A stretch of DNA of 64,000 nt, taken from positions 868,001 to 932,000 of the forward strand of contig NZ_MLQQ01000001.1 in the NCBI RefSeq assembly GCF_001865995.1, given 5' to 3'. The notes beneath the pieces were generated by a model, which worked only from the letters and a program-made list of their open reading frames with translations, ran no database searches and had not been told where the DNA came from. Of this stretch, positions 1 to 64,000 are shown one piece after another. The first letter of the stretch is position 1, and every line of letters begins with the position of its first letter. The DNA comes from Anaerobacillus arseniciselenatis. GTDB lineage: Bacteria > Bacillota > Bacilli > Bacillales > Anaerobacillaceae. The position numbers and the translations under genes are program-made.

Positions 1-1611
1 GGACGTTGTGGCCAGTGAATCGTGCCGAGCTAATCGTTTAAGTGCCTTGGGTACAACATCTTGCTTGGTTAGGCGCGTAATATAAACGTGCCGCAATTGA
101 TGGGGGCCACTCGCTTCTTTCCAGTCTGCAATCAAGGTATAGATTCGGTACTTTAAAGATAAGAGGGATCTTAGTGGTTGTTCCTTTTTTCCAAACACTA
201 ACCCGTTCTCTTGCTTTTGTACCTCCTGTAAGAGATCCATTACCCGTGGAGGTAGTGGTAAGGAGTGCACCTTTCCTCCCTTTGCTGTAAACTTTACATC
301 CTGAAGGCTCCAATTAATGTTTTCCCAACGTAATTTCGCCAGTTCACATGATCGAAACCCAAGATAGAGCATAAACCCGAAGGCAAGTTTATCTAGTTGT
401 GGCGCGTCCGAATATTGATCAATAGCAGCAAAGAACTTTTCGATCTCCGCATCCGTTGGCATATACCGAGATTGATAGTCATCCCCCTCGATATTTCGTA
501 TGCCTCTTGTAATATCGCTTTTCAAAAACCTCATATGATAGAGGGTACTAAAGACCGTTTTGATATTTTTGAAATGTTTCATAGAACCATTTTCTGCAAA
601 CCGGCCGCTTTGGACCCCCTTGATGAGATAGTTTTTATACGTCTTTAAGTGTTCTTGCGTGAACAAAGTAAAGGGAACTTTTTCGATAGGATAAGCACTA
701 AAGTCATTTAGAACATTGCAGGACCATCGTAAGTAACGATGCAGATCATATCGGTACTTATCTAACCGCTCAGGTGTTGTTCCCTGCCGCTTTTTATACA
801 TCAGAAACGATTGCACGGCTGGCGGCAGCACCACCTCTATCCGTTCTTTCGGTGTATACGTTAAAGAGGATTCGGTAAAGGGATTCATTTGTTTGTAAAA
901 TAAAGCAAAGTTTTGGTAATAAAATTGACTCGTCATGACCTCTGCATAGAGTTCCGGATTCAAAAAGTCTTCTCGTCCAAGTTCGGATGGTTTTTTACGA
1001 GTCGCCTTACTGACCATTGACTCAAATTCAGTAAACCGTAAAATGAGTTGGAATACCGATTTATAATTGAGCTTTTTCGACCGCTTTACTAAAAACTGTT
1101 GAATCGGTTTGACCTCTAGCTCACTGATCAGATTGTCAATGAACCACTGCTTTAATCCCTTCTCCCCTAAGGGAATCACGGCCTTTTGATGAGAGGTTTG
1201 AAATAAGCTTTCCATAATGGAGATCAACTCTTTCTGCGTAAATTTATCTCCATTATGCGCAAGCATGCTTGATTTTAAACCTAGTTCCACCGAATTTTTT
1301 GTCAGATAACTTCCGGACCATGTACTTAAGTTCTCTTCTCCAGTTCCAGAAATATACTTCTTCAAAAAGCCTTCTACACTGCTTATCCCATCAAATTCCG
1401 AAACGGTATCTTCTTCTTTCTCAACGGATTGTTTTTCTTCCATATCCACACCATCCTGTTCAGAAATGTCATTTGGAGAAGCACCAGAAAAATCATTTTC
1501 AGAAACAGTCAAATTACCTTCCGAAGAATGATCATCTGAGTTGCTTCCTTGATGTGCTTCTTCAAAAGTAAAATCAAATAAAGATAGCTGCATTGGATCT
1601 TGGGTTTGCAT
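1..1611 (-). CDS. Tyrosine recombinase (phage integrase family), C-terminus cut by window edge
   Basis: An open frame of 537 codons without a stop runs from an ATG at 1611 off the left edge, with AAGGGGG as ribosome binding site six bases upstream. The N-terminal ~110 residues are acidic and low in complexity. The C-terminal third carries the recombinase core: YLGFRSCEL (catalytic Arg, about residue 420), a beta-hairpin with GGK followed by HSLPLP, HQLRH (about residue 505), and ARHDS in place of the usual LGH motif. The nucleophilic Tyr is expected a few residues beyond the edge. More than 537 residues is longer than phage integrases of about 400 and nearer to transposon-type recombinases such as Tn554 TnpB. 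Family membership is clear; the element type is inference. Confidence 0.85.
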   Translation of the reverse strand, partial: MQTQDPMQLSLFDFTFEEAHQGSNSDDHSSEGNLTVSENDFSGASPNDISEQDGVDMEEKQSVEKEEDTVSEFDGISSVEGFLKKYISGTGEENLSTWSGSYLTKNSVELGLKSSMLAHNGDKFTQKELISIMESLFQTSHQKAVIPLGEKGLKQWFIDNLISELEVKPIQQFLVKRSKKLNYKSVFQLILRFTEFESMVSKATRKKPSELGREDFLNPELYAEVMTSQFYYQNFALFYKQMNPFTESSLTYTPKERIEVVLPPAVQSFLMYKKRQGTTPERLDKYRYDLHRYLRWSCNVLNDFSAYPIEKVPFTLFTQEHLKTYKNYLIKGVQSGRFAENGSMKHFKNIKTVFSTLYHMRFLKSDITRGIRNIEGDDYQSRYMPTDAEIEKFFAAIDQYSDAPQLDKLAFGFMLYLGFRSCELAKLRWENINWSLQDVKFTAKGGKVHSLPLPPRVMDLLQEVQKQENGLVFGKKEQPLRSLLSLKYRIYTLIADWKEASGPHQLRHVYITRLTKQDVVPKALKRLARHDSLATTS

Positions 1612-1687
1612 AAAAAATCCCCCTTACATATTTTTTTCAAAACTTAAAACGCAAATCTATTTTCTAGTAGCATAAAGAAACAAAAAA

Positions 1688-1753
1688 AGCACTGCCCTTA
1701 TATCTGTAGAAGACACACCTATGGTGTACTTCTGCAGATATAGAGGCAGTGCT
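1688..1753. repeat. Long near-perfect inverted repeat upstream of the recombinase
   Basis: The arm starting AGCACTGCC at 1688 pairs with the arm ending GGCAGTGCT at 1753 over about 30 bp with few mismatches and a tiny central loop (ACACC/GGTGT at the tip). No long T run follows on either strand, so it is not a classic terminator. It lies 77 bp upstream of the recombinase start and could be a regulatory hairpin, a recombination site or a short palindromic repeat. The palindrome is seen directly; its role is unknown. Confidence 0.7.
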
Positions 1754-2032
1754 TCTGCTCTAAATCTATTTAAAAATAGACTATTAAATTATATTACTAA
1801 GCTTTCAATAACTTTCTTGAACTGCTTATGATTTAAATCTATCACAAAAAAAGTAGCTTATCAAACATAAGTCAAAAATTTTTTAAGAGAAACATTTTTG
1901 GTTAAGAAATAGGATAATCTCCAATCTTTAAAAGAAAAGTTTCAATATATTTTTATTAGTAATAACGCAGTAAACATGTTATCAATTCGATTCATTGTTT
2001 TCAACAAAAATAATCAAACCGCAATTTAGCGC

Positions 2033-2062
2033 TTGACAATTCAATATATATCATTTTATGAT
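2033..2062 (+). promoter_or_regulatory. Sigma-A promoter for the first leader/HTH cassette
   Basis: TTGACA at 2033-2038 and TATGAT at 2057-2062 are separated by 18 bp. Transcription would start near 2069, about 30 bases before the structured leader. The match to the SigA consensus is good and it is correctly oriented for the gene at 2243. Confidence 0.7.
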
Positions 2063-2100
2063 GTTTAACATAATCAAATTAAATAAAATCAATTGGGTCA

Positions 2101-2219
2101 ACCCCACAGATTGGATCAGGAAGGACCTGCCAATCCAAGTATAAGATTACTTCAGTGTGATCTTATTATCTTAGGATGCAGTCTGCCTTTCTTTCCATAT
2201 CTGTGGGGTTTTTATTTTT
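2101..2219 (+). ncRNA. Structured leader RNA, copy 1 (terminator-closed multi-stem)
   Basis: CCCCACAGAT (2102-2111) pairs with ATCTGTGGGG (2199-2208), which is followed by a T run, so the closing stem doubles as an intrinsic terminator. Inside are a GATTGG/CCAATC hairpin extended by CAGG/CCTG, and a second hairpin ATAAGAT/ATCTTAT. GATTGG overlaps the closing-stem arm, so the two pairings are mutually exclusive, as in an attenuator. The ribosome binding site of the HTH gene follows within 20 bases. The same architecture recurs at 2561-2680. I do not recognise it as a named RNA family. Confidence 0.6.
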
Positions 2220-2242
2220 GATTTAACAGGAGGTAATGAAAG

Positions 2243-2470
2243 TTGAAAAAAACAGAAAAGTACATCCCTTGGGAATCTCTACCGGTTTTTTTGACAGCAC
2301 AGCAAGTGTGCGAAATCCTGGAGATGTCCAGAAGAAGGGTTTATGAGTTATTTAAAATTCATGTTGATCATGGTGGTATTCCTACATTTCAAATCGGAGC
2401 AACAATAAGAGTAGACAAAAGGGACTTTAAACAATGGAATGATGCGGTAAAAGGTAACAACTCTAGATAA
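2243..2470 (+). CDS. Small excisionase-like helix-turn-helix protein, copy 1
   Basis: This 75-residue protein starts with TTG at 2243, nine bases after AGGAGG. An ATG at 2236 is out of frame and too close to the ribosome binding site. The sequence LTAQQVCEILEMSRRRVYELF is a MerR/excisionase-type winged-helix turn (HTH_17 style), followed by GGIPTFQIGATIRVDKRDF, the wing typical of recombination directionality factors. It is paralogous along its full length to the product at 2707-2934. Being next to a tyrosine integrase and behind a terminator-type leader RNA suggests a regulated Xis or a small DNA-binding regulator of the island. Confidence 0.8.
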   Translation: MKKTEKYIPWESLPVFLTAQQVCEILEMSRRRVYELFKIHVDHGGIPTFQIGATIRVDKRDFKQWNDAVKGNNSR

Positions 2471-2560
2471 GTAAAAATTTTTATGTACCTATGTTCGCCA
2501 TTCAATAATTAATAAGTTAACATGGAAACAAGAAAGAATAAAATCAACCGGGTTAAACAA

Positions 2561-2680
2561 ACCCCACAGATTGGAATGAGGAAGCACCCATCCAGTCAAG
2601 AAATAAGATGGTTAATTTTCTATTACACCACCTTGTTGTCTTGGAATGCGTGTGTCTCCTATTACATCTGTGGGGTTTTT
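2561..2680 (+). ncRNA. Structured leader RNA, copy 2
   Basis: This is a second copy of the leader at 2101. CCCCACAGAT (2562-2571) pairs with ATCTGTGGGG (2666-2675) before TTTTT. The internal stem is GATTGGA/TCCAGTC, so an A-U pair of copy 1 is replaced by a U-G wobble with pairing kept. A TCTTGGAATGC segment matches TCTTAGGATGC of copy 1. The loop sequences have otherwise drifted, so the retained stems argue for selection on RNA structure. It directly precedes the AGGAGG of the second HTH gene. Confidence 0.6.
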
Positions 2681-2706
2681 CTTTTAACCTAACAGGAGGT
2701 AATTTT

Positions 2707-2934
2707 ATGAAGGAAACAAAAAGATACACAACTTGGGAATCCCTACCGGATACTTTGACAGCACAACAAATTAGCGAATTCCTTGGAATAGCTAGAAAAA
2801 CAGTTTACGAGTTATTTAAAGTTCCTGTTGATCAAGGTGGAATTCCTAACTATGAAATTGGTAATTCCAAAAGGGTTGAAAAGACTGATTTGAAACTATG
2901 GATAAAGCGATTGAAAGATAAAAAATCAGCATAA
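2707..2934 (+). CDS. Small excisionase-like helix-turn-helix protein, copy 2
   Basis: The start is ATG 2707, seven bases after ACAGGAGGT. An in-frame start 99 bases earlier would fall inside the leader hairpin and is rejected. The product is 75 residues, the same length as its paralogue at 2243: both begin with a short Lys-rich stretch, then TWESLP/PWESLP, an HTH around LTAQQI.EFLGIARKTVYELF, and a GGIPNYEIG wing. It lies 106 bp upstream of integrase 1 on the same strand, the usual place of an excisionase. Duplication of the leader plus gene cassette suggests two diverged regulators. Confidence 0.8.
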   Translation: MKETKRYTTWESLPDTLTAQQISEFLGIARKTVYELFKVPVDQGGIPNYEIGNSKRVEKTDLKLWIKRLKDKKSA

Positions 2935-2963
2935 TGGTTGATGCAAACAAATGTAATTGGAAA

Positions 2964-2990
2964 AGGCTCTAAAAAAAGTTTTTTGAGCCT
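2964..2990 (+). terminator. Hairpin between HTH2 and integrase 1
   Basis: AGGCTC and GAGCCT bracket complementary A and T runs, giving a stable hairpin 30 bp after the HTH stop. The following CTTCC is T-poor, so termination may be partial. Confidence 0.45.
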
Positions 2991-3040
2991 CTTCCTACCT
3001 TTGTTCATAAATAAACTTGAAAGCGAGGTAATCAATAGGT

Positions 3041-4267
3041 ATGAAAGGTTATTATAAAAGAAGGAATTGTGAGTGTGATGACCCTAAAAAATGTTCTTGT
3101 GGAAAAACATGGACATACTGGGTAGACATTGGACCCGACCCGAAAACTGGAGAAAGACGACAAATATCTAAGGGCGGTTTTAAAACAAAGAAAGATGCAG
3201 AAGATGCTGTAGCAGCGTTAATAACTGATGTGAAACAAGGTACTTTTATCAAGGAGTCAAAGATTTTATTTAAGGACTTTGCTGAGCAATGGTTGCCTAT
3301 GTACATTGACCGAACTTGTCCTAAACCAGGAACCATTCGGCTTCGAAAATATGGAATAAAAAAATTGCTCCCCTACCTTGCTCACATAAAGCTAAAAAAT
3401 GTTTCAGAGGAAATGTTCCAAGAAGCATTAGATGATTTAAAGGCTAATAATTTGGCCAAAAGTACACTGGAGGGCATTCTTGCAACGGGTAAAATGATTT
3501 TTGATATGGCCGTCCATAAGAAACTGATAAGAGAAGATCCGACAAAGAAGGTCTATATAAAAAAGGATCCGAAAGTAATCAATGAAACAGATGATGAGAA
3601 GAATCAGGATGAGGATCTTCCAAATTACTTTGAAAAAGACGAACTCAAAGTCTTTTTGGATGCAGCTAAGAAATATGGATTGTTTATGGATGTTCTCATA
3701 TTCACTCTGTTAGCGTATACAGGGATGCGGGTAGGTGAGTTAGTTGTACTTAAATGGAAAGATATTGATTTCACAAAGCGAACTGTCCGCATTAACAAAA
3801 CGTACTATAACGAATATAACAATATCGCTAAATATGAATTAGTACTACCTAAAACAGAGAAATCCAAACGAAAAATTGTGGTATCAAACCTTGTTGTTGA
3901 AATGTTAAAGAAATATAAAGAAGAACAAGAAACAATCATTGCTAGATTAGGGGATTCATACAATAATAAGGGATTTATTTTTACAAATGTTAAAAGCCAT
4001 CAAGGCCTCCCTATCTTAACAAAGTTAGTGGAAAATAGGATGACAAGATTACTTAAATTAGCCAATTTAAATACCAAACTTTCCCCTCACAGTTTACGTC
4101 ATACACACACTTCACTACTTGCAGCAGCTGGAGTAGAACTCGAGGACATTAAAGATCGCTTAGGCCACTTTGATGATGCAATAACCAGGAAGATATACCT
4201 TCATGTAACAGATCCTGTGAAGAAAGAAGCATCTGATAAATTTGATAACTTCATGGAAAGCGCTTAG
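3041..4267 (+). CDS. Tyrosine integrase 1 with Cys-rich N-terminus
   Basis: This 408-residue site-specific recombinase starts with ATG 3041 behind GCGAGGT. Residues 8-24 have Cys in a C-x-C-x5-C-x-C pattern, a probable small zinc-binding knuckle preceding the arm-type DNA-binding domain (WTYWVDIGPDPKTGERRQ). A SAM-like core-binding domain spans roughly residues 75-175. The catalytic domain shows TGMRVGEL (Arg ~230), the Lys hairpin near PKTEKSKRKI, HSLRHTH (His350, Arg353), LGH (376) and KIYLHV (Tyr386), so all active residues are present. It is related to ICE and phage integrases of Firmicutes and paralogous to the integrase at 7686. It presumably moves the island together with the small HTH proteins upstream. 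Confidence 0.92.
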   Translation: MKGYYKRRNCECDDPKKCSCGKTWTYWVDIGPDPKTGERRQISKGGFKTKKDAEDAVAALITDVKQGTFIKESKILFKDFAEQWLPMYIDRTCPKPGTIRLRKYGIKKLLPYLAHIKLKNVSEEMFQEALDDLKANNLAKSTLEGILATGKMIFDMAVHKKLIREDPTKKVYIKKDPKVINETDDEKNQDEDLPNYFEKDELKVFLDAAKKYGLFMDVLIFTLLAYTGMRVGELVVLKWKDIDFTKRTVRINKTYYNEYNNIAKYELVLPKTEKSKRKIVVSNLVVEMLKKYKEEQETIIARLGDSYNNKGFIFTNVKSHQGLPILTKLVENRMTRLLKLANLNTKLSPHSLRHTHTSLLAAAGVELEDIKDRLGHFDDAITRKIYLHVTDPVKKEASDKFDNFMESA

Positions 4268-4284
4268 TAATCAGTCGCAGCAGA

Positions 4285-4331
4285 AGCCAAAATATGAAAA
4301 ATAAATAAAATAATCATATTTTGGCTTTTTC
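4285..4331. terminator. Bidirectional terminator between integrase 1 and the GTPase operon
   Basis: AGCCAAAATATGA (4285-4297) pairs perfectly with TCATATTTTGGCT (4314-4326), followed by TTTTTC on the plus strand and with an A-rich loop. It separates the convergent integrase and GTPase genes. Confidence 0.8.
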
Positions 4332-4355
4332 TAGTATTTAGTTTTAAAAATTTGA

Positions 4356-5414
4356 TTAGTTTAAAACACCTTCACTAACCTCTATTAACGTTGATTCTAT
4401 TTCTTTTTTCCTCTTCTCCTGTTCCAGCATTAACTTTGATCTGAACTTGTTAATAAAAGAAGTTAAGTCTGACTCTACCACCGATTTTCTTTTTCCTATA
4501 AGTATGTCCCTTAAAATAATGTGGAGCTCCTGGTCTTCTTCATATGTTATTGTCAGTTCATCCCCAAATTCAAACTTGAAGTTTTCAGTCTCTAAATTTA
4601 GTTCTTTAGCGAAAATACTATAATTTTTATATGTTTCTTTTAGCTCAATCACAAAATCTCTTGTTTTTTTATTTAAGCGCTTTTTGATAAAAAGTCTGCA
4701 ATCTTCTAAAATTGCATCATAAACATTCTCTTTATTTAAACCTGCGATTGAAAGTTTATCTACATGCTCAGAGTGCAGCGATTTAATAAAATGATTTATT
4801 TCATTTTTAATAATGTTTTCATATCTTGCTGGCAACCTGATAATTAGAGACTCCCAGAAGTTTCTTAATGTTACTTCTTTAATTTCTTCTTTCCCAAACG
4901 GTTTAGTAATTGTACCATTCATCATTTTCTTTTCTTCCGCACAAACAAATACTGTATCAATATCTTTAAAATCACTCAATTCTTTCTTTAGATTTTCGCC
5001 TTCTTCAACGGTTATGTTGTCTGCCTTGGTGAAAATCACCGTTACTTTGTATTTCTCTTCAAGAAATTTGCCAATTATTTTTTTATCAAAGTCTTCCACT
5101 CTGTGTCCCCCGGTTGAAATACAATAGAACACGGAATGGAACCAGCTTTTAGGTGAAGTATCAAGGCTCCGCTTGGATAATTCATCTTCTAACTCATCCA
5201 ACCATTCTTTATCCTTACCTACTTCTAGTCCCCAGGAATCAAATAAAGTTATAGGTAACTGATTGATCTGTATATCTATCGGATGGAACCCTCTCTCAGT
5301 AACTGGTTTCCCCGTTTTCGCTTCTCTGACTTTTTCACCATATAAATAATTAATCAAAGTACTTTTCCCTACACCGGTCTTACCAACTACGACAACATTA
5401 TATTTATAGCTCAA
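4356..5414 (-). CDS. P-loop GTPase, last gene of a three-gene island operon
   Basis: This 352-residue protein shows a complete G domain: G1 GKTGVGKST near residue 11, switch I Thr in VTERG, G3 DSWG near residue 59, and G4 TKAD near residue 130. It belongs to the Era/IRG-like septin-dynamin-type branch. The C-terminal ~150 residues are helical and charged, with no obvious membrane segment. The start is TTG (5414), overlapping the TGA of the upstream GTPase and preceded by AAAGGAAG, so it is translationally coupled. It lies with 5411-6556 and 6590-7324 in one operon flanked by two integrases. The biological role is unknown; a defence or stress function is inference from context. Confidence 0.85.
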   Translation of the reverse strand: MSYKYNVVVVGKTGVGKSTLINYLYGEKVREAKTGKPVTERGFHPIDIQINQLPITLFDSWGLEVGKDKEWLDELEDELSKRSLDTSPKSWFHSVFYCISTGGHRVEDFDKKIIGKFLEEKYKVTVIFTKADNITVEEGENLKKELSDFKDIDTVFVCAEEKKMMNGTITKPFGKEEIKEVTLRNFWESLIIRLPARYENIIKNEINHFIKSLHSEHVDKLSIAGLNKENVYDAILEDCRLFIKKRLNKKTRDFVIELKETYKNYSIFAKELNLETENFKFEFGDELTITYEEDQELHIILRDILIGKRKSVVESDLTSFINKFRSKLMLEQEKRKKEIESTLIEVSEGVLN

Positions 5415-6556
5415 TTGTTTTCTTCCTTTTCTTTATCCATAAATTTTTGTGTTTCTTTTATTACCGCACCCTTAATAATATCAATAAACTCATCGTCGAT
5501 ATTATTTATAAATTGCTCAACATCTTCTATTTCTCCATCAAGCACTTTTTGATTAATTCTATAACATGTTTCAGAGAGTCCAAAACCAATTCCTGCAGTA
5601 ATCGACGCAGCTACCCCGCCTGTAATTAAACCGCCAGCATAAGTTCCAATACCAGGGAAAAATTTAAGCAGTTGTCCAGCAACCCAAACACCACCTTTAG
5701 TAACTAATCCTGGCAGGCCAATCCCTATAGCAAACTCTTTTAATCGCTTATACAGGAAGTTCATTTCGTATACATATATTATTCTTGCAAACAAAGTCGC
5801 CTGATTTGCTAATAGAACCGGTGCATCTGAAAAAGGCACCGGGGTTAAACCTACAAAACCCGCTCCGGAGGTATGCTGAATAATAATGTTCTTTGCCTTT
5901 TTCTTTTTAATATTTAAATTAATTTTTTGTGCAGAAATAAAAGCGAGTTCTAAAGCAGAAGGTAAATTTATAAGGGACCAATCAATCAAGCTATTTAACT
6001 CAAGATAATTTAATGATGAATCTATTGTAGTTTCGTATGTCTGTACTTCTGGCAGTGAATTATGTACTGTACTTCTTAACATATCAAGGTCATCTCTTGA
6101 AACTAAATCACATTTAGTAAATACAACAGCAACAGGGATATTGTTGTCTTTTAGTGTTTTTATTATCCTCTCATCAAAATCCAGAAATCTTGCACTAGTC
6201 GCCTGAATACAATACCATACCAGATGGATACTTTTTTCTGGAATAGACCTGTTTAAAATGGCATATTCAACTATCTCTTTCAAATAGTTCTTTTGTTCTT
6301 CACTCCCGATTTCATATCCTTTTGTGTCAAATAAGACTAACGAAAGATCTTCATCTTCATATGCTTGAGTATTTTTAGTTACCGACCTACCAACACCTGT
6401 GGCAGCCCAATCTTTACCGAAAACAGTATTAATTAAGGAACTTTTCCCAACGCCTGTACCTCCAGTAATTAGTATATTCGGTTTTTCAACGTTAGCCTTT
6501 AATTCCTCATATTCCTCCTGAATTTTTTTAGTTATTTCATCAAATTTCACTTCCAT
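5411..6556 (-). CDS. P-loop GTPase with hydrophobic Gly-rich C-terminal domain
   Basis: This 381-residue protein starts at ATG 6556 behind AAGGAGTG. The G domain has G1 GGTGVGKSS (~residue 32), G3 DTKG (~77) and G4 TKCD (~147). The C-terminal half (~residues 230-345) is rich in Gly and Ala (VGLTPVPFSDAPVLL, FFPGIGTYAGGLITGG), resembling the DUF697/YcjF membrane-associating region found behind TrmE/Era-like GTPases. It would probably insert into or bind membrane. It overlaps the next GTPase by four bases and follows the UPF0174-like gene by 33 bp. Two unlike GTPases in tandem recall immunity-related or dynamin-like pairs, but I cannot assign a named system. Confidence 0.85.
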   Translation of the reverse strand: MEVKFDEITKKIQEEYEELKANVEKPNILITGGTGVGKSSLINTVFGKDWAATGVGRSVTKNTQAYEDEDLSLVLFDTKGYEIGSEEQKNYLKEIVEYAILNRSIPEKSIHLVWYCIQATSARFLDFDERIIKTLKDNNIPVAVVFTKCDLVSRDDLDMLRSTVHNSLPEVQTYETTIDSSLNYLELNSLIDWSLINLPSALELAFISAQKINLNIKKKKAKNIIIQHTSGAGFVGLTPVPFSDAPVLLANQATLFARIIYVYEMNFLYKRLKEFAIGIGLPGLVTKGGVWVAGQLLKFFPGIGTYAGGLITGGVAASITAGIGFGLSETCYRINQKVLDGEIEDVEQFINNIDDEFIDIIKGAVIKETQKFMDKEKEENN

Positions 6557-6589
6557 TTTCTCACTCCTTAGTTATGGGGTTCTTAATAA

Positions 6590-7324
6590 TCAACTCTCTT
6601 CATCAAATACAGCTCTCATATAAGCAACCTGAATAACTGATGGTATAGTTACTCTGTATGCAGGACCTGCCAAATCAACTGCAGTCCATAAGCCCATGAT
6701 AGTCCATCCTACGGGGCCGGCAAATATTCCTAATACTCTTGCAAGTGCAGCATTTCCGCCTAGTGCTATTCCTCTTCCTAATAATTGTTTGGATACTGCA
6801 TTGGCTACAATCATCGCCAATTGATAGGATTTAAATCCTCCAGCTTTAATTGCAGCCTGTATTGCCACTAGTACAGCTTGTTTATTAAAGGTATCCATTT
6901 TTAAATCAAGTTCTTCAATTACCTTTTTTAATTCTTCATTATCCATTTTTTCCAGAGAATCCGTCAGAATTTTCATGAGTAAGTTTCTTTCAATAATTAC
7001 TACATCACTTTTATTGTTAAAATTTACTTTCAATTTTTTACAAACATCAATTAATATTTCTTTATAATAAACACCTTTATTCCCACGTATTACTCTAGCA
7101 ACCCCATTTGATCCATACGTTTGAAGTTCAGCAGCAATCAGATCCCAGTAAGCCTGATGATTTGGAGTATTATCTACATATTTACGCTCCATAGCTAATT
7201 CAGAATTAAATCTCTTTTTACCTTTTTGATTTTTGGTTAAATAATTTACGAGGATCTCTAAATCTTCATTATTACTATACTTTAAAAAGACTAAATCTTT
7301 ATCTTCTCTAAAATTTAACCCCAT
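6590..7324 (-). CDS. UPF0174 / YaaW-like protein with membrane-type C-terminus
   Basis: I take ATG 7324 as the start (244 residues), because AGAAAGG sits nine bases upstream of it while an ATG at 7333 directly abuts that ribosome binding site. The N-terminus (FREDKDLVFLKYSNNEDLEIL) matches the DUF3944 type. The C-terminus from ~residue 165 is Gly/Ala-rich (LGRGIALGGNAALARVLG, FAGPVGW, AGPAYRVTIPSVIQVAYMR), the signature of the UPF0174 family that includes E. coli YaaW. Its function is not established. It is the first gene of the operon with two GTPases, and its hydrophobic tail resembles that of the middle GTPase, which suggests a membrane-linked complex. Confidence 0.8.
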   Translation of the reverse strand: MGLNFREDKDLVFLKYSNNEDLEILVNYLTKNQKGKKRFNSELAMERKYVDNTPNHQAYWDLIAAELQTYGSNGVARVIRGNKGVYYKEILIDVCKKLKVNFNNKSDVVIIERNLLMKILTDSLEKMDNEELKKVIEELDLKMDTFNKQAVLVAIQAAIKAGGFKSYQLAMIVANAVSKQLLGRGIALGGNAALARVLGIFAGPVGWTIMGLWTAVDLAGPAYRVTIPSVIQVAYMRAVFDEES

Positions 7325-7685
7325 TCTTCTCATCCTTTCTGTCTATTTAAAACATTTTTCTCCAATTTTTGCTAATTCTCTATATTAATTTTAACAGATT
7401 ATTTTTCTCTTTTGTTATAACTATTTAGAATAATCAAATTAAAAAATTTAGTGTAACCACATAACCCTCTATATTAATTCTCGGAAAAAATAAAACGTGA
7501 AAAGGGCAAGTGCTTTTTTAATAAACTACTTTTGGTTATGACGATTAATTCAGGACATGGCCAAGGATCTAAATATCATATCGCCTTTCTGCTGTAAAAA
7601 TCTATGTATGAATTTTTTCTTCTTCAAAGGGCATAATGAAATTTTGTAACAGATCATTTTTATGAAAGCGAGGTTATTCAATGAA
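7325..7685. other. Intergenic region between the GTPase operon and integrase 2
   Basis: This divergent, very AT-rich stretch must hold the promoters of the minus-strand GTPase operon and of integrase 2, but I cannot pick a convincing -35/-10 pair for either. The leader CCCCACAG structure seen upstream of the HTH genes is absent here. The AATAATCAAATTAAA segment near 7430 resembles one near 2070. Confidence 0.4.
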
Positions 7686-8900
7686 ATGAAAGGACATATC
7701 TTCAAAAGAGGGTGCACATGCAAAAAGAAGAGAAAATGTACTTGTGGTGCTAAGTGGGCTTTTGTAGTGGATATCGGGACAGACCCCCTTACTGGCAAAA
7801 GAAAACAGAAGACAAAAAGTGGTTTTCGAAACCAAGAGGAAGCTGAAGCCGCTGCGACTACGCTTATTTATGAGTTAAGCCAAGGAACATATGTGGAAGA
7901 AACGGATCAAACCTTTAGTGACTTTGCAAAAGAGTGGCTTCCCATCTACAGTGAGTCGAAAGAGGTAAAGCCAGGAACCATTCGCGTCCGTCTTCATGAA
8001 ATCGGAAAATTGTTACCCTACTTTGCCCAATTAAAATTAAAAGACATCACAAGAAAAATGTACCAAGATGCTCTTAACGATTTAAAGGAACAAGGGTATT
8101 CCGATAGAACCAGAGAGGGGATTAACCAAACAGGAAGAATGATTTTCCGAAAGGCACTAGAGCTAGAGGTAATTAAGAAAGATCCGACGGAGTTTGCTTA
8201 TGTAAAAAGGGACAAGAAAACGATTGAACAGCTTGAGGAAGAGGAAATTCCCAAATACCTTGAAAAGGAAGAGCTTGCATTGTTTTTAAGAACAGCCAAG
8301 AATTATGGGTTAGAACTCGATTACTTGGTGTTCCTTGTTCTTGCCTACACAGGAATTCGTGTTGGAGAATTGGTCGCTCTTAAGTGGAAGGATATTGATT
8401 TTCTTAATCATACCATCAGCATTACGAAAACGTATTATAATCCAAATAATAATACGAGGAACTATCAGTTAGTAACACCAAAAACAAAAAAGTCACGACG
8501 AAAAATTGTTGTTGATGAAGTGATCATTAACGCGCTAAAAGAACACAAAGAAGTGCAAATGAAAGTCATGGAACATTTAGGTAGTGATTACTACAACCAC
8601 GACTTTATCTTTGCCAAAATGGAAAGGCTACATGGCTATCCTATCGTCATTAAGACTGTGCAAAACCGAATGGCACGGTTACTTGCTTTGGCAGATTTAA
8701 ACCAAGAACTAACACCACACAGTTTAAGACATACGCACACGTCCCTTCTTGCCGAGGCTCGTGTGTCACTGGAACAAATCATGGATCGGCTTGGTCATAC
8801 TGATGACCAAATCACAAAAAATGTGTACCTCCATGTGACGCAAGAAATGAAAAAAGAAGCCTCTCAAAAGTTCAGTGAACTTATGAGAAGCCTCCGTTAA
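7686..8900 (+). CDS. Tyrosine integrase 2 with Cys-rich N-terminus
   Basis: The product is 404 residues. ATG 7686 is chosen because GAAAGCGAGG-N12-ATGAAAGG is shared with integrase 1; the in-frame ATG at 7662 would place that ribosome binding site inside the gene. The N-terminus has C-x-C-x5-C-x-C followed by W-x-FVVDIG, then a core-binding domain and a catalytic domain with TGIRVGEL, HSLRHTH (Arg348), LGH and Tyr381 in VYLHV. It is a clear paralogue of the integrase at 3041. It ends 83 bp from the groEL stop codon, so the 3' end of groEL is the probable integration locus. Two intact integrases imply stacked or composite elements. Confidence 0.92.
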   Translation: MKGHIFKRGCTCKKKRKCTCGAKWAFVVDIGTDPLTGKRKQKTKSGFRNQEEAEAAATTLIYELSQGTYVEETDQTFSDFAKEWLPIYSESKEVKPGTIRVRLHEIGKLLPYFAQLKLKDITRKMYQDALNDLKEQGYSDRTREGINQTGRMIFRKALELEVIKKDPTEFAYVKRDKKTIEQLEEEEIPKYLEKEELALFLRTAKNYGLELDYLVFLVLAYTGIRVGELVALKWKDIDFLNHTISITKTYYNPNNNTRNYQLVTPKTKKSRRKIVVDEVIINALKEHKEVQMKVMEHLGSDYYNHDFIFAKMERLHGYPIVIKTVQNRMARLLALADLNQELTPHSLRHTHTSLLAEARVSLEQIMDRLGHTDDQITKNVYLHVTQEMKKEASQKFSELMRSLR

Positions 8901-8911
8901 TTATCCTCAAT

Positions 8912-8931
8912 GTTAGCAAAATGTTAGCAAA
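8912..8931. repeat. Tandem GTTAGCAAA arm-type repeat beside groEL
   Basis: GTTAGCAAA occurs twice (8912-8920, 8923-8931) with an 11 bp period, just after the integrase 2 stop and before groEL. Such short direct repeats next to int are typical of arm-type integrase sites; I infer that one att site is near here. Confidence 0.45.
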
Positions 8932-8983
8932 CCACTCTCACCTTACTAACAAACCCATTCATACCAAGGGTTCAAGGGGCAGT

Positions 8984-10636
<1,653 letters not shown>

Positions 10637-10757
10637 CTAATTTTCTATGTAGTAGGAATGAGTTCCTACGTATTTTAAAGATACTTTCATAGCTTCTTAT
10701 GTGCTTTTCATGTAAAATAGACTTTTAAAACTATTTACATAAAATTTAGAAACTATA

Positions 10758-11042
10758 TTAGTTAACGATCGCTAATACGTCGTTTTCACGAAGGATTAAG
10801 TATTCTTTACCATCAAGTTTAACTTCAGTGCCTGCGTACTTAGAGTAGATAACCTTATCTCCCTCTTTAAGTTCTAATGCTACACGTTCGCCACTCTCTA
10901 AAATGCGGCCAGAACCTACAGCAACTACACGCCCCTCTTGTGGCTTTTCTTGCGCTGAATCCGGAAGTACGATTCCGCTAGCAGTTTTTTCTTCAGTTTC
11001 TACTTGTTCGATCACAATACGATCACCTAATGGCTTTAACAA
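10758..11042 (-). CDS. groES: GroES, 10-kDa co-chaperonin
   Basis: This 94-residue lid of the GroEL chamber contains [11 protein letters not shown], the mobile loop around [13 protein letters not shown] and a C-terminal [11 protein letters not shown] 11042 is the likely start: GGGAGG lies nine bases upstream and the product then begins MLKPLGDRI, as in other bacilli. A TTG at 11051 would touch the ribosome binding site. It is the first gene of the groESL operon. Confidence 0.97.
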
Positions 11043-11080
11043 GGAAAACAACCTCCCTCATTTAACTTATTTTTTAGTTA

Positions 11081-11107
11081 TTAGCACTCAGGTCTTACGA
11101 GTGCTAA
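11081..11107 (-). promoter_or_regulatory. CIRCE operator of groESL (HrcA site)
   Basis: TTAGCACTC-N9-GAGTGCTAA is a perfect match to the CIRCE consensus, placed just downstream of the groES promoter and upstream of the ribosome binding site. HrcA binding here represses groESL until heat shock. Confidence 0.98.
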
Positions 11108-11117
11108 CACAATTATT

Positions 11118-11146
11118 ATGATAATCATTTCAATTCTATTTTGCAA
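11118..11146 (-). promoter_or_regulatory. SigA promoter of groESL
   Basis: On the minus strand TTGCAA (11141-11146) and TATCAT (11118-11123) are 17 bp apart, ending 11 bp before CIRCE, the standard arrangement. Confidence 0.75.
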
Positions 11147-11308
11147 GTATTTTTACTAATTTTTTAGAAAAACTTGGCTTTACCTTCAATTATAGAGATA
11201 ACCTTCATTTTTCTTAAACAATTACAAAATAACGTTAAAAACTAGTGATAGTGAACTTGAAAAATTATCCTTCATTAATTTTGACCTTTTATAGTATATT
11301 TATACGAG

Positions 11309-11420
11309 TGAATTTCATAATTACCTAAATTGAGCCATATCAAACTATATGTAGTTGCGAGCGGTTTAACGCAACTACATATAGTTACTTAATGGCGTTA
11401 ATAATGAATTATGAAATTCA
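11309..11420. repeat. MITE-like palindromic repeat, copy A
   Basis: The 112 bp element is bounded by 14 bp terminal inverted repeats TGAATTTCATAATT/AATTATGAAATTCA, with an inner hairpin (ACTATATGTAGTTGCG ... CGCAACTACATATAGT). It is related to copies at 26696 and 62689, of which it is the most diverged. It holds no coding capacity. It lies between groES and ydiL. Confidence 0.85.
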
Positions 11421-11504
11421 TTATTACAGAGTCGTTTTAAGATTTTTATAATGCTTTTTATCCATAAATTAAAGAGTTTTGTGTTAAAATTATAGAAGTG
11501 ATTT

Positions 11505-11790
11505 TAGTTGGATTGTTGGTTTGTTGGTTTGTGGCTAGTTGGTTAGGACCTTCGCCCAACTTTTCATATTAGATAGTGACGATATGTCGTCAGGCGGGTT
11601 TTGTATGAAAAAGGCGGATGATTTCGTGAACGAGCCTCTGAGATTCGTTAGAAGGTCACAGCGATGAGAAGGAAATCATCCGCCTTTTCCGTATTAGAAA
11701 GAGGTGCTCATGCGGTTACTCGTCGCAAAGCTACATGGAGTAATCTCAAAGCTGTAATCCATGGTGTGATTGGGTCAGTAGCTATCTTAT
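11505..11790. repeat. Composite intergenic repeat upstream of ydiL
   Basis: It begins with GTTGGTTT iterations, then a GACGA/TCGTC hairpin inside CGCC/GGCG, then a strong 14 bp stem AAGGCGGATGATTT (11611-11624) / AAATCATCCGCCTT (11673-11686). The tail (GGTTACTCGTCGCAAAGCT) resembles part of the repeat at 46021. The GTTGGTTT part has a relative in reverse orientation at about 34985-35060. No gene is visible; it could be a palindromic repeat cluster or an untranslated regulatory RNA. Confidence 0.5.
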
Positions 11791-11844
11791 CGAGTTTCTC
11801 AAACAAATTCTTACAATTATAAATTTTAAAAAGGAGTTTTCAAT

Positions 11845-12558
11845 TTGACAAAAAGGTACTGGTTAGTCTTACTAACTTATATTTTAATGCAGTTATCAGC
11901 TATTATCGGTATTCCAATTTTAATGCTAATGGGAATGGATGAAAAGCAAATACCGGGAATTTGGACTTTATTTAGTTTTTCTACTGGTTTAATCATAATT
12001 TTACTTCTGTTAAGACAAGATATGAAAGATCGTCACTTAGTCCGTGACCGCAGTACGAGAAGCGATGCTATTCTATGGGGATTTACTGGTATTTTTATGG
12101 CATTCGCCGCCCAATACTTTGCCGTTCTTATTGAAATGAGTGTTTTTGGAATCGAACCTGGATCTGAAAATACCGAAATGATCGTTGAAATGGCAAAAGC
12201 AACCCCGGCTCTAATTTTAGTCGTAGCAGTCATTGGTCCAATCTTAGAAGAAATTATTTTCCGAATGATTATTTTCGGAAGCCTTTATAAACGTTTCAAC
12301 TTCTGGATTGCCGCCATTTTTAGTTCAGTCATTTTTGCGGCTGTTCATATGGATTTTGAGCATTTACTCGTCTATACATTTATGGGGATCGTCTTTGCTT
12401 TCCTATATGTGAAAACAAAGCGCATTATCGTACCGATCATCGCACACGTTGCCTTAAATAGCTTTGTTATGATCGTTCAAGTTATTTTTGGAGATCAACT
12501 TTTAGAGCTACAAAGAAATTTAGAGGAAATGCAAGGATTTATTGGAGGACTATTTTAA
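11845..12558 (+). CDS. ydiL: CPBP-family intramembrane metalloprotease YdiL
   Basis: This 237-residue multi-spanning membrane protein of the CAAX protease and bacteriocin-processing family begins with TTG 11845 after AAGGAG. It shows the Rce1-type motifs EEIIFR (Glu-Glu-x3-Arg), FAAVHMDFEHL and HVALN, which bind the catalytic metal in the membrane. It is adjacent to ydiK and divergent from groESL, as in B. subtilis. Its natural substrate is not known. Confidence 0.88.
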   Translation: MTKRYWLVLLTYILMQLSAIIGIPILMLMGMDEKQIPGIWTLFSFSTGLIIILLLLRQDMKDRHLVRDRSTRSDAILWGFTGIFMAFAAQYFAVLIEMSVFGIEPGSENTEMIVEMAKATPALILVVAVIGPILEEIIFRMIIFGSLYKRFNFWIAAIFSSVIFAAVHMDFEHLLVYTFMGIVFAFLYVKTKRIIVPIIAHVALNSFVMIVQVIFGDQLLELQRNLEEMQGFIGGLF

Positions 12559-12759
12559 ATGAAATCACCGCGTTTTTGGGGTTATATGTATCTTTTTATG
12601 GGTTTTAGTTTTGTTTATTTAGCCATTCAACAAAGTAGCCGTTCTGGCACATTTGACCTGTTCACAATCGCTTTAATGGCCATCGCTGCTTACGATTTCA
12701 TGATCGGAATAAGGTATTTAACACTAAAGCCAAAAACAACCGAAAAAAAAGATGATTAA
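12559..12759 (+). CDS. ydiK: YdiK-type small membrane protein (DUF4305)
   Basis: This 66-residue protein has two hydrophobic segments (about residues 7-24 and 34-52) and a charged C-terminal tail. Its ATG directly follows the ydiL stop, so the two are cotranscribed. Size and position match B. subtilis YdiK, whose function is unknown. Confidence 0.75.
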   Translation: MKSPRFWGYMYLFMGFSFVYLAIQQSSRSGTFDLFTIALMAIAAYDFMIGIRYLTLKPKTTEKKDD

Positions 12760-12833
12760 CATTTGTTGCATAAACGAATAATACACTAGCTTTATTAAAT
12801 AATCTCACCAACAAGTGAGTTATTTCTTCAAAA

Positions 12834-12871
12834 AAAGGATCGTCAAGCCTCGAACAGGTAGACGATCCTTT
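12834..12871. terminator. Bidirectional terminator, ydiK / thiH
   Basis: AAAGGATCGTC (12834-12844) pairs with GACGATCCTTT (12861-12871), flanked by A and T runs, between convergent ydiK and thiH. Confidence 0.85.
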
Positions 12872-12883
12872 CTTTATAATCCA

Positions 12884-13990
12884 CTATACTAAAAGCTCCC
12901 AATCCTTCAAAACAGGTTGGTAACCTTTCTCTTTAATCATCTTTTGAATTTCTTCTAAAGAACGCTCATCGGATATGTCGAATTGAGCTTGACCTGTATC
13001 ACATTGTGAATACCCACCAACCTCAGTACTCGCACCAGCCGACATTTTTGTCACCCCTAAATAAATCAAGTTGTCACGTAATTCTTGAGGTTCTCTTGTC
13101 GATAACGTAATACCTGATCTTGGTAAAAATAATCGAAATGCGGTAATTGCCTGAACGAGATGACGGTCTTCTACGATCTCTGGAGGTTGGAATTCTCCTA
13201 TATGAGGGCGCATTCGTGGCAATGAAAGACTAATTTCTGCATCTAAATATTTAGATTGTAAATATTTCGCATGCATTGCGGTAAAGTATGCTTCTTTACG
13301 CCAATTTTCTAACCCTAAAAGCGCACCGATATTTACTTGTCGGATCCCTGCCTCACAACCACGTTCCGGTGTGTCCATTCGATAACGATAATCACGCTTA
13401 GGTCCTTTTACATGAATCGATTTATACATATCCTCATTGTATACTTCTTGGTATACCGTAAGTCCATCAATTCCTGCATCGACAAGCTGCTTATATTCAT
13501 CCGTATCAAGGGGGTTAATTTCAATTGCTACCGACGGAAAATATTTTTTTAATACACGAACAGCATCTGCAATATAAGCAACTGGTGTGTGTACTTTCGA
13601 TTCACCGGTAAGTATTAAAATATGTTTTAACCCTTTTTCTGATAGTGCTTTTGCCTCAACCTCGATTTCTTCCATCGAAAGTTTTTTGCGCTCAAATTGA
13701 TTCGTAACACTAAAGCTGCAATACGTGCAAAGGTTAACACAATGATCGGCAATATAAATAGGATTGAACAACATAATCGTTTTACCAAAATGCTGGACCG
13801 TTAATTCATGTGATCTTTGGGCCATTTCTTCTAAAAAGTTTTCTGCCGCTGGAGATAACAGTGCTAGTAAATCATCGCTATCGAGTCTTCTTTTGCTTAA
13901 AGCTCTTTTAACATCTGCTTCAGTAAAATCCTGAAAATATTGATCTAAAGGTAACTCCTTTAGCTTTTCATATTCATAATAAAAACTCAC
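12884..13990 (-). CDS. thiH: 2-iminoacetate synthase ThiH (radical SAM tyrosine lyase)
   Basis: ThiH cleaves L-tyrosine with S-adenosylmethionine to give dehydroglycine for the thiazole ring of thiamine, the oxygen-independent alternative to ThiO. GTG 13990 is preferred (368 residues, family ~370), with GGAAGGAG seven bases upstream; frame extension to 14104 would read a repeat. The radical SAM cluster motif is CVNLCTYC (Cx3Cx2C), followed by the BATS-type C-terminus with GASTEVGGYS. It lies downstream of thiG, separated by a 140 bp palindromic repeat, under the TPP riboswitch. B. subtilis uses ThiO instead, so ThiH suits an anaerobic lifestyle. Confidence 0.95.
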   Translation of the reverse strand: MSFYYEYEKLKELPLDQYFQDFTEADVKRALSKRRLDSDDLLALLSPAAENFLEEMAQRSHELTVQHFGKTIMLFNPIYIADHCVNLCTYCSFSVTNQFERKKLSMEEIEVEAKALSEKGLKHILILTGESKVHTPVAYIADAVRVLKKYFPSVAIEINPLDTDEYKQLVDAGIDGLTVYQEVYNEDMYKSIHVKGPKRDYRYRMDTPERGCEAGIRQVNIGALLGLENWRKEAYFTAMHAKYLQSKYLDAEISLSLPRMRPHIGEFQPPEIVEDRHLVQAITAFRLFLPRSGITLSTREPQELRDNLIYLGVTKMSAGASTEVGGYSQCDTGQAQFDISDERSLEEIQKMIKEKGYQPVLKDWELLV

Positions 13991-14010
13991 GAAAAAACTC
14001 CTTCCTTTTT

Positions 14011-14148
14011 CAGTTTTGAGTTTTGAGTTGGTGAAAGCTATGCTCCGGAGTGAAAAATAATTGGAAAACTGCTCTTCACATGACAGGCAAATACTTCGAA
14101 GCATACCCTATAAATAACTCAAAACTCAACATTCAACACTCAAAACTA
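14011..14148. repeat. TTTTGAG-type palindromic repeat between thiG and thiH
   Basis: The left arm has AGTTTTGAGTTTTGAG and the right arm CTCAAAACTCAA...ACTCAAAACT, around a core with CTCCGGAG and CTTCGAAG. A sister copy is at 20293-20463, and heptad CAAAACT arrays occur near 34280 and 29290. It would form a large hairpin in the thiGH transcript. Confidence 0.7.
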
Positions 14149-14151
14149 TAA

Positions 14152-14925
14152 TTAATTTGATAAAAACCCAGTTAATGGCGATGACGCTACTGCTCGTTTC
14201 GTTACTCCACCAACACCAGATAAGTATGCGGCGCGACCTGCTTCTACTGCATTTTTAAATGCTTCACCCATAACGATAGGATCACCTGCTGTAGCAATAG
14301 CTGTATTGACTAACACCGCATCAGCTCCTAACTCCATCGCTTCACAAGCTTGTGATGGTTTACCGATTCCTGCATCAACGATGACTGGCTTTTCACACTC
14401 ATCAATTAAGATCTCAATAAGTTCTTTCGTCTTTAATCCTCTATTTGTACCAATTGGCGCTCCTAGTGGCATCACTGCTGCGGCACCTACTTCTTCTAAT
14501 TTTTTGGCTACCATTAAATCTGGACTCATATATGGTAAAACGATAAATCCTTCTTTCGCTAAAATTTCTGTCGCTTTAATTGTTTCATAGTTATCTGGAA
14601 GTAAGTATTTTTGGTCGGATATCACTTCGATTTTAATCCAATTACCCATACCAGCCGCTCTAGCAAGTCTTGCAATTCGTACCGCTTCCTCAGCAGTTCT
14701 TGCTCCAGATGTGTTCGGTAAAAGAATCATATCTTTAGGAATATACTTCATAATGTTTTCTTGACTTGTTTCAAAATCAACGCGACGCATCGCTACTGTA
14801 ATTACTTGTGACTGTGAAGAATTAATTACATCAGGAATTATCGCGTCATCATTAAATTTCCCTGTACCAATTAAAAGGCGACTATTTAGTTCAACCCCAC
14901 CGATATTTAATAAATCTTTTGCCAT
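14152..14925 (-). CDS. thiG: Thiazole synthase ThiG
   Basis: This 257-residue TIM-barrel enzyme condenses deoxyxylulose phosphate, dehydroglycine and ThiS-thiocarboxylate sulfur into thiazole phosphate. Typical features are the [16 protein letters not shown] start, the Schiff-base Lys region NWIKIEV, and [15 protein letters not shown] precedes ATG 14925. It is the first gene after the TPP riboswitch. No thiS or thiF is visible nearby, so the sulfur carrier must be encoded elsewhere. Confidence 0.96.
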
Positions 14926-14996
14926 TTTTTCTCCTCCTTATTTAGAAAAGCGTAAGCTAGACAGCTTTCCTTGTTCCTAAATTTTGTTTAAACAAC

Positions 14997-15026
14997 GAAA
15001 AAGACCACATCATACACGATGCGGCC
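14997..15026 (-). terminator. Expression-platform terminator of the TPP riboswitch
   Basis: On the minus strand GGCCGCATC pairs with GATGTGGTC (with G-U pairs) and is followed by TTTTTC, about 30 bases after the aptamer and before thiG. It suggests transcriptional attenuation when TPP is bound. Confidence 0.75.
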
Positions 15027-15059
15027 TAAAAAGACATGTTTTAAAAGTACATAGAATAG

Positions 15060-15150
15060 TCTTCCCTCCGCTGGTATGATCCAGATCAGGTTTAAACGGT
15101 CTGTGACAGATCAGTCAACTTCTCAACCTAGTCTTCTAGGCTCCCGCAAC
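15060..15150 (-). promoter_or_regulatory. TPP riboswitch aptamer (THI element)
   Basis: The minus strand reads GGGAGCC...GGTTGAGA and then CCTGATCTGGATCATACCAG with CGGAGGGAAG, the conserved thi-box core. It controls thiG-thiH. A TATGAT at 15171-15176 is the probable -10 upstream. Confidence 0.95.
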
Positions 15151-15257
15151 TGTGAAATATTGTTTTTTCTATCATAACATAGATTACGAATTTTTAAATA
15201 GTATTGTATTAAGGAATTTTCCATATGGTGTCTCCACTTTTCGAAAAATCTCTTATC

Positions 15258-16679
15258 TTACGCTGAAAGGGAATCTTTCTTTTCAAGTTTTTCTGATTCT
15301 TTTCCAAGTAACCAACCAAAAGGAATTGTTACTACCGCAATGATCCCAAGAATAATAAACCCTTCGTTAATTGCTTGCAGACTAGCTTGTTCCATCGTTT
15401 CTACATTCGCATAAACTTGCACACGACGGACTTCATAAAAAATTGAAATAAATACAATCCCTAAAGCAGAGCTCATTTGCCGTAATACATTGTTCATTGC
15501 CGAACCTCTTGAAATAAATTGGTCGGGAATTGCATTCATGCCTGCCGTTTGTGCTGGCATTGTTGAAAAACCTTGGCCGACGCCACGTAGTGCCATTAAA
15601 ACAAAGATAGCAGCAAGTGACGTCTCCATAGATGTGAATCCTAATGCTAAAGTAGCAATCGCAGTCACTACTAAGCCACTCGTTACAACTAATAAAGGTC
15701 CTTTACGATCAAGCAATCTCCCACCGATCGTCATGAAAATCCCTGTACATAGAGCTGCGGGTAAGAAGATTAACCCGGTAATAATGGCCCCTAAACCGTA
15801 TACATGTTGTATGAGTAATGGAATGAGGAAAATCCCGCCAAACAACGCTAATGACGTTGAAATGGCAACCCAGACACTGTACGTAAAAGCTTTATTTTTA
15901 AAGATCGATAAATCAAGTAAAGGTTGTTCAATTCTGTTTTCAATTTTCACGAAAATAAATAGTGAAATAAAGCCAAATACAATTAACCCGATATTTAAAG
16001 GTTCAGTAAAATGCTCAAGTGCTGAAATTCTACCTAAAGCAAATAAAATAGCTCCAACCCCTGCTGTAACCGTTACAAATCCCCATTTATCAAAGGAAAT
16101 GCCATTTACTTTATTCGTATTTTTTAAGTACATTGCTCCAATGACTAACCCTAGTAACCCTGTTGGTACATTAAATAAAAATAGCCATTGCCAGCTTCCA
16201 GTCTCAATAATAAAACCTCCGACAGTTGGACCGATGGTTGGTGCCATCATTGCTGCAATTCCCCAAATACCTGTAGCAAGTCCACGCTCGTTTCTTGGGA
16301 ACGCCTCAAAGATTAGCGCCATTGATAATGGCATCATTAATCCACCTGCAACCCCTTGGAGTCCACGGAAAAAGATTAACGAATTTAAATCCCAAGAAAA
16401 CGACCCTAACGTTGAGCCAGTAATAAAAATAAGTAACCCGATTAAATATAATTTTTTCTTACCATATTTATCACCTAAATAACCTGTGAGTGGCATTGTC
16501 ACACCCATCGTTACCATAAAAATCGTGATAACCCAGCCGGTTGATACAGCATCAGCATCAAACACCTTCATTAAGTGAGGAACGGCGGGATTCAACATAC
16601 TATTATTTAATATTATTGTAAAAGTTCCTAATAACACCGCGATCACGACAAGCCATTTTTCAGGAAACAATTTTCGCAT
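15258..16679 (-). CDS. MFS drug exporter of the DHA2 (EmrB/QacA) family
   Basis: This 473-residue membrane protein has about 14 predicted membrane segments. Visible motifs are motif A-like GYLGDKYGKKKLY after TM2, motif C-like GPTVGGFI in TM5, and RGVGQGFSTMP. ATG 16679 has AAAGGA at good spacing; a TTG two codons earlier is too close. It is probably a proton-driven multidrug exporter; the substrate cannot be read from sequence. It is a single-gene unit between the thiG riboswitch and rex. Confidence 0.88.
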   Translation of the reverse strand: MRKLFPEKWLVVIAVLLGTFTIILNNSMLNPAVPHLMKVFDADAVSTGWVITIFMVTMGVTMPLTGYLGDKYGKKKLYLIGLLIFITGSTLGSFSWDLNSLIFFRGLQGVAGGLMMPLSMALIFEAFPRNERGLATGIWGIAAMMAPTIGPTVGGFIIETGSWQWLFLFNVPTGLLGLVIGAMYLKNTNKVNGISFDKWGFVTVTAGVGAILFALGRISALEHFTEPLNIGLIVFGFISLFIFVKIENRIEQPLLDLSIFKNKAFTYSVWVAISTSLALFGGIFLIPLLIQHVYGLGAIITGLIFLPAALCTGIFMTIGGRLLDRKGPLLVVTSGLVVTAIATLALGFTSMETSLAAIFVLMALRGVGQGFSTMPAQTAGMNAIPDQFISRGSAMNNVLRQMSSALGIVFISIFYEVRRVQVYANVETMEQASLQAINEGFIILGIIAVVTIPFGWLLGKESEKLEKKDSLSA

Positions 16680-16746
16680 GATCAAATTCCTTTCGTTTAT
16701 CGAAATACATCCCCTTTACTATACCACAATCTGTTAGCAAATTGAA

Positions 16747-16776
16747 TAGAAAAAACCACGAGGAATACTCGTGGTT
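16747..16776 (-). terminator. Terminator of rex
   Basis: AACCACGAG/CTCGTGGTT stem followed on the minus strand by TTTTTTCT. It overlaps the rex stop codon. Confidence 0.85.
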
Positions 16777-17409
16777 ACATTGGATAATGCTTTAAAAAGT
16801 AAATTAATGATTGCAATTCTACTGACAAATCAATGTGATGAACCCTTACATTTTTCGGTACTGATAATCTTGCAGGCGTAAAGTTTAAAATTCCTTTAAC
16901 ACCTTTAGCGACTAGACGATCGGCAACTTTTTGTGCAACTGCCGAAGGAACTGTTAAAATGGCTACCGAGATACTTGGATCTAACTTTTCCTCTAAATCA
17001 TCTAAATGATAAATTGGGACACTGCCTAGCTCTGAGCCAACCTTACTTTCATCTACATCAAAAGCCATTTCAATTTTTGTACTATTATTTTTCGAAAAGT
17101 TATAATGTAAAAATGCGGTACCTAAATTACCGACTCCGATTAACGATACTTTAGTTACTTCATCTTGATCTAACGTTTTTCTAAAAAAAGTTAATAAGTA
17201 ATTTACATTGTACCCATAACCTTTTTTCCTAATGCACCAAAGTATGAAAAGTCTCGTCGAATTGTTGCTGAATCTACCTTCACCGCTTCACTTAACTCGG
17301 AAGATGATACTCTGTGTTTACCTGAAGCTTGTAAGTTTTCTAAAAAACGATAATACAAAGGTAAGCGTTTCGCTGTTGCTTGAGGTATTTTTGTTTGATC
17401 GATATTCAT
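16775..17409 (-). pseudogene. rex: Redox-sensing repressor Rex, single-base frameshift
   Basis: Rex senses NADH/NAD and represses fermentation and anaerobic respiration genes. ATG 17409 follows GGAGG; the N-terminal winged helix ([37 protein letters not shown]) reads correctly to an AAAAAA run at about 17225-17230. There the frame slips to VMGTM and a stop. Reading with one extra A restores [13 protein letters not shown] and the Rossmann motif GVGNLGTA, and continues to the stop at 16775, giving the normal 211 residues. The rest of the gene is undamaged, so a homopolymer sequencing error or very recent mutation is likeliest. The neighbours moaC and ydiF match B. subtilis. Confidence 0.85.
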
Positions 17410-17620
17410 TATCTGCCTCCAACCTGTACCTTTCTGGATAAAGGGCAAAACTAAATTATGGGTGTGAAAATACCCATTTTCTATCCTCATCATTTCTTGT
17501 TACATTGTATACCATTTCACACAAGCACTTTAGAAAAACTTGGCTCTTCGCCAAACCTTTTCAACATAAAAAACATCCTAAACTTCCGGCCTTTTTCCCC
17601 TTTATACGGTACATAACTTT

Positions 17621-18115
17621 TTAATCTAACGGTTTCTCTCTTTTAAAATCTCCACTTTTTCCACCTGTTTTTTCCACTAAATATGTAGGGCCTATTATCA
17701 TCCCTTTATCAACCGCTTTACACATATCATAAACAGTTAAAGCTACTGCGGAAGCTGCCGTTAATGCTTCCATCTCTACTCCAGTACTTCCTTTTGTTTT
17801 TACTTTCACAAAAATATTCAGTATATGACTTGTTGCTTTTTCGGACCATTCAAATGTAACGTCAACACCTGTTAACGCTAATGGATGACACATCGGAATC
17901 CAATCAGCGGTTTTTTTCGCAGCCATTACCCCTGCTACTTGAGCTACACCTAAAACATCGCCTTTCCCGATAGAACCTTCCTGAATTTTCTCAAAAATCT
18001 CCTTATTTACTTCCACACTCGTTCGTGCTAAAGCGGTTCTAACTGTCTCATTCTTCTCCGAAATATCTACCATTTTTGCGCGACCTTGTTCATTAAAATG
18101 CGTAAACGATGACAT
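17621..18115 (-). CDS. moaC: Cyclic pyranopterin monophosphate synthase MoaC
   Basis: This 164-residue enzyme of molybdenum cofactor synthesis works after MoaA. ATG 18115 lies ten bases after AAAGGGG; a TTG two codons upstream is less well spaced. Family motifs are [30 protein letters not shown] (conserved Cys-His), [17 protein letters not shown]-like and [10 protein letters not shown]. It sits next to rex and divergent from ydiF, as in B. subtilis. Confidence 0.96.
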
Positions 18116-18286
18116 AATCAAATGTCCCCTTTCATTTCATACAAATATATTGTACACTATTTTGTCAATTTTGTAACCGTTTCAAAAGTTGTTACATAAA
18201 TGTAATATCTCTTTTTTCCTATATAATGTCCGTTTCGCTAGTAACAATAGATGTATTTTGTATTGGCAGTTTCATTGCTTGTCCCG

Positions 18287-18314
18287 TTGCGATTCGGTAC
18301 ACTAATTGTATGAT
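18287..18314 (+). promoter_or_regulatory. Possible promoter of the ABC-F gene
   Basis: TTGCGA (18287-18292) and TATGAT (18309-18314) are 16 bp apart, about 50 bp before the ABC-F start. Confidence 0.4.
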
Positions 18315-18363
18315 TATACTTTATTAAAATATGTAATGCCACTTTAGGTTAGGATGATGAAAA

Positions 18364-20292
18364 ATGATACTTTTACAATGCGTTCAATTAACGAAAACAT
18401 TTGGTGCTGAACCAATATTATCGAATATAAAACTAGAAGTCCAATCAAAAGACCGCGTAGCGATTGTTGGTCGGAATGGTGCTGGTAAGTCAACGCTACT
18501 AAAAATTATTGCTGGAAAACTTTCTTACAATTCCGGAGATATTATTATTCCCAAAGATGTGACGATGGGGTATTTAGCGCAAGACACTGGTTTAGAATCG
18601 GAACGATCGATTTGGGAAGAGATGCTTTCTGTTTTTGAATATCTTATAAAAATGGAAAAAGAACTACGGAGTCTTGAAACTAAAATGTCCGATCCTACTT
18701 TTATTAATAATGAGAGTAATTACGAAAAACTTTTAAATGAGTACGATCTACTATCAGAAACTTTTAAACAAAAAGGTGGTTACCAGTACGAAGCCGATAT
18801 TCGTGGGATTTTGTCTGGCTTAAAATTTTCCGATAAAGACTATTCTACAAAAATATCAACATTAAGTGGTGGACAAAAGACACGGCTTGCATTAGGGAAG
18901 TTGTTATTAACACGCCCAGATCTCCTTATATTGGACGAGCCTACGAACCATTTAGATTTAGAAACACTAGCATGGTTAGAGCAATATTTACTTCATTATG
19001 AAGGAGCGATTTTAATCGTTTCTCATGACCGTTACTTTTTAGATAAAGTCACCAATATTGTTTATGAAATTTCACGGACAAAAGCAACTAAATTTGTCGG
19101 AAACTATAGCTATTATTTAGAAGAAAAGGCAAAACGTTATGAACTGGAAATGAAACAATACGAAAAGCAGCAAGAAGAAATTGAAAAGCTGCAAACATTC
19201 GTTCAAAAAAACATTGTCAGAGCTTCAACAACAAAAAGAGCGCAAAGTAGACGAAAACAACTAGAGCGCATGGAAAAACTCGATAAACCCCAAGGTGATG
19301 AAAAATCGGCAAATTTTTCTTTTGAAATAAAAAAACAAACAGGAAATGATGTCTTAAGAATTGAGCAGCTTTCTGGTGGCTATTCTCCACAAGAAACCTT
19401 ATTTGAAAATTTAACGTTAGCGATTAACCGTTCTGAAAGTATTGCTCTACTCGGGCCGAACGGAATTGGTAAGTCGACACTTTTAAAAACAATTACGAAA
19501 GAAATAGAGCCATTAGCAGGTTCAATTAAATACGGTAGTAATGTATCAATTGGCTACTACGACCAAGAACAAGCAAAATTAACTTCAAATAAACAAGTAT
19601 TATATGAACTTTGGGACGAGTATCCCCTAACTCCTGAAAAAGAAATTCGAACGATTTTAGGGAACTTCCTATTTAGTGGTGAGGATGTTTTAAAAAATGT
19701 TGCTGACCTTAGTGGCGGTGAAAAAGCTCGAGTTGCATTAGCAAAGCTAATGATGCTAAAATCCAATTTTCTAATCCTAGACGAACCTACAAATCACCTT
19801 GATTTAGATAGTAAAGAAATATTAGAAAATGCATTAATCGATTATCCTGGTACGATTCTTTTCGTTTCCCATGACCGTTACTTCGTTAACCGAATGGCTA
19901 CTCGTGTCGTCGAAATGACCAAAGAAGGATTCATCGACTATATCGGTGATTATGATTATTACATCATGAAAAAACAAGAAAACATAGAACGAGAACAACT
20001 TAAAGAAACAAAAGAAAAAAAATCGGAACAATTAGAAGAACAACCGAATAAACAATCATTTTTACAAGACAAAGAAGCAAAGCGAAAAGAACGACAACGC
20101 TTACGCCGCCTTGAAGAAATTGAACAAAATATTGAACAGTTAGAAACGTCGGTATCCGAAAAAGAAGAAGCGCTTTGTGATCCTGAAATTTACCAAGACC
20201 ACAACCGCGTTAGTGAATTAAACGATGAAATAGAAAAACTAAAAAAAGAACTCGATGAATTAATGGAAGAATGGACGGAATTAGAAGTTTAG
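18364..20292 (+). CDS. ydiF: ABC-F ATPase YdiF
   Basis: This 642-residue soluble protein has two ABC domains and no membrane segments. Domain 1 has GRNGAGKST, LSGGQKTRLALGK and LLILDEPTNHLDL; domain 2 has GPNGIGKST, LSGGEKARVALAK and FLILDEPTNHLDL. They are joined by a charged linker (~residues 245-315) and followed by a coiled-coil C-terminus (~540-642). ABC-F proteins act on the ribosomal E site as translation factors or antibiotic-resistance proteins. Its position beside moaC and rex matches housekeeping B. subtilis YdiF rather than a resistance gene. Confidence 0.93.
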   Translation: MILLQCVQLTKTFGAEPILSNIKLEVQSKDRVAIVGRNGAGKSTLLKIIAGKLSYNSGDIIIPKDVTMGYLAQDTGLESERSIWEEMLSVFEYLIKMEKELRSLETKMSDPTFINNESNYEKLLNEYDLLSETFKQKGGYQYEADIRGILSGLKFSDKDYSTKISTLSGGQKTRLALGKLLLTRPDLLILDEPTNHLDLETLAWLEQYLLHYEGAILIVSHDRYFLDKVTNIVYEISRTKATKFVGNYSYYLEEKAKRYELEMKQYEKQQEEIEKLQTFVQKNIVRASTTKRAQSRRKQLERMEKLDKPQGDEKSANFSFEIKKQTGNDVLRIEQLSGGYSPQETLFENLTLAINRSESIALLGPNGIGKSTLLKTITKEIEPLAGSIKYGSNVSIGYYDQEQAKLTSNKQVLYELWDEYPLTPEKEIRTILGNFLFSGEDVLKNVADLSGGEKARVALAKLMMLKSNFLILDEPTNHLDLDSKEILENALIDYPGTILFVSHDRYFVNRMATRVVEMTKEGFIDYIGDYDYYIMKKQENIEREQLKETKEKKSEQLEEQPNKQSFLQDKEAKRKERQRLRRLEEIEQNIEQLETSVSEKEEALCDPEIYQDHNRVSELNDEIEKLKKELDELMEEWTELEV

Positions 20293-20463
20293 AGTGTTGA
20301 GTTCGTTGTCAGTTTTGAGTTTTGAATGTTGAGTTTTGAGTTAGTGAATGTTACGCTTCGAGGCGAAAACCAAGATACAATTATTGTTTTAATATAAAGT
20401 TCATGCTTCGGAGCGTAACCCACAAACAACTCAACACTCTTCACTCAAAACTACAACTCAACA
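20293..20463. repeat. TTTTGAG-type palindromic repeat between ydiF and a membrane protein gene
   Basis: Left arm GTGTTGAGTTC...AGTTTTGAGTTTTGAATG with ACGCTTCGAGGCG; right arm CTTCGGAGCGTAAC...CAACTCAACACTC...ACTCAAAACT. It is the same family as 14011-14148. Placed between convergent genes, it may serve as a terminator. Confidence 0.7.
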
Positions 20464-22590
20464 CTACCCTTCTTCTAACGCCCAATAATAACTCGTACAG
20501 ACGATGATGAACATTGATGTAGCAGCAGATACTACTCCTGAATCGTTTATAATTAGTAAAGTTATCGAAGCGACGACACCCGTCTGAATTAGTACTCGCT
20601 TCACTTCATTCCCGACAATTTTTTTTCGGCGCCATAAATATAAAGCAATTAAAAGATACGTCGTTACAAATAACTGTGTCCAATTACTATATCTAAAGAT
20701 TTTCCAATTCATCTCCAACTTACGCTTGATCGTATCTAAAATATACGTAAAATCGCCACTAAATAGCTTCGAAAAGGCATAACCAATATGAGACTCTTTC
20801 CCATTTAACTGTGTAAAGAACAAGATCGCTAAAACGACCGGCACCACAAAGCTAATGATGATTAATAACTTTCGCCATTGAAAATCAGTGAAATAATAAC
20901 GGTAATAAAAAAATCCGAACATTACACCTGCCGATATTGTTGCGCCTGCATTAGCTCCAAGGTAAGTAGAACTTAAAATGATGATTGTTCCTAAAGCGAG
21001 CATCATTAACACAAACCAATTTCTAAAATATCGTTGCTGTACGAGCAATAAGCCTGAGATTAAGTATATACCAGCAAACTCATTACCAATTCCGTAATAT
21101 CTCGCCCCTATAATTGGATCATATCCTAAGTACGAGCGCTGCATAAAATAATTACCAAAAAATAAATCGACTGAAATACTTATAAAAATAGCACCACTTA
21201 AAACGAATATCGGATTACGGACAAGCTTAACGAATAAATAGCCTGTTAAAAAACTACAAAAAATAATGAATAACAAATAAACGTTAGGTTGGATATAGTT
21301 TAATAAATAAGGTGTGATTAAAAACCACAACGGCGAGCTAACCCCACTAATGAGAAGAACTTTTGCAATCTTCTTGAATGTCTCATTTTTATCCTTAACT
21401 AAGATAATTAAGCTAACGATAATTAATAACAACACTAATAAAGTTATATAGCTAGATAAGACGACATTTCTCGATTTAAACACTAGAAACATTAAATCAA
21501 GATTTTTTAAGCCTTCTTCTAGAACTGCTTCATTAATAACTTCTTTTTGAATAGGCTTCCCTATGAATTGTCCTTTTTGTGGAATGCGATAAAAGTTTAA
21601 AATCGTCGGTGCAATATCTAAATTACTAATGACAAAATCTTGTCTCGTTGTATCCGATCGTAAAAGATAGCTTTGGATAACACCTTCTTCTTTACCCCAA
21701 TAAAAAAATGGAGCAAGTCGCTCTTTATTTTGATAAGCATCACTGTGGACCATTGGGGATAACAACATTAAATCTTCTACATAATCCCCTGTTAATAACT
21801 TATGAACAAACATCTCTAGGTTTATTAAACTTAGCTCATACCTTTCAACAAAATATGCCTCACTCATATTTTCTTTTTGATCGTACAAGCGAAAGACATC
21901 TCCCCATTCAATCACCGTAAAACTCCGTTCATCCTTTTCTTGAATGGTAGATAGCCAATCATAAATGTTATCCACATCCATCTCTACCCCTGATGGTGCA
22001 CCAATACTTTTTTTCGTTGCCTCAGTTAGTGCCCCTCCGGTTAATCCCTTATTATCCATCGTAAAAAGAGGACCGTAACGTACTTTTTTCTCATTAACGT
22101 CACTATTTCCAATCACGTAGCGACTTACACCGTATTGCTTTAAGGATTCGCCAATGATCCCGATTTCAACTTTATTATTTTTATCCACAAGTTTATGAAG
22201 TAGAGGGTGAAAAATAACTCCTTCTTCAACAGTATTCCCTGTCCATTGTTGATAAAGTTCCTCTGCGAAAACGTTATCAACAACCTCTCCACTCATATAT
22301 GCATTCCAATCTACTATTCCTAAAGCTCTAACACCAGTACTTAAGCTTACTGCGCTATTCAAATAAGAGTAAGGTCCATCTGGACGAATGTTCATCCCAG
22401 ACATTCCACTCGTTTCCCACAAGTGTAAGAACTGTCCATTCTCTCTCAGCCATTTGACTTCTTGAAAAGAAAAATCCGGAACAACAATTAAGGTTAAGTC
22501 GCTAGCTTCCTCACCAGCTTGTACAGCTTTTCCACAAACTATTAACATAACTAAAATACATATGAATGTTATCCTTTTAATCATCACCAT
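20464..22590 (-). CDS. Membrane protein with alkaline-phosphatase-superfamily-like exodomain
   Basis: The product is about 708 residues from ATG 22590; a GTG at 22605 is an alternative, and ribosome binding is weak for both. An N-terminal signal segment (ITFICILVMLIVCGKAVQA) leads a ~330-residue exported domain ending in DIAPTILNFYRIP, a segment typical of alkaline phosphatase/sulfatase-superfamily folds. About ten to twelve membrane segments follow (~residues 365-700), with a conserved-looking YYGIGNEFAG loop. I do not know a named function. It might act on lipid-linked or cell-wall glycan phosphates, which is a guess from the fold. It intrudes between ydiF and tsaD, which are neighbours in B. 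subtilis. Confidence 0.7.
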   Translation of the reverse strand: MVMIKRITFICILVMLIVCGKAVQAGEEASDLTLIVVPDFSFQEVKWLRENGQFLHLWETSGMSGMNIRPDGPYSYLNSAVSLSTGVRALGIVDWNAYMSGEVVDNVFAEELYQQWTGNTVEEGVIFHPLLHKLVDKNNKVEIGIIGESLKQYGVSRYVIGNSDVNEKKVRYGPLFTMDNKGLTGGALTEATKKSIGAPSGVEMDVDNIYDWLSTIQEKDERSFTVIEWGDVFRLYDQKENMSEAYFVERYELSLINLEMFVHKLLTGDYVEDLMLLSPMVHSDAYQNKERLAPFFYWGKEEGVIQSYLLRSDTTRQDFVISNLDIAPTILNFYRIPQKGQFIGKPIQKEVINEAVLEEGLKNLDLMFLVFKSRNVVLSSYITLLVLLLIIVSLIILVKDKNETFKKIAKVLLISGVSSPLWFLITPYLLNYIQPNVYLLFIIFCSFLTGYLFVKLVRNPIFVLSGAIFISISVDLFFGNYFMQRSYLGYDPIIGARYYGIGNEFAGIYLISGLLLVQQRYFRNWFVLMMLALGTIIILSSTYLGANAGATISAGVMFGFFYYRYYFTDFQWRKLLIIISFVVPVVLAILFFTQLNGKESHIGYAFSKLFSGDFTYILDTIKRKLEMNWKIFRYSNWTQLFVTTYLLIALYLWRRKKIVGNEVKRVLIQTGVVASITLLIINDSGVVSAATSMFIIVCTSYYWALEEG

Positions 22591-22620
22591 GACAACTTCA
22601 TCCACCGTTAATTTTCTGAC

Positions 22621-22779
22621 ATATCCACATTATCAACAATTTCACCCACAGTTTAAACACTGATATGATAAGCTTTTTAAAAGTTATGCACAATTACACA
22701 GAAGTTATCCCCATGTTTTTTATTCACATGTTTTTTCCTAATTGGACTGCTTTTTCAGACGTTATCCACATTGTCCACA
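22621..22779 (+). promoter_or_regulatory. DnaA-box cluster downstream of tsaD
   Basis: Eight nonamers close to TTATCCACA lie in one orientation within 160 bp: ATATCCACA 22621, TTATCAACA 22630, TCACCCACA 22642, TTATGCACA 22684, TTATCCCCA 22705, TTATTCACA 22730, TTATCCACA 22762 (perfect) and TTGTCCACA 22771. From memory, B. subtilis has a DnaA-box cluster at the equivalent gcp(tsaD)-ydiF region among a few sites that titrate DnaA. No replication gene is nearby, so this is not oriC. Confidence 0.8.
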
Positions 22780-22906
22780 GTTGAGTTGTTAATAAGTACC
22801 TACGTTCTCTATTGACTTTGAACTTATGTTTTGAATTTTACTGTTGAATGTTGAATAATTTTAGGTATTTCTCGGAAATAACGAAGAACTTTGTCTAAAA
22901 ATATTA

Positions 22907-22933
22907 CAAAAAGACCATTCCTTAGGAACAGTC
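22907..22933 (-). terminator. Terminator of the thiL-tsaEB-rimI-tsaD operon
   Basis: On the minus strand GACTGTTCC pairs with GGAATGGTC, followed by TTTTTG, eight bases after the tsaD stop. Confidence 0.8.
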
Positions 22934-22941
22934 TCGTTCAT

Positions 22942-23955
22942 TTAGTCGTTTTCTAAATCAAGTCCTGGATTTCCGTTTAATGTATAGCTTGTGAATTGTT
23001 GTTTTTCTAAATGTACAAAAGCAGCTGCTCCGATCATCGCTGCGTTATCTGTGCATAAGTATAGAGGGGGAATGACGAGTTCAATTCCTAACTCTGTAAA
23101 TTGTTCTTTCAATTTTTCGCGAAGTCCTTTGTTGGCGGCTACTCCACCAGCTACTAAAAATTGCTTTACGTCATATTCCGTGGCAGCTCTTTTTGACTTT
23201 TCCACAAGCACTTCGATGACACTTTCTTGGAAGCTTGCCGCAAGATCTTCTTTAGAAATTTCAATTCCTTTTTGTTTTGCGTTATGTAAAGTGTTAATAA
23301 CCGCTGACTTTAAACCACTAAAACTAAAGTCATATGAATCTGGTTCAAGCCATGCTCTCGGTAAATCAATTGAAGCTTCACCACTTGCTGCTAGACGATC
23401 TATATGAGGGCCTCCCGGGTATGGTAAATTTAATGTCCTAGCTACTTTATCATACGCCTCTCCGACAGCGTCATCTCTCGTTTCACCGATCACTTCAAAG
23501 CTTCCGTGCTCTTTCATATAAACAAGCTCTGTATGTCCTCCAGAAACGACTAATGTCATTAATGGAAACGACAAGTCAGTAATAAGTTGATTAGCATAAA
23601 TATGCCCGGCAATATGATGAACACCTATTAAAGGTAAGCTGTGAGCAAATGCCAAAGCTTTCGCAGCATTAACACCAATTAAAAGTGCACCTACAAGTCC
23701 AGGTCCTTCGGTAACAGCAATTGCTGATAAATCGTTATATGTTACGTTAGCTTCTTTCATCGCTTCTTCGATAATGACTGTTATTTGCTCCACATGGTGT
23801 CTTGATGCAATTTCAGGAACAACTCCACCAAATCGTTTATGACTTTCGATTTGAGATGCGACTATATTCGATAATATTTCATTACCATTTTTTATAACGG
23901 CTGCCGCTGTCTCATCACAACTCGTTTCAATTGCCAATATTAATTTTTTATCCAT
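22942..23955 (-). CDS. tsaD: tRNA threonylcarbamoyltransferase TsaD (Gcp)
   Basis: This 337-residue catalytic subunit of t6A tRNA modification transfers the threonylcarbamoyl group to A37 of ANN-decoding tRNAs with TsaB and TsaE. Signatures are [13 protein letters not shown] at the N-terminus, [15 protein letters not shown], the metal site [14 protein letters not shown] and the C-terminal DNAAMIGAA. It starts one base after the rimI stop and is the last gene of the operon. Length is normal. Confidence 0.98.
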
Positions 23956-24405
23956 TTATAATCCCACCCACATAACAAGAGCATTCTCTTGATTATCAGT
24001 ATAATAATTTTTTCGAATTCCACCTGAATTAAATCCTAGCTTTTTATAAAGGCTTTGTGCTATATGGTTAGATACTCTCACTTCTAACGTCATTTTAATT
24101 GCACCTAATGATCGGGAAACATCCATTGCATGAACTAATAATCTTTCCCCAAGATTTTTGCCACGATAATTATTTTCAATCGCGATATTCGTAATATGGG
24201 CCTCATCAACGATGATCCACAATCCACAATAACCGATGATTTCTTCACCGCACTGTAATACGAGATAATGGGCAAACTTATTATTGATTAATTCATTTAC
24301 AAAGGCAGTACGGCTCCAAGGTGTTGCAAAGCAATTGTTCTCTACTTTTAATACATTATCTATGTCTTCTTCTACCATATACCTAATCGTAAAATTCTCT
24401 TCCAT
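23956..24405 (-). CDS. rimI: Ribosomal protein N-acetyltransferase RimI
   Basis: This ~149-residue GNAT protein has acetyl-CoA motif NIAIENNYRGKNLGERLL and the C-terminal SLYKKLGFNSGGIRKNYY. ATG 24405 is nine bases after AAGG; TTG 24411 is the alternative. The RimI group acetylates the N-terminus of ribosomal protein S18 in E. coli; the bacillar target is less certain. It is tightly packed between tsaB and tsaD. A single TTATCCACA sits just upstream (24417). Confidence 0.92.
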   Translation of the reverse strand: MEENFTIRYMVEEDIDNVLKVENNCFATPWSRTAFVNELINNKFAHYLVLQCGEEIIGYCGLWIIVDEAHITNIAIENNYRGKNLGERLLVHAMDVSRSLGAIKMTLEVRVSNHIAQSLYKKLGFNSGGIRKNYYTDNQENALVMWVGL

Positions 24406-24427
24406 AACCAACTACCTTATCCACAAC

Positions 24428-25123
24428 TTATTTTTCTTGATTAGCTAACCAATTCGCCTCAGCCTCTGCTAAACGAATATAATTCGGGGTAAATGAATGA
24501 ACGTCTTTTGTCGGCTCCTTAGCAATTCCTACCCTTGCCAACTCACTAGGACGTGGGTTATGATCACTTATTTGACCGAACTGAACCTTATCCCCTAACT
24601 TTTCGATAATAATTTCTTTATGGATGGAAATATCATTTCCTAAAAAAAGAACATTTTCGTATTGACTATTTAAATGACTCGCCCAATCTGTAACAAGACA
24701 AATTTGATCACGAGCGATATTCGTAAATTCACCATTCATATCTCCGTAAAGACCAGTATATACTTGCCCTCTTCTCGCATCAAAAATAGGAGATATTACC
24801 CCGTTAAAAAAACGACCATTTTGCGCTAACACTTCGATACTAGACACACCAACAAGAGGAATTCCTAACGAGTAAGCTAATGTTTTCGCTGTCGTTACTC
24901 CTATCCTTACTCCTGTATAAGAACCAGGACCATGTGCAACAATAATTCGCTCTAGTTGATTAGGGCGAACTCCGGTATCCTTCATTAACTCATCGATAGC
25001 TGGCATTAAACGAATCGAGTGATTTTTTTTCAAGTTTGTAATTACTTCTCCTAATACTTGATCCCCATCTACTACAGAAACACCCATCACAAAAGTAGAA
25101 GTATCAATAGCTAAAGCTTTCAT
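24428..25123 (-). CDS. tsaB: t6A synthesis subunit TsaB
   Basis: This 231-residue ASKHA-fold scaffold pairs with TsaD. It shows ALAIDTST at the N-terminus, AHGPGSYTGVRIGVTTAK and GVSSIEVLA, and lacks the metal-binding histidines of TsaD. The start overlaps the tsaE stop by four bases. Needed for t6A37 modification. Confidence 0.96.
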   Translation of the reverse strand: MKALAIDTSTFVMGVSVVDGDQVLGEVITNLKKNHSIRLMPAIDELMKDTGVRPNQLERIIVAHGPGSYTGVRIGVTTAKTLAYSLGIPLVGVSSIEVLAQNGRFFNGVISPIFDARRGQVYTGLYGDMNGEFTNIARDQICLVTDWASHLNSQYENVLFLGNDISIHKEIIIEKLGDKVQFGQISDHNPRPSELARVGIAKEPTKDVHSFTPNYIRLAEAEANWLANQEK

Positions 25124-25587
25124 TTATTTAATAGCTCCTTACATAATAGATTGTATCTTTCTCCGTGTGGTGTAAGTAAAACTTTCCGGTGATGATCTCC
25201 TTCATGAAAAATCTCAATCGCAAGTCGCTCATTTGGAAGCTGCTCTTCAATGAGGCTTGCCCACTCAACGACCGTGACACCTTCTCCATAAAAATATTCA
25301 TCAAAACCTAAATCCTCTTCACTACCACTAACACGATAAACGTCCATATGGTAAAGTGGTAGTCGTCCTTTATATTCTTTAATAATCGTAAATGTCGGGC
25401 TATTCACCGTCTTTTTTACCTCTAGGCCTTTGGCTAACCCTTTCGTAAAATGGGTTTTCCCTGCACCTAAATCACCTTCTAATGTGATCACAGTGCCGGC
25501 TTCTATAGCTTCACCTAAACACTCTGCAAACTTCATCGTTTCTTCTGGAGATGCTGCATGTATTGTATAGTTATCCATTTCATTCAC
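25120..25587 (-). CDS. tsaE: t6A synthesis ATPase TsaE
   Basis: This 155-residue P-loop ATPase regenerates the TsaD-TsaB complex. It has Walker A GDLGAGKTHF, SPTFTIIKEY, LYHMDVYR and the conserved VVEWA. It starts three bases after the thiL stop and overlaps tsaB. Confidence 0.96.
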   Translation of the reverse strand: MNEMDNYTIHAASPEETMKFAECLGEAIEAGTVITLEGDLGAGKTHFTKGLAKGLEVKKTVNSPTFTIIKEYKGRLPLYHMDVYRVSGSEEDLGFDEYFYGEGVTVVEWASLIEEQLPNERLAIEIFHEGDHHRKVLLTPHGERYNLLCKELLNK

Positions 25588-25590
25588 CTT

Positions 25591-26577
25591 TTATTTAAAA
25601 TGATTAAAACCTTGTTTATGTAACCGTTCTTTTTTACCGTTCATCGTTATATACACATTTGCGTGGCCTGTAGTTACTTCACCTATAATTGTAAGTTTTA
25701 CCCCTTTTTGATTAAACGTTTGATTAATTTTAGTAAATGCCTCTTTTGGCATCGTTCCTACTAATTGATAATCTTCACCACCAAAAAGGCTCCACTTCTT
25801 TTTCTGATCGTCTGAATAGTTTTTTATGTAGTCACTTCGCGGAATTTTTTCATAGTCAATTGTGAGTTCTACGTTACTCGCTTCTGCAATTTCATTTGCT
25901 TCGCTTGCAAGTCCATCACTAATGTCATTTAACGAAATTCTCTCATTAGCATTCGCTAAAATCCGTCCTGCTTCTACTTGCGGCTCTGGGAGTTGGTGGG
26001 CTTGAAGTAACTTCTTTTCACTATCTGTATATGGGTAGTTATAACCATGCTTTAACAATAGTTCTAATCCAGCGGCAGAAGCACCTACTTCACCTACAAC
26101 AAAAACATAATCTCCAGGCTGAGCTTGATCTCTGTACAAACTTCTTCCTTTTTCAATTCTACCACAAACGGTCACTGTAACGATTAAGCCTTGTTTAGAG
26201 GAAACCGTATCTCCACCAATTAGATCGACAGAATAATCATTCCCTAACAATGACATTCCAGCATAGATTTCATTTAATTCCTTTTCTGTCCAATCACTCG
26301 GAATCGCAATAGAAACAAGATAATATGTAGGCATTCCACCCATTGCAGCAATATCACTAATATTCACAGCGAGAGCTTTATAACCGATCATAAAAGGCGT
26401 CATCGTTTGTTTAGTAAAATGTACTCCTTCTACCATTGTATCCATACATATCAACTCATCAAACGTACTACTCCCCTCAAAAACGGCAGAATCATCACCT
26501 ATGCCTTTTTTTAAAGAAGTTTGATGGATGTTTTTTGGTTTTATCCTTTTTATAAAATCAAATTCATCTTTTAACAA
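25591..26577 (-). CDS. thiL: Thiamine-monophosphate kinase ThiL
   Basis: This 328-residue enzyme phosphorylates thiamine phosphate to TPP, the coenzyme. It shows DEFDFIKRI at the N-terminus, GIGDDSAVF, DTMVEGVHF, NISDIAAMGG and the C-terminal SDGLASE and GGEDYQL, all PurM-type ATP and metal sites. The start is TTG 26577 with only a weak GGTGTG upstream. It heads the tsa operon, as in B. subtilis, and functionally links to thiGH in this window. Confidence 0.96.
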   Translation of the reverse strand: MLKDEFDFIKRIKPKNIHQTSLKKGIGDDSAVFEGSSTFDELICMDTMVEGVHFTKQTMTPFMIGYKALAVNISDIAAMGGMPTYYLVSIAIPSDWTEKELNEIYAGMSLLGNDYSVDLIGGDTVSSKQGLIVTVTVCGRIEKGRSLYRDQAQPGDYVFVVGEVGASAAGLELLLKHGYNYPYTDSEKKLLQAHQLPEPQVEAGRILANANERISLNDISDGLASEANEIAEASNVELTIDYEKIPRSDYIKNYSDDQKKKWSLFGGEDYQLVGTMPKEAFTKINQTFNQKGVKLTIIGEVTTGHANVYITMNGKKERLHKQGFNHFK

Positions 26578-26695
26578 AATAAATCACACCATTTTTATAT
26601 TTTAGTATGTGCGGTGACTGTGCCTACTTTGTGTAGGACAGCCCCAATTCATATAGTAGTTTATCTTATTTTGGACAAAAAACCTAGTATTAGAG

Positions 26696-26806
26696 TGAAT
26701 TTCATAATTACCAAAAACGAGCCACATCACGCAATATATAGTTTGCGAATGGTTTTGACGCAACTATATTGATCTTCGTGGCGAAAATAATGAATTATGA
26801 AATTCA
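26696..26806. repeat. MITE-like palindromic repeat, copy B
   Basis: The 111 bp element shares the TGAATTTCATAATT terminal inverted repeats. It is nearly identical to copy C at 62689 (opposite orientation) and more distant from copy A at 11309. It lies in the thiL-tRNA gap. Confidence 0.9.
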
Positions 26807-26922
26807 TTAAAGTGAAAATAAAAAAAGCACAAGAATTTACTCCTGTACTACGGTAATCGTATATAATTTATAAACAACTTTTAGCACTTCCTACAAAAAG
26901 CACACTCAGGATGTTTAAGGAT

Positions 26923-26999
<77 letters not shown>

Positions 27000-27276
27000 A
27001 TAATAAGAAATAATATAATTTTGTGCTTGCTCCTAGCGAGGGACTGTCTCTTCCTCTGCTAGCTTTGCTTTGTAGTTAGATGCGTCGAGACAACTCGTTG
27101 CTTATTCAACGATGTTCTGCTCGTTGCTCCATCCCGCGATAATAATAAATTATAAAGTGTTGTTCTTGCTCCTAGTAAGGCACTGTCTCTTCCTCTACTA
27201 GTATCGCTTTGTAGTTTTTGCGTCGAGACAACTCGTCGCTTTTTCAACGATGTTATGCTCGTTGCTCCATCCCGCG
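27000..27276 (-). repeat. Two tandem 138-139 bp repeats copying the tRNA-fMet 5' end and its upstream region
   Basis: The 14 bases TGCTCCATCCCGCG, the tRNA 5' end in reverse, occur at 26986 (real gene), 27125 and 27263, spaced 139 and 138 bp apart. Between them lie similar units with TGCTCCTAG, GTCTCTTCCTCT, GTCGAGACAACTCG and TTCAACGATGTT. Read on the minus strand, each unit places a TATAAT- or TATATT-like hexamer a few bases upstream of the tRNA start, so the duplicated segment probably includes the promoter. The two distal tRNA copies stop after 14 bases and cannot form a tRNA. Confidence 0.8.
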
Positions 27277-27305
27277 ATAATAATAAATTTTTGCTAAAAT
27301 CATTT

Positions 27306-27345
27306 GTTTTGCTTGTGATATTGTTAATAATAGCACAAGCAAAAC
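27306..27345 (-). terminator. Hairpin downstream of the trans-sulfuration gene
   Basis: TTTTGCTTGTG and CACAAGCAAAA form an 11 bp stem 13 bases past the stop at 27358; the following T run is weak. Confidence 0.55.
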
Positions 27346-27357
27346 CCGAATGCAAAT

Positions 27358-28500
27358 TTACCGTTGAGATTTTTTTATTGCTTCTGAAAAAGCTTCAATT
27401 ATATCTTCGGAATCCTCAATTCCTAAAGAGATTCTTACAAGTCCTTTTGTAATTCCTAATTTTCTTCTAACACCATCTGGTACTGATCGGTGTGAAGTTC
27501 CTAAAGGATAGGTGACAGATGTCTCAACCCCAGCTAAAGTAGGGACAATTTTAATCCAGTTTAATGATTGAAAGAACGTATTTAAATCACACTTCTCGCC
27601 GATATCAATCGTTACGATTGCTCCATTACCTTTTTCAGAAACTGATCTTGGGTAATATACCTTTTCAATTGCTTCATGATGTCGTAAAAAATCGGCAAGC
27701 GCTTGAGCATTTTTTGCTTGGCAATCCATTCTAACAGCTAAAGTTTTTAAACCTCTACAAGCTAACCAACCTTCAAATGGGCTTAAATTACATCCTAAAT
27801 TAATCACTTTTGATTTTGCTTTAGACATTAACGCTTCATCGCCCACTAATACTCCAGCTGTGACATCACTATGACCACCAATATATTTTGTTGCACTATG
27901 AACGACTAAGTCGGCACCTAACTCATATGGTTTAGTTAAAAATGGTGTCGCAAAGGTATTATCAAACATTGTCTTTAAGTTGTGTTTCTTTGCTAATGTA
28001 ACTAATGCTTTAATATCTTCCACTCTAAGTAATGGATTGGTGACTGTTTCTGAATATAGTAGCTTTGTATCCTCTTCGATAGCTTGCTCAATTTGATCCA
28101 TATTATCCATAGAAACAAAAGAAACACGAATACCAAACTCTTTTACTTCATTAGCAAAAAGTTGATAAGTACCCCCATAAATATCCTCAGAAGCGATAAT
28201 ATGATCACCATGACTGACAACTGCCAACACACCGGCCAGTATTGCTGACATGCCTGAAGAAGTTGCAACACCTTTGGGTGCCCCTTCTAACTGTGCGACA
28301 CCTTGTCCTAAATCTTCAGTGTTTGGGTTACTGTACCTTGTATATAAATAATCTTTATTTCCTCTGAAGAAATCTTCCATATCATCTAAATCTTTAAATG
28401 AAAAAGCGGAAGTTTGGTATATAGGTTGAGATTTACTAACATTTTTTTCCTCTGACTTCTTTTGAAAATGAACCGTCTTCGTATTAAATTTAAATGTCAT
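27358..28500 (-). CDS. Cys/Met trans-sulfuration PLP enzyme (cystathionine gamma-synthase/lyase family)
   Basis: ATG 28500 has GGAGGAGGG at proper spacing; an upstream TTG overlaps that ribosome binding site. The 380-residue protein has YTRYSNPN, SSGMSAI, the PLP lysine in HSATKYIGGHSDV, and GTSHRSVPDGVRRKLGI near the C-terminus with R-S-L-GIED. The fold-type I family includes MetB/MetI, MccB and MetC, and sequence alone does not settle which reaction it catalyses. It lies alone between the tRNA-repeat region and the rRNA operon. Confidence 0.88.
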   Translation of the reverse strand: MTFKFNTKTVHFQKKSEEKNVSKSQPIYQTSAFSFKDLDDMEDFFRGNKDYLYTRYSNPNTEDLGQGVAQLEGAPKGVATSSGMSAILAGVLAVVSHGDHIIASEDIYGGTYQLFANEVKEFGIRVSFVSMDNMDQIEQAIEEDTKLLYSETVTNPLLRVEDIKALVTLAKKHNLKTMFDNTFATPFLTKPYELGADLVVHSATKYIGGHSDVTAGVLVGDEALMSKAKSKVINLGCNLSPFEGWLACRGLKTLAVRMDCQAKNAQALADFLRHHEAIEKVYYPRSVSEKGNGAIVTIDIGEKCDLNTFFQSLNWIKIVPTLAGVETSVTYPLGTSHRSVPDGVRRKLGITKGLVRISLGIEDSEDIIEAFSEAIKKSQR

Positions 28501-28635
28501 CTTTAAGCCCTCCTCCAATGATCTACCATATTTAACTTTCGTCCCATGACATAGTATAAAGATTTTACCATTGTTTAAGTATTAGGAAAAGGATAGGCAA
28601 TACTATACTTGAATAAATTTATAGGAGTGAATATT

Positions 28636-28827
28636 TTGGCTAAGAAAAAAGACGACAGCTTTTTAAAAAGAGAAGAAATAACAATTAGAAGTAATGTTGA
28701 TTCAAAAGACATTTTCCGCTCTACCCCGGTTTATGCTGGTGACTCAGTTGACCAACATAAACAGTTAGAAGAGGTCAATGAGATGTTTAGCGAAAAAGAG
28801 ATTAAACAAAGCAATGAGAATTCATAA
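28636..28827 (+). CDS. Small hypothetical protein
   Basis: TTG 28636 follows AGGAGTG at seven bases and gives 63 residues beginning MAKKKDDSFLKREE. It is hydrophilic, without Cys or membrane segments, with an acidic C-terminal half. A strong terminator follows directly, which supports a real gene. I do not recognise a family. Confidence 0.6.
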   Translation: MAKKKDDSFLKREEITIRSNVDSKDIFRSTPVYAGDSVDQHKQLEEVNEMFSEKEIKQSNENS

Positions 28828-28838
28828 CAATATAAAAT

Positions 28839-28885
28839 GGCTGTCCCATATATGTCTGGCTCTTGTTTTGGGACAGCCGCTTTCG
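28839..28885 (+). terminator. Terminator after the small hypothetical gene
   Basis: GGCTGTCCC (28839-28847) pairs with GGGACAGCC (28870-28878), followed by a T-rich stretch. Confidence 0.75.
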
Positions 28886-29138
28886 TTTGTTATATTTCCC
28901 CTTTTACAAAACCCTATAAATAATATAGGCACCCATCCAATCTTCTCTTCTAAGTATTTCATTTGAATTAGCGAGTAGTCATTAACATTTTTATAGAAAC
29001 CTCTTTTATTTAACAAATAAAATAATAACTCATTATTTAATATTGTAATAAATTTTTCGTATCTTACTTTTTTTATATTAGAGTAAAAAGCTTCGAAATA
29101 TAAAATGTAATGTATGTAATAAATAATATTTAAATATT
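28886..29138. other. AT-rich spacer, nothing recognised
   Basis: No open frame with a ribosome binding site and no repeat recognised; very AT-rich run-out between the small gene and the 5S terminator. Confidence 0.4.
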
Positions 29139-29166
29139 AAAAAACACCCCTATTGGAGTGTTTTTT
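29139..29166 (-). terminator. rRNA operon terminator
   Basis: On the minus strand AACACTCC pairs with GGGGTGTT, followed by TTTTT, right after 5S. Confidence 0.85.
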
Positions 29167-29167
29167 A

Positions 29168-29283
29168 ATCTAGCAACGTCCTACTCTCACAAGGGGAAAC
29201 CCCTAACTACCATCGGCGCAGAAGAGCTTAACGATCGTGTTCGGCATGGGAACGAGTGTGACCTCTTCGCTATCGCCACTAAA
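29168..29283 (-). rRNA. rrf: 5S ribosomal RNA
   Basis: About 116 nt beginning TTTAGTGGCGATAGCGAAG and including CCCATGCCGAACACG and GAGAGTAGGACGTTGC, diagnostic of Bacillus 5S. It appears complete, followed by a terminator. Confidence 0.96.
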
Positions 29284-29477
29284 CTTTTTAGTTTTGAATT
29301 ATGAGTTTTGAGTGTTGAGTTACTTGTAAGCTTCTCTTGAAGGCTCACTAGCATCAAACTTTATATTCATAATTCATTGAAAGATTGTTCTTTCAAAACT
29401 AGATAACATACATTTAAGTTTCTTAAGTGTGAATTCATTTCGATTTTGAGTTTGTGTTTTGCTTCTTTGAGTTACTA
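29284..29477 (-). other. 23S-5S-type spacer fused to a 16S fragment
   Basis: On the minus strand ATGTTATCTAGTTTTGAAAG and the flanking AT-rich sequence look like the spacer that normally follows 23S. Here it begins straight after the 16S fragment. AAGCTTGCTAGTAACTC at the junction resembles AAGCTTACAAGTAACTC about 160 bp further on, a short repeat that may mark the join. Confidence 0.65.
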
Positions 29478-29563
29478 GCAAGCTTTTAAAACTCCGCTCG
29501 ACTTGCATGTATTAGGCACGCCGCCAGCGTTCGTCCTGAGCCAGGATCAAACTCTCCATAAAA
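29478..29563 (-). rRNA. 16S ribosomal RNA, 5' fragment only (about 86 nt)
   Basis: TTTATGGAGAGTTTGATCCTGGCTCAG and the following GACGAACGCTGGCGGCGTGC, CATGCAAGTCGAGCGG are the conserved 16S start. Homology stops in the V1 hairpin after AAGCTTGC. About 1.45 kb of 16S, the 16S-23S spacer and all of 23S are absent. Confidence 0.93.
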
Positions 29564-29773
29564 GTGTTTGATAAAGCTCAAAATAAAACATTGACGAGAT
29601 TTTCATATCTCTTTTTAAAGTTTCAGACCTCACTATTAAGTGCTGCCTTCCACCTTTCTTAATTCGCTTGGCTGTGTGTTCAGTTTTCAAAGGACGATCA
29701 GGTAATTTATAAGCTTCAGATCTCTTTGACCTTTCCGCTTGTAAACCCCTTCTGTTTTTCCAACAAGAATTTA

Positions 29774-29802
29774 ATTATAACACGATGCGCCGCCGCCGTC
29801 AA
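29774..29802 (-). promoter_or_regulatory. rRNA promoter P2
   Basis: TTGACG (29797-29802) and TATAAT (29774-29779) are exactly 17 bp apart with a GC-rich spacer. The leader that follows contains CCTTTGAAAACTGAACAC, the usual Bacillus antitermination-region sequence. Confidence 0.9.
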
Positions 29803-29878
29803 CAACTTTTTTAAAATACGACAAGTTGTTAGCTACTTTAATTCATTGTGTTTGTTTGTGTTTCTTGCGACTTCTAAT

Positions 29879-29907
29879 ATAATAACACTCCCTCAACTGT
29901 TCGTCAA
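29879..29907 (-). promoter_or_regulatory. rRNA promoter P1
   Basis: TTGACG (29902-29907) and TATTAT (29879-29884), 17 bp apart, about 105 bp upstream of P2: the tandem arrangement common to Bacillus rrn operons. Confidence 0.8.
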
Positions 29908-30186
29908 TATGTTTTTTTGAAAACTTTTTGTCGAATGTTGTCTCAGAAGCAACGTTTATTACTATACCATGCCTATACCCTTTGTGCAACCTTTTAAACA
30001 TTTTTTTATTAACTTAAATTACTCAGCGCTTTCATCACTTCACCTCAGCTATACTAATCATTTTTACGCCAAAAGCGACACTATTTCATGAAGTCACCTT
30101 TAAAGTACTACAAAGATTAATCTAGAAAACCTCATTTCATTAAGTAATTTAAAATCCATTATCTACTACTTTTGAAATACTTGCGC

Positions 30187-30450
30187 TTATAATATCAATA
30201 AGTCAATAGCAATCAGAACGATTAACCCAGGTATGCCTAAAAATCCTGATACCGATGCAGTAACGAAGTTAATTGGAATTTGATAATCTACTACCGAGCC
30301 AAACGCATTGAGAAAAAATAAAAATAACGCTCCTATAATTAATTTGATCATCCCTTGTCCAACAAAGCGCAACGGCTTTATAGGCGCACCCAATACTAAC
30401 AATAAAAAGATGACTCCTCCTAATAGAGTAACGATAATGATCGGATCCAT
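30187..30450 (-). CDS. bofA: Sigma-K processing inhibitor BofA
   Basis: This 87-residue integral membrane protein has hydrophobic segments at about residues 4-20, 33-48 and 65-87. BofA holds the SpoIVFB protease inactive with SpoIVFA in the outer forespore membrane, delaying SigK activation during sporulation. The C-terminus GFLGIPGLIVLIAIDLLI fits the family. Its position between yaaL/recR and an rRNA operon matches B. subtilis and marks the organism as a spore former. About 280 bp to the rRNA promoters show nothing else. Confidence 0.9.
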   Translation of the reverse strand: MDPIIIVTLLGGVIFLLLVLGAPIKPLRFVGQGMIKLIIGALFLFFLNAFGSVVDYQIPINFVTASVSGFLGIPGLIVLIAIDLLIL

Positions 30451-30531
30451 ACTATCCCTCCTTAGTAATTGACAAGCTCTCTTTACTATATCTATTGAAT
30501 AGATATAAAAAAAAGAACATAAGAAAATACT

Positions 30532-30756
30532 TTAATAAGATTTTCCCATGCTCGTTTTTCTATTTCTCGCTTCTTTTAGCAAAAACAAATATTTTGCTTC
30601 TGTTAACTTCATGTTATAGATTACATCCTCTGGTGGGTCGACACTATTTTGAACTAATTGTTTTTGATTCATTAACTTTGCTTTTAATTCATCAATGTGC
30701 GCTATTAGACGATCGTCTTCAGCCTTCCTAATTTTCCCCTTCTTTCGAAACAGCAT
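30532..30756 (-). CDS. yaaL: YaaL (DUF2508) small protein
   Basis: This 74-residue protein has a basic N-terminus (FRKKGKIRKAEDD) and helical middle (LIAHIDELKAKLMNQKQL), then DPPEDVIYNMKLTEAKYLFLLKEAR. It follows recR by 20 bp, as in B. subtilis. Function unknown. Confidence 0.85.
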   Translation of the reverse strand: MLFRKKGKIRKAEDDRLIAHIDELKAKLMNQKQLVQNSVDPPEDVIYNMKLTEAKYLFLLKEARNRKTSMGKSY

Positions 30757-30776
30757 TTTCCTTTACTCCTTATATG

Positions 30777-31373
30777 CTATAGTTCCCTACGTCCTTCAAT
30801 GGCTTTTGAAAGGGTGACCTCATCAGCGTATTCTAGATCTCCACCTACTGGTAAGCCGTGAGCAATCCTTGTCACCTTAATTCCCGTTGGTTTGACAAGT
30901 CTAGAGATATACATCGCTGTTGCTTCACCTTCAATGTTAGGGTTGGTCGCTAAAATAATTTCTTGGATCGTGTCATCCTGTAACCTTTTTAAAAGTTCTG
31001 GAATTTTTATATCTTCAGGTCCAACGCCATCCATTGGCGAAATCGCCCCTTGTAATACATGATAAAGACCATCATATTCTTTCATTTTTTCCATCGCGAT
31101 CACATCTCTAGCATCTTGTACAACACAGACGACAGACTTATCTCTTTTTTGATCTTCGCAAATATAGCATGGGTCAGCATCAGTAATATTATGACAAACA
31201 GAGCAATAAGTTAGATTTCTTTTTGCATTAACTAGTGCTTTTGCAAAATCGAGCACATCATCTTCTTTCATATCTAATACGAAAAAAGCCAGTCGACTCG
31301 CAGTTTTCGGGCCGATTCCTGGCAATCTCATAAAACCTTCAATTAGTTTGGATATCGGTTCAGGATACTGCAA
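30777..31373 (-). CDS. recR: Recombination mediator RecR
   Basis: This 198-residue ring-forming protein acts with RecF and RecO to load RecA on gapped DNA. It has an N-terminal helix-hairpin-helix ([15 protein letters not shown]), a C4 zinc finger (CSVCHNI..DPCYIC), a Toprim domain beginning [10 protein letters not shown], and the C-terminal [22 protein letters not shown]. It follows yaaK. Confidence 0.98.
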
Positions 31374-31424
31374 AACCTCTCCTCCTTGTTAAATAGACTA
31401 AAAACGTATCTCAATTGAACAATG

Positions 31425-31471
31425 AAATGTTTCCTCACAGCTATATTACATAACCATAAGGAAACATTTCG
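31425..31471. repeat. Inverted repeat between yaaK and recR
   Basis: GAAATGTTTCCT (31425-31436) and AGGAAACATTTC (31460-31471) form a perfect 12 bp stem without a T run. It could stabilise or process the mRNA between two genes of one operon. Confidence 0.6.
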
Positions 31472-31511
31472 TACTTAATGTATTAACTTAAGCGAATTGC
31501 ATAATTTCATT

Positions 31512-31823
31512 TTAGAACATTCCTGGCATGTTCATTCCTTTAGTGAATTTACCCATGTCTTGATTGATCATATCATCGGCTTTTTTAAGCGCTTCGTTTG
31601 TAGCAGCTAAAATTAAATCTTGAAGCATTTCTACGTCATCAGGATCAACAACTTCTTCAGAAATGACTACTTCTAAAATTTTCTTTTCACCAGTAGCAAT
31701 CACTTTTACCATACCACCGCCAGCAGTTGCTTCAACTGTTTTTTCTTTAAGTTCCTCTTGAGCTTGCGCCATTTGCTTTTGTAACTTTTGCATTTGTTTC
31801 ATCATGTTTCCCATGTTTTTCAT
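31512..31823 (-). CDS. YbaB/EbfC nucleoid-associated protein YaaK
   Basis: This 103-residue dimeric DNA-binding protein contains [40 protein letters not shown] and [21 protein letters not shown], matching the family throughout. It lies 24 bp after dnaX and before recR, the usual dnaX-yaaK-recR order. Confidence 0.95.
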
Positions 31824-31847
31824 CTTAGTTTCCTCACTTTCATATAA

Positions 31848-33533
31848 TTAATCAATAATTTCAATTAAATCTGAACCTACTAATTTCACTGCTTCTTCGA
31901 CGAGAGGATCACCATTGTCAGAACTCTCTTCACTACGTTGTCCTCTTACAAAATCGTCTTTTATAGTTTCCCATTGATTAGATAGTAATGTCAAAACTTT
32001 ATATTGATCCGATAATATGTTTAAAATCGTTTGTTCCACTATTGGACGGAATTTCGTATCAATCATATCTCGGTGCATCTGATTTTGAAATGATAGTAAA
32101 ATCATATTTTTTGAGCTAGCAACCGGTTTACTATCTGAAAGCCAAGCGTGAGCAGGGACACTTTGTTTTTTTACTTGCTCCATTACTTTTCCCCAGTTGG
32201 CCATTATACGCTGTAAATCTTGTTTTGATGCTTGTTTAAGCATTTCTTTTACTTGACCACTACTTATACCACCACCACCTGCCTTAACATTAAACTGTCC
32301 TTGATTTTTTTTAGGACGTTCTTGATTAGAAGATGGCTGAGACGTCGGATTCGAACTAACACTTTCTAGCCTCTGCTCCAAAACTTGAACTTTCTTTAAA
32401 AGCGTTTGATAATCTTCATTATTAACAATACTCGTCGTTTCAACCTCGTTATTGTTACAAATTTTAACGATCGCAACCTCAATAAAAATTTTAGGGTGGC
32501 TCGACCACTTCATATCCTGTAAAATTTCATTTAACGTTTCAATCGTATTATAAATCCAGTTGGTCGGTGTGTCTTTACATAAGGATACAAAGACTTCATC
32601 AACAGTTACTCTTTCAAGGGTTTCAGCAAGTTGTGGGGCTGTTTTATACAATAGCATATCTCGATAAAAGAAAATAAAATCTTCAATAAATCTAGTTGGA
32701 TCTTTCCCTGCTAAAACTAACTTATCCACTGCACTTAGTGCCTTAACAACATCATTGTTCACGAGTGCCTGAGCCACCTCGACTAACAAACCTTGAGATA
32801 CAGCGCCTGTAATTGTTAAAATATCTTCTAAGGAAACTTCCTCATCACAATACGAAATCGCTTGATCAAGTAAACTTAACGCATCACGCATTCCACCTTC
32901 TGAAACGCGGGCAATCATTGCTAATGCATCGTCATTCACCTTCGTATCATAATGACTTAAAATAAACTCCATTCTAGCTGTCATCGCCTGACTTGAAATT
33001 CTTTTAAAATCAAAACGTTGACACCTCGAAATAATCGTTAATGGAATTTTATGAGGTTCAGTTGTCGCTAGGATAAAAATGACGTGCTTCGGCGGTTCCT
33101 CTAACGTTTTTAACAAAGCATTGAAGGCGCCTGTCGATAACATATGTACTTCATCTATAATATAAACCTTATATCGTACACCGCTACTTGGAGCAAACTT
33201 CACTTTATCACGTATGTCTCTTATTTCATCTACGCCGTTATTAGATGCAGCGTCAATTTCTATTACATCTACTATTGAACCATCACTTATACCTATACAT
33301 GCCTCACATTCATTACAAGGTTCATCAACCGGTGCATTTTGACAATTTACAGCCTTTGCAATAATTTTTGCAGCACTCGTCTTCCCTGTTCCACGAGGTC
33401 CTGTGAAAAGATAAGCATGAGATAACTTCTCTTGGACGAGAGCATTTTTAATTGTTTTTGTAATATGTTCTTGTCCGACAACATCTGTTAACTGCTTCGG
33501 TCGCCAAACTCGATACAATGCTTGATACCCCAT
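31848..33533 (-). CDS. dnaX: DNA polymerase III subunits gamma/tau DnaX
   Basis: This 561-residue AAA+ clamp-loader subunit has Walker A GPRGTGKTSAAK, a C4 zinc module (CQNAPVDEPCNECEAC), Walker B IIDEVHML, the arginine-finger SRC motif and a domain III collar. The C-terminal part after ~residue 380 is the tau-specific extension, with a polar linker (~385-425) and a final polymerase/helicase-binding domain. It is near the Bacillus length. No strong A-run slippage site is obvious. Confidence 0.97.
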   Translation of the reverse strand: MGYQALYRVWRPKQLTDVVGQEHITKTIKNALVQEKLSHAYLFTGPRGTGKTSAAKIIAKAVNCQNAPVDEPCNECEACIGISDGSIVDVIEIDAASNNGVDEIRDIRDKVKFAPSSGVRYKVYIIDEVHMLSTGAFNALLKTLEEPPKHVIFILATTEPHKIPLTIISRCQRFDFKRISSQAMTARMEFILSHYDTKVNDDALAMIARVSEGGMRDALSLLDQAISYCDEEVSLEDILTITGAVSQGLLVEVAQALVNNDVVKALSAVDKLVLAGKDPTRFIEDFIFFYRDMLLYKTAPQLAETLERVTVDEVFVSLCKDTPTNWIYNTIETLNEILQDMKWSSHPKIFIEVAIVKICNNNEVETTSIVNNEDYQTLLKKVQVLEQRLESVSSNPTSQPSSNQERPKKNQGQFNVKAGGGGISSGQVKEMLKQASKQDLQRIMANWGKVMEQVKKQSVPAHAWLSDSKPVASSKNMILLSFQNQMHRDMIDTKFRPIVEQTILNILSDQYKVLTLLSNQWETIKDDFVRGQRSEESSDNGDPLVEEAVKLVGSDLIEIID

Positions 33534-33644
33534 CCTTACACCTCCTCGTGCATTTTAAGTGAGCATTCACTAGTTTACATTATACCTTTTCAAAACTAAT
33601 TTTTCAAAGCTAATAAACAGAAATGCGCAAGGTTTAAACTACAA

Positions 33645-33676
33645 AAGAAGCAATCCTCTAATGAGAATTGCTTCTT
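33645..33676 (-). terminator. Terminator of the SRP RNA gene
   Basis: AAGAAGCAAT and ATTGCTTCTT form a 10 bp stem; on the minus strand TTTTG follows. Confidence 0.75.
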
Positions 33677-33685
33677 ATAAAAATT

Positions 33686-33955
33686 AGTGCCGTGCACCTT
33701 CCTTCGATCAAGTTACCCCAGGCGTTACCTAAGCAGTTAGCTCAATTCAGGCAACTCTACGGCACACGGAAGAGTCCACTTACTGCTGCTTCCTTCCGGA
33801 CCTGACAGGGTTCATGGGTTTCCGTTGCGTAGAACCCAAATGTCAACACCACTTACTTAGGGCAGACCCTACGGTAACAAGACCTAGGGAAGGGATTCCG
33901 TCTCGCTATAGCGGATTGCGAGTACAGGGCACCGCTACCTCCCCACCTAGCACGA
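33686..33955 (-). ncRNA. scr: Large signal recognition particle RNA (scRNA)
   Basis: The ~270-nt RNA contains the domain IV core GTCCGGAAGGAAGCAGCA with GAACC, and 5'/3' ends that pair (Alu-type domain), as in the long SRP RNA of Bacillus. It lies between tadA and dnaX as expected. It binds Ffh and targets membrane and secreted proteins. Confidence 0.96.
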
Positions 33956-34003
33956 CAAATTTATAAACAATTTTTAAGGCGCCGTTTGTGTGACGCAAAA
34001 TTA

Positions 34004-34032
34004 AGTATAGAGGTTTTTAAGATAAAAATCAA
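34004..34032 (-). promoter_or_regulatory. Promoter of scr
   Basis: TTGATT (34027-34032) and TATACT (34004-34009) with 17 bp spacing, about 50 bp upstream of the mature RNA. Confidence 0.6.
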
Positions 34033-34078
34033 GTCCACACAAAAACATGTTTAAGGAAATGGGGGTAAATCATGGATT

Positions 34079-34371
34079 TCAATTTATAATTTAAAATTTA
34101 TAATTAAAAATTCCTTAATACAAAGCTGATATGACGCTACCTTTCTAGAAAAAATCTTGACCACCAAGTTCTCTCGCTCGCTTAAAACTTCGATTGAATT
34201 TTAGAGGCTCTCTCAAAAGCTCGGCAACCATTAATATATACCACCTAAAGTAAACCTCAATTTGCACACTATTTCACAAAGTAACTCAAAACTCAAAACT
34301 CAAAACTCAAAACTCAAAACTCCCCCATGAATAACTTTCAAAATTGTAAATTGTACATTTTAAATTGTTAA
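34079..34371. repeat. AT-rich composite repeat with CAAAACT heptads between scr and tadA
   Basis: CAAAACT is repeated about five times in tandem at 34284-34322. Outer arms AATTTATAATTTAAAATTT (from 34079) and ACATTTTAAATTGTTAATT (ending ~34375) are roughly inverted. The heptads match the arms of the palindromes at 14011 and 20293. No gene is visible in this stretch. Confidence 0.6.
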
Positions 34372-34836
34372 TTACTTATTCCTTTTACGTAACTTCCGAA
34401 AAAAGTTCGTCAACAACTCCCCACACTCTTCAGCTAAGACTCCACGTTCAACTTCACATTGGTGGTTAAATCTTTGCTCATTAAGAAGGTCATAAATAGA
34501 GCCGACACAACCAGCTTTTGGGTCACGCGCTCCATAAACAACACGATCAACTCGCGATTGAATAATCGCGCCGGCACACATTGGACAAGGCTCAAGCGTC
34601 ACATATAATGTACAACCGGTTAAGCGCCACGTATTTAGTTTTTCGCAAGCTTGATCAATCGCCAGTAGTTCTGCATGTGCAATGGCCCGTTGTTCGACTT
34701 CCCTTAAATTATAAGCTTCAGCGATCACTTCACCATCTTTAACTACTAACGCCCCTATAGGTACTTCATTTATTCCCTCCGCTTTTTTTGCTAATTCAAT
34801 TGCTTTTTCCATGAAAAAAATGTCGGTTTCTAACAC
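34372..34836 (-). CDS. tadA: tRNA-specific adenosine deaminase TadA
   Basis: This 154-residue enzyme converts A34 of tRNA-Arg(ACG) to inosine. Zinc and proton-shuttle motifs are HAELLAI (His, catalytic Glu) and PCPMCAGAI; VYGARDPKAGCVGS is the family loop. The start is GTG 34836 after GGAGG at ten bases. It is next to scr and dnaX as in B. subtilis (YaaJ). Confidence 0.96.
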   Translation of the reverse strand: MLETDIFFMEKAIELAKKAEGINEVPIGALVVKDGEVIAEAYNLREVEQRAIAHAELLAIDQACEKLNTWRLTGCTLYVTLEPCPMCAGAIIQSRVDRVVYGARDPKAGCVGSIYDLLNEQRFNHQCEVERGVLAEECGELLTNFFRKLRKRNK

Positions 34837-35099
34837 GAATGAATGCCTCCATTGACTATTTTACTGTAACTATCATACAAAAAAGCTTCTAGAAAAACAA
34901 AATATACCTATTTGACAATTAGGCTAGTTAAGGAATTTCTCTTTTCACTATAGAAAATCTCCATGAAGGCGTTCCGTCACCACCTAACATGTAAAAGCCA
35001 GGGCGGGCACAACCTAACCAACCCTCCACTAACCAACAAACCAACTACCCAAAAACAAAAAGGCCAGTAACAAATATGCCACTAACCCACAAGTATTAT
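34837..35099. repeat. GTTGGTTT-type intergenic repeat between ccm operon and tadA
   Basis: On the minus strand about 34985-35060 read TAGTTGGTTTGTTGGTTAG followed by GGTTGTGCCCGCC and GTGACGGAACGCC, resembling the first part of the repeat at 11505-11600. No gene seen. Confidence 0.45.
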
Positions 35100-35633
35100 T
35101 TAATCTACAGTATATTTTCCAATCGTATTTCCTTTATATTCTTCTAATTTTCCAGCAAGAAAATCACGACTAACAGCTCCAACAAAGTGATCGATAATGA
35201 TGCCTTCTTCATTAATGACAAGTGTTTCAGGTTGCCCAGTAACACCAAATTTCCTACCGATTTCGGTGTTAAAGTCAAAGAGGTAAGTTTTATTTGATTT
35301 CGTTTCATCAACATACCTTTGAACGGTTCTTACCGGTTCACCTCTTACGACAACAAACAAGTTCATTTGGTCTTTAAACTCTTCATTAAATGCTTCTAAT
35401 TCTGGAGCTTCTTCAACACATACGTAACACCATGTAGCAAAAAAGTTCATAAAGACCATTTCACCTTCATAATCTGAGAGTCGATGAAGATCTCCTTCTA
35501 AATCTTGCATTTCAAAATCATAGCCTGGCTCCCCAATAGATACACTACTTCCGACAGAGCGTAAACCTAAAACCATAACAATTAACATCGATATCGCAAA
35601 TGTCATTACGATTAATTTAACTGGCTTTTTCAT
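35100..35633 (-). CDS. Membrane-anchored thioredoxin-like protein (CcmG/ResA/TlpA type)
   Basis: The 177-residue protein has one N-terminal membrane segment (~residues 7-24) and an extracytoplasmic thioredoxin domain with FFATWCYVCVEEAP, whose CYVC is the active dithiol, and cis-Pro in VTGQPETLV. Such proteins reduce the CXXCH cysteines of apocytochrome c before haem attachment. It is the last gene of the ccm operon, 34 bp after ccmD, so it takes the CcmG place. The motif is CYVC rather than the common CEPC of ResA. Confidence 0.88.
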   Translation of the reverse strand: MKKPVKLIVMTFAISMLIVMVLGLRSVGSSVSIGEPGYDFEMQDLEGDLHRLSDYEGEMVFMNFFATWCYVCVEEAPELEAFNEEFKDQMNLFVVVRGEPVRTVQRYVDETKSNKTYLFDFNTEIGRKFGVTGQPETLVINEEGIIIDHFVGAVSRDFLAGKLEEYKGNTIGKYTVD

Positions 35634-35667
35634 TCAAATAACACCCCCTATAAGCGGTAGAAAAAAA

Positions 35668-35796
35668 TTATTTTTTCTCTAACTCTTGTAAAAACTTCAA
35701 CTGTTTAGCAATATCACTTTGACGTTTCCCTAACGTAAACATGTACCCAGCGAGTAGCAACCAAATAATAGAGTAAGCTGCAAATAAATAAGTCAT
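35668..35796 (-). CDS. ccmD: CcmD-like small membrane protein
   Basis: This short gene of 42 residues (ATG 35796 after AAAGGGGG) has one membrane segment (LFAAYSIIWLLLAGYMFTL) followed by a basic, helical tail (KRQSDIAKQLKFLQELEKK). Size, topology and place right after ccmC are those of CcmD, which helps release holo-CcmE from CcmABC. Confidence 0.85.
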   Translation of the reverse strand: MTYLFAAYSIIWLLLAGYMFTLGKRQSDIAKQLKFLQELEKK

Positions 35797-35810
35797 TTGA
35801 AAATCCCCCT

Positions 35811-36545
35811 TTAGCTAATCATTTTTTCTTGGATTTTTTCCTTTAAGCGTGCTGTTTGAATTTGTAACTTTTCAATATAAACTCCTTTTAATAGGAAGAC
35901 TGAATATAAAACAGTCATCGTGAATACAGAAAATATAAGTGCAACGAGCATTTCTGGTTCAAGTCCACCACCAGTTTGATCTGACCCTTCACCAAAAACA
36001 ACCGGGTGAAGTTTTGTATTCCACCAACGAATGGACATGAAAACAATTGGTACATTGATAAAACTAATAATACCGAATACAGAGGCCAAACGGGCTTTCT
36101 TTTCCCACGCTCCATCCATTTTGCGAATCATAATATAGCCAATATACATAAAGAATAAAATTAACGTCGTTGTTAAACGCGGCTCCCAAGTCCACCAAGT
36201 ATTCCAAGCTGAGCGTGCCCAAATAGGACCTGTAATTAAAACAATTGCCGTATAAACAACACCAATTTCAGCAGATACCCCAGCAATCACGTCGTATATT
36301 CTTGTTCTTTTAATAAGATACATAATGCTGAAAACAGCTACGATAAAAAATGCGAAAAATGCCACCCAAGCAGAAGCTACATGGAAATAAAAGATTTTCT
36401 GAACAACTCCCATTGTTCTCTCAACTGGTGCATATATAAACGACAAATACAATGCGATTATCACCATAGGAATAGAAATGAAAAATAATGTCTTATATAA
36501 ACGGCTTTCTTCAGGTATATCTATTAAATCATTAGGTTTATTCAT
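35811..36545 (-). CDS. ccmC: Haem handling protein CcmC
   Basis: This 244-residue membrane protein has six membrane segments. It carries the tryptophan-rich WWD-type loop WNTWWTWEPRLTT and flanking haem-ligand histidines (FYFHVASAW before it, KLHPVVFG after it). CcmC presents haem to CcmE outside the membrane. The WWD signature here is WWTWEPR, close to the usual WWVWDAR. It is flanked by ccmB (3 bp) and ccmD. Confidence 0.93.
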   Translation of the reverse strand: MNKPNDLIDIPEESRLYKTLFFISIPMVIIALYLSFIYAPVERTMGVVQKIFYFHVASAWVAFFAFFIVAVFSIMYLIKRTRIYDVIAGVSAEIGVVYTAIVLITGPIWARSAWNTWWTWEPRLTTTLILFFMYIGYIMIRKMDGAWEKKARLASVFGIISFINVPIVFMSIRWWNTKLHPVVFGEGSDQTGGGLEPEMLVALIFSVFTMTVLYSVFLLKGVYIEKLQIQTARLKEKIQEKMIS

Positions 36546-36548
36546 CTT

Positions 36549-37232
36549 TTACACCTCCAACACATATTCAAATAATACTAAACATAAAACAAAAAAGACT
36601 AAATTATAAACTCCCATTAATTGTATCCATGAAATCGCACTAGCAATTTGTTCAATATCAATTAGGAGAATTCTAGTTGCTTGTACGGCCGCTATAATAA
36701 TTGGACTAACGATCGGAAAGAGTAGTATCGGTAAGAGCATTTCACTACTTCTTGAGTTACTCGAAAGTCCAGCTAAAAATGTTCCGACACTAATGAAACC
36801 GAACGTTCCTAATACGACAACCGCTAAAAATAACGGGAAATTACCCATAAAGCGGAAATCAAATAAAATAAATAAAGCCGGAATAGAAACTAATTGAACG
36901 ATCAGTACAAAAATGAAGTTAGCGATTACTTTACCTAAATAAATACTCGAAGGATCCGTAGGTGAGACGATCATACCGTAAAGGTTATCATTTTTCGTCT
37001 CTGACAAAAACGAACGGTTTAAACCTAAAATAGCAGAAAAAATGGTAATAACCCATATGAGACCAGGAATAATTGCCCGAACCGCATTATTGGACGGATC
37101 AAAGGCGAAAGAAAACGTTACGATCACAAGACCAGCAAAAATTAACATCGTTGTGACGACTTGCTTTGTTTTCCATTCTGAATATAGATCCTTTCCAGCT
37201 ATAATGAAAGCTGCTTTGAATAAGTTGTTCAT
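36549..37232 (-). CDS. ccmB: CcmB, membrane subunit of the CcmABCD complex
   Basis: This 227-residue protein has about six membrane segments. It begins with a cytoplasmic stretch (AGKDLYSEWKTKQVV) and has GLNRSFLSETKNDNLYG and SSNSRSSEMLLPILLFP, conserved in CcmB. It pairs with the ATPase CcmA, whose gene overlaps it by four bases. Confidence 0.93.
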   Translation of the reverse strand: MNNLFKAAFIIAGKDLYSEWKTKQVVTTMLIFAGLVIVTFSFAFDPSNNAVRAIIPGLIWVITIFSAILGLNRSFLSETKNDNLYGMIVSPTDPSSIYLGKVIANFIFVLIVQLVSIPALFILFDFRFMGNFPLFLAVVVLGTFGFISVGTFLAGLSSNSRSSEMLLPILLFPIVSPIIIAAVQATRILLIDIEQIASAISWIQLMGVYNLVFFVLCLVLFEYVLEV

Positions 37233-37930
37233 AGGCCTGACACCTGCTCCATATATTTTTCAGTAATTGTATCTATATTTCTCTCAACATTTTGCAGGTC
37301 ATCAACTATTTTCCCATTTTTAATGATAATAAAGCGATCGCATGTCTCGATGGCTTGCTGAAAGTCGTGAGTCACCATTAAAATCGTTGACCCTTCGTCT
37401 CTCATTCTTAATATAACGTCATTTAATAGTTTAATCGCCTGCTGATCTAAACCCGTATGAGGTTCATCAAACAACAATATTTCAGGTTGATGAATAATCG
37501 CTCGCGCTATGGCGATTCTTTGCATCATTCCTCTTGAGAAAGAGCGAACTGGGTCATGTGTAAAAAAGCTCAACCCAACTTCGTCAATTAATTGTTTCGC
37601 ACGCTCTTCTACATTTTCAACTCCGTATAGTTTCCCGAAAAACTTTAAGTTTTCTAACGGTGTTAAATGATCGTATAAAAAGCTATTGTGGGCTAGGAAA
37701 CCTATTTTTCTTTTTACGTCATAGGAGTCTTTCTTTAAATCTAATCCGTTCACTTTGACTTCTCCTGATGACGCCTTTATTAAACCACCTAATATTTTTA
37801 ATACGGTACTTTTCCCAGCTCCATTAGGTCCAAGTATGGCGACGGTTTCACCTTTTTTAATTGAAAGATTAATACCACGAAGAATCATCTTGTCTCCGAT
37901 TGTTTTAACGAGTCCTTTTGTTTCGATCAT
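37229..37930 (-). CDS. ccmA: CcmA, ATPase of the CcmABCD complex
   Basis: The 233-residue ABC ATPase has Walker A GPNGAGKST, signature FSRGMMQRIAIARA (LSGGQ variant) and Walker B ILLFDEPHTGLD. ATP hydrolysis releases holo-CcmE. It overlaps ccmB by four bases and follows the CcmI-like gene by 31 bp. Confidence 0.93.
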   Translation of the reverse strand: MIETKGLVKTIGDKMILRGINLSIKKGETVAILGPNGAGKSTVLKILGGLIKASSGEVKVNGLDLKKDSYDVKRKIGFLAHNSFLYDHLTPLENLKFFGKLYGVENVEERAKQLIDEVGLSFFTHDPVRSFSRGMMQRIAIARAIIHQPEILLFDEPHTGLDQQAIKLLNDVILRMRDEGSTILMVTHDFQQAIETCDRFIIIKNGKIVDDLQNVERNIDTITEKYMEQVSGL

Positions 37931-37961
37931 GGCTTGATCCCCTTTAAGCGGCTCAGGGGGG

Positions 37962-38354
37962 TTAATCCATAAACCGCTGTAATTGTACCTTCACTTTTAC
38001 GAGATGATCTCGATAAGCGCTAGTTTTTTTCTCATAATCTTCATCTGAAAGTTCTCCAGCTTTATGCTGTTCTTCTAACTCTACTAATTTATTTAAGATT
38101 ACTTTTTGTTTAACGACCAAATCATGAAATTCTTTTTCGTCGGCAGTTGCCCCTACTTCATCTGCTAAAGCTTTATTTTTTAATTGGAAGTAAGTGAACC
38201 AACCGATACCAGCTACGATAATAATAACTAAAATCGCTGTAACAAGATGCGCATCGAAGTTACTTAACGGTGAGCTATACCACATTCGTAAATGACCAGG
38301 GTTATGAAAAGGAGAAGAACCACCAACAACAGATGCTATTATCAGCTTTGTCAT
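37962..38354 (-). CDS. CcmI-like membrane protein, copy 1
   Basis: The 130-residue protein has one membrane segment (~residues 36-58) and a cytoplasmic charged helical hairpin with LVELEEQHKAGELSDEDYEK. This LxELE...LSDEDY pattern matches the N-terminal part of CcmI/CycH-type proteins and SHOCT-like hairpins. It follows the second such gene by two bases and precedes ccmA. It lacks the TPR domain of full CcmI. The exact role is inference. Confidence 0.7.
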   Translation of the reverse strand: MTKLIIASVVGGSSPFHNPGHLRMWYSSPLSNFDAHLVTAILVIIIVAGIGWFTYFQLKNKALADEVGATADEKEFHDLVVKQKVILNKLVELEEQHKAGELSDEDYEKKTSAYRDHLVKVKVQLQRFMD

Positions 38355-38356
38355 TA

Positions 38357-38731
38357 TTATTTCTCCTCTCTTTCTTTTCGAAGTTGCGCAAGCTCCTCTT
38401 CAATTTCAGATTCGATATCTTTCACAAGACTTTCTTCATTTTTATCTGCTTTTTTCTCTTTTTTCTTTTCTTTAGCAATTATTTCAGCTGCTAATTCTTC
38501 ATAATCCTTTTTTAACCTTTGATAGTCTTCATCAGAGAGCTTCTGCATATTGTAATCCATTTCTAATTCATTTAGCGTTGCATATACACTTTCAATTGAA
38601 ATATGATCAAATTCATCTTCCATTGATTCCATCGATCTTGTAGCTTGTTTTGGTCTTAATAAAGGAGTTATGACTAAATATAAACAAAAAGCTAAAATTA
38701 AAAAACTAACTATATACCCCATCATTTTCAC
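38357..38731 (-). CDS. CcmI-like membrane protein, copy 2
   Basis: This 124-residue protein has an N-terminal membrane segment (~residues 5-24), then YATLNELEMDYNMQKLSDEDY and a long Lys/Glu-rich coiled coil. The motif is the same as in its neighbour at 37962 and that of the CcmI N-terminus. It lies between ccmH and the other copy with 2-3 base gaps, so it is translationally coupled. Confidence 0.75.
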   Translation of the reverse strand: MKMMGYIVSFLILAFCLYLVITPLLRPKQATRSMESMEDEFDHISIESVYATLNELEMDYNMQKLSDEDYQRLKKDYEELAAEIIAKEKKKEKKADKNEESLVKDIESEIEEELAQLRKEREEK

Positions 38732-38734
38732 ATC

Positions 38735-39250
38735 CTAGTAATACTTTTTACGTTCCTCATCAATTATTGATTTAACAATTTCATCTTCCGTCTCATCTTT
38801 GTCAGCTGAAACCTCTTTCGTTTCTTCTTGACCTTTTCCTTGTGCAATCCACTTGCGAACGACAAAGAATACTCCTGTTGTTGCACCACCGAGGGCAACG
38901 AATGGTAATACCCAAGCAACTAGACTAAACCCTCTTCTTTCTGGAGCTGTTAAAATCTCTTCACCATACATATTTAAATAGTAATCTTTAATTTCATCTT
39001 TACCGAGTCCGTCTTCCATCATTTCTCTAATTTCAACTTTAAATGCATCATTTAAGCCACAACCTTGCATATTACACTCAAAGTGATCTTGACCACACCC
39101 GCATAAACACATAAACTGACTAGCTATTTCTCTAAATTCTTGAGATTTGTAATCAAAATCATCAATCGGATGGCCGTCCCCATGTACAACATGTACTGGG
39201 GCGGCAATAAACGCGAACAAAAGTGTCATTACTAAAATTAACTTTTTCAT
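38735..39250 (-). CDS. ccmH: CcmH/CycL-type apocytochrome thiol reductase
   Basis: This 171-residue protein has a cleavable signal (LILVMTLLFAFIAAPVHVVHG), a three-helix domain with FMCLCGCGQDHFECNMQGC, and a C-terminal membrane segment (~residues 115-137). The canonical CcmH motif is LRCxxC; here the Cys-rich CLCGC variant replaces it, as seen in non-proteobacterial clusters. REMMEDGLGKDEIKDYYLNMYGEEIL fits the family helix 3. It immediately follows ccmF. Confidence 0.88.
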   Translation of the reverse strand: MKKLILVMTLLFAFIAAPVHVVHGDGHPIDDFDYKSQEFREIASQFMCLCGCGQDHFECNMQGCGLNDAFKVEIREMMEDGLGKDEIKDYYLNMYGEEILTAPERRGFSLVAWVLPFVALGGATTGVFFVVRKWIAQGKGQEETKEVSADKDETEDEIVKSIIDEERKKYY

Positions 39251-41230
39251 TTAAGACACCTTCCTCTTCGGTCCTCTATATCTCGGTGTAATATTTCCGT
39301 ATTTTCCAGGCCAAACCGCAAAGATCGAACCGATGGTTAATACGAAGCTTCCGATCCAAACCCATTCAACAAGCGGATTTACCTTAACGACAAATGTTGC
39401 TCTTTCGTCAGATTCCCAACCACTTAAAACGACATATAGATCTTCCCGTAAAGTTGAATGCACCGCTACTTGTGTATGAGGTTCATCCCAAGTAGAAAAG
39501 AATAAACGCTCTGGTTGAATATAACCAATGTCTTTTCCGCCTTTTTGTATATGAATGTTAGCAAAAACAACATCATTAACACCTTCTCTACGTTGTGCTA
39601 AATATTCATACGTTAGTACGTAATCCTGAATTTCAATCGTGCTACCCTTAGGAACGGTTTGCATCGTCTCATCATCAAATGCTGATCCAACAATTCCAAT
39701 CGCCATAATGCCGATACCGAAGTGAATAATATATCCACCGTAACGGCGACGATTTTTTACCATTAAGTAGTAAAGGGCGACTAAATAATTTTCTTTTGTA
39801 ACTTTTCGGCGAGCTTTTACACCTCTATAAAACTCTAATAAGTGAGTTAATAACATAAACGAGATAACTGCATAAGCAATGATTGGGTATGCTGCTCTCA
39901 TACCAAATCCAGCTAAAACCGCAGCAACAACGATACTTAAGATGGCTGGTATTAAGAAGTTATCTTTTAAATTTTTCACTGTAGAACGTTGCCATGCAAT
40001 TAATGGACAAACCGCCATAACAAAAATTAAAGCTAATAATATTGGTGACATCACGGCATTAAAGAATGGAATACCTACTGTAACTCTATACCCTCTTACA
40101 GCTTCAGATACAAGCGGGAAGATTGTTCCCCAAAATACTGCAAATGTTCCACCGACTAAAATTAAGTTATTAACTAAGAAACTACTTTCTTTTGATAATA
40201 GTGAATCAAATTGACCATTATCTTGCTTTAATAATTGGTAACGACTCATTAAAACATAAAGTGAGAAGATAACCACTAAAGCTAAGAATATCAAGAAATA
40301 TGATCCTATATTTGTATCACCGAATGCGTGAACTGAAGTTAAAACTCCACTTCTTACAAGGAATGTACCGAATATCGTTAAAGCGTACGTAAGAATGATC
40401 AAACTAATGTTCCAAACTTTAAGCATTCCTTTTCGCTCTTGAATCATGACGGAGTGTAAATATGCAGTTGCTGTAAGCCATGGCATAAATGAAGCATTTT
40501 CAACTGGGTCCCATGCCCAATAGCCACCCCAACCTAACTCAAGGTAAGCCCACCAACCACCGATGACATTACCTAGCGTTAAGAAACACCATGCAATAAT
40601 TGTCCAACGACGAGTCATTCGTAACCAAAAGGCATCGGTAGTTTTTAAAATTAATGCAGTAATCGCAAAGGCGAATGGAACTGCAAACCCTACATAACCT
40701 AAATAAAGTGTTACAGGGTGAAGGAGCATCCCCGGGTCTTGAAGCATCGGGTTTAATCCACGACCTTCTTGTGGAACAAAATCTAGCATACCAAATGGAT
40801 TTGTTACGAAACCAAGAATAATATAAAAGAAAATTATATTACCTAATAATATAGCAGAAATGTATGGAACCATCGGGTTGTTTTTCATTTTCTTTGAATA
40901 AGCAACCATCACTGTGTACATTGCTAAGAAAAACGTCCACATTAGTAATGAACCAGAATTACCGGCAAATAGTGCGGCTAACTTATAAACTAAAGGTAAG
41001 TCTGTACTTGTGTAAGAATAGACATATTCAAATTGAAATTGACTTGTCCCTAAGAGAATTAACAGTATTAACATTGAAATTGAAGCTAAAATAAATACTG
41101 CTAACGTTGCTGATTTCCCACTATCTACTAATCTTTGATCTTGTTTGAAAATACCTAATATAAATATGATAAATGCATACAATGCTAAAGCAAATGCTAA
41201 ATAGATTGTTAAATTACCTATGATGTACAC
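39251..41230 (-). CDS. ccmF: Cytochrome c haem lyase CcmF
   Basis: The start is taken as GTG 41230 (659 residues), seven bases after AAGGTGG; the longer frame to 41272 would include that site. This large membrane protein of about 14-15 segments has the WWD haem-binding loop WGGYWAWDPVENASFMPW, preceded by GWWAYLELG, and conserved histidines around LLHPVTLYLGYVG and YLHSVMIQE. A hydrophilic extracytoplasmic domain precedes the last segment. With CcmH it attaches haem to apocytochrome c outside the membrane. Confidence 0.95.
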   Translation of the reverse strand: MYIIGNLTIYLAFALALYAFIIFILGIFKQDQRLVDSGKSATLAVFILASISMLILLILLGTSQFQFEYVYSYTSTDLPLVYKLAALFAGNSGSLLMWTFFLAMYTVMVAYSKKMKNNPMVPYISAILLGNIIFFYIILGFVTNPFGMLDFVPQEGRGLNPMLQDPGMLLHPVTLYLGYVGFAVPFAFAITALILKTTDAFWLRMTRRWTIIAWCFLTLGNVIGGWWAYLELGWGGYWAWDPVENASFMPWLTATAYLHSVMIQERKGMLKVWNISLIILTYALTIFGTFLVRSGVLTSVHAFGDTNIGSYFLIFLALVVIFSLYVLMSRYQLLKQDNGQFDSLLSKESSFLVNNLILVGGTFAVFWGTIFPLVSEAVRGYRVTVGIPFFNAVMSPILLALIFVMAVCPLIAWQRSTVKNLKDNFLIPAILSIVVAAVLAGFGMRAAYPIIAYAVISFMLLTHLLEFYRGVKARRKVTKENYLVALYYLMVKNRRRYGGYIIHFGIGIMAIGIVGSAFDDETMQTVPKGSTIEIQDYVLTYEYLAQRREGVNDVVFANIHIQKGGKDIGYIQPERLFFSTWDEPHTQVAVHSTLREDLYVVLSGWESDERATFVVKVNPLVEWVWIGSFVLTIGSIFAVWPGKYGNITPRYRGPKRKVS

Positions 41231-41275
41231 TTTAGTTCCACCTTCTTTACGTTTGAATTGAAGCTGTACCATAGT

Positions 41276-41357
41276 TGTCTGACACCGAGCAGACCTTACT
41301 AAGTATAGACGTATGAATTAATTATCAGTCTATATTTGTAACTAACGGTGTCAGACA
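41276..41357. repeat. Palindromic repeat with GTGTCAGACA ends between ccmE and ccmF
   Basis: TGTCTGACACCG (41276-41287) and CGGTGTCAGACA (41346-41357) are perfect 12 bp arms with an inner TATAGAC/GTCTATA pair. The 255 bp ccmE-ccmF gap is otherwise empty and uncommonly long for this operon, so the element was probably inserted. Confidence 0.75.
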
Positions 41358-41485
41358 CTTCCCTTTGAGACAACTCCATTTTAAATGTTACTTTATAACA
41401 CTTTCTTGTTTGAATGGCATTGTTTTTTCAAATATTATGCATGATAGATGTTATATAGATCCTACTTTACTTAAATTAGTTTCTA

Positions 41486-41929
41486 TTAGTCATCATTACC
41501 TACATCTTGGTGTACTGAAGGGTCATAATCCTCATCAGGTTTTTCACCTTCATATACTGATGGACATCTTGTCTGAACCGTTTCAGCATAAAAAATTCCG
41601 TCCGGCTGAATATAGCCTCCTAATAGCACAATTACTCCGTCACTGAAATTATCTGGTCTTACTCGTTCATGAAGGACAGATAGGACGTTTCCATCTTCAT
41701 CTTCGATATCAAAACGTAATTCAATTTCATCTGCACGCCAATCAATGGACTCTTCAACTAAAAAACCTTCTGTATTAATATACCGATCTTCATATTGTCC
41801 TGGGTTAGCTACGGCCTGCGCTAATGGGATTTCTGTACCGCTAGCTCCAGGGGTAGCAGCAATTAGTAGTATTAATATAGCTACAATAATCGAACTACCA
41901 GCTAGTATAACTTTTGTGTTTTTTGTCAC
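41486..41929 (-). CDS. ccmE: Haem chaperone CcmE, Cys variant
   Basis: The 147-residue protein has one N-terminal membrane segment (~residues 7-26) and an OB-fold domain (YINTEGFLVEES, ELRFDIEDEDG, VIVLLGGYIQPDGIFYAE). The haem-binding site reads QTRCPSVYE: a CxxxY motif where E. coli CcmE has HxxxY. The Cys type is known from Desulfovibrio, archaea and a few Gram-positives. It is second in the operon, 16 bp after the 332-residue protein. Confidence 0.92.
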   Translation of the reverse strand: MTKNTKVILAGSSIIVAILILLIAATPGASGTEIPLAQAVANPGQYEDRYINTEGFLVEESIDWRADEIELRFDIEDEDGNVLSVLHERVRPDNFSDGVIVLLGGYIQPDGIFYAETVQTRCPSVYEGEKPDEDYDPSVHQDVGNDD

Positions 41930-41945
41930 CTAAACTCCTCCTTCT

Positions 41946-42944
41946 TTAACCTAATTTAGATCGTTTTTCTTTGTACGTTTTTTCATCAATTTTTCCTTCA
42001 GCTAGCATTTTTCTTAGTTTCTTTATTTCTTCTTCTTTATTTATAATTTTTTTCGGCTTAGCACTTGCTTCTTTGGAAACGACGTCTCCATTTTTCTTTT
42101 TACGAACGATCACAAAAATGAATGCCCCAACTATAATGATTGTTAAACTAATTAAGACTGCATCTTCGGTACTGATGAACGAATTATTACCTCCCTGCGC
42201 TTGACCTCCTTCATTAAGTCCAGCATGAATATCGTCATCAGGCATTCCACCTTGCATATCATTGAAAGCTTCAAGGGTTGTAACATTACTATCCTTTGTG
42301 TAAGAGACATCAAAAGCTATCGTTTCACCTTGGTTAACTTCGCCCATTTCGTAAACATAAACTTCTCCACCAAAAGAGTCAGATACGAGAGTAGCCTCTT
42401 GTTCAACTTGGAAGTTTTCTGCTCGGAACGGTGCGTAAATAGCAACATTAAAATCAGTTACACCAGCATCCGTCACATATTTAAATGTGAAATCTCTTTC
42501 TACCCCTCCTTCAATAGAGGCACTAAAGTGTTCAATGATAAAATCAAAAGTTGCATTTGGAGCAATTGGCTCTTGTGGGGTTAAAGAAATGTACTGCTCT
42601 TCTTCATTAATAGTAAAATCTATTGGTAGATGTTGTTGTTCATCAACTTCCTGGGCAAGATACCCTATTTGGAACTGAGGTAGATTGGTTGGAAGTTTAA
42701 AAATAATTTCTCCGTCATAAGGCTCTTCAGTTTCATTTACGATACTACCGTGATATCCTACTAATAGTGAAGGAATTGTATAATCCCATTCTTCTGGATT
42801 AATAAACTCTGGCATAATTTGGACATTTAACTTGGAAAAGGTAAGTGGATTTTCATTTGCATAGGCTTCGTTAGCCGGTAAAAACGTTAATTGTATTACG
42901 AGAACCGCTACGAGTAAAACGAAACCCCTAAACAATTTTTTCAT
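41946..42944 (-). CDS. Secreted, membrane-anchored protein heading the ccm operon, unknown function
   Basis: The 332-residue protein has a signal peptide (~residues 1-30), a beta-rich extracytoplasmic domain (~35-225) with GYHGSIVNETEEPYDGEI, a short polar linker with GGQAQGGNN, a membrane segment (~263-283) and a Lys-rich cytoplasmic tail ending in KLRKMLAEGKIDEKTYKEK. This tail has the same short helical hairpin as the two CcmI-like proteins. I do not recognise the exodomain. Being first in the ccm operon it probably assists haem or apocytochrome handling; that is inference. Confidence 0.7.
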   Translation of the reverse strand: MKKLFRGFVLLVAVLVIQLTFLPANEAYANENPLTFSKLNVQIMPEFINPEEWDYTIPSLLVGYHGSIVNETEEPYDGEIIFKLPTNLPQFQIGYLAQEVDEQQHLPIDFTINEEEQYISLTPQEPIAPNATFDFIIEHFSASIEGGVERDFTFKYVTDAGVTDFNVAIYAPFRAENFQVEQEATLVSDSFGGEVYVYEMGEVNQGETIAFDVSYTKDSNVTTLEAFNDMQGGMPDDDIHAGLNEGGQAQGGNNSFISTEDAVLISLTIIIVGAFIFVIVRKKKNGDVVSKEASAKPKKIINKEEEIKKLRKMLAEGKIDEKTYKEKRSKLG

Positions 42945-42999
42945 ATTTATTTCTCCCCTTTTAATTAATCTATCTCTACAAAGATTTCTTCTTAATTTG

Positions 43000-43042
43000 A
43001 CTTTAATATTTTGCTCATTTTAGAACTGTGATAAAAGTCACA
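43000..43042 (-). promoter_or_regulatory. Fnr-type site and promoter of the ccm operon
   Basis: TGTGA-TAAAAG-TCACA (43027-43042) is a perfect Fnr/CRP palindrome. A TAAAGT -10 candidate (43000-43005, minus) lies at the distance expected for a site centred near -41.5. Confidence 0.7.
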
Positions 43043-43082
43043 CCTTCGGGTGAAATAACTGTGAATGATTTGTGTGATAATG

Positions 43083-43098
43083 TGTGATTTTTTTCACA
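43083..43098. promoter_or_regulatory. Second Fnr-type site upstream of ccm
   Basis: TGTGA-TTTTTT-TCACA is another perfect palindrome, 56 bp upstream of the first. Confidence 0.7.
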
Positions 43099-43223
43099 AC
43101 GACCATAATTTATTGTAAGTAATATTCAACATAATAAAAAAACCGTTAATATGTTAGTATTTACAGTTATTTTTCAGAATAAACAGTATTTTTAATAACC
43201 CATAGTATTACATAATTATCCAC

Positions 43224-43255
43224 AAAAAACACCGTACAAATTTTGTACGGTGTTT
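43224..43255 (-). terminator. Terminator of nrfHA
   Basis: AAACACCGTACAAA pairs with its complement ending GTTT at 43255; on the minus strand TTTTTTG follows. It separates nrfA from the ccm promoter region. Confidence 0.85.
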
Positions 43256-43313
43256 GTCACAATTAGTTTTTTAACTAGCAAACGTTCATCTCAATCGTTT
43301 GCAAAGGTGTTAG

Positions 43314-44780
43314 TTAGTTATCACGAACGTTCGGGAACCACTCATTTATCGCATGCGTATGCTTTTCATGGTGAACTTCTTCATTAATAACATTTTCTTT
43401 CGTAATTTCAATTTGGCGCTCTAACTCATTAATATCTTCACCAACCGCCATTAATGTTCTCGTAGCTACAAGAATAGCTTCTTGGGATCTATCAATTGAT
43501 CTAGCGAATGATGCCATTGATCCATCAGGGTTATGGAAGCCATAAGAATTTTCTGCGGCTGGCATATCCCAGAACCATTGTCCTTCACGAATTAAATCTT
43601 GAACTTTTTTAATATCTTCGTCAGAAATATCTAAGCCTTCACTTTGACGAACGATCATACGGTTAGCATAATAGTGTGCTGATGCACTAATATCTTGAGC
43701 TCTTAACAATTGCTCTTTGTGACGGTCTTGAATGTCATTAACACGCTCTTCTAAATAAGTAGGTGATTTATCACCATGACACGAACGACACGATTCTTCA
43801 AGAGTGTTCATTGGAGAACCCCAACGGTGAGATGAAATTTTCTTCTTGCCATCAACTCGTTGGTAAGGCATATGACAATCTGCACAAGATACAGTTTGGT
43901 GCGGTCCATAACTCCACATTTCAAATTCAGGATGCTGAGCCTTTAAGATTGGTGTATCAGAAATCGTTGATACGTACTCACCTGGGAAACCACCATCTCT
44001 AGATGCTTGATACTCAGAGTACTCCCACTGATCTTCAAACGTTAAACCATACCCCCACGGGAATGTAACTTTTTGGTCGTTAAGTGGGTCAAAGTAATAC
44101 TCAACGTGGCATTGTGCACAAACTAATGAGCGCATATCATGTTGTGTTGCATTTTCATAATCAAAACCTAATCTTTCTAAGCCATCTGTTAATGAAGGAC
44201 GAGTAATACGTAAATCCATTGTTACTGGATCGTGACAATCAGAACAACCGATCGAAGCATGCCCCCACTTACCAAGCTCGTCATCGCGAGAAGGTCCAGC
44301 ATGTTCTTCAAGGTATGGCATAATTTCTGTGTGTACATTCATCGCCCAGAAATCATCACCAAACTCTTCAATCATTTGTGGTACAAGTGTAGATTTACAA
44401 GTTACACAAGAAGCAATCGCATCTGGGTTTTCGGTAATACGTCTTACTTCAAGTTGATCTTCTAACGCATACGTATGTCCACGAGTTAAGTTATACTCAA
44501 CCGCGAAGCCAAAACCGTTCCAAACGATCGGTAACATCGGCTCAATGGAAGGGTCATTTTTTTGAATAACCTCTTTTTCATTCACCATATTTTTCATGTA
44601 ACTTTCCCAATGCTCTGGGAATATATCTTTAAATGCATAGTTATTCCATTCATTCGGATCAAGTCCAGTATCCATTGGTTGACTTTCTTCTGCTTGAGAA
44701 CTATTGCAAGCCGCTAAAACTAACATTAACAATAGAGAAAAAACAGCCAAAAGAATAGACTTCTTATTTAATCTCCCCAT
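43314..44780 (-). CDS. nrfA: Ammonia-forming pentahaem nitrite reductase NrfA
   Basis: ATG 44780 is chosen (488 residues), nine bases after GAAAGGG; the frame ATG at 44789 touches that site. A lipoprotein signal ends in LVLAAC, so the enzyme is anchored outside the membrane. Haem sites are CVTCK (the catalytic haem with Lys ligand) and four CxxCH: CSDCH, CAQCH, CADCH and CRSCH. YFDPLNDQKVTFPW and HPEFEMWSYGPH are family regions. It reduces nitrite to ammonium with six electrons from NrfH. All five haems need the Ccm system encoded next door. Confidence 0.97.
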   Translation of the reverse strand: MGRLNKKSILLAVFSLLLMLVLAACNSSQAEESQPMDTGLDPNEWNNYAFKDIFPEHWESYMKNMVNEKEVIQKNDPSIEPMLPIVWNGFGFAVEYNLTRGHTYALEDQLEVRRITENPDAIASCVTCKSTLVPQMIEEFGDDFWAMNVHTEIMPYLEEHAGPSRDDELGKWGHASIGCSDCHDPVTMDLRITRPSLTDGLERLGFDYENATQHDMRSLVCAQCHVEYYFDPLNDQKVTFPWGYGLTFEDQWEYSEYQASRDGGFPGEYVSTISDTPILKAQHPEFEMWSYGPHQTVSCADCHMPYQRVDGKKKISSHRWGSPMNTLEESCRSCHGDKSPTYLEERVNDIQDRHKEQLLRAQDISASAHYYANRMIVRQSEGLDISDEDIKKVQDLIREGQWFWDMPAAENSYGFHNPDGSMASFARSIDRSQEAILVATRTLMAVGEDINELERQIEITKENVINEEVHHEKHTHAINEWFPNVRDN

Positions 44781-44806
44781 TTTTTTCATCCCTTTCTCAT
44801 TTAAAA

Positions 44807-45310
44807 TTACCTATTAAACTCAAAGTTTCCTGGCTCAAACCACTCAGCTGGTCTAAAGTCACCTTTATTATGAGGAACTTGACGGTGACAGTCCATACAA
44901 CTATCTTTTGCATCGTGTGAAATATTTTGTAAACCAGGTTCATGACAACTGATACAATTTTTTTCAATTACTTCCATAGATTTTTCTGTCGCATGGATAA
45001 CATCTGGTAATTTACTGGCACCAAATGTAGCCATATACCCGTGACTAATAGCATTTTTAGCCTTAAATGTATATCTGGCGATTTTACTATCTGTCGGTGC
45101 ATGACAATCATTACAGTTAAGTGTTGCATGATTGGAAGCATTAAAATTTTCAATGGTACTTTCGTACATATGACAACTAGCACAAAACTCCGGTGTATCA
45201 GTCGCATTGATCGCTCCATCAGTAGTAGCAAAAAATGCTATTCCTACAAACACCCCAATTAATGTAAATAACATCAACTTCTTATCTAGCTTCTGAAGTA
45301 AACCTTTCAT
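44807..45310 (-). CDS. nrfH: Tetrahaem quinol dehydrogenase NrfH
   Basis: This 167-residue membrane-anchored cytochrome of the NapC/NirT family has an N-terminal segment (~residues 13-32) and four CxxCH sites (CASCH, CNDCH, CISCH, CMDCH). It passes menaquinol electrons to NrfA. A strong GGGGAGGGGGG-like ribosome binding site precedes ATG 45310. It is 26 bp upstream of nrfA in the same operon. Confidence 0.96.
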   Translation of the reverse strand: MKGLLQKLDKKLMLFTLIGVFVGIAFFATTDGAINATDTPEFCASCHMYESTIENFNASNHATLNCNDCHAPTDSKIARYTFKAKNAISHGYMATFGASKLPDVIHATEKSMEVIEKNCISCHEPGLQNISHDAKDSCMDCHRQVPHNKGDFRPAEWFEPGNFEFNR

Positions 45311-45493
45311 CTTCTCCCCCCTCCCCTCATAATGAGAGTTGATTTCTATATATTAAACTAAGCATATGGGAAAACTAGGATATATGTAATGCGGATTACA
45401 TAAAACTTGTGAAATCCCAAAATATTTTTGACTAAAGCTTAGTTCAACAACGAAACTCATGGTTTCACATAAAGTTTTGTAATTTCTAATTTA

Positions 45494-45536
45494 AGATTAC
45501 TTTTTATTAGAATTCCCCACTGTGAGAAATGTCACT
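45494..45536 (-). promoter_or_regulatory. Fnr-type promoter of nrfHA
   Basis: TGTGA-GAAATG-TCACT (45521-45536) has one mismatch to the Fnr palindrome. TAATCT (45494-45499, minus) lies exactly where a -10 should be for a site at -41.5. The leader to nrfH would be about 175 bases. Confidence 0.65.
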
Positions 45537-45762
45537 ATAGACAGTGAACAAACTATGAACTTTGTCACACTATAAAATTGCAATAACACAATAATATTAA
45601 TAATGATCTACACCAAAGTATTACCATCATATGACCTCCAAAAAGCTTACCAAATCAATTTATAAGCATGATAAAAATTAATTTTCACCTTAGATTATGT
45701 TTTTTACATATTTCGACATAACTTTTTACACAATCAAATGAACCTCCTTTATAAATCAAGGC

Positions 45763-45810
45763 TGTGAAAAACATCACTAAAGTTGTGACAAAAAAGTGAA
45801 CTTCATCACA
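45763..45810. promoter_or_regulatory. Two further Fnr-like sites far upstream of nrfHA
   Basis: TGTGA-AAAACA-TCACT (45763-45778) and AGTGA-ACTTCA-TCACA (45795-45810) each have one mismatch. No good -10 is seen next to them; they may be auxiliary sites. The rest of 45311-46020 is AT-rich and without genes. Confidence 0.45.
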
Positions 45811-46020
45811 ATAATCGTCAATAGTTTGATAAAAAAACAGTAAATTGAACTTAAAATCAGTAGATTTTTATAAAAATATAGGATATTCCCTTCTTTACTA
45901 TGGGACTATCCTGACGTTTTTTTATAGTTATTCAACATAAATGTGAAAAAGTTATGTTAAGTGTTGTTTATTTTACTCAATACAAGTTAATTATGTAAAA
46001 GTTAGTTCAGTAATTTCACA

Positions 46021-46210
46021 AGAAAAGCGCAAGGCGCCCGCCTATCGGCGAAAATCGGTGGAAGACCTTCCCGTAGCGGTCAGATTTTAGACCGCAAGGG
46101 AAAGTCTGAAGCGGTCGAGCTGATGGCTCCTGCTCCTGCGATTACTCGTCGCAAAACTCCACTGCAGCATATTCAGTGAAGCGTCTTGGAGCTAGACACC
46201 TTCCGTGTTC
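46021..46210. repeat. GC-rich Bacillus-type intergenic repeat
   Basis: AGAAAAGCGCAAGGCGCCCG starts a ~190 bp GC-rich block with GGTCAGATTTTAGACC and ending TTGGAGCTAGACACC. AGAAAAGCGCAAGC-type heads also occur at 14942 and 63773, and the GATTACTCGTCGCAAA part recurs near 11716. Composition is far above the surrounding AT-rich DNA. It has the look of a dispersed bacillar repeat; no protein is encoded. Confidence 0.65.
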
Positions 46211-46247
46211 GGATATTATCCACAAATGGTTTGTCTTTATAATTTTC

Positions 46248-46286
46248 TAAACAGAAAAAAAAGAGAGATACAATTTGTACCTCTCT
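46248..46286 (-). terminator. Terminator of ABC transporter operon 1
   Basis: AGAGAG...TACAA pairs with TTGTA...CTCTCT; TTTTTTTTCTG follows on the minus strand. Confidence 0.8.
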
Positions 46287-46307
46287 CTATCTATAAAACT
46301 AACTATT

Positions 46308-47231
46308 TTATTTTTCTATTACCCTTGGATCTAAGGCATCACGTAATCCATCACCAACAAAGTTAAATGATAATACGGTTAGTAAAATCATTACTCCAGG
46401 GAAGGTTGGATACCACCAAGCGGTTCTAAAGATCGTAACACTTTGAGAATATGTCAACATGTTACCCCAAGTAGATGTAGGCGGCTGAACACCTAACCCT
46501 AAGAAACTTAAAGCTGACTCTGCTAAAATAAAACCACCAACAGCAAGTGTTGCTGCTACGATAACAGGTCCCATCGCACTCGGTAAAATTTGTCCGAAAA
46601 TAATTTTCATATTAGACATACCAATCGTTCTGGCTGCCAATACAAATTCCCGTTTCTTTAATGTTAAAAACTCACCACGTACTAGACGCGCCGTCCCTGT
46701 CCAACTTAAAAAGGCAAATACCATAATTAATTTATCAAGACTCGGCTCTAATACTGCAACAAGAGTAATTAATAAGAAAATATTTGGGAATGAAATAATG
46801 ATATCTACTAAACGCATTAAAAATGCATCTACTAATCCACCAAAATAACCTGCAAGCGCTCCAACCGTTGTACCGATTGTTACTGCACCAACCATTGCTA
46901 CAAATCCTACGAATAATGATACTCGTCCACCAAATAATAGACGACTAAAAATATCACGACCTAAGTGATCTGTTCCAAGTAGGAACTCAGCACTCGGTGC
47001 TGCTAAGCGATTTCGTAGGTTTTGAAAATCAGGATCATGCGGCGCAATCCAGGGTGCTAAAAGTGCGCTTCCTACAATAATCGCAAGCATAATTAAACCA
47101 AATACCGCTAACTTATTTTGTAGAAACTTAGCAACGATAATAGATAAGAGCGAACGCTTCTCACCTAACGATTGAACATCATTAAGCTTCGGATTTTGGT
47201 TATTTTGAAGTTGTGCTTCTGATTTCCCCAC
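46308..47231 (-). CDS. Peptide/nickel ABC permease (OppC/DppC type), set 1
   Basis: The 307-residue permease starts with GTG 47231 behind AGGAGG. It has an N-terminal OppC_N segment, six membrane helices, and the EAA-type loop around LAARTIGMSNMKIIFGQILPS. From residue ~25 on it is almost identical to the permease at 52669. It pairs with the permease at 47245. Confidence 0.92.
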   Translation of the reverse strand: MGKSEAQLQNNQNPKLNDVQSLGEKRSLLSIIVAKFLQNKLAVFGLIMLAIIVGSALLAPWIAPHDPDFQNLRNRLAAPSAEFLLGTDHLGRDIFSRLLFGGRVSLFVGFVAMVGAVTIGTTVGALAGYFGGLVDAFLMRLVDIIISFPNIFLLITLVAVLEPSLDKLIMVFAFLSWTGTARLVRGEFLTLKKREFVLAARTIGMSNMKIIFGQILPSAMGPVIVAATLAVGGFILAESALSFLGLGVQPPTSTWGNMLTYSQSVTIFRTAWWYPTFPGVMILLTVLSFNFVGDGLRDALDPRVIEK

Positions 47232-47244
47232 TGTTCGCCACCTC

Positions 47245-48192
47245 CTAATATTCGATCCTTGGATCTAGTACTGCATATAAAATATCTGCTATTAAGTTAC
47301 CAATTACCGTTAATACTGCTCCAAACATTGTAATCGCCATGATTACTGGATAATCCCTTTCAAATGTTGCATCGATAAATAATTTACCAATCCCTGGCCA
47401 ACTAAATAATTGTTCAACAATTACCGATCCACCAATGAATGTCGGTAACATCAAACCGAAAATTGTAATGATTGGAATTAATCCGTTACGTAAACCGTGT
47501 TTATAAATAACTGTACTTTCACGGAAACCTTTAGCACGAGCCGTTCTAATATAATCTTGTTTAACAACTTCTAACATACTTGAACGCGTATAACGAGTGA
47601 GTCCCGCCATATCAGCTGTTGCTAAAACAATTGCCGGTAAAATTAAATGATGAAGCCTATCTAGTAAACTAAAATCTGCACCAAGTGTAGAAACACCACC
47701 AACTGGTGTCCAACCTAATTGAACTGAGAACAACATAATTAGCATTAATCCCAACCAGAAGTTAGGCGTTGCTAGTCCTAAAAACGAGGTCATCGTCACA
47801 CCGTAGTCTAACTTTGAATACTGTTTGGTAGCTGAAAGTACCCCAAATGGTATCGCGACAATTATTGCTAATATAGTTGAGAAAATCATAAGAATTAAAG
47901 TATTAGGTAAACGATCTGCAATCATATCTCTTACAGGTTGTTTCTTTGTAAATGAAGTTCCAAAATCCCCTTTAACCACATTACTCATCCAATTAATATA
48001 TTGAATATGCGGAGGGTCATTTAAACCTAATCTCTCCATTTGTGCTTCACGCGCCTCAACCGAAATGTCTGGATCTAAATCCATAACCGTCGGTTTACCT
48101 GGGGCTGCATACATAATTGCAAAGGAGATAACTGATATTCCAAAAAGAATTGGAATCATCATAATTAGTCGGCGAATAATATAAGTCGTCAT
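47245..48192 (-). CDS. Peptide/nickel ABC permease (OppB/DppB type), set 1
   Basis: This 315-residue integral membrane protein begins MTTYIIRRLIMMIPILFGISV, the typical OppB start, and has the EAA loop TARAKGFRESTVIYKHGLRN. It differs from the set 2 copy (53601) at only a handful of residues. ATG 48192 follows AAAGGAGG. Confidence 0.93.
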   Translation of the reverse strand: MTTYIIRRLIMMIPILFGISVISFAIMYAAPGKPTVMDLDPDISVEAREAQMERLGLNDPPHIQYINWMSNVVKGDFGTSFTKKQPVRDMIADRLPNTLILMIFSTILAIIVAIPFGVLSATKQYSKLDYGVTMTSFLGLATPNFWLGLMLIMLFSVQLGWTPVGGVSTLGADFSLLDRLHHLILPAIVLATADMAGLTRYTRSSMLEVVKQDYIRTARAKGFRESTVIYKHGLRNGLIPIITIFGLMLPTFIGGSVIVEQLFSWPGIGKLFIDATFERDYPVIMAITMFGAVLTVIGNLIADILYAVLDPRIEY

Positions 48193-48272
48193 CTTCTTCC
48201 TCCTTTACTTTCATTAGTTGCAAGGAGTTAGAGGGAATTAATTATTCCCCCTAACCTTTTGCAAATTTTCTA

Positions 48273-49913
48273 TTACTGGTTTAACCACCATTCGTGAACT
48301 TTGTACATGTCAATACGTGGGTGATGTGTAAAACCTTGAACTTCTTTTGATAAAGCTACGAATTGATAAGGGTAGTATAAGAATGTGTATGGTTGCTCTT
48401 CAGCAATGATCGCAAATGCATCACCAAGCATCGCTGCACGTTCAGCTTGATCCATAACTAATGTATTTTCATCAGCAATTCTGTCTACCTCGTCGTTTCG
48501 ATACGCACTTCTGTTTAAACCATTTTCAATTTGGTCAGAATGCCAAATTGCTCTTGGGTTAGGGTCTGTTGCTAATCCCCACGCCATAACTACGCCATCA
48601 AAATCAAAGTTTGGTGGGTTAATTTGATCCAAGAACGCACCCCACTCCATTTGTTCAGGCTTAACTTCAATTCCTACTTCACGAAGGTATTGTTGTGTAA
48701 TAATACCGATATCACGGCGAGTAACGTTACCACTGTTTGAAAGGATAGTAAATGAAAGTCTTTCACCATCTTTTTCAAGGATTCCGTCTGAACCTGGCTC
48801 CCAACCCGCATCAGCTAATAATTGTTTAGCTTTTTCTACATCATACTCAAACTTAGGAACATCATCATTGTATGCCCAGCTTAATGGAGATACTGGTGCA
48901 TGGGCAACTTCAGCATTACCTTCCATAATTGTTTCTACAAGTTCTTGACGGTCAATCGCGTGTGTAATCGCTTGACGAACTCGTTTATCTTCAAATAATG
49001 GGCGGTCTAAGTTCCAACCAAGATAGTCATAACGTAAAGCTAATGTTGAGTGAAGATTTACATGGTCATAAAGTTCAATTGTACCAATTTCAGATGTTGG
49101 TGCTATCATATGGTGAATGTCACCAGTTTCAAGTAATAATACTAATGCATTTGAATCAGAAGCAAATCTAAATGTTACATTGTCAAGGTATGGACGACCT
49201 TCAAAATATTCTTCATTAGCTTCTAATACTAAGTTTTGTCCACTAGTCCAGCTAACAAATTTAAAAGGACCTGTACCAATTGGATTTTGCATATTGAACT
49301 CTCTGTAATCTTCTAAGTCAGCAACAGGGATATCTTCTAATAAATGCTTAGGAAGAATTCCGTAAGTTACTCGTGTAGCAAATGCAGCATCTGGCTCAGC
49401 TAAAGTGAATTTCACTGTATATTCATCTAAAGCTTCTACATTTACTAATGATCTAAAGTCTCCTGCACGTGGGCTTGTTGTGTCTTCATGAATGAAAACG
49501 TTGTAAGTGAAAACAACATCCTCAGCTGTTAACTCAGCGCCATCGTGGAATAAAATACCTTCGTTTAATTCATACGTCCACTCTAAACCATCTTCAGAAA
49601 TTTCTGGTTGAGTTTTTGCAACTAAAGGTTCCATCTCTAAGTTTTCGTTTGTTTGCATAAGTCCAGCAAATACTAAATCAGTAATATCTGCACTCGCTGA
49701 ATCTGTATGGTAAAGCGGATTTAAAATTACAGGCTCACCTGAAGTACCTAAAATCATATTACCACCGTATTGTGGGTCACCTACCGGTTGTTGTTCAGCT
49801 GTATCTTGATCGCCACCTGTTTGATCTGGAGCGTCTGTACCGCCACCACAAGCAACTAAAAATAGAGACAGCATGAAAATCATACTAATTGAAGCAAAAA
49901 TTGTCTTTTTCAA
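48273..49913 (-). CDS. Extracellular solute-binding lipoprotein (family 5), set 1
   Basis: The 546-residue protein has a lipoprotein signal with LFLVAC (Cys lipidated, ~residue 22), an acidic linker and the SBP_bac_5 domain (TYELNEGILFHDGAELTAEDVVFTYN, WNLDRPLFEDKRVRQAITHAIDRQ). It captures peptides or other ligands for the permeases. It is the most diverged component between the sets, so ligand range may differ. Confidence 0.92.
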   Translation of the reverse strand: MKKTIFASISMIFMLSLFLVACGGGTDAPDQTGGDQDTAEQQPVGDPQYGGNMILGTSGEPVILNPLYHTDSASADITDLVFAGLMQTNENLEMEPLVAKTQPEISEDGLEWTYELNEGILFHDGAELTAEDVVFTYNVFIHEDTTSPRAGDFRSLVNVEALDEYTVKFTLAEPDAAFATRVTYGILPKHLLEDIPVADLEDYREFNMQNPIGTGPFKFVSWTSGQNLVLEANEEYFEGRPYLDNVTFRFASDSNALVLLLETGDIHHMIAPTSEIGTIELYDHVNLHSTLALRYDYLGWNLDRPLFEDKRVRQAITHAIDRQELVETIMEGNAEVAHAPVSPLSWAYNDDVPKFEYDVEKAKQLLADAGWEPGSDGILEKDGERLSFTILSNSGNVTRRDIGIITQQYLREVGIEVKPEQMEWGAFLDQINPPNFDFDGVVMAWGLATDPNPRAIWHSDQIENGLNRSAYRNDEVDRIADENTLVMDQAERAAMLGDAFAIIAEEQPYTFLYYPYQFVALSKEVQGFTHHPRIDMYKVHEWWLNQ

Positions 49914-49969
49914 TGGTGTTTCCTCCTAAAGATAAAATAGTTTGTCTTGCTTAGAATGTCACTAAGTGA

Positions 49970-50989
49970 TTAATTATATAAGTGACAGGCAACAAAGTGC
50001 CCAGGTTCTAACTCTTTTAATTCTGGAACTACTTCCTTACAGTGATCCATCGCTTGTGGACAACGCGTATGGAAAACACAGCCTTTTGGCGGATTTGAAG
50101 GACTCGGTACGTCCCCTTTTAAAATAATTCTCTCACGCTTCACTTCACTTGGATGCGATTTCGGAATCGCAGAAAGTAACGCTTGAGTATAAGGGTGTAA
50201 CGGGTTACTATATAACGTCCTCTTATCAGTTACTTCCATCATTCGACCTAAATACATAACACCGATACGGTCAGATATGTGTTTTACTACAGCTAAGTCA
50301 TGAGCAATAAATAAATACGTTAATCCAAACTCTTTCTGTAAATCATTCATAATATTTAATACTTGTGATTGAATCGATACGTCTAGCGCTGAAACTGGTT
50401 CGTCACCAATAATAAGCTTCGGATTTAGTGTTAAAGCACGGGCAATACCAATTCTTTGACGTTGTCCACCTGAGAACTCATGAGGATAACGATCGCGTAA
50501 TTGTGGCATTAAGCCAACACGGTCTAGAAGATGCTCAACACGCTCTTTTCTTTCGGCCTTCGAATATAAATTGTGTACTCGGAACGGCTCTTCCAATATT
50601 GTTCCTACCGTTTTTCTTGGGTTTAACGATGAAAAAGGATCTTGGAATACCATTTGAATATCTTTACGATAAGGCTTGAGCTGCTTTTCTTTTAAACCAG
50701 ATAAATCTTGTCCATCAAAAATAATTTCTCCTTCTGTTGGTTCGTATAGACGAATAATCGTTCTACCTGTTGTAGATTTTCCACAACCAGACTCCCCAAC
50801 AAGGCCGAAAGTTTCACCTTTTTTAATAAAGAAACTAACGTCATCAACCGCCTTAACGTGCCCAACTGTTTTTTGAAGGATCCCAGCTTTCACCGGGAAA
50901 TATTTTTTTAACCCATTAACTTCTAATAAAATATCAGATTTATCATTTTTTACGCTAGGTTGATTTTTTGCTAACGTTTCAACTGTCAT
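49970..50989 (-). CDS. ABC ATPase (OppF/DppF type), set 1
   Basis: This 339-residue ATPase has Walker [10 protein letters not shown], signature [15 protein letters not shown], Walker [13 protein letters not shown] and the C-terminal oligopeptide-transporter domain with [16 protein letters not shown], a possible 4Fe-4S or metal Cys motif. Its ATG overlaps the OppD stop (TAATG). Confidence 0.94.
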
Positions 50990-51969
50990 TATTCATTACC
51001 CCCTTCATCATGCAAAAAGCAACGTGACTTTCGCCCTGGGTAAATTTCTTTTAATTCCGGTTGCTCTGTTAAGCATTTTTCCATCGCATGTTCGCACCGT
51101 GTGACGAAACGACACCCTTTTGGAAAGTTGTCAGGAGAAGGAACATTACCTCCAATAGATGACAAACGTTCTTTTTCCTCATCAAGTTTCGGAACCGAAC
51201 CTAGTAAACCTTTAGAATAAGGGTGTAGTGGATTGTCAAATAACTCAACAATACCTGTTTCCTCAACTACTTGGCCTCCATACATAACGATTACACGATC
51301 AGCTAATTCAGCAACTACACCTAAATCATGAGTGATCAATATGATCGAAGAGTCGAACTTTTCGGAAAGCTCTTTCATTAACTCTAAAATTTGTGCTTGA
51401 ACCGTTACATCTAAAGCTGTTGTTGGCTCATCAGCAATCAATAGTTTTGGGTCACAGCTCATTGCCATCGCAATCATTACCCTTTGTCTCATACCACCAG
51501 AAAGTCGATGCGGATAGTCATCTAAGATTTCTTCAGCTCGTGCAAAACCAACGATTTTCAATAATTCAACCGCTTTTTGTCTTGCTTCTTTTTTCGACAT
51601 TTTTTTATGGTAAATAAGGACTTCCGTGATTTGCTCACCAATTGTTAGTACAGGGTTTAAAGATGTCATCGGTTCCTGGAAAATCATAGCGATTTCATTC
51701 CCACGGACTTTAAACATTTCATTTTCACTTAATTGCAGTAAATCGGTCCCATCAAAAATAATTTCCCCATCAACCGTTTTACCGCCTGGTTTTGGCACAA
51801 GGCCCATAATTGAAAGTGACGTTATACTTTTACCTGATCCCGACTCACCAACAATGGCTAAAGTTTCACCTTTTTTCACTTCAAAGTCTACTCCGTCAAC
51901 TACTGGTAAGACTTTATTTTTAGAGAAAAAGTGGGTCTTTAAGTTTTTAACTTGTAATAATGTAGACAT
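50989..51969 (-). CDS. ABC ATPase (OppD/DppD type), set 1
   Basis: The 326-residue ATPase has Walker A GESGSGKS, signature LSGGMRQRVMIAMAM, Walker B LLIADEPTTALD and the C-terminal GCRFVTRCEHAMEKC extension. It is the first gene of operon 1. Confidence 0.94.
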   Translation of the reverse strand: MSTLLQVKNLKTHFFSKNKVLPVVDGVDFEVKKGETLAIVGESGSGKSITSLSIMGLVPKPGGKTVDGEIIFDGTDLLQLSENEMFKVRGNEIAMIFQEPMTSLNPVLTIGEQITEVLIYHKKMSKKEARQKAVELLKIVGFARAEEILDDYPHRLSGGMRQRVMIAMAMSCDPKLLIADEPTTALDVTVQAQILELMKELSEKFDSSIILITHDLGVVAELADRVIVMYGGQVVEETGIVELFDNPLHPYSKGLLGSVPKLDEEKERLSSIGGNVPSPDNFPKGCRFVTRCEHAMEKCLTEQPELKEIYPGRKSRCFLHDEGGNE

Positions 51970-52614
51970 CTTAAGCTGTCACCACCTTTATAAAATTTAA
52001 GCTTATAGCCTATTTAACTATTAGTCTTACTTTAAAGTTAAGACGTCAATTATATTATAAAATCATTTGTCATAACTACTGTGCTACAAGTTGATAGAAT
52101 TTTAAATTTAATAGGAACGTCTAAAATGTTATATTAATGTAACAAAAATGTCAATAATAATAATTTGTCATTTTTTCACTTGGTTGAATTTGCTGAAAAA
52201 TCATTATCTTGACGCTCTTTAAAACACTTTGACACTTGAAAGCGCTTTAGTGTTATTATTTTAATATAACAAATAATTTAACTGAAAAATTTTAATTTTT
52301 TCTTAATTTTAATTTTTCGATCAAATATATTTATTATTCTAATATAATATTATCACAATTTATCTTTAAACACTACTTCTGTAGTGATATTTCTACTATG
52401 TAATGTTTGCCACATTGTGTCGAATCCTGTACTATCAATCATTCCAACAATAAAAGATTGTTCTTCTCAGAATACACTTTTCTCTTTGCACTCATTAAGC
52501 TGCACACACACTTACTGAGCGCGCGCTCAATTTACTATATAACAAAAATGTCTGTTTTTATCACTTATATCACTATTCAATAGGGCCACCAATGTTTTGG
52601 TCATTTTGAACAAT
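51970..52614. other. Regulatory/spacer region upstream of ABC operon 1
   Basis: About 640 bp, very AT-rich, without a convincing gene. It should contain the promoter of operon 1, but I cannot choose one. GAGCGCGCGCTC at about 52518 is a short GC palindrome standing out from its surroundings. Confidence 0.4.
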
Positions 52615-52656
52615 AAAAAAAATAGCTTGCCGTATAAAAACGGTAAGCTATTTTTG
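52615..52656 (-). terminator. Terminator of ABC transporter operon 2
   Basis: AATAGCTTGCCGT (52621-52633) pairs with ACGGTAAGCTATT (52640-52652), with T runs on both strands. Confidence 0.9.
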
Positions 52657-52668
52657 TTAATATAATTT

Positions 52669-53589
52669 TTATTTTTCAATAACACGTGGGTCTAGAGCAT
52701 CACGTAAACCGTCACCAACAAAGTTAAATGATAATACTGTAAGTAAAATCATTACCCCTGGGAAGGTTGGATACCACCAAGCGGTTCTAAAAATCGTTAC
52801 ACTTTGCGAGTACGTCAACATGTTCCCCCACGTTGATGTTGGTGGTTGAACACCTAAACCTAAGAAACTCAACGCTGACTCAGCTAAAATAAATCCACCG
52901 ACAGCAAGTGTCGCAGCTACAATAACTGGTCCCATCGCACTCGGTAATATTTGACCAAAAATAATCTTTGTATTCGACATGCCGATCGTGCGAGCCGCTA
53001 ATACAAACTCCCGCTTCTTCAATGTTAAAAACTCTCCACGTACTAAACGTGCTGTACCAGTCCAACTCAAGAAGGCAAATACCATAATTAATTTATCAAG
53101 ACTCGGTTCTAGTACCGCAACAAGAGTAATTAATAAGAAGATATTCGGGAACGAAATGATGATATCTACTAAACGCATTAAAAATGCATCGACTAATCCA
53201 CCGAAATATCCTGCAACTGCACCAACAGTTGTTCCAATCGTTACCGCACCAACCATCGCTACAAACCCTACGAATAATGATACTCGTCCACCATATAAAA
53301 GACGACTTAAAATGTCACGTCCTAAGTGATCCGTACCGAGTAAAAACTCTCCACTAGGTGCCGCTAAGCGGTTTCGTAAGTTTTGAAAATCTGGATCATG
53401 TGGTGCGATCCAAGGTGCTAAGAGTGCAGTACCTACTATTATAGTTAACATGATTAAGCCAAAGACGGCTAATTTATTTTGTAAAAACTTCGCAACGATA
53501 ATCGATAAAAGCGAACGTCTTTTCCCTAACGTTTGTTCAATCCGCTTTTCACCTTTCTCGTTCGGTAGATTTAATTCAGGTTTTCCCAT
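52669..53589 (-). CDS. Peptide/nickel ABC permease (OppC/DppC type), set 2
   Basis: The 306-residue permease parallels the one at 46308: only the first ~25 residues and a few scattered positions differ. AGGAGG precedes ATG 53589. It is the last gene of operon 2. Confidence 0.92.
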   Translation of the reverse strand: MGKPELNLPNEKGEKRIEQTLGKRRSLLSIIVAKFLQNKLAVFGLIMLTIIVGTALLAPWIAPHDPDFQNLRNRLAAPSGEFLLGTDHLGRDILSRLLYGGRVSLFVGFVAMVGAVTIGTTVGAVAGYFGGLVDAFLMRLVDIIISFPNIFLLITLVAVLEPSLDKLIMVFAFLSWTGTARLVRGEFLTLKKREFVLAARTIGMSNTKIIFGQILPSAMGPVIVAATLAVGGFILAESALSFLGLGVQPPTSTWGNMLTYSQSVTIFRTAWWYPTFPGVMILLTVLSFNFVGDGLRDALDPRVIEK

Positions 53590-53600
53590 TTCACTACCTC

Positions 53601-54548
53601 CTAATACTCGATCCTTGGATCTAATACAGCATAAAGAATGTCTGCGATTAAGTTACCAATAACGGTTAGTACAGCACCGAACATCGTAATCGCCATAATG
53701 ACAGGGTAATCCCTCTCAAAAGTAGCACTAATGAATAAATGCCCAATACCTGGCCAACTAAATAATTGTTCAACAATTACTGAACCACCGATAAATGTAG
53801 GTAACATTAACCCGAAGATCGTAATAATCGGAATTAGTGCGTTGCGTAATCCATGCTTATAAATAACCGTTTTCTCTCGGAAGCCTTTTGCTCTTGCTGT
53901 TCGGATGTAATCTTGATTAATAACTTCTAACATACTAGATCGTGTATAACGAGTCAGACCTGCCATATCCGCCGTTGCTAAAACAATGGCTGGCAATATT
54001 AAATGGTGAAGTCGGTCTAACAAATTAAATTCTCCACCTAATGTAGAAACTCCACCTACTGGTGTCCAGCCTAACTGGACGGAAAACAGCATAATTAACA
54101 TTAATCCTAACCAAAAGTTAGGGGTAGCTAGTCCTAAAAATGACGTAATTGTAACCCCGTAATCTAATTTTGAATACTGTTTAGTCGCTGATAGCACCCC
54201 AAACGGTATCGCAATAATCACTGCTAATATTGTTGAAAAGATCATTAATATTAGTGTATTGGGTAAACGATCGGCAATCATGTCTCGAACTGGTTGTTTT
54301 TTCGTAAATGATGTACCGAAATCACCTTTTACAACATTGCTCATCCAATTAATATATTGAATATGAGGCGGGTCATTTAAACCTAATCTCTCCATTTGTG
54401 CTTCACGTGCTTCTACCGAAATATCTGGATCTAAATCCATTACTGTTGGTTTTCCCGGTGCCGCATACATAATGGCAAAGGAGATAACTGAAATTCCAAA
54501 CAGGATCGGAATCATCATTATTAGTCGTCGAATAATATACGTCGTCAT
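53601..54548 (-). CDS. Peptide/nickel ABC permease (OppB/DppB type), set 2
   Basis: The 315-residue permease is nearly identical to the set 1 copy at 47245, with scattered changes such as VINQDYIRTARAKGF versus VKQDYIRTARAKGF. It forms the channel with the adjacent OppC-type permease. Confidence 0.93.
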   Translation of the reverse strand: MTTYIIRRLIMMIPILFGISVISFAIMYAAPGKPTVMDLDPDISVEAREAQMERLGLNDPPHIQYINWMSNVVKGDFGTSFTKKQPVRDMIADRLPNTLILMIFSTILAVIIAIPFGVLSATKQYSKLDYGVTITSFLGLATPNFWLGLMLIMLFSVQLGWTPVGGVSTLGGEFNLLDRLHHLILPAIVLATADMAGLTRYTRSSMLEVINQDYIRTARAKGFREKTVIYKHGLRNALIPIITIFGLMLPTFIGGSVIVEQLFSWPGIGHLFISATFERDYPVIMAITMFGAVLTVIGNLIADILYAVLDPRIEY

Positions 54549-54736
54549 CTTCTTTACTCCTTCACTTTGGATTTAACAGAAAAACTTGGCTTATCGCCAA
54601 GTTCCTAAGCGAGCGCCTTCGTTTTTCTTATACTTATAAAACCTATAACAAGGTTATATAAAGTTATAGTCTTTAAAAGTATAAGGAATGTAAGGGGGAC
54701 GCTCGCGCCCCCTTAGCTCCTTACATCACTTGAAAA

Positions 54737-56407
54737 TTAACGATCTAACCACCATTCGTGCACTTTGTACATATCTACACGTGGATGATGTGTAAATCCA
54801 TGTACGTCTTTTGACATTGCTACGAATTGCTCTGGGTAGAATAAATACGTGTACGGTTGCTCTTCAGCTAAAATCTCCCATACTTCAGCAAGTGCTGCTG
54901 CACGCTCTGCTTGATCAAGAATTTTCGTGTTAGCATCTGCAATTTCATCTACACGATCGTTTCTATAAGCACTTCTGTTAAGCCCATTTTCAATTTCTTT
55001 TGAGTGCCAAATTGCACTTGGATCTGGATCAAGAGCTAAGCCCCAAGCCATTACAATTGCATCAAAGTCAAAGTTTGGAGGGTTAATTTGATCTAGGAAC
55101 GCTCCCCACTCCATTTGTTCAGCTTTTACTTCAACACCGATTTGACCAAGGTATTGTTGAGTAATGATCCCGATGTCACGACGAACAACGTTACCACTGT
55201 TTGAAAGGATTGTGAATGACAATCTTTCACCGTCTTTTTGTAAAATTCCATCATCACCTGGAGTCCAACCAGCTTCTTCTAATAAAGCTACAGCGCCCTC
55301 TGGATCATAATCAAATGTTGGTACATTATCATTGTATGCCCAGCTTAATGGAGATACTGGTGCATGAGCAACTTCAGCATTACCTTCCATTACTGTTTCA
55401 ACAATTTCTTGACGATCAATTGCCATTGTTAATGCTTGACGAACACGAACGTCTTCAAATAATGGACGATCTAAGTTCCAACCAATATAGTCATAGCGTA
55501 AAGCTAATACATTTGAAAGGTTAACATGGTCATAAGTTTCAATTGTTGCTAATTCAGTTGTTGGTGCGATCATGTGATCGATGTCACCTGTCTCAAGTAA
55601 TAATACTAATGCGTTTGCATCAGATGCAATACGGAATGTTACTGTATCAACATATGGACGACCATCGAAGTAGTCTTCAAAAGCAGTAAGTTTAATGTTT
55701 TGTCCTGGAGTCCAGCTTTCAAATACGAATGGACCAGAACCAATTGGATTTTCAATGTTAAACTCACGGTAGTCTTCTAAGTCAGCAATAGGAATATCTC
55801 CTAAAATATGATACGGTAAAATACCATAGCTCATTAATGTTGCAAAACGAGCGTCTGGCTCATTTAATGTAAACTTAATTTCATAATCATTTAATGCTTC
55901 AACTTTCTCTAAAGCTGTAAAGCTACCAGCACGAGGACCAGTGTAATCTTCATGTAAGAAAATTTCATACGTGAACACTACGTCTTCAGCAGTTACTTCT
56001 TCACCATCATGGAAAAGAATACCTTCACGAAGTGTGTACGTCCACTCTAGACCATCCTCAGAAATTTCTGGTTGGTCAACTGCCATATTAGGAACAACTT
56101 CTAAATTTTCGTTAGATTGCATTAAACCAGCAAACACTAAGTCTGTTATATCAGCACTTGCTGAATCTTGGTGATAGTTTGCATTAAAAATAACTGGCTC
56201 ACCAGAAGTACCTAATACTAAGTCTCCACCGTATTGAGGCTCTCCAGGTGTAGCTTCTTCAGTAGTGTCTCCATCGTTATTGTCTGATGGAGTTGAACTT
56301 TCATCTTGCGTGTCTGTAGCTGTGTCTTCTCCGCCACAAGCTACTAAAAATAGTGATAACGCGAAAATCATACTTAACAATACGAGTAGTGATTTTTTTG
56401 TTTTCAA
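54737..56407 (-). CDS. Extracellular solute-binding lipoprotein (family 5), set 2
   Basis: TTG 56407 (556 residues) is the likely start: AAAGGGGG lies just upstream and the product then begins MKTKKSLLVLL like its paralogues. The longer frame to 56503 would overlap the upstream ATPase gene. A lipobox LFLVAC, a Thr/Asp-rich linker and the SBP_bac_5 domain follow. It is closer to the third binding protein (58938) than to that of set 1. Confidence 0.9.
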   Translation of the reverse strand: MKTKKSLLVLLSMIFALSLFLVACGGEDTATDTQDESSTPSDNNDGDTTEEATPGEPQYGGDLVLGTSGEPVIFNANYHQDSASADITDLVFAGLMQSNENLEVVPNMAVDQPEISEDGLEWTYTLREGILFHDGEEVTAEDVVFTYEIFLHEDYTGPRAGSFTALEKVEALNDYEIKFTLNEPDARFATLMSYGILPYHILGDIPIADLEDYREFNIENPIGSGPFVFESWTPGQNIKLTAFEDYFDGRPYVDTVTFRIASDANALVLLLETGDIDHMIAPTTELATIETYDHVNLSNVLALRYDYIGWNLDRPLFEDVRVRQALTMAIDRQEIVETVMEGNAEVAHAPVSPLSWAYNDNVPTFDYDPEGAVALLEEAGWTPGDDGILQKDGERLSFTILSNSGNVVRRDIGIITQQYLGQIGVEVKAEQMEWGAFLDQINPPNFDFDAIVMAWGLALDPDPSAIWHSKEIENGLNRSAYRNDRVDEIADANTKILDQAERAAALAEVWEILAEEQPYTYLFYPEQFVAMSKDVHGFTHHPRVDMYKVHEWWLDR

Positions 56408-56477
56408 AGTTATTTCCCCCTTTAGTATGTTTTGATTATTTAATGTAGAGTTGGACTCTAGTTGTTTGCCACTATAT

Positions 56478-57494
56478 TTATTCATATAAATGGCAAGCAA
56501 CAAAATGACCAGGCTCTAACTCTTTCAACGTAGGTACAATTTCTTTACAATGATCCATCGCCTGCGGACAACGTGTATGGAATACACAACCTTTTGGCGG
56601 ATTCGATGGGCTTGGTACATCACCTTTTAAAATAATTCTTTCACGCTTCACTTCACTTGGATGCGATTTTGGTATCGCCGAAAGTAATGCTTGTGTATAT
56701 GGATGCATCGGATTTTTGTACAAGGTCCTTTTATCTGTTACTTCCATCATACGACCTAAATACATAACACCAATACGGTCTGAAATATGTTTAACGACTG
56801 ATAAGTCATGCGCGATAAATAAATACGTTAATCCAAACTCTTCTTGCAAGTCATTCATAATATTTAAAACTTGCGATTGGATGGAAACGTCCAGTGCGGA
56901 TACCGGTTCATCTCCAATAATCAATTTAGGATTAAGTGTTAATGCGCGAGCGATCCCAATTCTTTGTCGTTGCCCACCCGAGAATTCATGGGGATAACGA
57001 TCACGTAATTGCGGCATCAACCCAACACGATCTAAAAGGTGTTCAACTCGCTCTTTTCTTTCCGCTTTCGTATATAAATTATGAACTCGAAATGGTTCCT
57101 CTAAAATCGTTCCAACTGTTTTTCTTGGATTTAATGAAGAAAACGGATCTTGGAACACCATTTGAATATCTTTCCGATAAGGTTTCAACTGTTTTTCTTT
57201 TAAATATGATATATCTTCTCCATCGAAAAGAATTTGTCCATCGGTTGGTTCATATAAACGAATGATCGACCTTCCTGCCGTCGATTTTCCGCAACCAGAC
57301 TCCCCTACAAGGCCAAATGTTTCTCCTTTTTTTATAAAGAAGCTAACATCATCAACCGCTTTGACGTGTCCCACGGTCTTTTGAAGAATTCCAGACTTTA
57401 CTGGAAAGTACTTTTTCAGACCGTTAACTTCTAATAAAATATCCGATTTTGCATCATTATTAGTCTTGCTATCATTTAAAGTAGCAGTGCTCAT
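56478..57494 (-). CDS. ABC ATPase (OppF/DppF type), set 2
   Basis: ATG 57494 is chosen, nine bases after GGAAGGAG and one base past the OppD stop; the in-frame ATG at 57515 lies inside the preceding gene. The 338-residue ATPase has [23 protein letters not shown] and [10 protein letters not shown], and is nearly identical to the set 1 copy. Confidence 0.93.
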   Translation of the reverse strand: MSTATLNDSKTNNDAKSDILLEVNGLKKYFPVKSGILQKTVGHVKAVDDVSFFIKKGETFGLVGESGCGKSTAGRSIIRLYEPTDGQILFDGEDISYLKEKQLKPYRKDIQMVFQDPFSSLNPRKTVGTILEEPFRVHNLYTKAERKERVEHLLDRVGLMPQLRDRYPHEFSGGQRQRIGIARALTLNPKLIIGDEPVSALDVSIQSQVLNIMNDLQEEFGLTYLFIAHDLSVVKHISDRIGVMYLGRMMEVTDKRTLYKNPMHPYTQALLSAIPKSHPSEVKRERIILKGDVPSPSNPPKGCVFHTRCPQAMDHCKEIVPTLKELEPGHFVACHLYE

Positions 57495-57495
57495 C

Positions 57496-58473
57496 TTAGC
57501 TATCTCCTTCCTCATGCAAGAAACAACGTGATTTACGACCTGGATAAACTTCGATTAGATCAGGTTGATTTTCTATGCATTTCTCCATAACATGCGGACA
57601 ACGGGTAGAGAATCGACAGCCTTTCGGAAAATTATCAGGAGAAGGAACATTTCCACCGATTGACGATAAACGCTCTTGTTCTTCATTAATTTTCGGCACT
57701 GACCCTAATAGACCTTGTGTATATGGATGTAATGGGTTATCAAATAGTTGAACGATTTCAGACTCCTCAACGACTTGACCAGCATACATAACTAAAACGC
57801 GGTCAGCTAATTCTGCTACAACTCCTAAATCGTGAGTGATTAATATAATAGATGAGTCAAATTTATGAGATAAGTCTTTCATTAGCTCTAATATTTGCGC
57901 TTGAACAGTCACATCTAATGCTGTCGTAGGCTCATCGGCAATTAATAGTTTCGGATCACAACTCATTGCCATCGCAATCATTACTCTTTGTCTCATTCCA
58001 CCTGACAACCGGTGCGGATAATCATCTAAGATTTCTTCAGCTCGTGCAAAACCTACGATTTTTAATAAATCAACCGCTCTTTGTCTAGCTTCTTTTTTTG
58101 AGATCTTTTTATGGTAAATTAAAACTTCTGTAATTTGTTCACCGATCGTTAGAACAGGATTTAATGAAGTCATCGGTTCTTGGAAAATCATCGCAATATC
58201 ATTTCCGCGAACTTTATACATTTCATTTTCACTTAGTGATAATAAATCAGTACCATCAAAAATAATTTCACCAGCAACTGTCTTTCCACCAGGCTTTGGT
58301 ACAAGTCCCATAATTGATAAAGACGTTATACTCTTCCCAGACCCTGATTCACCAACAATAGCTAACGTTTCACCTTTTTTTACGTTAAAGTCTAATCCGT
58401 CAACTACTGGAAAAACTTTATTTTTCGAAAAAAAGTGGGTTTTTAAGTTTTTTACTTCTAACAACGTCGACAT
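57496..58473 (-). CDS. ABC ATPase (OppD/DppD type), set 2
   Basis: The 325-residue ATPase has GESGSGKS, LSGGMRQRVMIAMAM, LIADEPTTALD and a CRFSTRCPHVMEKC C-terminal motif. It is first in the five-gene set 2, close to its set 1 paralogue. Confidence 0.94.
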   Translation of the reverse strand: MSTLLEVKNLKTHFFSKNKVFPVVDGLDFNVKKGETLAIVGESGSGKSITSLSIMGLVPKPGGKTVAGEIIFDGTDLLSLSENEMYKVRGNDIAMIFQEPMTSLNPVLTIGEQITEVLIYHKKISKKEARQRAVDLLKIVGFARAEEILDDYPHRLSGGMRQRVMIAMAMSCDPKLLIADEPTTALDVTVQAQILELMKDLSHKFDSSIILITHDLGVVAELADRVLVMYAGQVVEESEIVQLFDNPLHPYTQGLLGSVPKINEEQERLSSIGGNVPSPDNFPKGCRFSTRCPHVMEKCIENQPDLIEVYPGRKSRCFLHEEGDS

Positions 58474-58890
58474 CAGCTGCTATTCACCACCTATTTTATT
58501 GACTCATTCTAGTAATCTAACATTTTCTTTTATTGTTACAAAAGAAAAAATTTTCAAACAATTTAAGAAAAATTGTTTTTTGAAAATAATAATTTTTCAC
58601 TACACACTGAATATTACACCAACTTAGCAAATGTGTCAATCATATTACACTTTTTTTTTGAATTGGGTCAATAAATAGAAAATTCCTTTCAGTTCGGCGC
58701 TTTAACGCGATAAAAACGCCGTTAATTAAAAAGCATTTATTCACTTTACTAAATTAGCATAAGAAACCGAAAAACCAATAACAGTTCGTTTATAATATCA
58801 ATATAATTTATTGACAGAATATTTAAAATGGTGCTCTGGTCTACTGTCCATTTAGTAAACTACTTCGTTACTCCATGTAGAAATATTTAT
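58474..58890. other. Spacer upstream of ABC operon 2
   Basis: About 415 bp, AT-rich, without gene or clear promoter; a TTAACGCGATAAAAACGCCGTTAA palindromic stretch near 58702-58725 could be an operator. Confidence 0.4.
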
Positions 58891-58921
58891 AAAAAGCAAA
58901 AAGGGAGACAAATGTCTCCCC
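58891..58921 (-). terminator. Terminator of the third binding-protein gene
   Basis: GGGAGACA pairs with TGTCTCCC; TTTTTGCTTTTT follows on the minus strand. The binding-protein gene upstream is therefore a separate unit, perhaps with readthrough into operon 2. Confidence 0.85.
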
Positions 58922-58937
58922 CTGTCTTAAGCTTTTA

Positions 58938-60611
58938 TTATTCGTTAATCCACCACTCATTAACACGGTACATGTTTGAACGTGGGTGATGAGTAAATCC
59001 TTCGATATCTTTATTTAATGCAAGGAATTGCTCTGGGTAGTACAAGAATGTGTATGGTTGCTCTTCAGCTAAGATTTCCCATACTTCAGCTAGTGCAGCT
59101 GCACGTTCATCTTGATCAAGGATTAAAGTGTTATTGTCAGCAATTTCATCAACCGTATCATTACGGTAGCTAATGTTATTTAAGCCATTCTCAATTTCTT
59201 TTGAATGCCAAATTGCACTTGGATCTGGGTCAAGAGCTAGACCCCATGCTAATACTACAGCATCAAAGTCATAGTTCGGTGGGTTGATCTTGTCTAAGAA
59301 AGCTCCCCATTCCATTTGTTCAGCTCTAACTTCAATTCCAATTTGACCTAAATACTGTTGTACGATAATCCCGATGTCACGACGAACGACGTTACCATCG
59401 TTAGAAAGAATTGTGAATGAGAATCTTTCACCATCTTTTTCAAGAATTCCGTCTGAACCTGGCTCCCATCCAGCATCCGCAAGAATTTGCGACGCTTTCT
59501 CTGGATCAAAGTCAAACTTAGCAACATTATCGTTGTAAGCCCAACTTAATGGAGATACAGGAGCATGAGCAACTTCAGCGTTTCCTTCCATAATTGTTTC
59601 TACAATTTCTTGACGATCAATCGCATGTGTTAATGCTTGACGAACGGCTACATCTTGGAACAATGGATTTTGTAAGTTCCAACCAATATAGTCATAACGA
59701 AGGGCTAATGTATTAGAAATCTTTGCATGATCAAATGTTTCAATTGTTGGTAATTCTGTTGGTGGAGCAACCATCCAATCAATATCACCTGTTTGCATTA
59801 ATAAAACTAGAGCATTTGAGTCTGCGGCAAAACGGAATGTTACTTTATCAAGGTACGGACGACCTTCAAAATAATCTTCAAACGCAGTTAATACTAAGTT
59901 TTGCCCTGGAGTCCAGCTTACAAATTCAAACGGACCAGCACCGATTGGCTTTTCAATGTTAAACTCACGGTAGTCTTCTAAATCAGCAATTGGAATATCA
60001 CCTAAAATATGATAAGGTAAGATACCGTAGCTCATTAATGTAGGGAAACGAGCGTCAGGCTCATTTAATGTAAATTTAACTTCATAATCATTAATCGCTT
60101 CTACTTTTTCTAAAGCTGTAAAACTACCAGCACGTGGACCAGTATAGTCTTCATGTAAGAAAATTTCATATGTGAATACTACGTCTTCAGCAGTCAGTTC
60201 TTCTCCATCATGGAATAGAACACCTTCACGAATTGTATATGTCCACTCCATTCCATCTTCAGAAATAACAGGTTCATCTACAGCTATGCTAGGAACCATT
60301 TCCAAGTTTTCATTAGAGCGCATTAACCCAGCAAAAATTAAGTCAGTTTTATCAGCACTTGCTGAGTCTTGGTGATAGTGTGCATTAAATAATACTGGCT
60401 CACCAGATGATCCTAACACTACTTCTCCACCATACTGAGGTCCTTCTGTTGCAGGCTCATCATCTGTTCCCTCATCTGTTCCTTCATCTGCTGGTGTCGA
60501 AGTATCTCCACCTTGTTCATCGGTTGATGACTCCTGGCCTCCACACGCCACTAAAAATAGTGACAACATGAAAATCATACTTAACAAAATTAAAAGCGAT
60601 TTCTTTTTCAA
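58938..60611 (-). CDS. Third solute-binding lipoprotein (family 5), orphan copy
   Basis: The 557-residue protein starts with TTG 60611 after AAGGGGG. It has the lipobox LFLVAC, an acidic low-complexity linker (DEGTDEGTDDEPATEG) and an SBP_bac_5 domain very like those of sets 1 and 2. It lacks its own permeases and presumably feeds one or both neighbouring transporters. Confidence 0.9.
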   Translation of the reverse strand: MKKKSLLILLSMIFMLSLFLVACGGQESSTDEQGGDTSTPADEGTDEGTDDEPATEGPQYGGEVVLGSSGEPVLFNAHYHQDSASADKTDLIFAGLMRSNENLEMVPSIAVDEPVISEDGMEWTYTIREGVLFHDGEELTAEDVVFTYEIFLHEDYTGPRAGSFTALEKVEAINDYEVKFTLNEPDARFPTLMSYGILPYHILGDIPIADLEDYREFNIEKPIGAGPFEFVSWTPGQNLVLTAFEDYFEGRPYLDKVTFRFAADSNALVLLMQTGDIDWMVAPPTELPTIETFDHAKISNTLALRYDYIGWNLQNPLFQDVAVRQALTHAIDRQEIVETIMEGNAEVAHAPVSPLSWAYNDNVAKFDFDPEKASQILADAGWEPGSDGILEKDGERFSFTILSNDGNVVRRDIGIIVQQYLGQIGIEVRAEQMEWGAFLDKINPPNYDFDAVVLAWGLALDPDPSAIWHSKEIENGLNNISYRNDTVDEIADNNTLILDQDERAAALAEVWEILAEEQPYTFLYYPEQFLALNKDIEGFTHHPRSNMYRVNEWWINE

Positions 60612-61289
60612 TGTACTTCCCCCTTCAGAAAATTTTGAATATTTAATGTAGAGTTTGGCTCTTTATTCTGCAGTTTAACAATATTTCATATAATAGCGAG
60701 ATACAAAGAGACCTAACTCTAACTTAATCAACATGCTTTTTTGTACTTATTTAGTGAACCAAATATAGTAATCTATAAAGCTATTAATTACTATATTATC
60801 AAAAACTTTATTACGGTAAACGTTTTTTGAAAATAATGAATTTTACCACTAAATGAATATTACAACATCTTTTTTTATATGTCAACAATATTACAGAAAA
60901 TAATTTGAATTTACAGATAATTATTTTTAAAGTGTTCTATATTACATTTTACAAAATAAAATGATTTAATATTTCTTTTTTCGTTGTTCTTATTTGACTC
61001 TTTATTAAAAATTTTATGATACAAATCTATACTAATAAAATTTATAAATATTTACCTTCCATGCATAGAATAACATCATCCTTTGGTTTCTATAATTTTT
61101 ATAGCTCTATTTCCCTCTATAATTTAGGATGTTTCACCTTCAGTTAATTCAATTCTATATTTTTTTATTTTTATAATCTAATATTTATACATTCGTAATT
61201 TTAAAAACCAGAAGTTTATATGAAGTGATAACTTGATTTGAAAATACTACTCATAACTAACGTTTTATGTTTCGATTCATTATAAAATA
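60612..61289. other. AT-rich spacer upstream of the orphan binding protein
   Basis: About 680 bp without genes, repeats or a clear promoter that I can identify; composition is extremely AT-rich. Confidence 0.4.
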
Positions 61290-61358
61290 AGAAGAGGCTC
61301 CCAAGAACCCATCCGCCATTACAATTGTAAGCAGATAAACTTCTGGTAAGCCTCTTTA
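61290..61358 (-). terminator. Terminator of serS
   Basis: AAGAGGCT and AGCCTCTT close a ~65-nt hairpin loop about 30 bp past the serS stop. The 3' side on the minus strand (GAGCCTCTTCTTATTTTAT) is moderately T-rich. Confidence 0.55.
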
Positions 61359-61384
61359 TTTTCGAAAATAATCTACTAAAATTA

Positions 61385-62659
61385 TTAGTTTAAAATAGAT
61401 ACTCCACCCATATACGGCACTAACACTTCTGGAACTATTACAGAGCCGTCTTCCTGCTGGTAATTTTCTAAAATGGCAGCGACTGTTCGACCAATAGCAA
61501 GTCCAGAACCATTTAATGTATGAACGAACTCAGTCTTTCCTTTCGCTTCTCTTCTAAAACGAATGTTAGCTCTTCTTGCTTGAAAATCCTCAAAGTTACT
61601 ACATGAAGAAATTTCACGGTACGTATCGGAGTTTGGAATCCAAACTTCAATATCGTATTTTTTCGCTGCTGTAAAACCAAGGTCGCCAGTACACATACTC
61701 ATCACTCGATAAGGAAGCTTTAACAGCTGCAGGACTTTTTCCGCATGGCCTGTTAAAAGCTCTAACTGCTCATAAGATTCTTCAGGTTTTACAAACCTTA
61801 CTAACTCAACTTTATTAAATTGATGTTGGCGAATTAACCCTCTCGTATCTCTCCCTGCAGAACCGGCTTCAGAACGGAAACAAGAGCTATATGCCGTATA
61901 AGTAATTGGGAGTTGTTCTCCATCAATAATTTCATCACGGTGCATATTCGTTACAGGAACTTCCGCAGTTGGAACTAAAAAGTAATCTTCTTCGCGAATT
62001 TTAAATGCATCTTCTTCGAATTTCGGTAGTTGTCCTGTCCCCGTCATACTAGTTCGGTTAACTAAATATGGAGGTAATACTTCCTCATAACCGTGCTCGT
62101 CTTGGTGAAGATCCATCATGAAATTGATTAACGCTCGCTCTAGTCGCGCCCCTTTTCCTTTATAAAAAACAAAACGGCTACCTGTAACTTTTGATGCACG
62201 TTCAAAATCTAACATATTTAAGTTTGTGGCAATGTCCCAATGCGCCTTCGCTTCAAATGCGAAGTTAGGAACCTCTCCCCAAGTACGAACACAAACATTG
62301 TCGTCTTCAGTTAAACCTATTGGAGTACTCTCATGAGGGATATTTGGAATTGTTAATAAAATTCCCTCTAGCTGTCCTTCAACCTCACGTAACTGTTCAT
62401 CAAGTTGTTTAACTTCTTCAGATACTTCTTTCATTTCCTTTATTAAATGATCGGCATCTTGTTTTTCCCGTTTTAATTTCGCTACTTCTTGGGATACCGT
62501 ATTTCTTCGGCTTTTTAATTGCTCTGCACGCGCAATCACTTCTCTTCGTTTTTGGTCAAGTTCACCGAAGCATTCTAAATCGGCAATCTTTTCACCTCGA
62601 TTTTCAAGTTTCTTTTTTACTTCTTCAAAATTGGTCCTTAAAACCTTTACATCTAACAT
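61385..62659 (-). CDS. serS: Seryl-tRNA synthetase
   Basis: The 424-residue class II synthetase has an N-terminal coiled-coil tRNA-binding arm (~residues 30-100), motif 2 [25 protein letters not shown] and motif 3 [25 protein letters not shown] precedes ATG 62659. It is under a T-box, with a MITE inserted between the T-box and the ribosome binding site. It lies downstream of pdxST, as in B. subtilis. Confidence 0.98.
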
Positions 62660-62688
62660 TGAATTACCTCCTAGTTTTTCTTAATTAA

Positions 62689-62801
62689 TGAATTTCATAA
62701 TTCATTATTCTCTCCACTAAGGTCAATATATAGTTGCGCCAAAACCATTCGCAAACTATATATTGCGTGATGTGGCTCGTTTTTGGTAATTATGAAATTC
62801 A
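62689..62801. repeat. MITE-like palindromic repeat, copy C, inside the serS leader
   Basis: The 113 bp element with TGAATTTCATAATT terminal repeats is nearly identical to copy B (26696) in opposite orientation. It ends 30 bp upstream of the serS start and lies about 70 bp after the T-box terminator, so it is transcribed in the serS mRNA, where it could fold into a long hairpin. Confidence 0.92.
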
Positions 62802-62870
62802 CTCAATATTATAACGTTTTAAAAAAGCTAAGGAATGATTCCGAGCCTTCTCTAAACGATTTCCTAAAAT

Positions 62871-63090
62871 AAATAAAAAACTCCCGTCCCAAAATATAAA
62901 GGGACGAGAGTTTACCCGCGTTGCCACCCTAATTAAAGAGCATCAATAGTTGCTCTTTCTCTTAGCACCTTAGTAACGGTGGTGAACCGGAATTACCTAA
63001 TAAAAGTACAAGCACTTCGTTCAATAATCTACTCAAGGATGGATTCACACTGCACTAATATCGATTTGCACCTACCATCGACTCTCTGTA
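62871..63090 (-). promoter_or_regulatory. T-box riboswitch of serS
   Basis: On the minus strand AGAGAGTCGATGGTAGG opens stem I, AGGGTGGCAACGCGGG (62915-62930) is the T-box, and CTCTCGTCCC/GGGACGGGAG with a T run (62871-62910) is the terminator. A TCC (Ser) in GTGAATCCATCC is a candidate specifier codon. Uncharged tRNA-Ser would favour antitermination. Confidence 0.95.
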
Positions 63091-63160
63091 AATAGTCTCA
63101 ATGTTACTATTTCCTTTCATTGCATTTCCACTTATTTATTTCTTTATATTTAACCAAAAC

Positions 63161-63754
63161 TTATACATTTAAACATTTACTTTTCGTTTCTTTAACAACG
63201 TCGACAAAATATTGATGAAAACGAGCATCTGCCGTTAATTCTGGATGAAATGAACAAGCTAAAAACTGATTTTGTCTTACAGCAACAATTTCACCTTTAT
63301 ATTTAGAAAGAATTTCAACGTCTTCACCTACAGCCTTAATTAAAGGGGCACGAATGAAAACAGCCATGATATCGTCAGCAATTCCTTTGACCATTAATTC
63401 AGCTTCAAAACTTTCTCGCTGACGGCCAAATGCATTGCGTTCTACTTCCATATCAATCACTTCTAAATGCCCGTCTTTTTGACCGACTAGTTGTTTGGCC
63501 ATTAATATTAAGCCTGCGCAAGTACCGAACATTGGTTTTCCTGCTTTTGCAAATGCTTTTAACGGTTCAAAAAAACCATATTTATCAATCAGACGACGCA
63601 TCGTTGTACTTTCACCACCCGGTAATACTAAACCGTCTAAATCATTGAGTTGCTCTATTTTTTTTACAACAACTACCTCGACACCAGGGGCTATAAGAGA
63701 ATTAACATGTTCACGAACCGCTCCTTGCAAAGCCAGTACTCCTATTTTAACCAT
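63161..63754 (-). CDS. pdxT: Pyridoxal 5'-phosphate synthase glutaminase PdxT
   Basis: The 197-residue class I glutamine amidotransferase supplies ammonia to PdxS. It has [22 protein letters not shown], the nucleophile in [10 protein letters not shown] (Cys) and FHPELT (His). It follows pdxS by about 40 bp, a gap that contains an AGAAAAGCGCAAGCGC repeat head. Confidence 0.97.
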
Positions 63755-63795
63755 TGAAATACTCCCTTTCTATAGAAAAGCGCAAGCGCAAAATT

Positions 63796-64000
63796 TTACC
63801 AACCGCGTTCTTGCATACGCTCTGAAGGATCTAAGCTTGAAATTTCAATTCCCTTCATTGCCGTACCAAGTCCTTTTGATAAGTTAGCAATTAATTCATA
63901 ATCCTCAAAATGAGTTGTTGCTTCAACGATTGCACGAGCAAACTTTTCTGGATTATCTGATTTAAAGATACCAGAACCTACAAATACCCCATCAGCACCT
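63796..64000 (-). CDS. pdxS: Pyridoxal 5'-phosphate synthase subunit PdxS, 3' end only
   Basis: The last ~67 residues are visible: [14 protein letters not shown], then [17 protein letters not shown] and the C-terminal MQERGW. The 5' part lies beyond the right edge. With PdxT it makes PLP from ribose 5-phosphate, glyceraldehyde 3-phosphate and glutamine. Confidence 0.96.

Follow-up and report, generated by a model that had tools for sequence, protein, structure and literature searches.

The window analyzed here, a 64,000-nucleotide stretch of DNA from Anaerobacillus arseniciselenatis, carries a three-gene operon bracketed by two tyrosine integrases, with the first gene coding for a protein assigned to the JukA family, which supplies the sensor of the Juk (jumbo phage killer) defense system, and the next two coding for GTPases (hereinafter G1 and G2). 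On balance, we favor the proposal that this operon provides a Juk-type defense against phages, with JukA serving as the infection sensor and G1 and G2 together replacing JukB as the effector. The original prediction for this locus, an island-borne, nucleotide-driven and possibly anti-phage complex, did not recognize the first protein as the established phage sensor JukA; this identification strengthens what is overall a partly supported claim. The features of the locus are:

2243–2470, plus strand: small HTH_17 protein, excisionase-like, of the integration module (HTH_17, 2.7e-8)
2608–2934, plus strand: second, duplicated HTH_17 excisionase-like protein (HTH_17, 1.4e-8)
3041–4267, plus strand: left tyrosine integrase (Phage_integrase, 5.5e-28; Arm-DNA-bind_4 and SAM-like domains)
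4279–4332, no strand: AT-rich inverted repeat/terminator between G2 and the left integrase (19-nt arms, 89% complementary)
4356–5414, minus strand: G2, septin/Era-like GTPase of 352 aa, with a C-terminal region predicted to be helical (low confidence)
5411–6556, minus strand: G1, GTPase of 381 aa with a DUF697-like hydrophobic C-terminal region
6590–7324, minus strand: jukA, coding for a UPF0174/YaaW-like protein of 244 aa with DUF3944 and Ubiq_cyt_C_chap domains
7662–8900, plus strand: right tyrosine integrase (Phage_integrase, 2.5e-27), 83 bp from the groEL stop
8984–10624: groEL, beside the right integrase

All three minus-strand ORFs are intact, with a gap of exactly 33 bp between jukA and G1 and an overlap of exactly 4 bp between the G1 stop and the TTG start codon of G2, just as had been claimed; likewise, both flanking elements are full tyrosine integrases (Pfam E-values of about 1e-28). 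The start of jukA could be the ATG at 7324 or an in-frame candidate at 7333, and is probably best placed at 7324 because this fits the homologues (e.g., MGLKFRQD in the Bacillus metagenome-assembled genome (MAG) discussed below). The hairpin between G2 and the left integrase has a stem of about 16 bp with a T-run on the plus strand and fold energies of −19.7 kcal/mol (plus strand) and −18.1 kcal/mol (minus strand). The bidirectional terminator earlier proposed for this position is only partly borne out: the hairpin is a good terminator on the integrase side, but a weaker one on the operon side, its T-tract there being poor. No RNA element was found by Rfam in positions 1–12000.

The identification of the first gene as jukA is well supported by profile matches: its product hits the PADLOC JukA models PDLC04113 (E = 9.4e-77) and PDLC04111 (E = 1.3e-73), with the former match spanning 239 of 245 positions, i.e., the full-length JukA profile. 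In Pfam it matches PF13099 (DUF3944; E = 6e-13) and PF03981 (Ubiq_cyt_C_chap; E = 3e-9), and it is about 50% identical to plasmid and phage-plasmid DUF3944 proteins. JukA has been reported as a widespread immune sensor targeting the phage-made membrane vesicle, and Juk acts against nucleus-forming jumbo phages, mostly in Gram-negative bacteria; we know of no target phage of Juk in Bacilli. In the vesicle present early in infection by nucleus-forming phages, JukA recognizes early phage proteins and recruits diverse effectors, among them the pore-forming JukB, which acts on the vesicle, and phospholipases (PMC13282480). The present operon lacks JukB, as neither G1 nor G2 matches the PADLOC JukB model, and there is no credible JukB in the available genome, an assembly that is about 80% complete: the best match to PDLC04114 (E = 0.0086, 16 bits) lies on another contig. 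Thus, the operon resembles the classical JukA–JukB system in its full-length JukA match and its mobile setting, but differs in having two GTPases in the effector position and in its Gram-positive host.

JukA is sporadic in Bacilli. In samples of 399 Bacilli genomes and 387 genomes of the same order, it was found in none but the window's own, which is consistent with horizontal gain. The nearest JukA sequences come from a Bacillus MAG (L078), Clostridium tyrobutyricum (L011) and Halalkalibacter (L012), with the JukA loci of the latter two having no GTPase pair. Elsewhere, JukA (DUF3944) genes lie behind a small HTH regulator in Escherichia phage-plasmid-like records and in viral contigs (L004, L006, L010, L091–L094), suggesting that phages themselves carry JukA, perhaps for competition against other phages.

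The Bacillus MAG has this trio in identical order, the first two genes lying about 30 bp apart and the next two overlapping by 4 bp, with protein identities to the window of 57–73% for JukA, 63% for G1 and 53% for G2. As these 3 kb are all that the two loci have in common, their flanks being otherwise unlike, there is a fairly strong indication that the three genes travel as a unit. The identities at the first, second and third codon positions between the two loci (0.70/0.83/0.44 for G1 and 0.63/0.80/0.39 for G2) indicate that both GTPases are under purifying selection. The jukA gene of the MAG is frameshifted in a poly-A tract; the MAG is of low coverage (6.6x for this contig), and an assembly error appears as likely as a real loss. 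The co-occurrence of the three families anticipated by the original prediction is therefore conserved but very rare, with a single independent locus beyond the window.

Both GTPases possess intact G1/G3/G4 motifs, as originally noted: GGTGVGKS/DTKG/TKCD in G1 and GKTGVGKS/DSWG/TKAD in G2. However, their description as dissimilar was misleading, as their G domains are paralogous, with about 32–34% identity and reciprocal E-values of 4e-12 and 6e-18. G1 matches MMR_HSR1 (1.6e-10) followed by DUF697 (1.9e-6), the latter being a borderline assignment with 28.2 bits, just above the cut-off of 27.7, and with 21.5 bits, below it, in the G1 orthologue from the Bacillus MAG. G2 matches Septin (2.3e-11) and MMR_HSR1 (8e-10); its Septin score of 43.9 bits exceeds the cut-off of 26.2, but the best stretch covers residues 4–51 only and Era/Der-type profiles also score. 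Dynamin_N matches G2 below the gathering cut-off (E = 8.6e-5) and is outside the best 25 profiles for G1. A classification of either protein as a dynamin was rejected: at 381 and 352 aa they fall short of the dynamin size (~500 aa or more), and neither matches DLP_helical in Pfam. The Gly/Ala-rich hydrophobic regions previously described at the ends of JukA and G1 do exist as moderate stretches, but they lie within the C-terminal halves and do not form the ends of the proteins; the best 19-residue Kyte–Doolittle means (JukA 1.47, G1 1.52, G2 0.83) do not reach the transmembrane cutoff of 1.6. AlphaFold models of G1 and G2 from two-row alignments have pLDDT values of 40 and 54, too weak for conclusions on their folds.

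In terms of known GTPases, G1 shares with the single DUF697 GTPases (YfjP/YeeP-like) the order of a GTPase domain followed by a DUF697-like hydrophobic tail, but differs from them in being paired with its paralogue G2 and with JukA. The LeoABC dynamin pair likewise comprises two co-operonic GTPases, with weak similarity of the LeoBC G domain to those of G1 (E = 2e-11) and G2 (2e-7), while the size of ~350–380 aa and the missing dynamin helical domain set G1 and G2 apart. With the IRG, GIMAP (AIG1) and septin GTPases they share G-domain profile similarity and a logic of paired GTPases, with no proven relationship past the G domain.

JukA is found beside other GTPases in several settings. Two MAGs, one from Bacilli (L044 3163–7465) and one from Fibrobacter (L055 6001–10288), have LeoBC and LeoA dynamins right after JukA in genuine Leo operons, a second way of combining JukA with GTPases; these LeoA proteins match DLP_helical at 1e-44. 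At three other loci (L018, L059, L064), JukA directly follows an IRG/AIG1-like GTPase, which either stops a few bases short of it or runs into its start, and a divergent dynamin lies beside JukA on an Acinetobacter plasmid (L007). The adjacency is a pattern of cases and not a statistic: GTPases occur next to JukA in 5/54 instances versus 2/56 for distal genes of the same loci (one-sided Fisher p = 0.20, not significant). Other frequent JukA neighbors are WYL/HTH regulators and M48-type peptidases. P-loop-like matches in proteins of 152–157 aa upstream of JukA (L058, L091–L094) were discounted, as these proteins are probably HTH regulators in which the motif arose by chance.

The G1–G2 pair recurs in four settings and has an existence independent of JukA. 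It forms an adjacent chromosomal pair without JukA in two other Bacilli genera; in 18 genomes of one of these, G2 precedes G1, always adjacent and with the same order and spacing, and the pair is also present in a further genome (G171). In the genus with 18 genomes the pair appears to be a chromosomal resident, and its presence there without JukA points to some JukA-independent role. A core-chromosome location, which the original prediction had set against a defense function, is thus seen in part, for the GTPases alone and in one genus. On small Acinetobacter plasmids and large Klebsiella plasmids, G1 and then G2 come directly before sul2, a sulfonamide-resistance gene (L101 166–1966; L103; L104), the Acinetobacter G1 orthologue being 46% identical to that of the window. 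In full-length BLAST searches, the G1 of the window finds G1s first and its G2 finds G2s first, as expected of an old, long-standing pair, though the G-domain tree is weakly resolved. No relatives of G1 or G2 were found in viral contigs scanned with single sequences or alignments, which suggests that they are not common phage cargo in the contigs scanned.

By analogy with bacterial dynamin-like proteins, we posit that JukA might sense a phage-associated membrane stage and there switch on the G1–G2 pair. G1 would dock on the membrane via its DUF697-like hydrophobic region, and GTP would drive the paired G domains to assemble into a G1–G2 complex that might remodel, rupture or seal the phage-associated or host membrane, thereby stopping the infection. 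Animal cells use IRG and GBP GTPases against pathogen vacuoles. Bacterial dynamin-like proteins usually act as operon-encoded pairs (PMC6104087, PMC4159319), and the Campylobacter pair must assemble to hydrolyze GTP and bind lipid (PMC6104087). DynA of B. subtilis is a bacterial membrane GTPase that protects against phage and reduces its spread (PMC8844932), but it is one large fused dynamin, which delays lysis and comes without JukA. A bolder and tentative extension of our proposal is that the operon typifies a new class of Juk immunity, wherein JukA triggers a heteromeric membrane-remodeling GTPase pair as a bacterial counterpart of the sensor-directed attack by IRG, GBP and dynamin GTPases on membranes that enclose pathogens; combinations of JukA with Leo dynamin pairs and with IRG/AIG1-like GTPases would then have arrived independently at a similar logic. 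If the GTPase pair does fill the JukA effector slot, phage-bounded compartments would be a target of GTP-driven membrane machines in bacteria, the range of Juk would take in Gram-positive hosts, and vesicle-enclosed or membrane-associated stages would be predicted for phages of Bacilli.

Set against this are readings that separate the three genes functionally. JukA alone could be the defense gene, with G1–G2 being an independent passenger that merely lies downstream and serves, for example, in membrane maintenance or stress tolerance. Most JukA loci examined have no GTPase neighbor, some JukA proteins protect by themselves (PMC13282480), and G1–G2 occur without JukA on plasmids and in two further genera of Bacilli. 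Nevertheless, the trio shows the tight spacing typical of co-transcription and is, as a whole, the only sequence common to two unrelated loci; hence, we regard this alternative as rather unlikely. We give still less credence to a second alternative, namely that G1–G2 are a real but non-immune system for septin/IRG-like membrane surveillance, e.g., in envelope-stress repair, with JukA as its chaperone or adaptor rather than a phage sensor. The apparent residence of the pair in 18 genomes of one genus would fit such a role, as would the PF03981 chaperone domain of JukA, a fold family that includes assembly chaperones of cytochrome c oxidoreductase, and the location of the chromosomal JukA-family member STM0010 (YaaW/HtgA position) near dnaK in Salmonella; the mobile-island setting, the scattered occurrence of JukA in Bacilli and its established part in immunity speak against it.

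The operon might also be a decayed or inactive island relic, as the sole other copy of the trio has a frameshifted JukA and the trio is very rare; given the three open frames, the intact motifs and the codon-position bias reflecting selection, we consider this highly improbable. We accordingly retain the Juk-type system with a GTPase-pair effector as the preferred reading.

Regarding the insertion site, a sister genome of the genus (G001) has an integrase of like architecture and a like HTH protein at the same groEL 3′ site, where the cargo downstream of groEL consists of SspB–SspC–SspD phosphorothioation-type defense genes (L177 48–5152); this supports, without proving, a defense-island setting for the operon. 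No clear att repeat could be delimited, just a weak 32-nt repeat with 75% identity between 690–721 and 9071–9102 within groEL. The HTH_17 gene and its leader are tandemly duplicated (2206–2934), with a 195-nt direct repeat of 73% identity and additional upstream repeats. Farther along the window, positions 46308–60611 hold a duplicated set of oligopeptide ABC-transporter genes coding for permeases, ATPases and binding proteins, along with a third binding protein.
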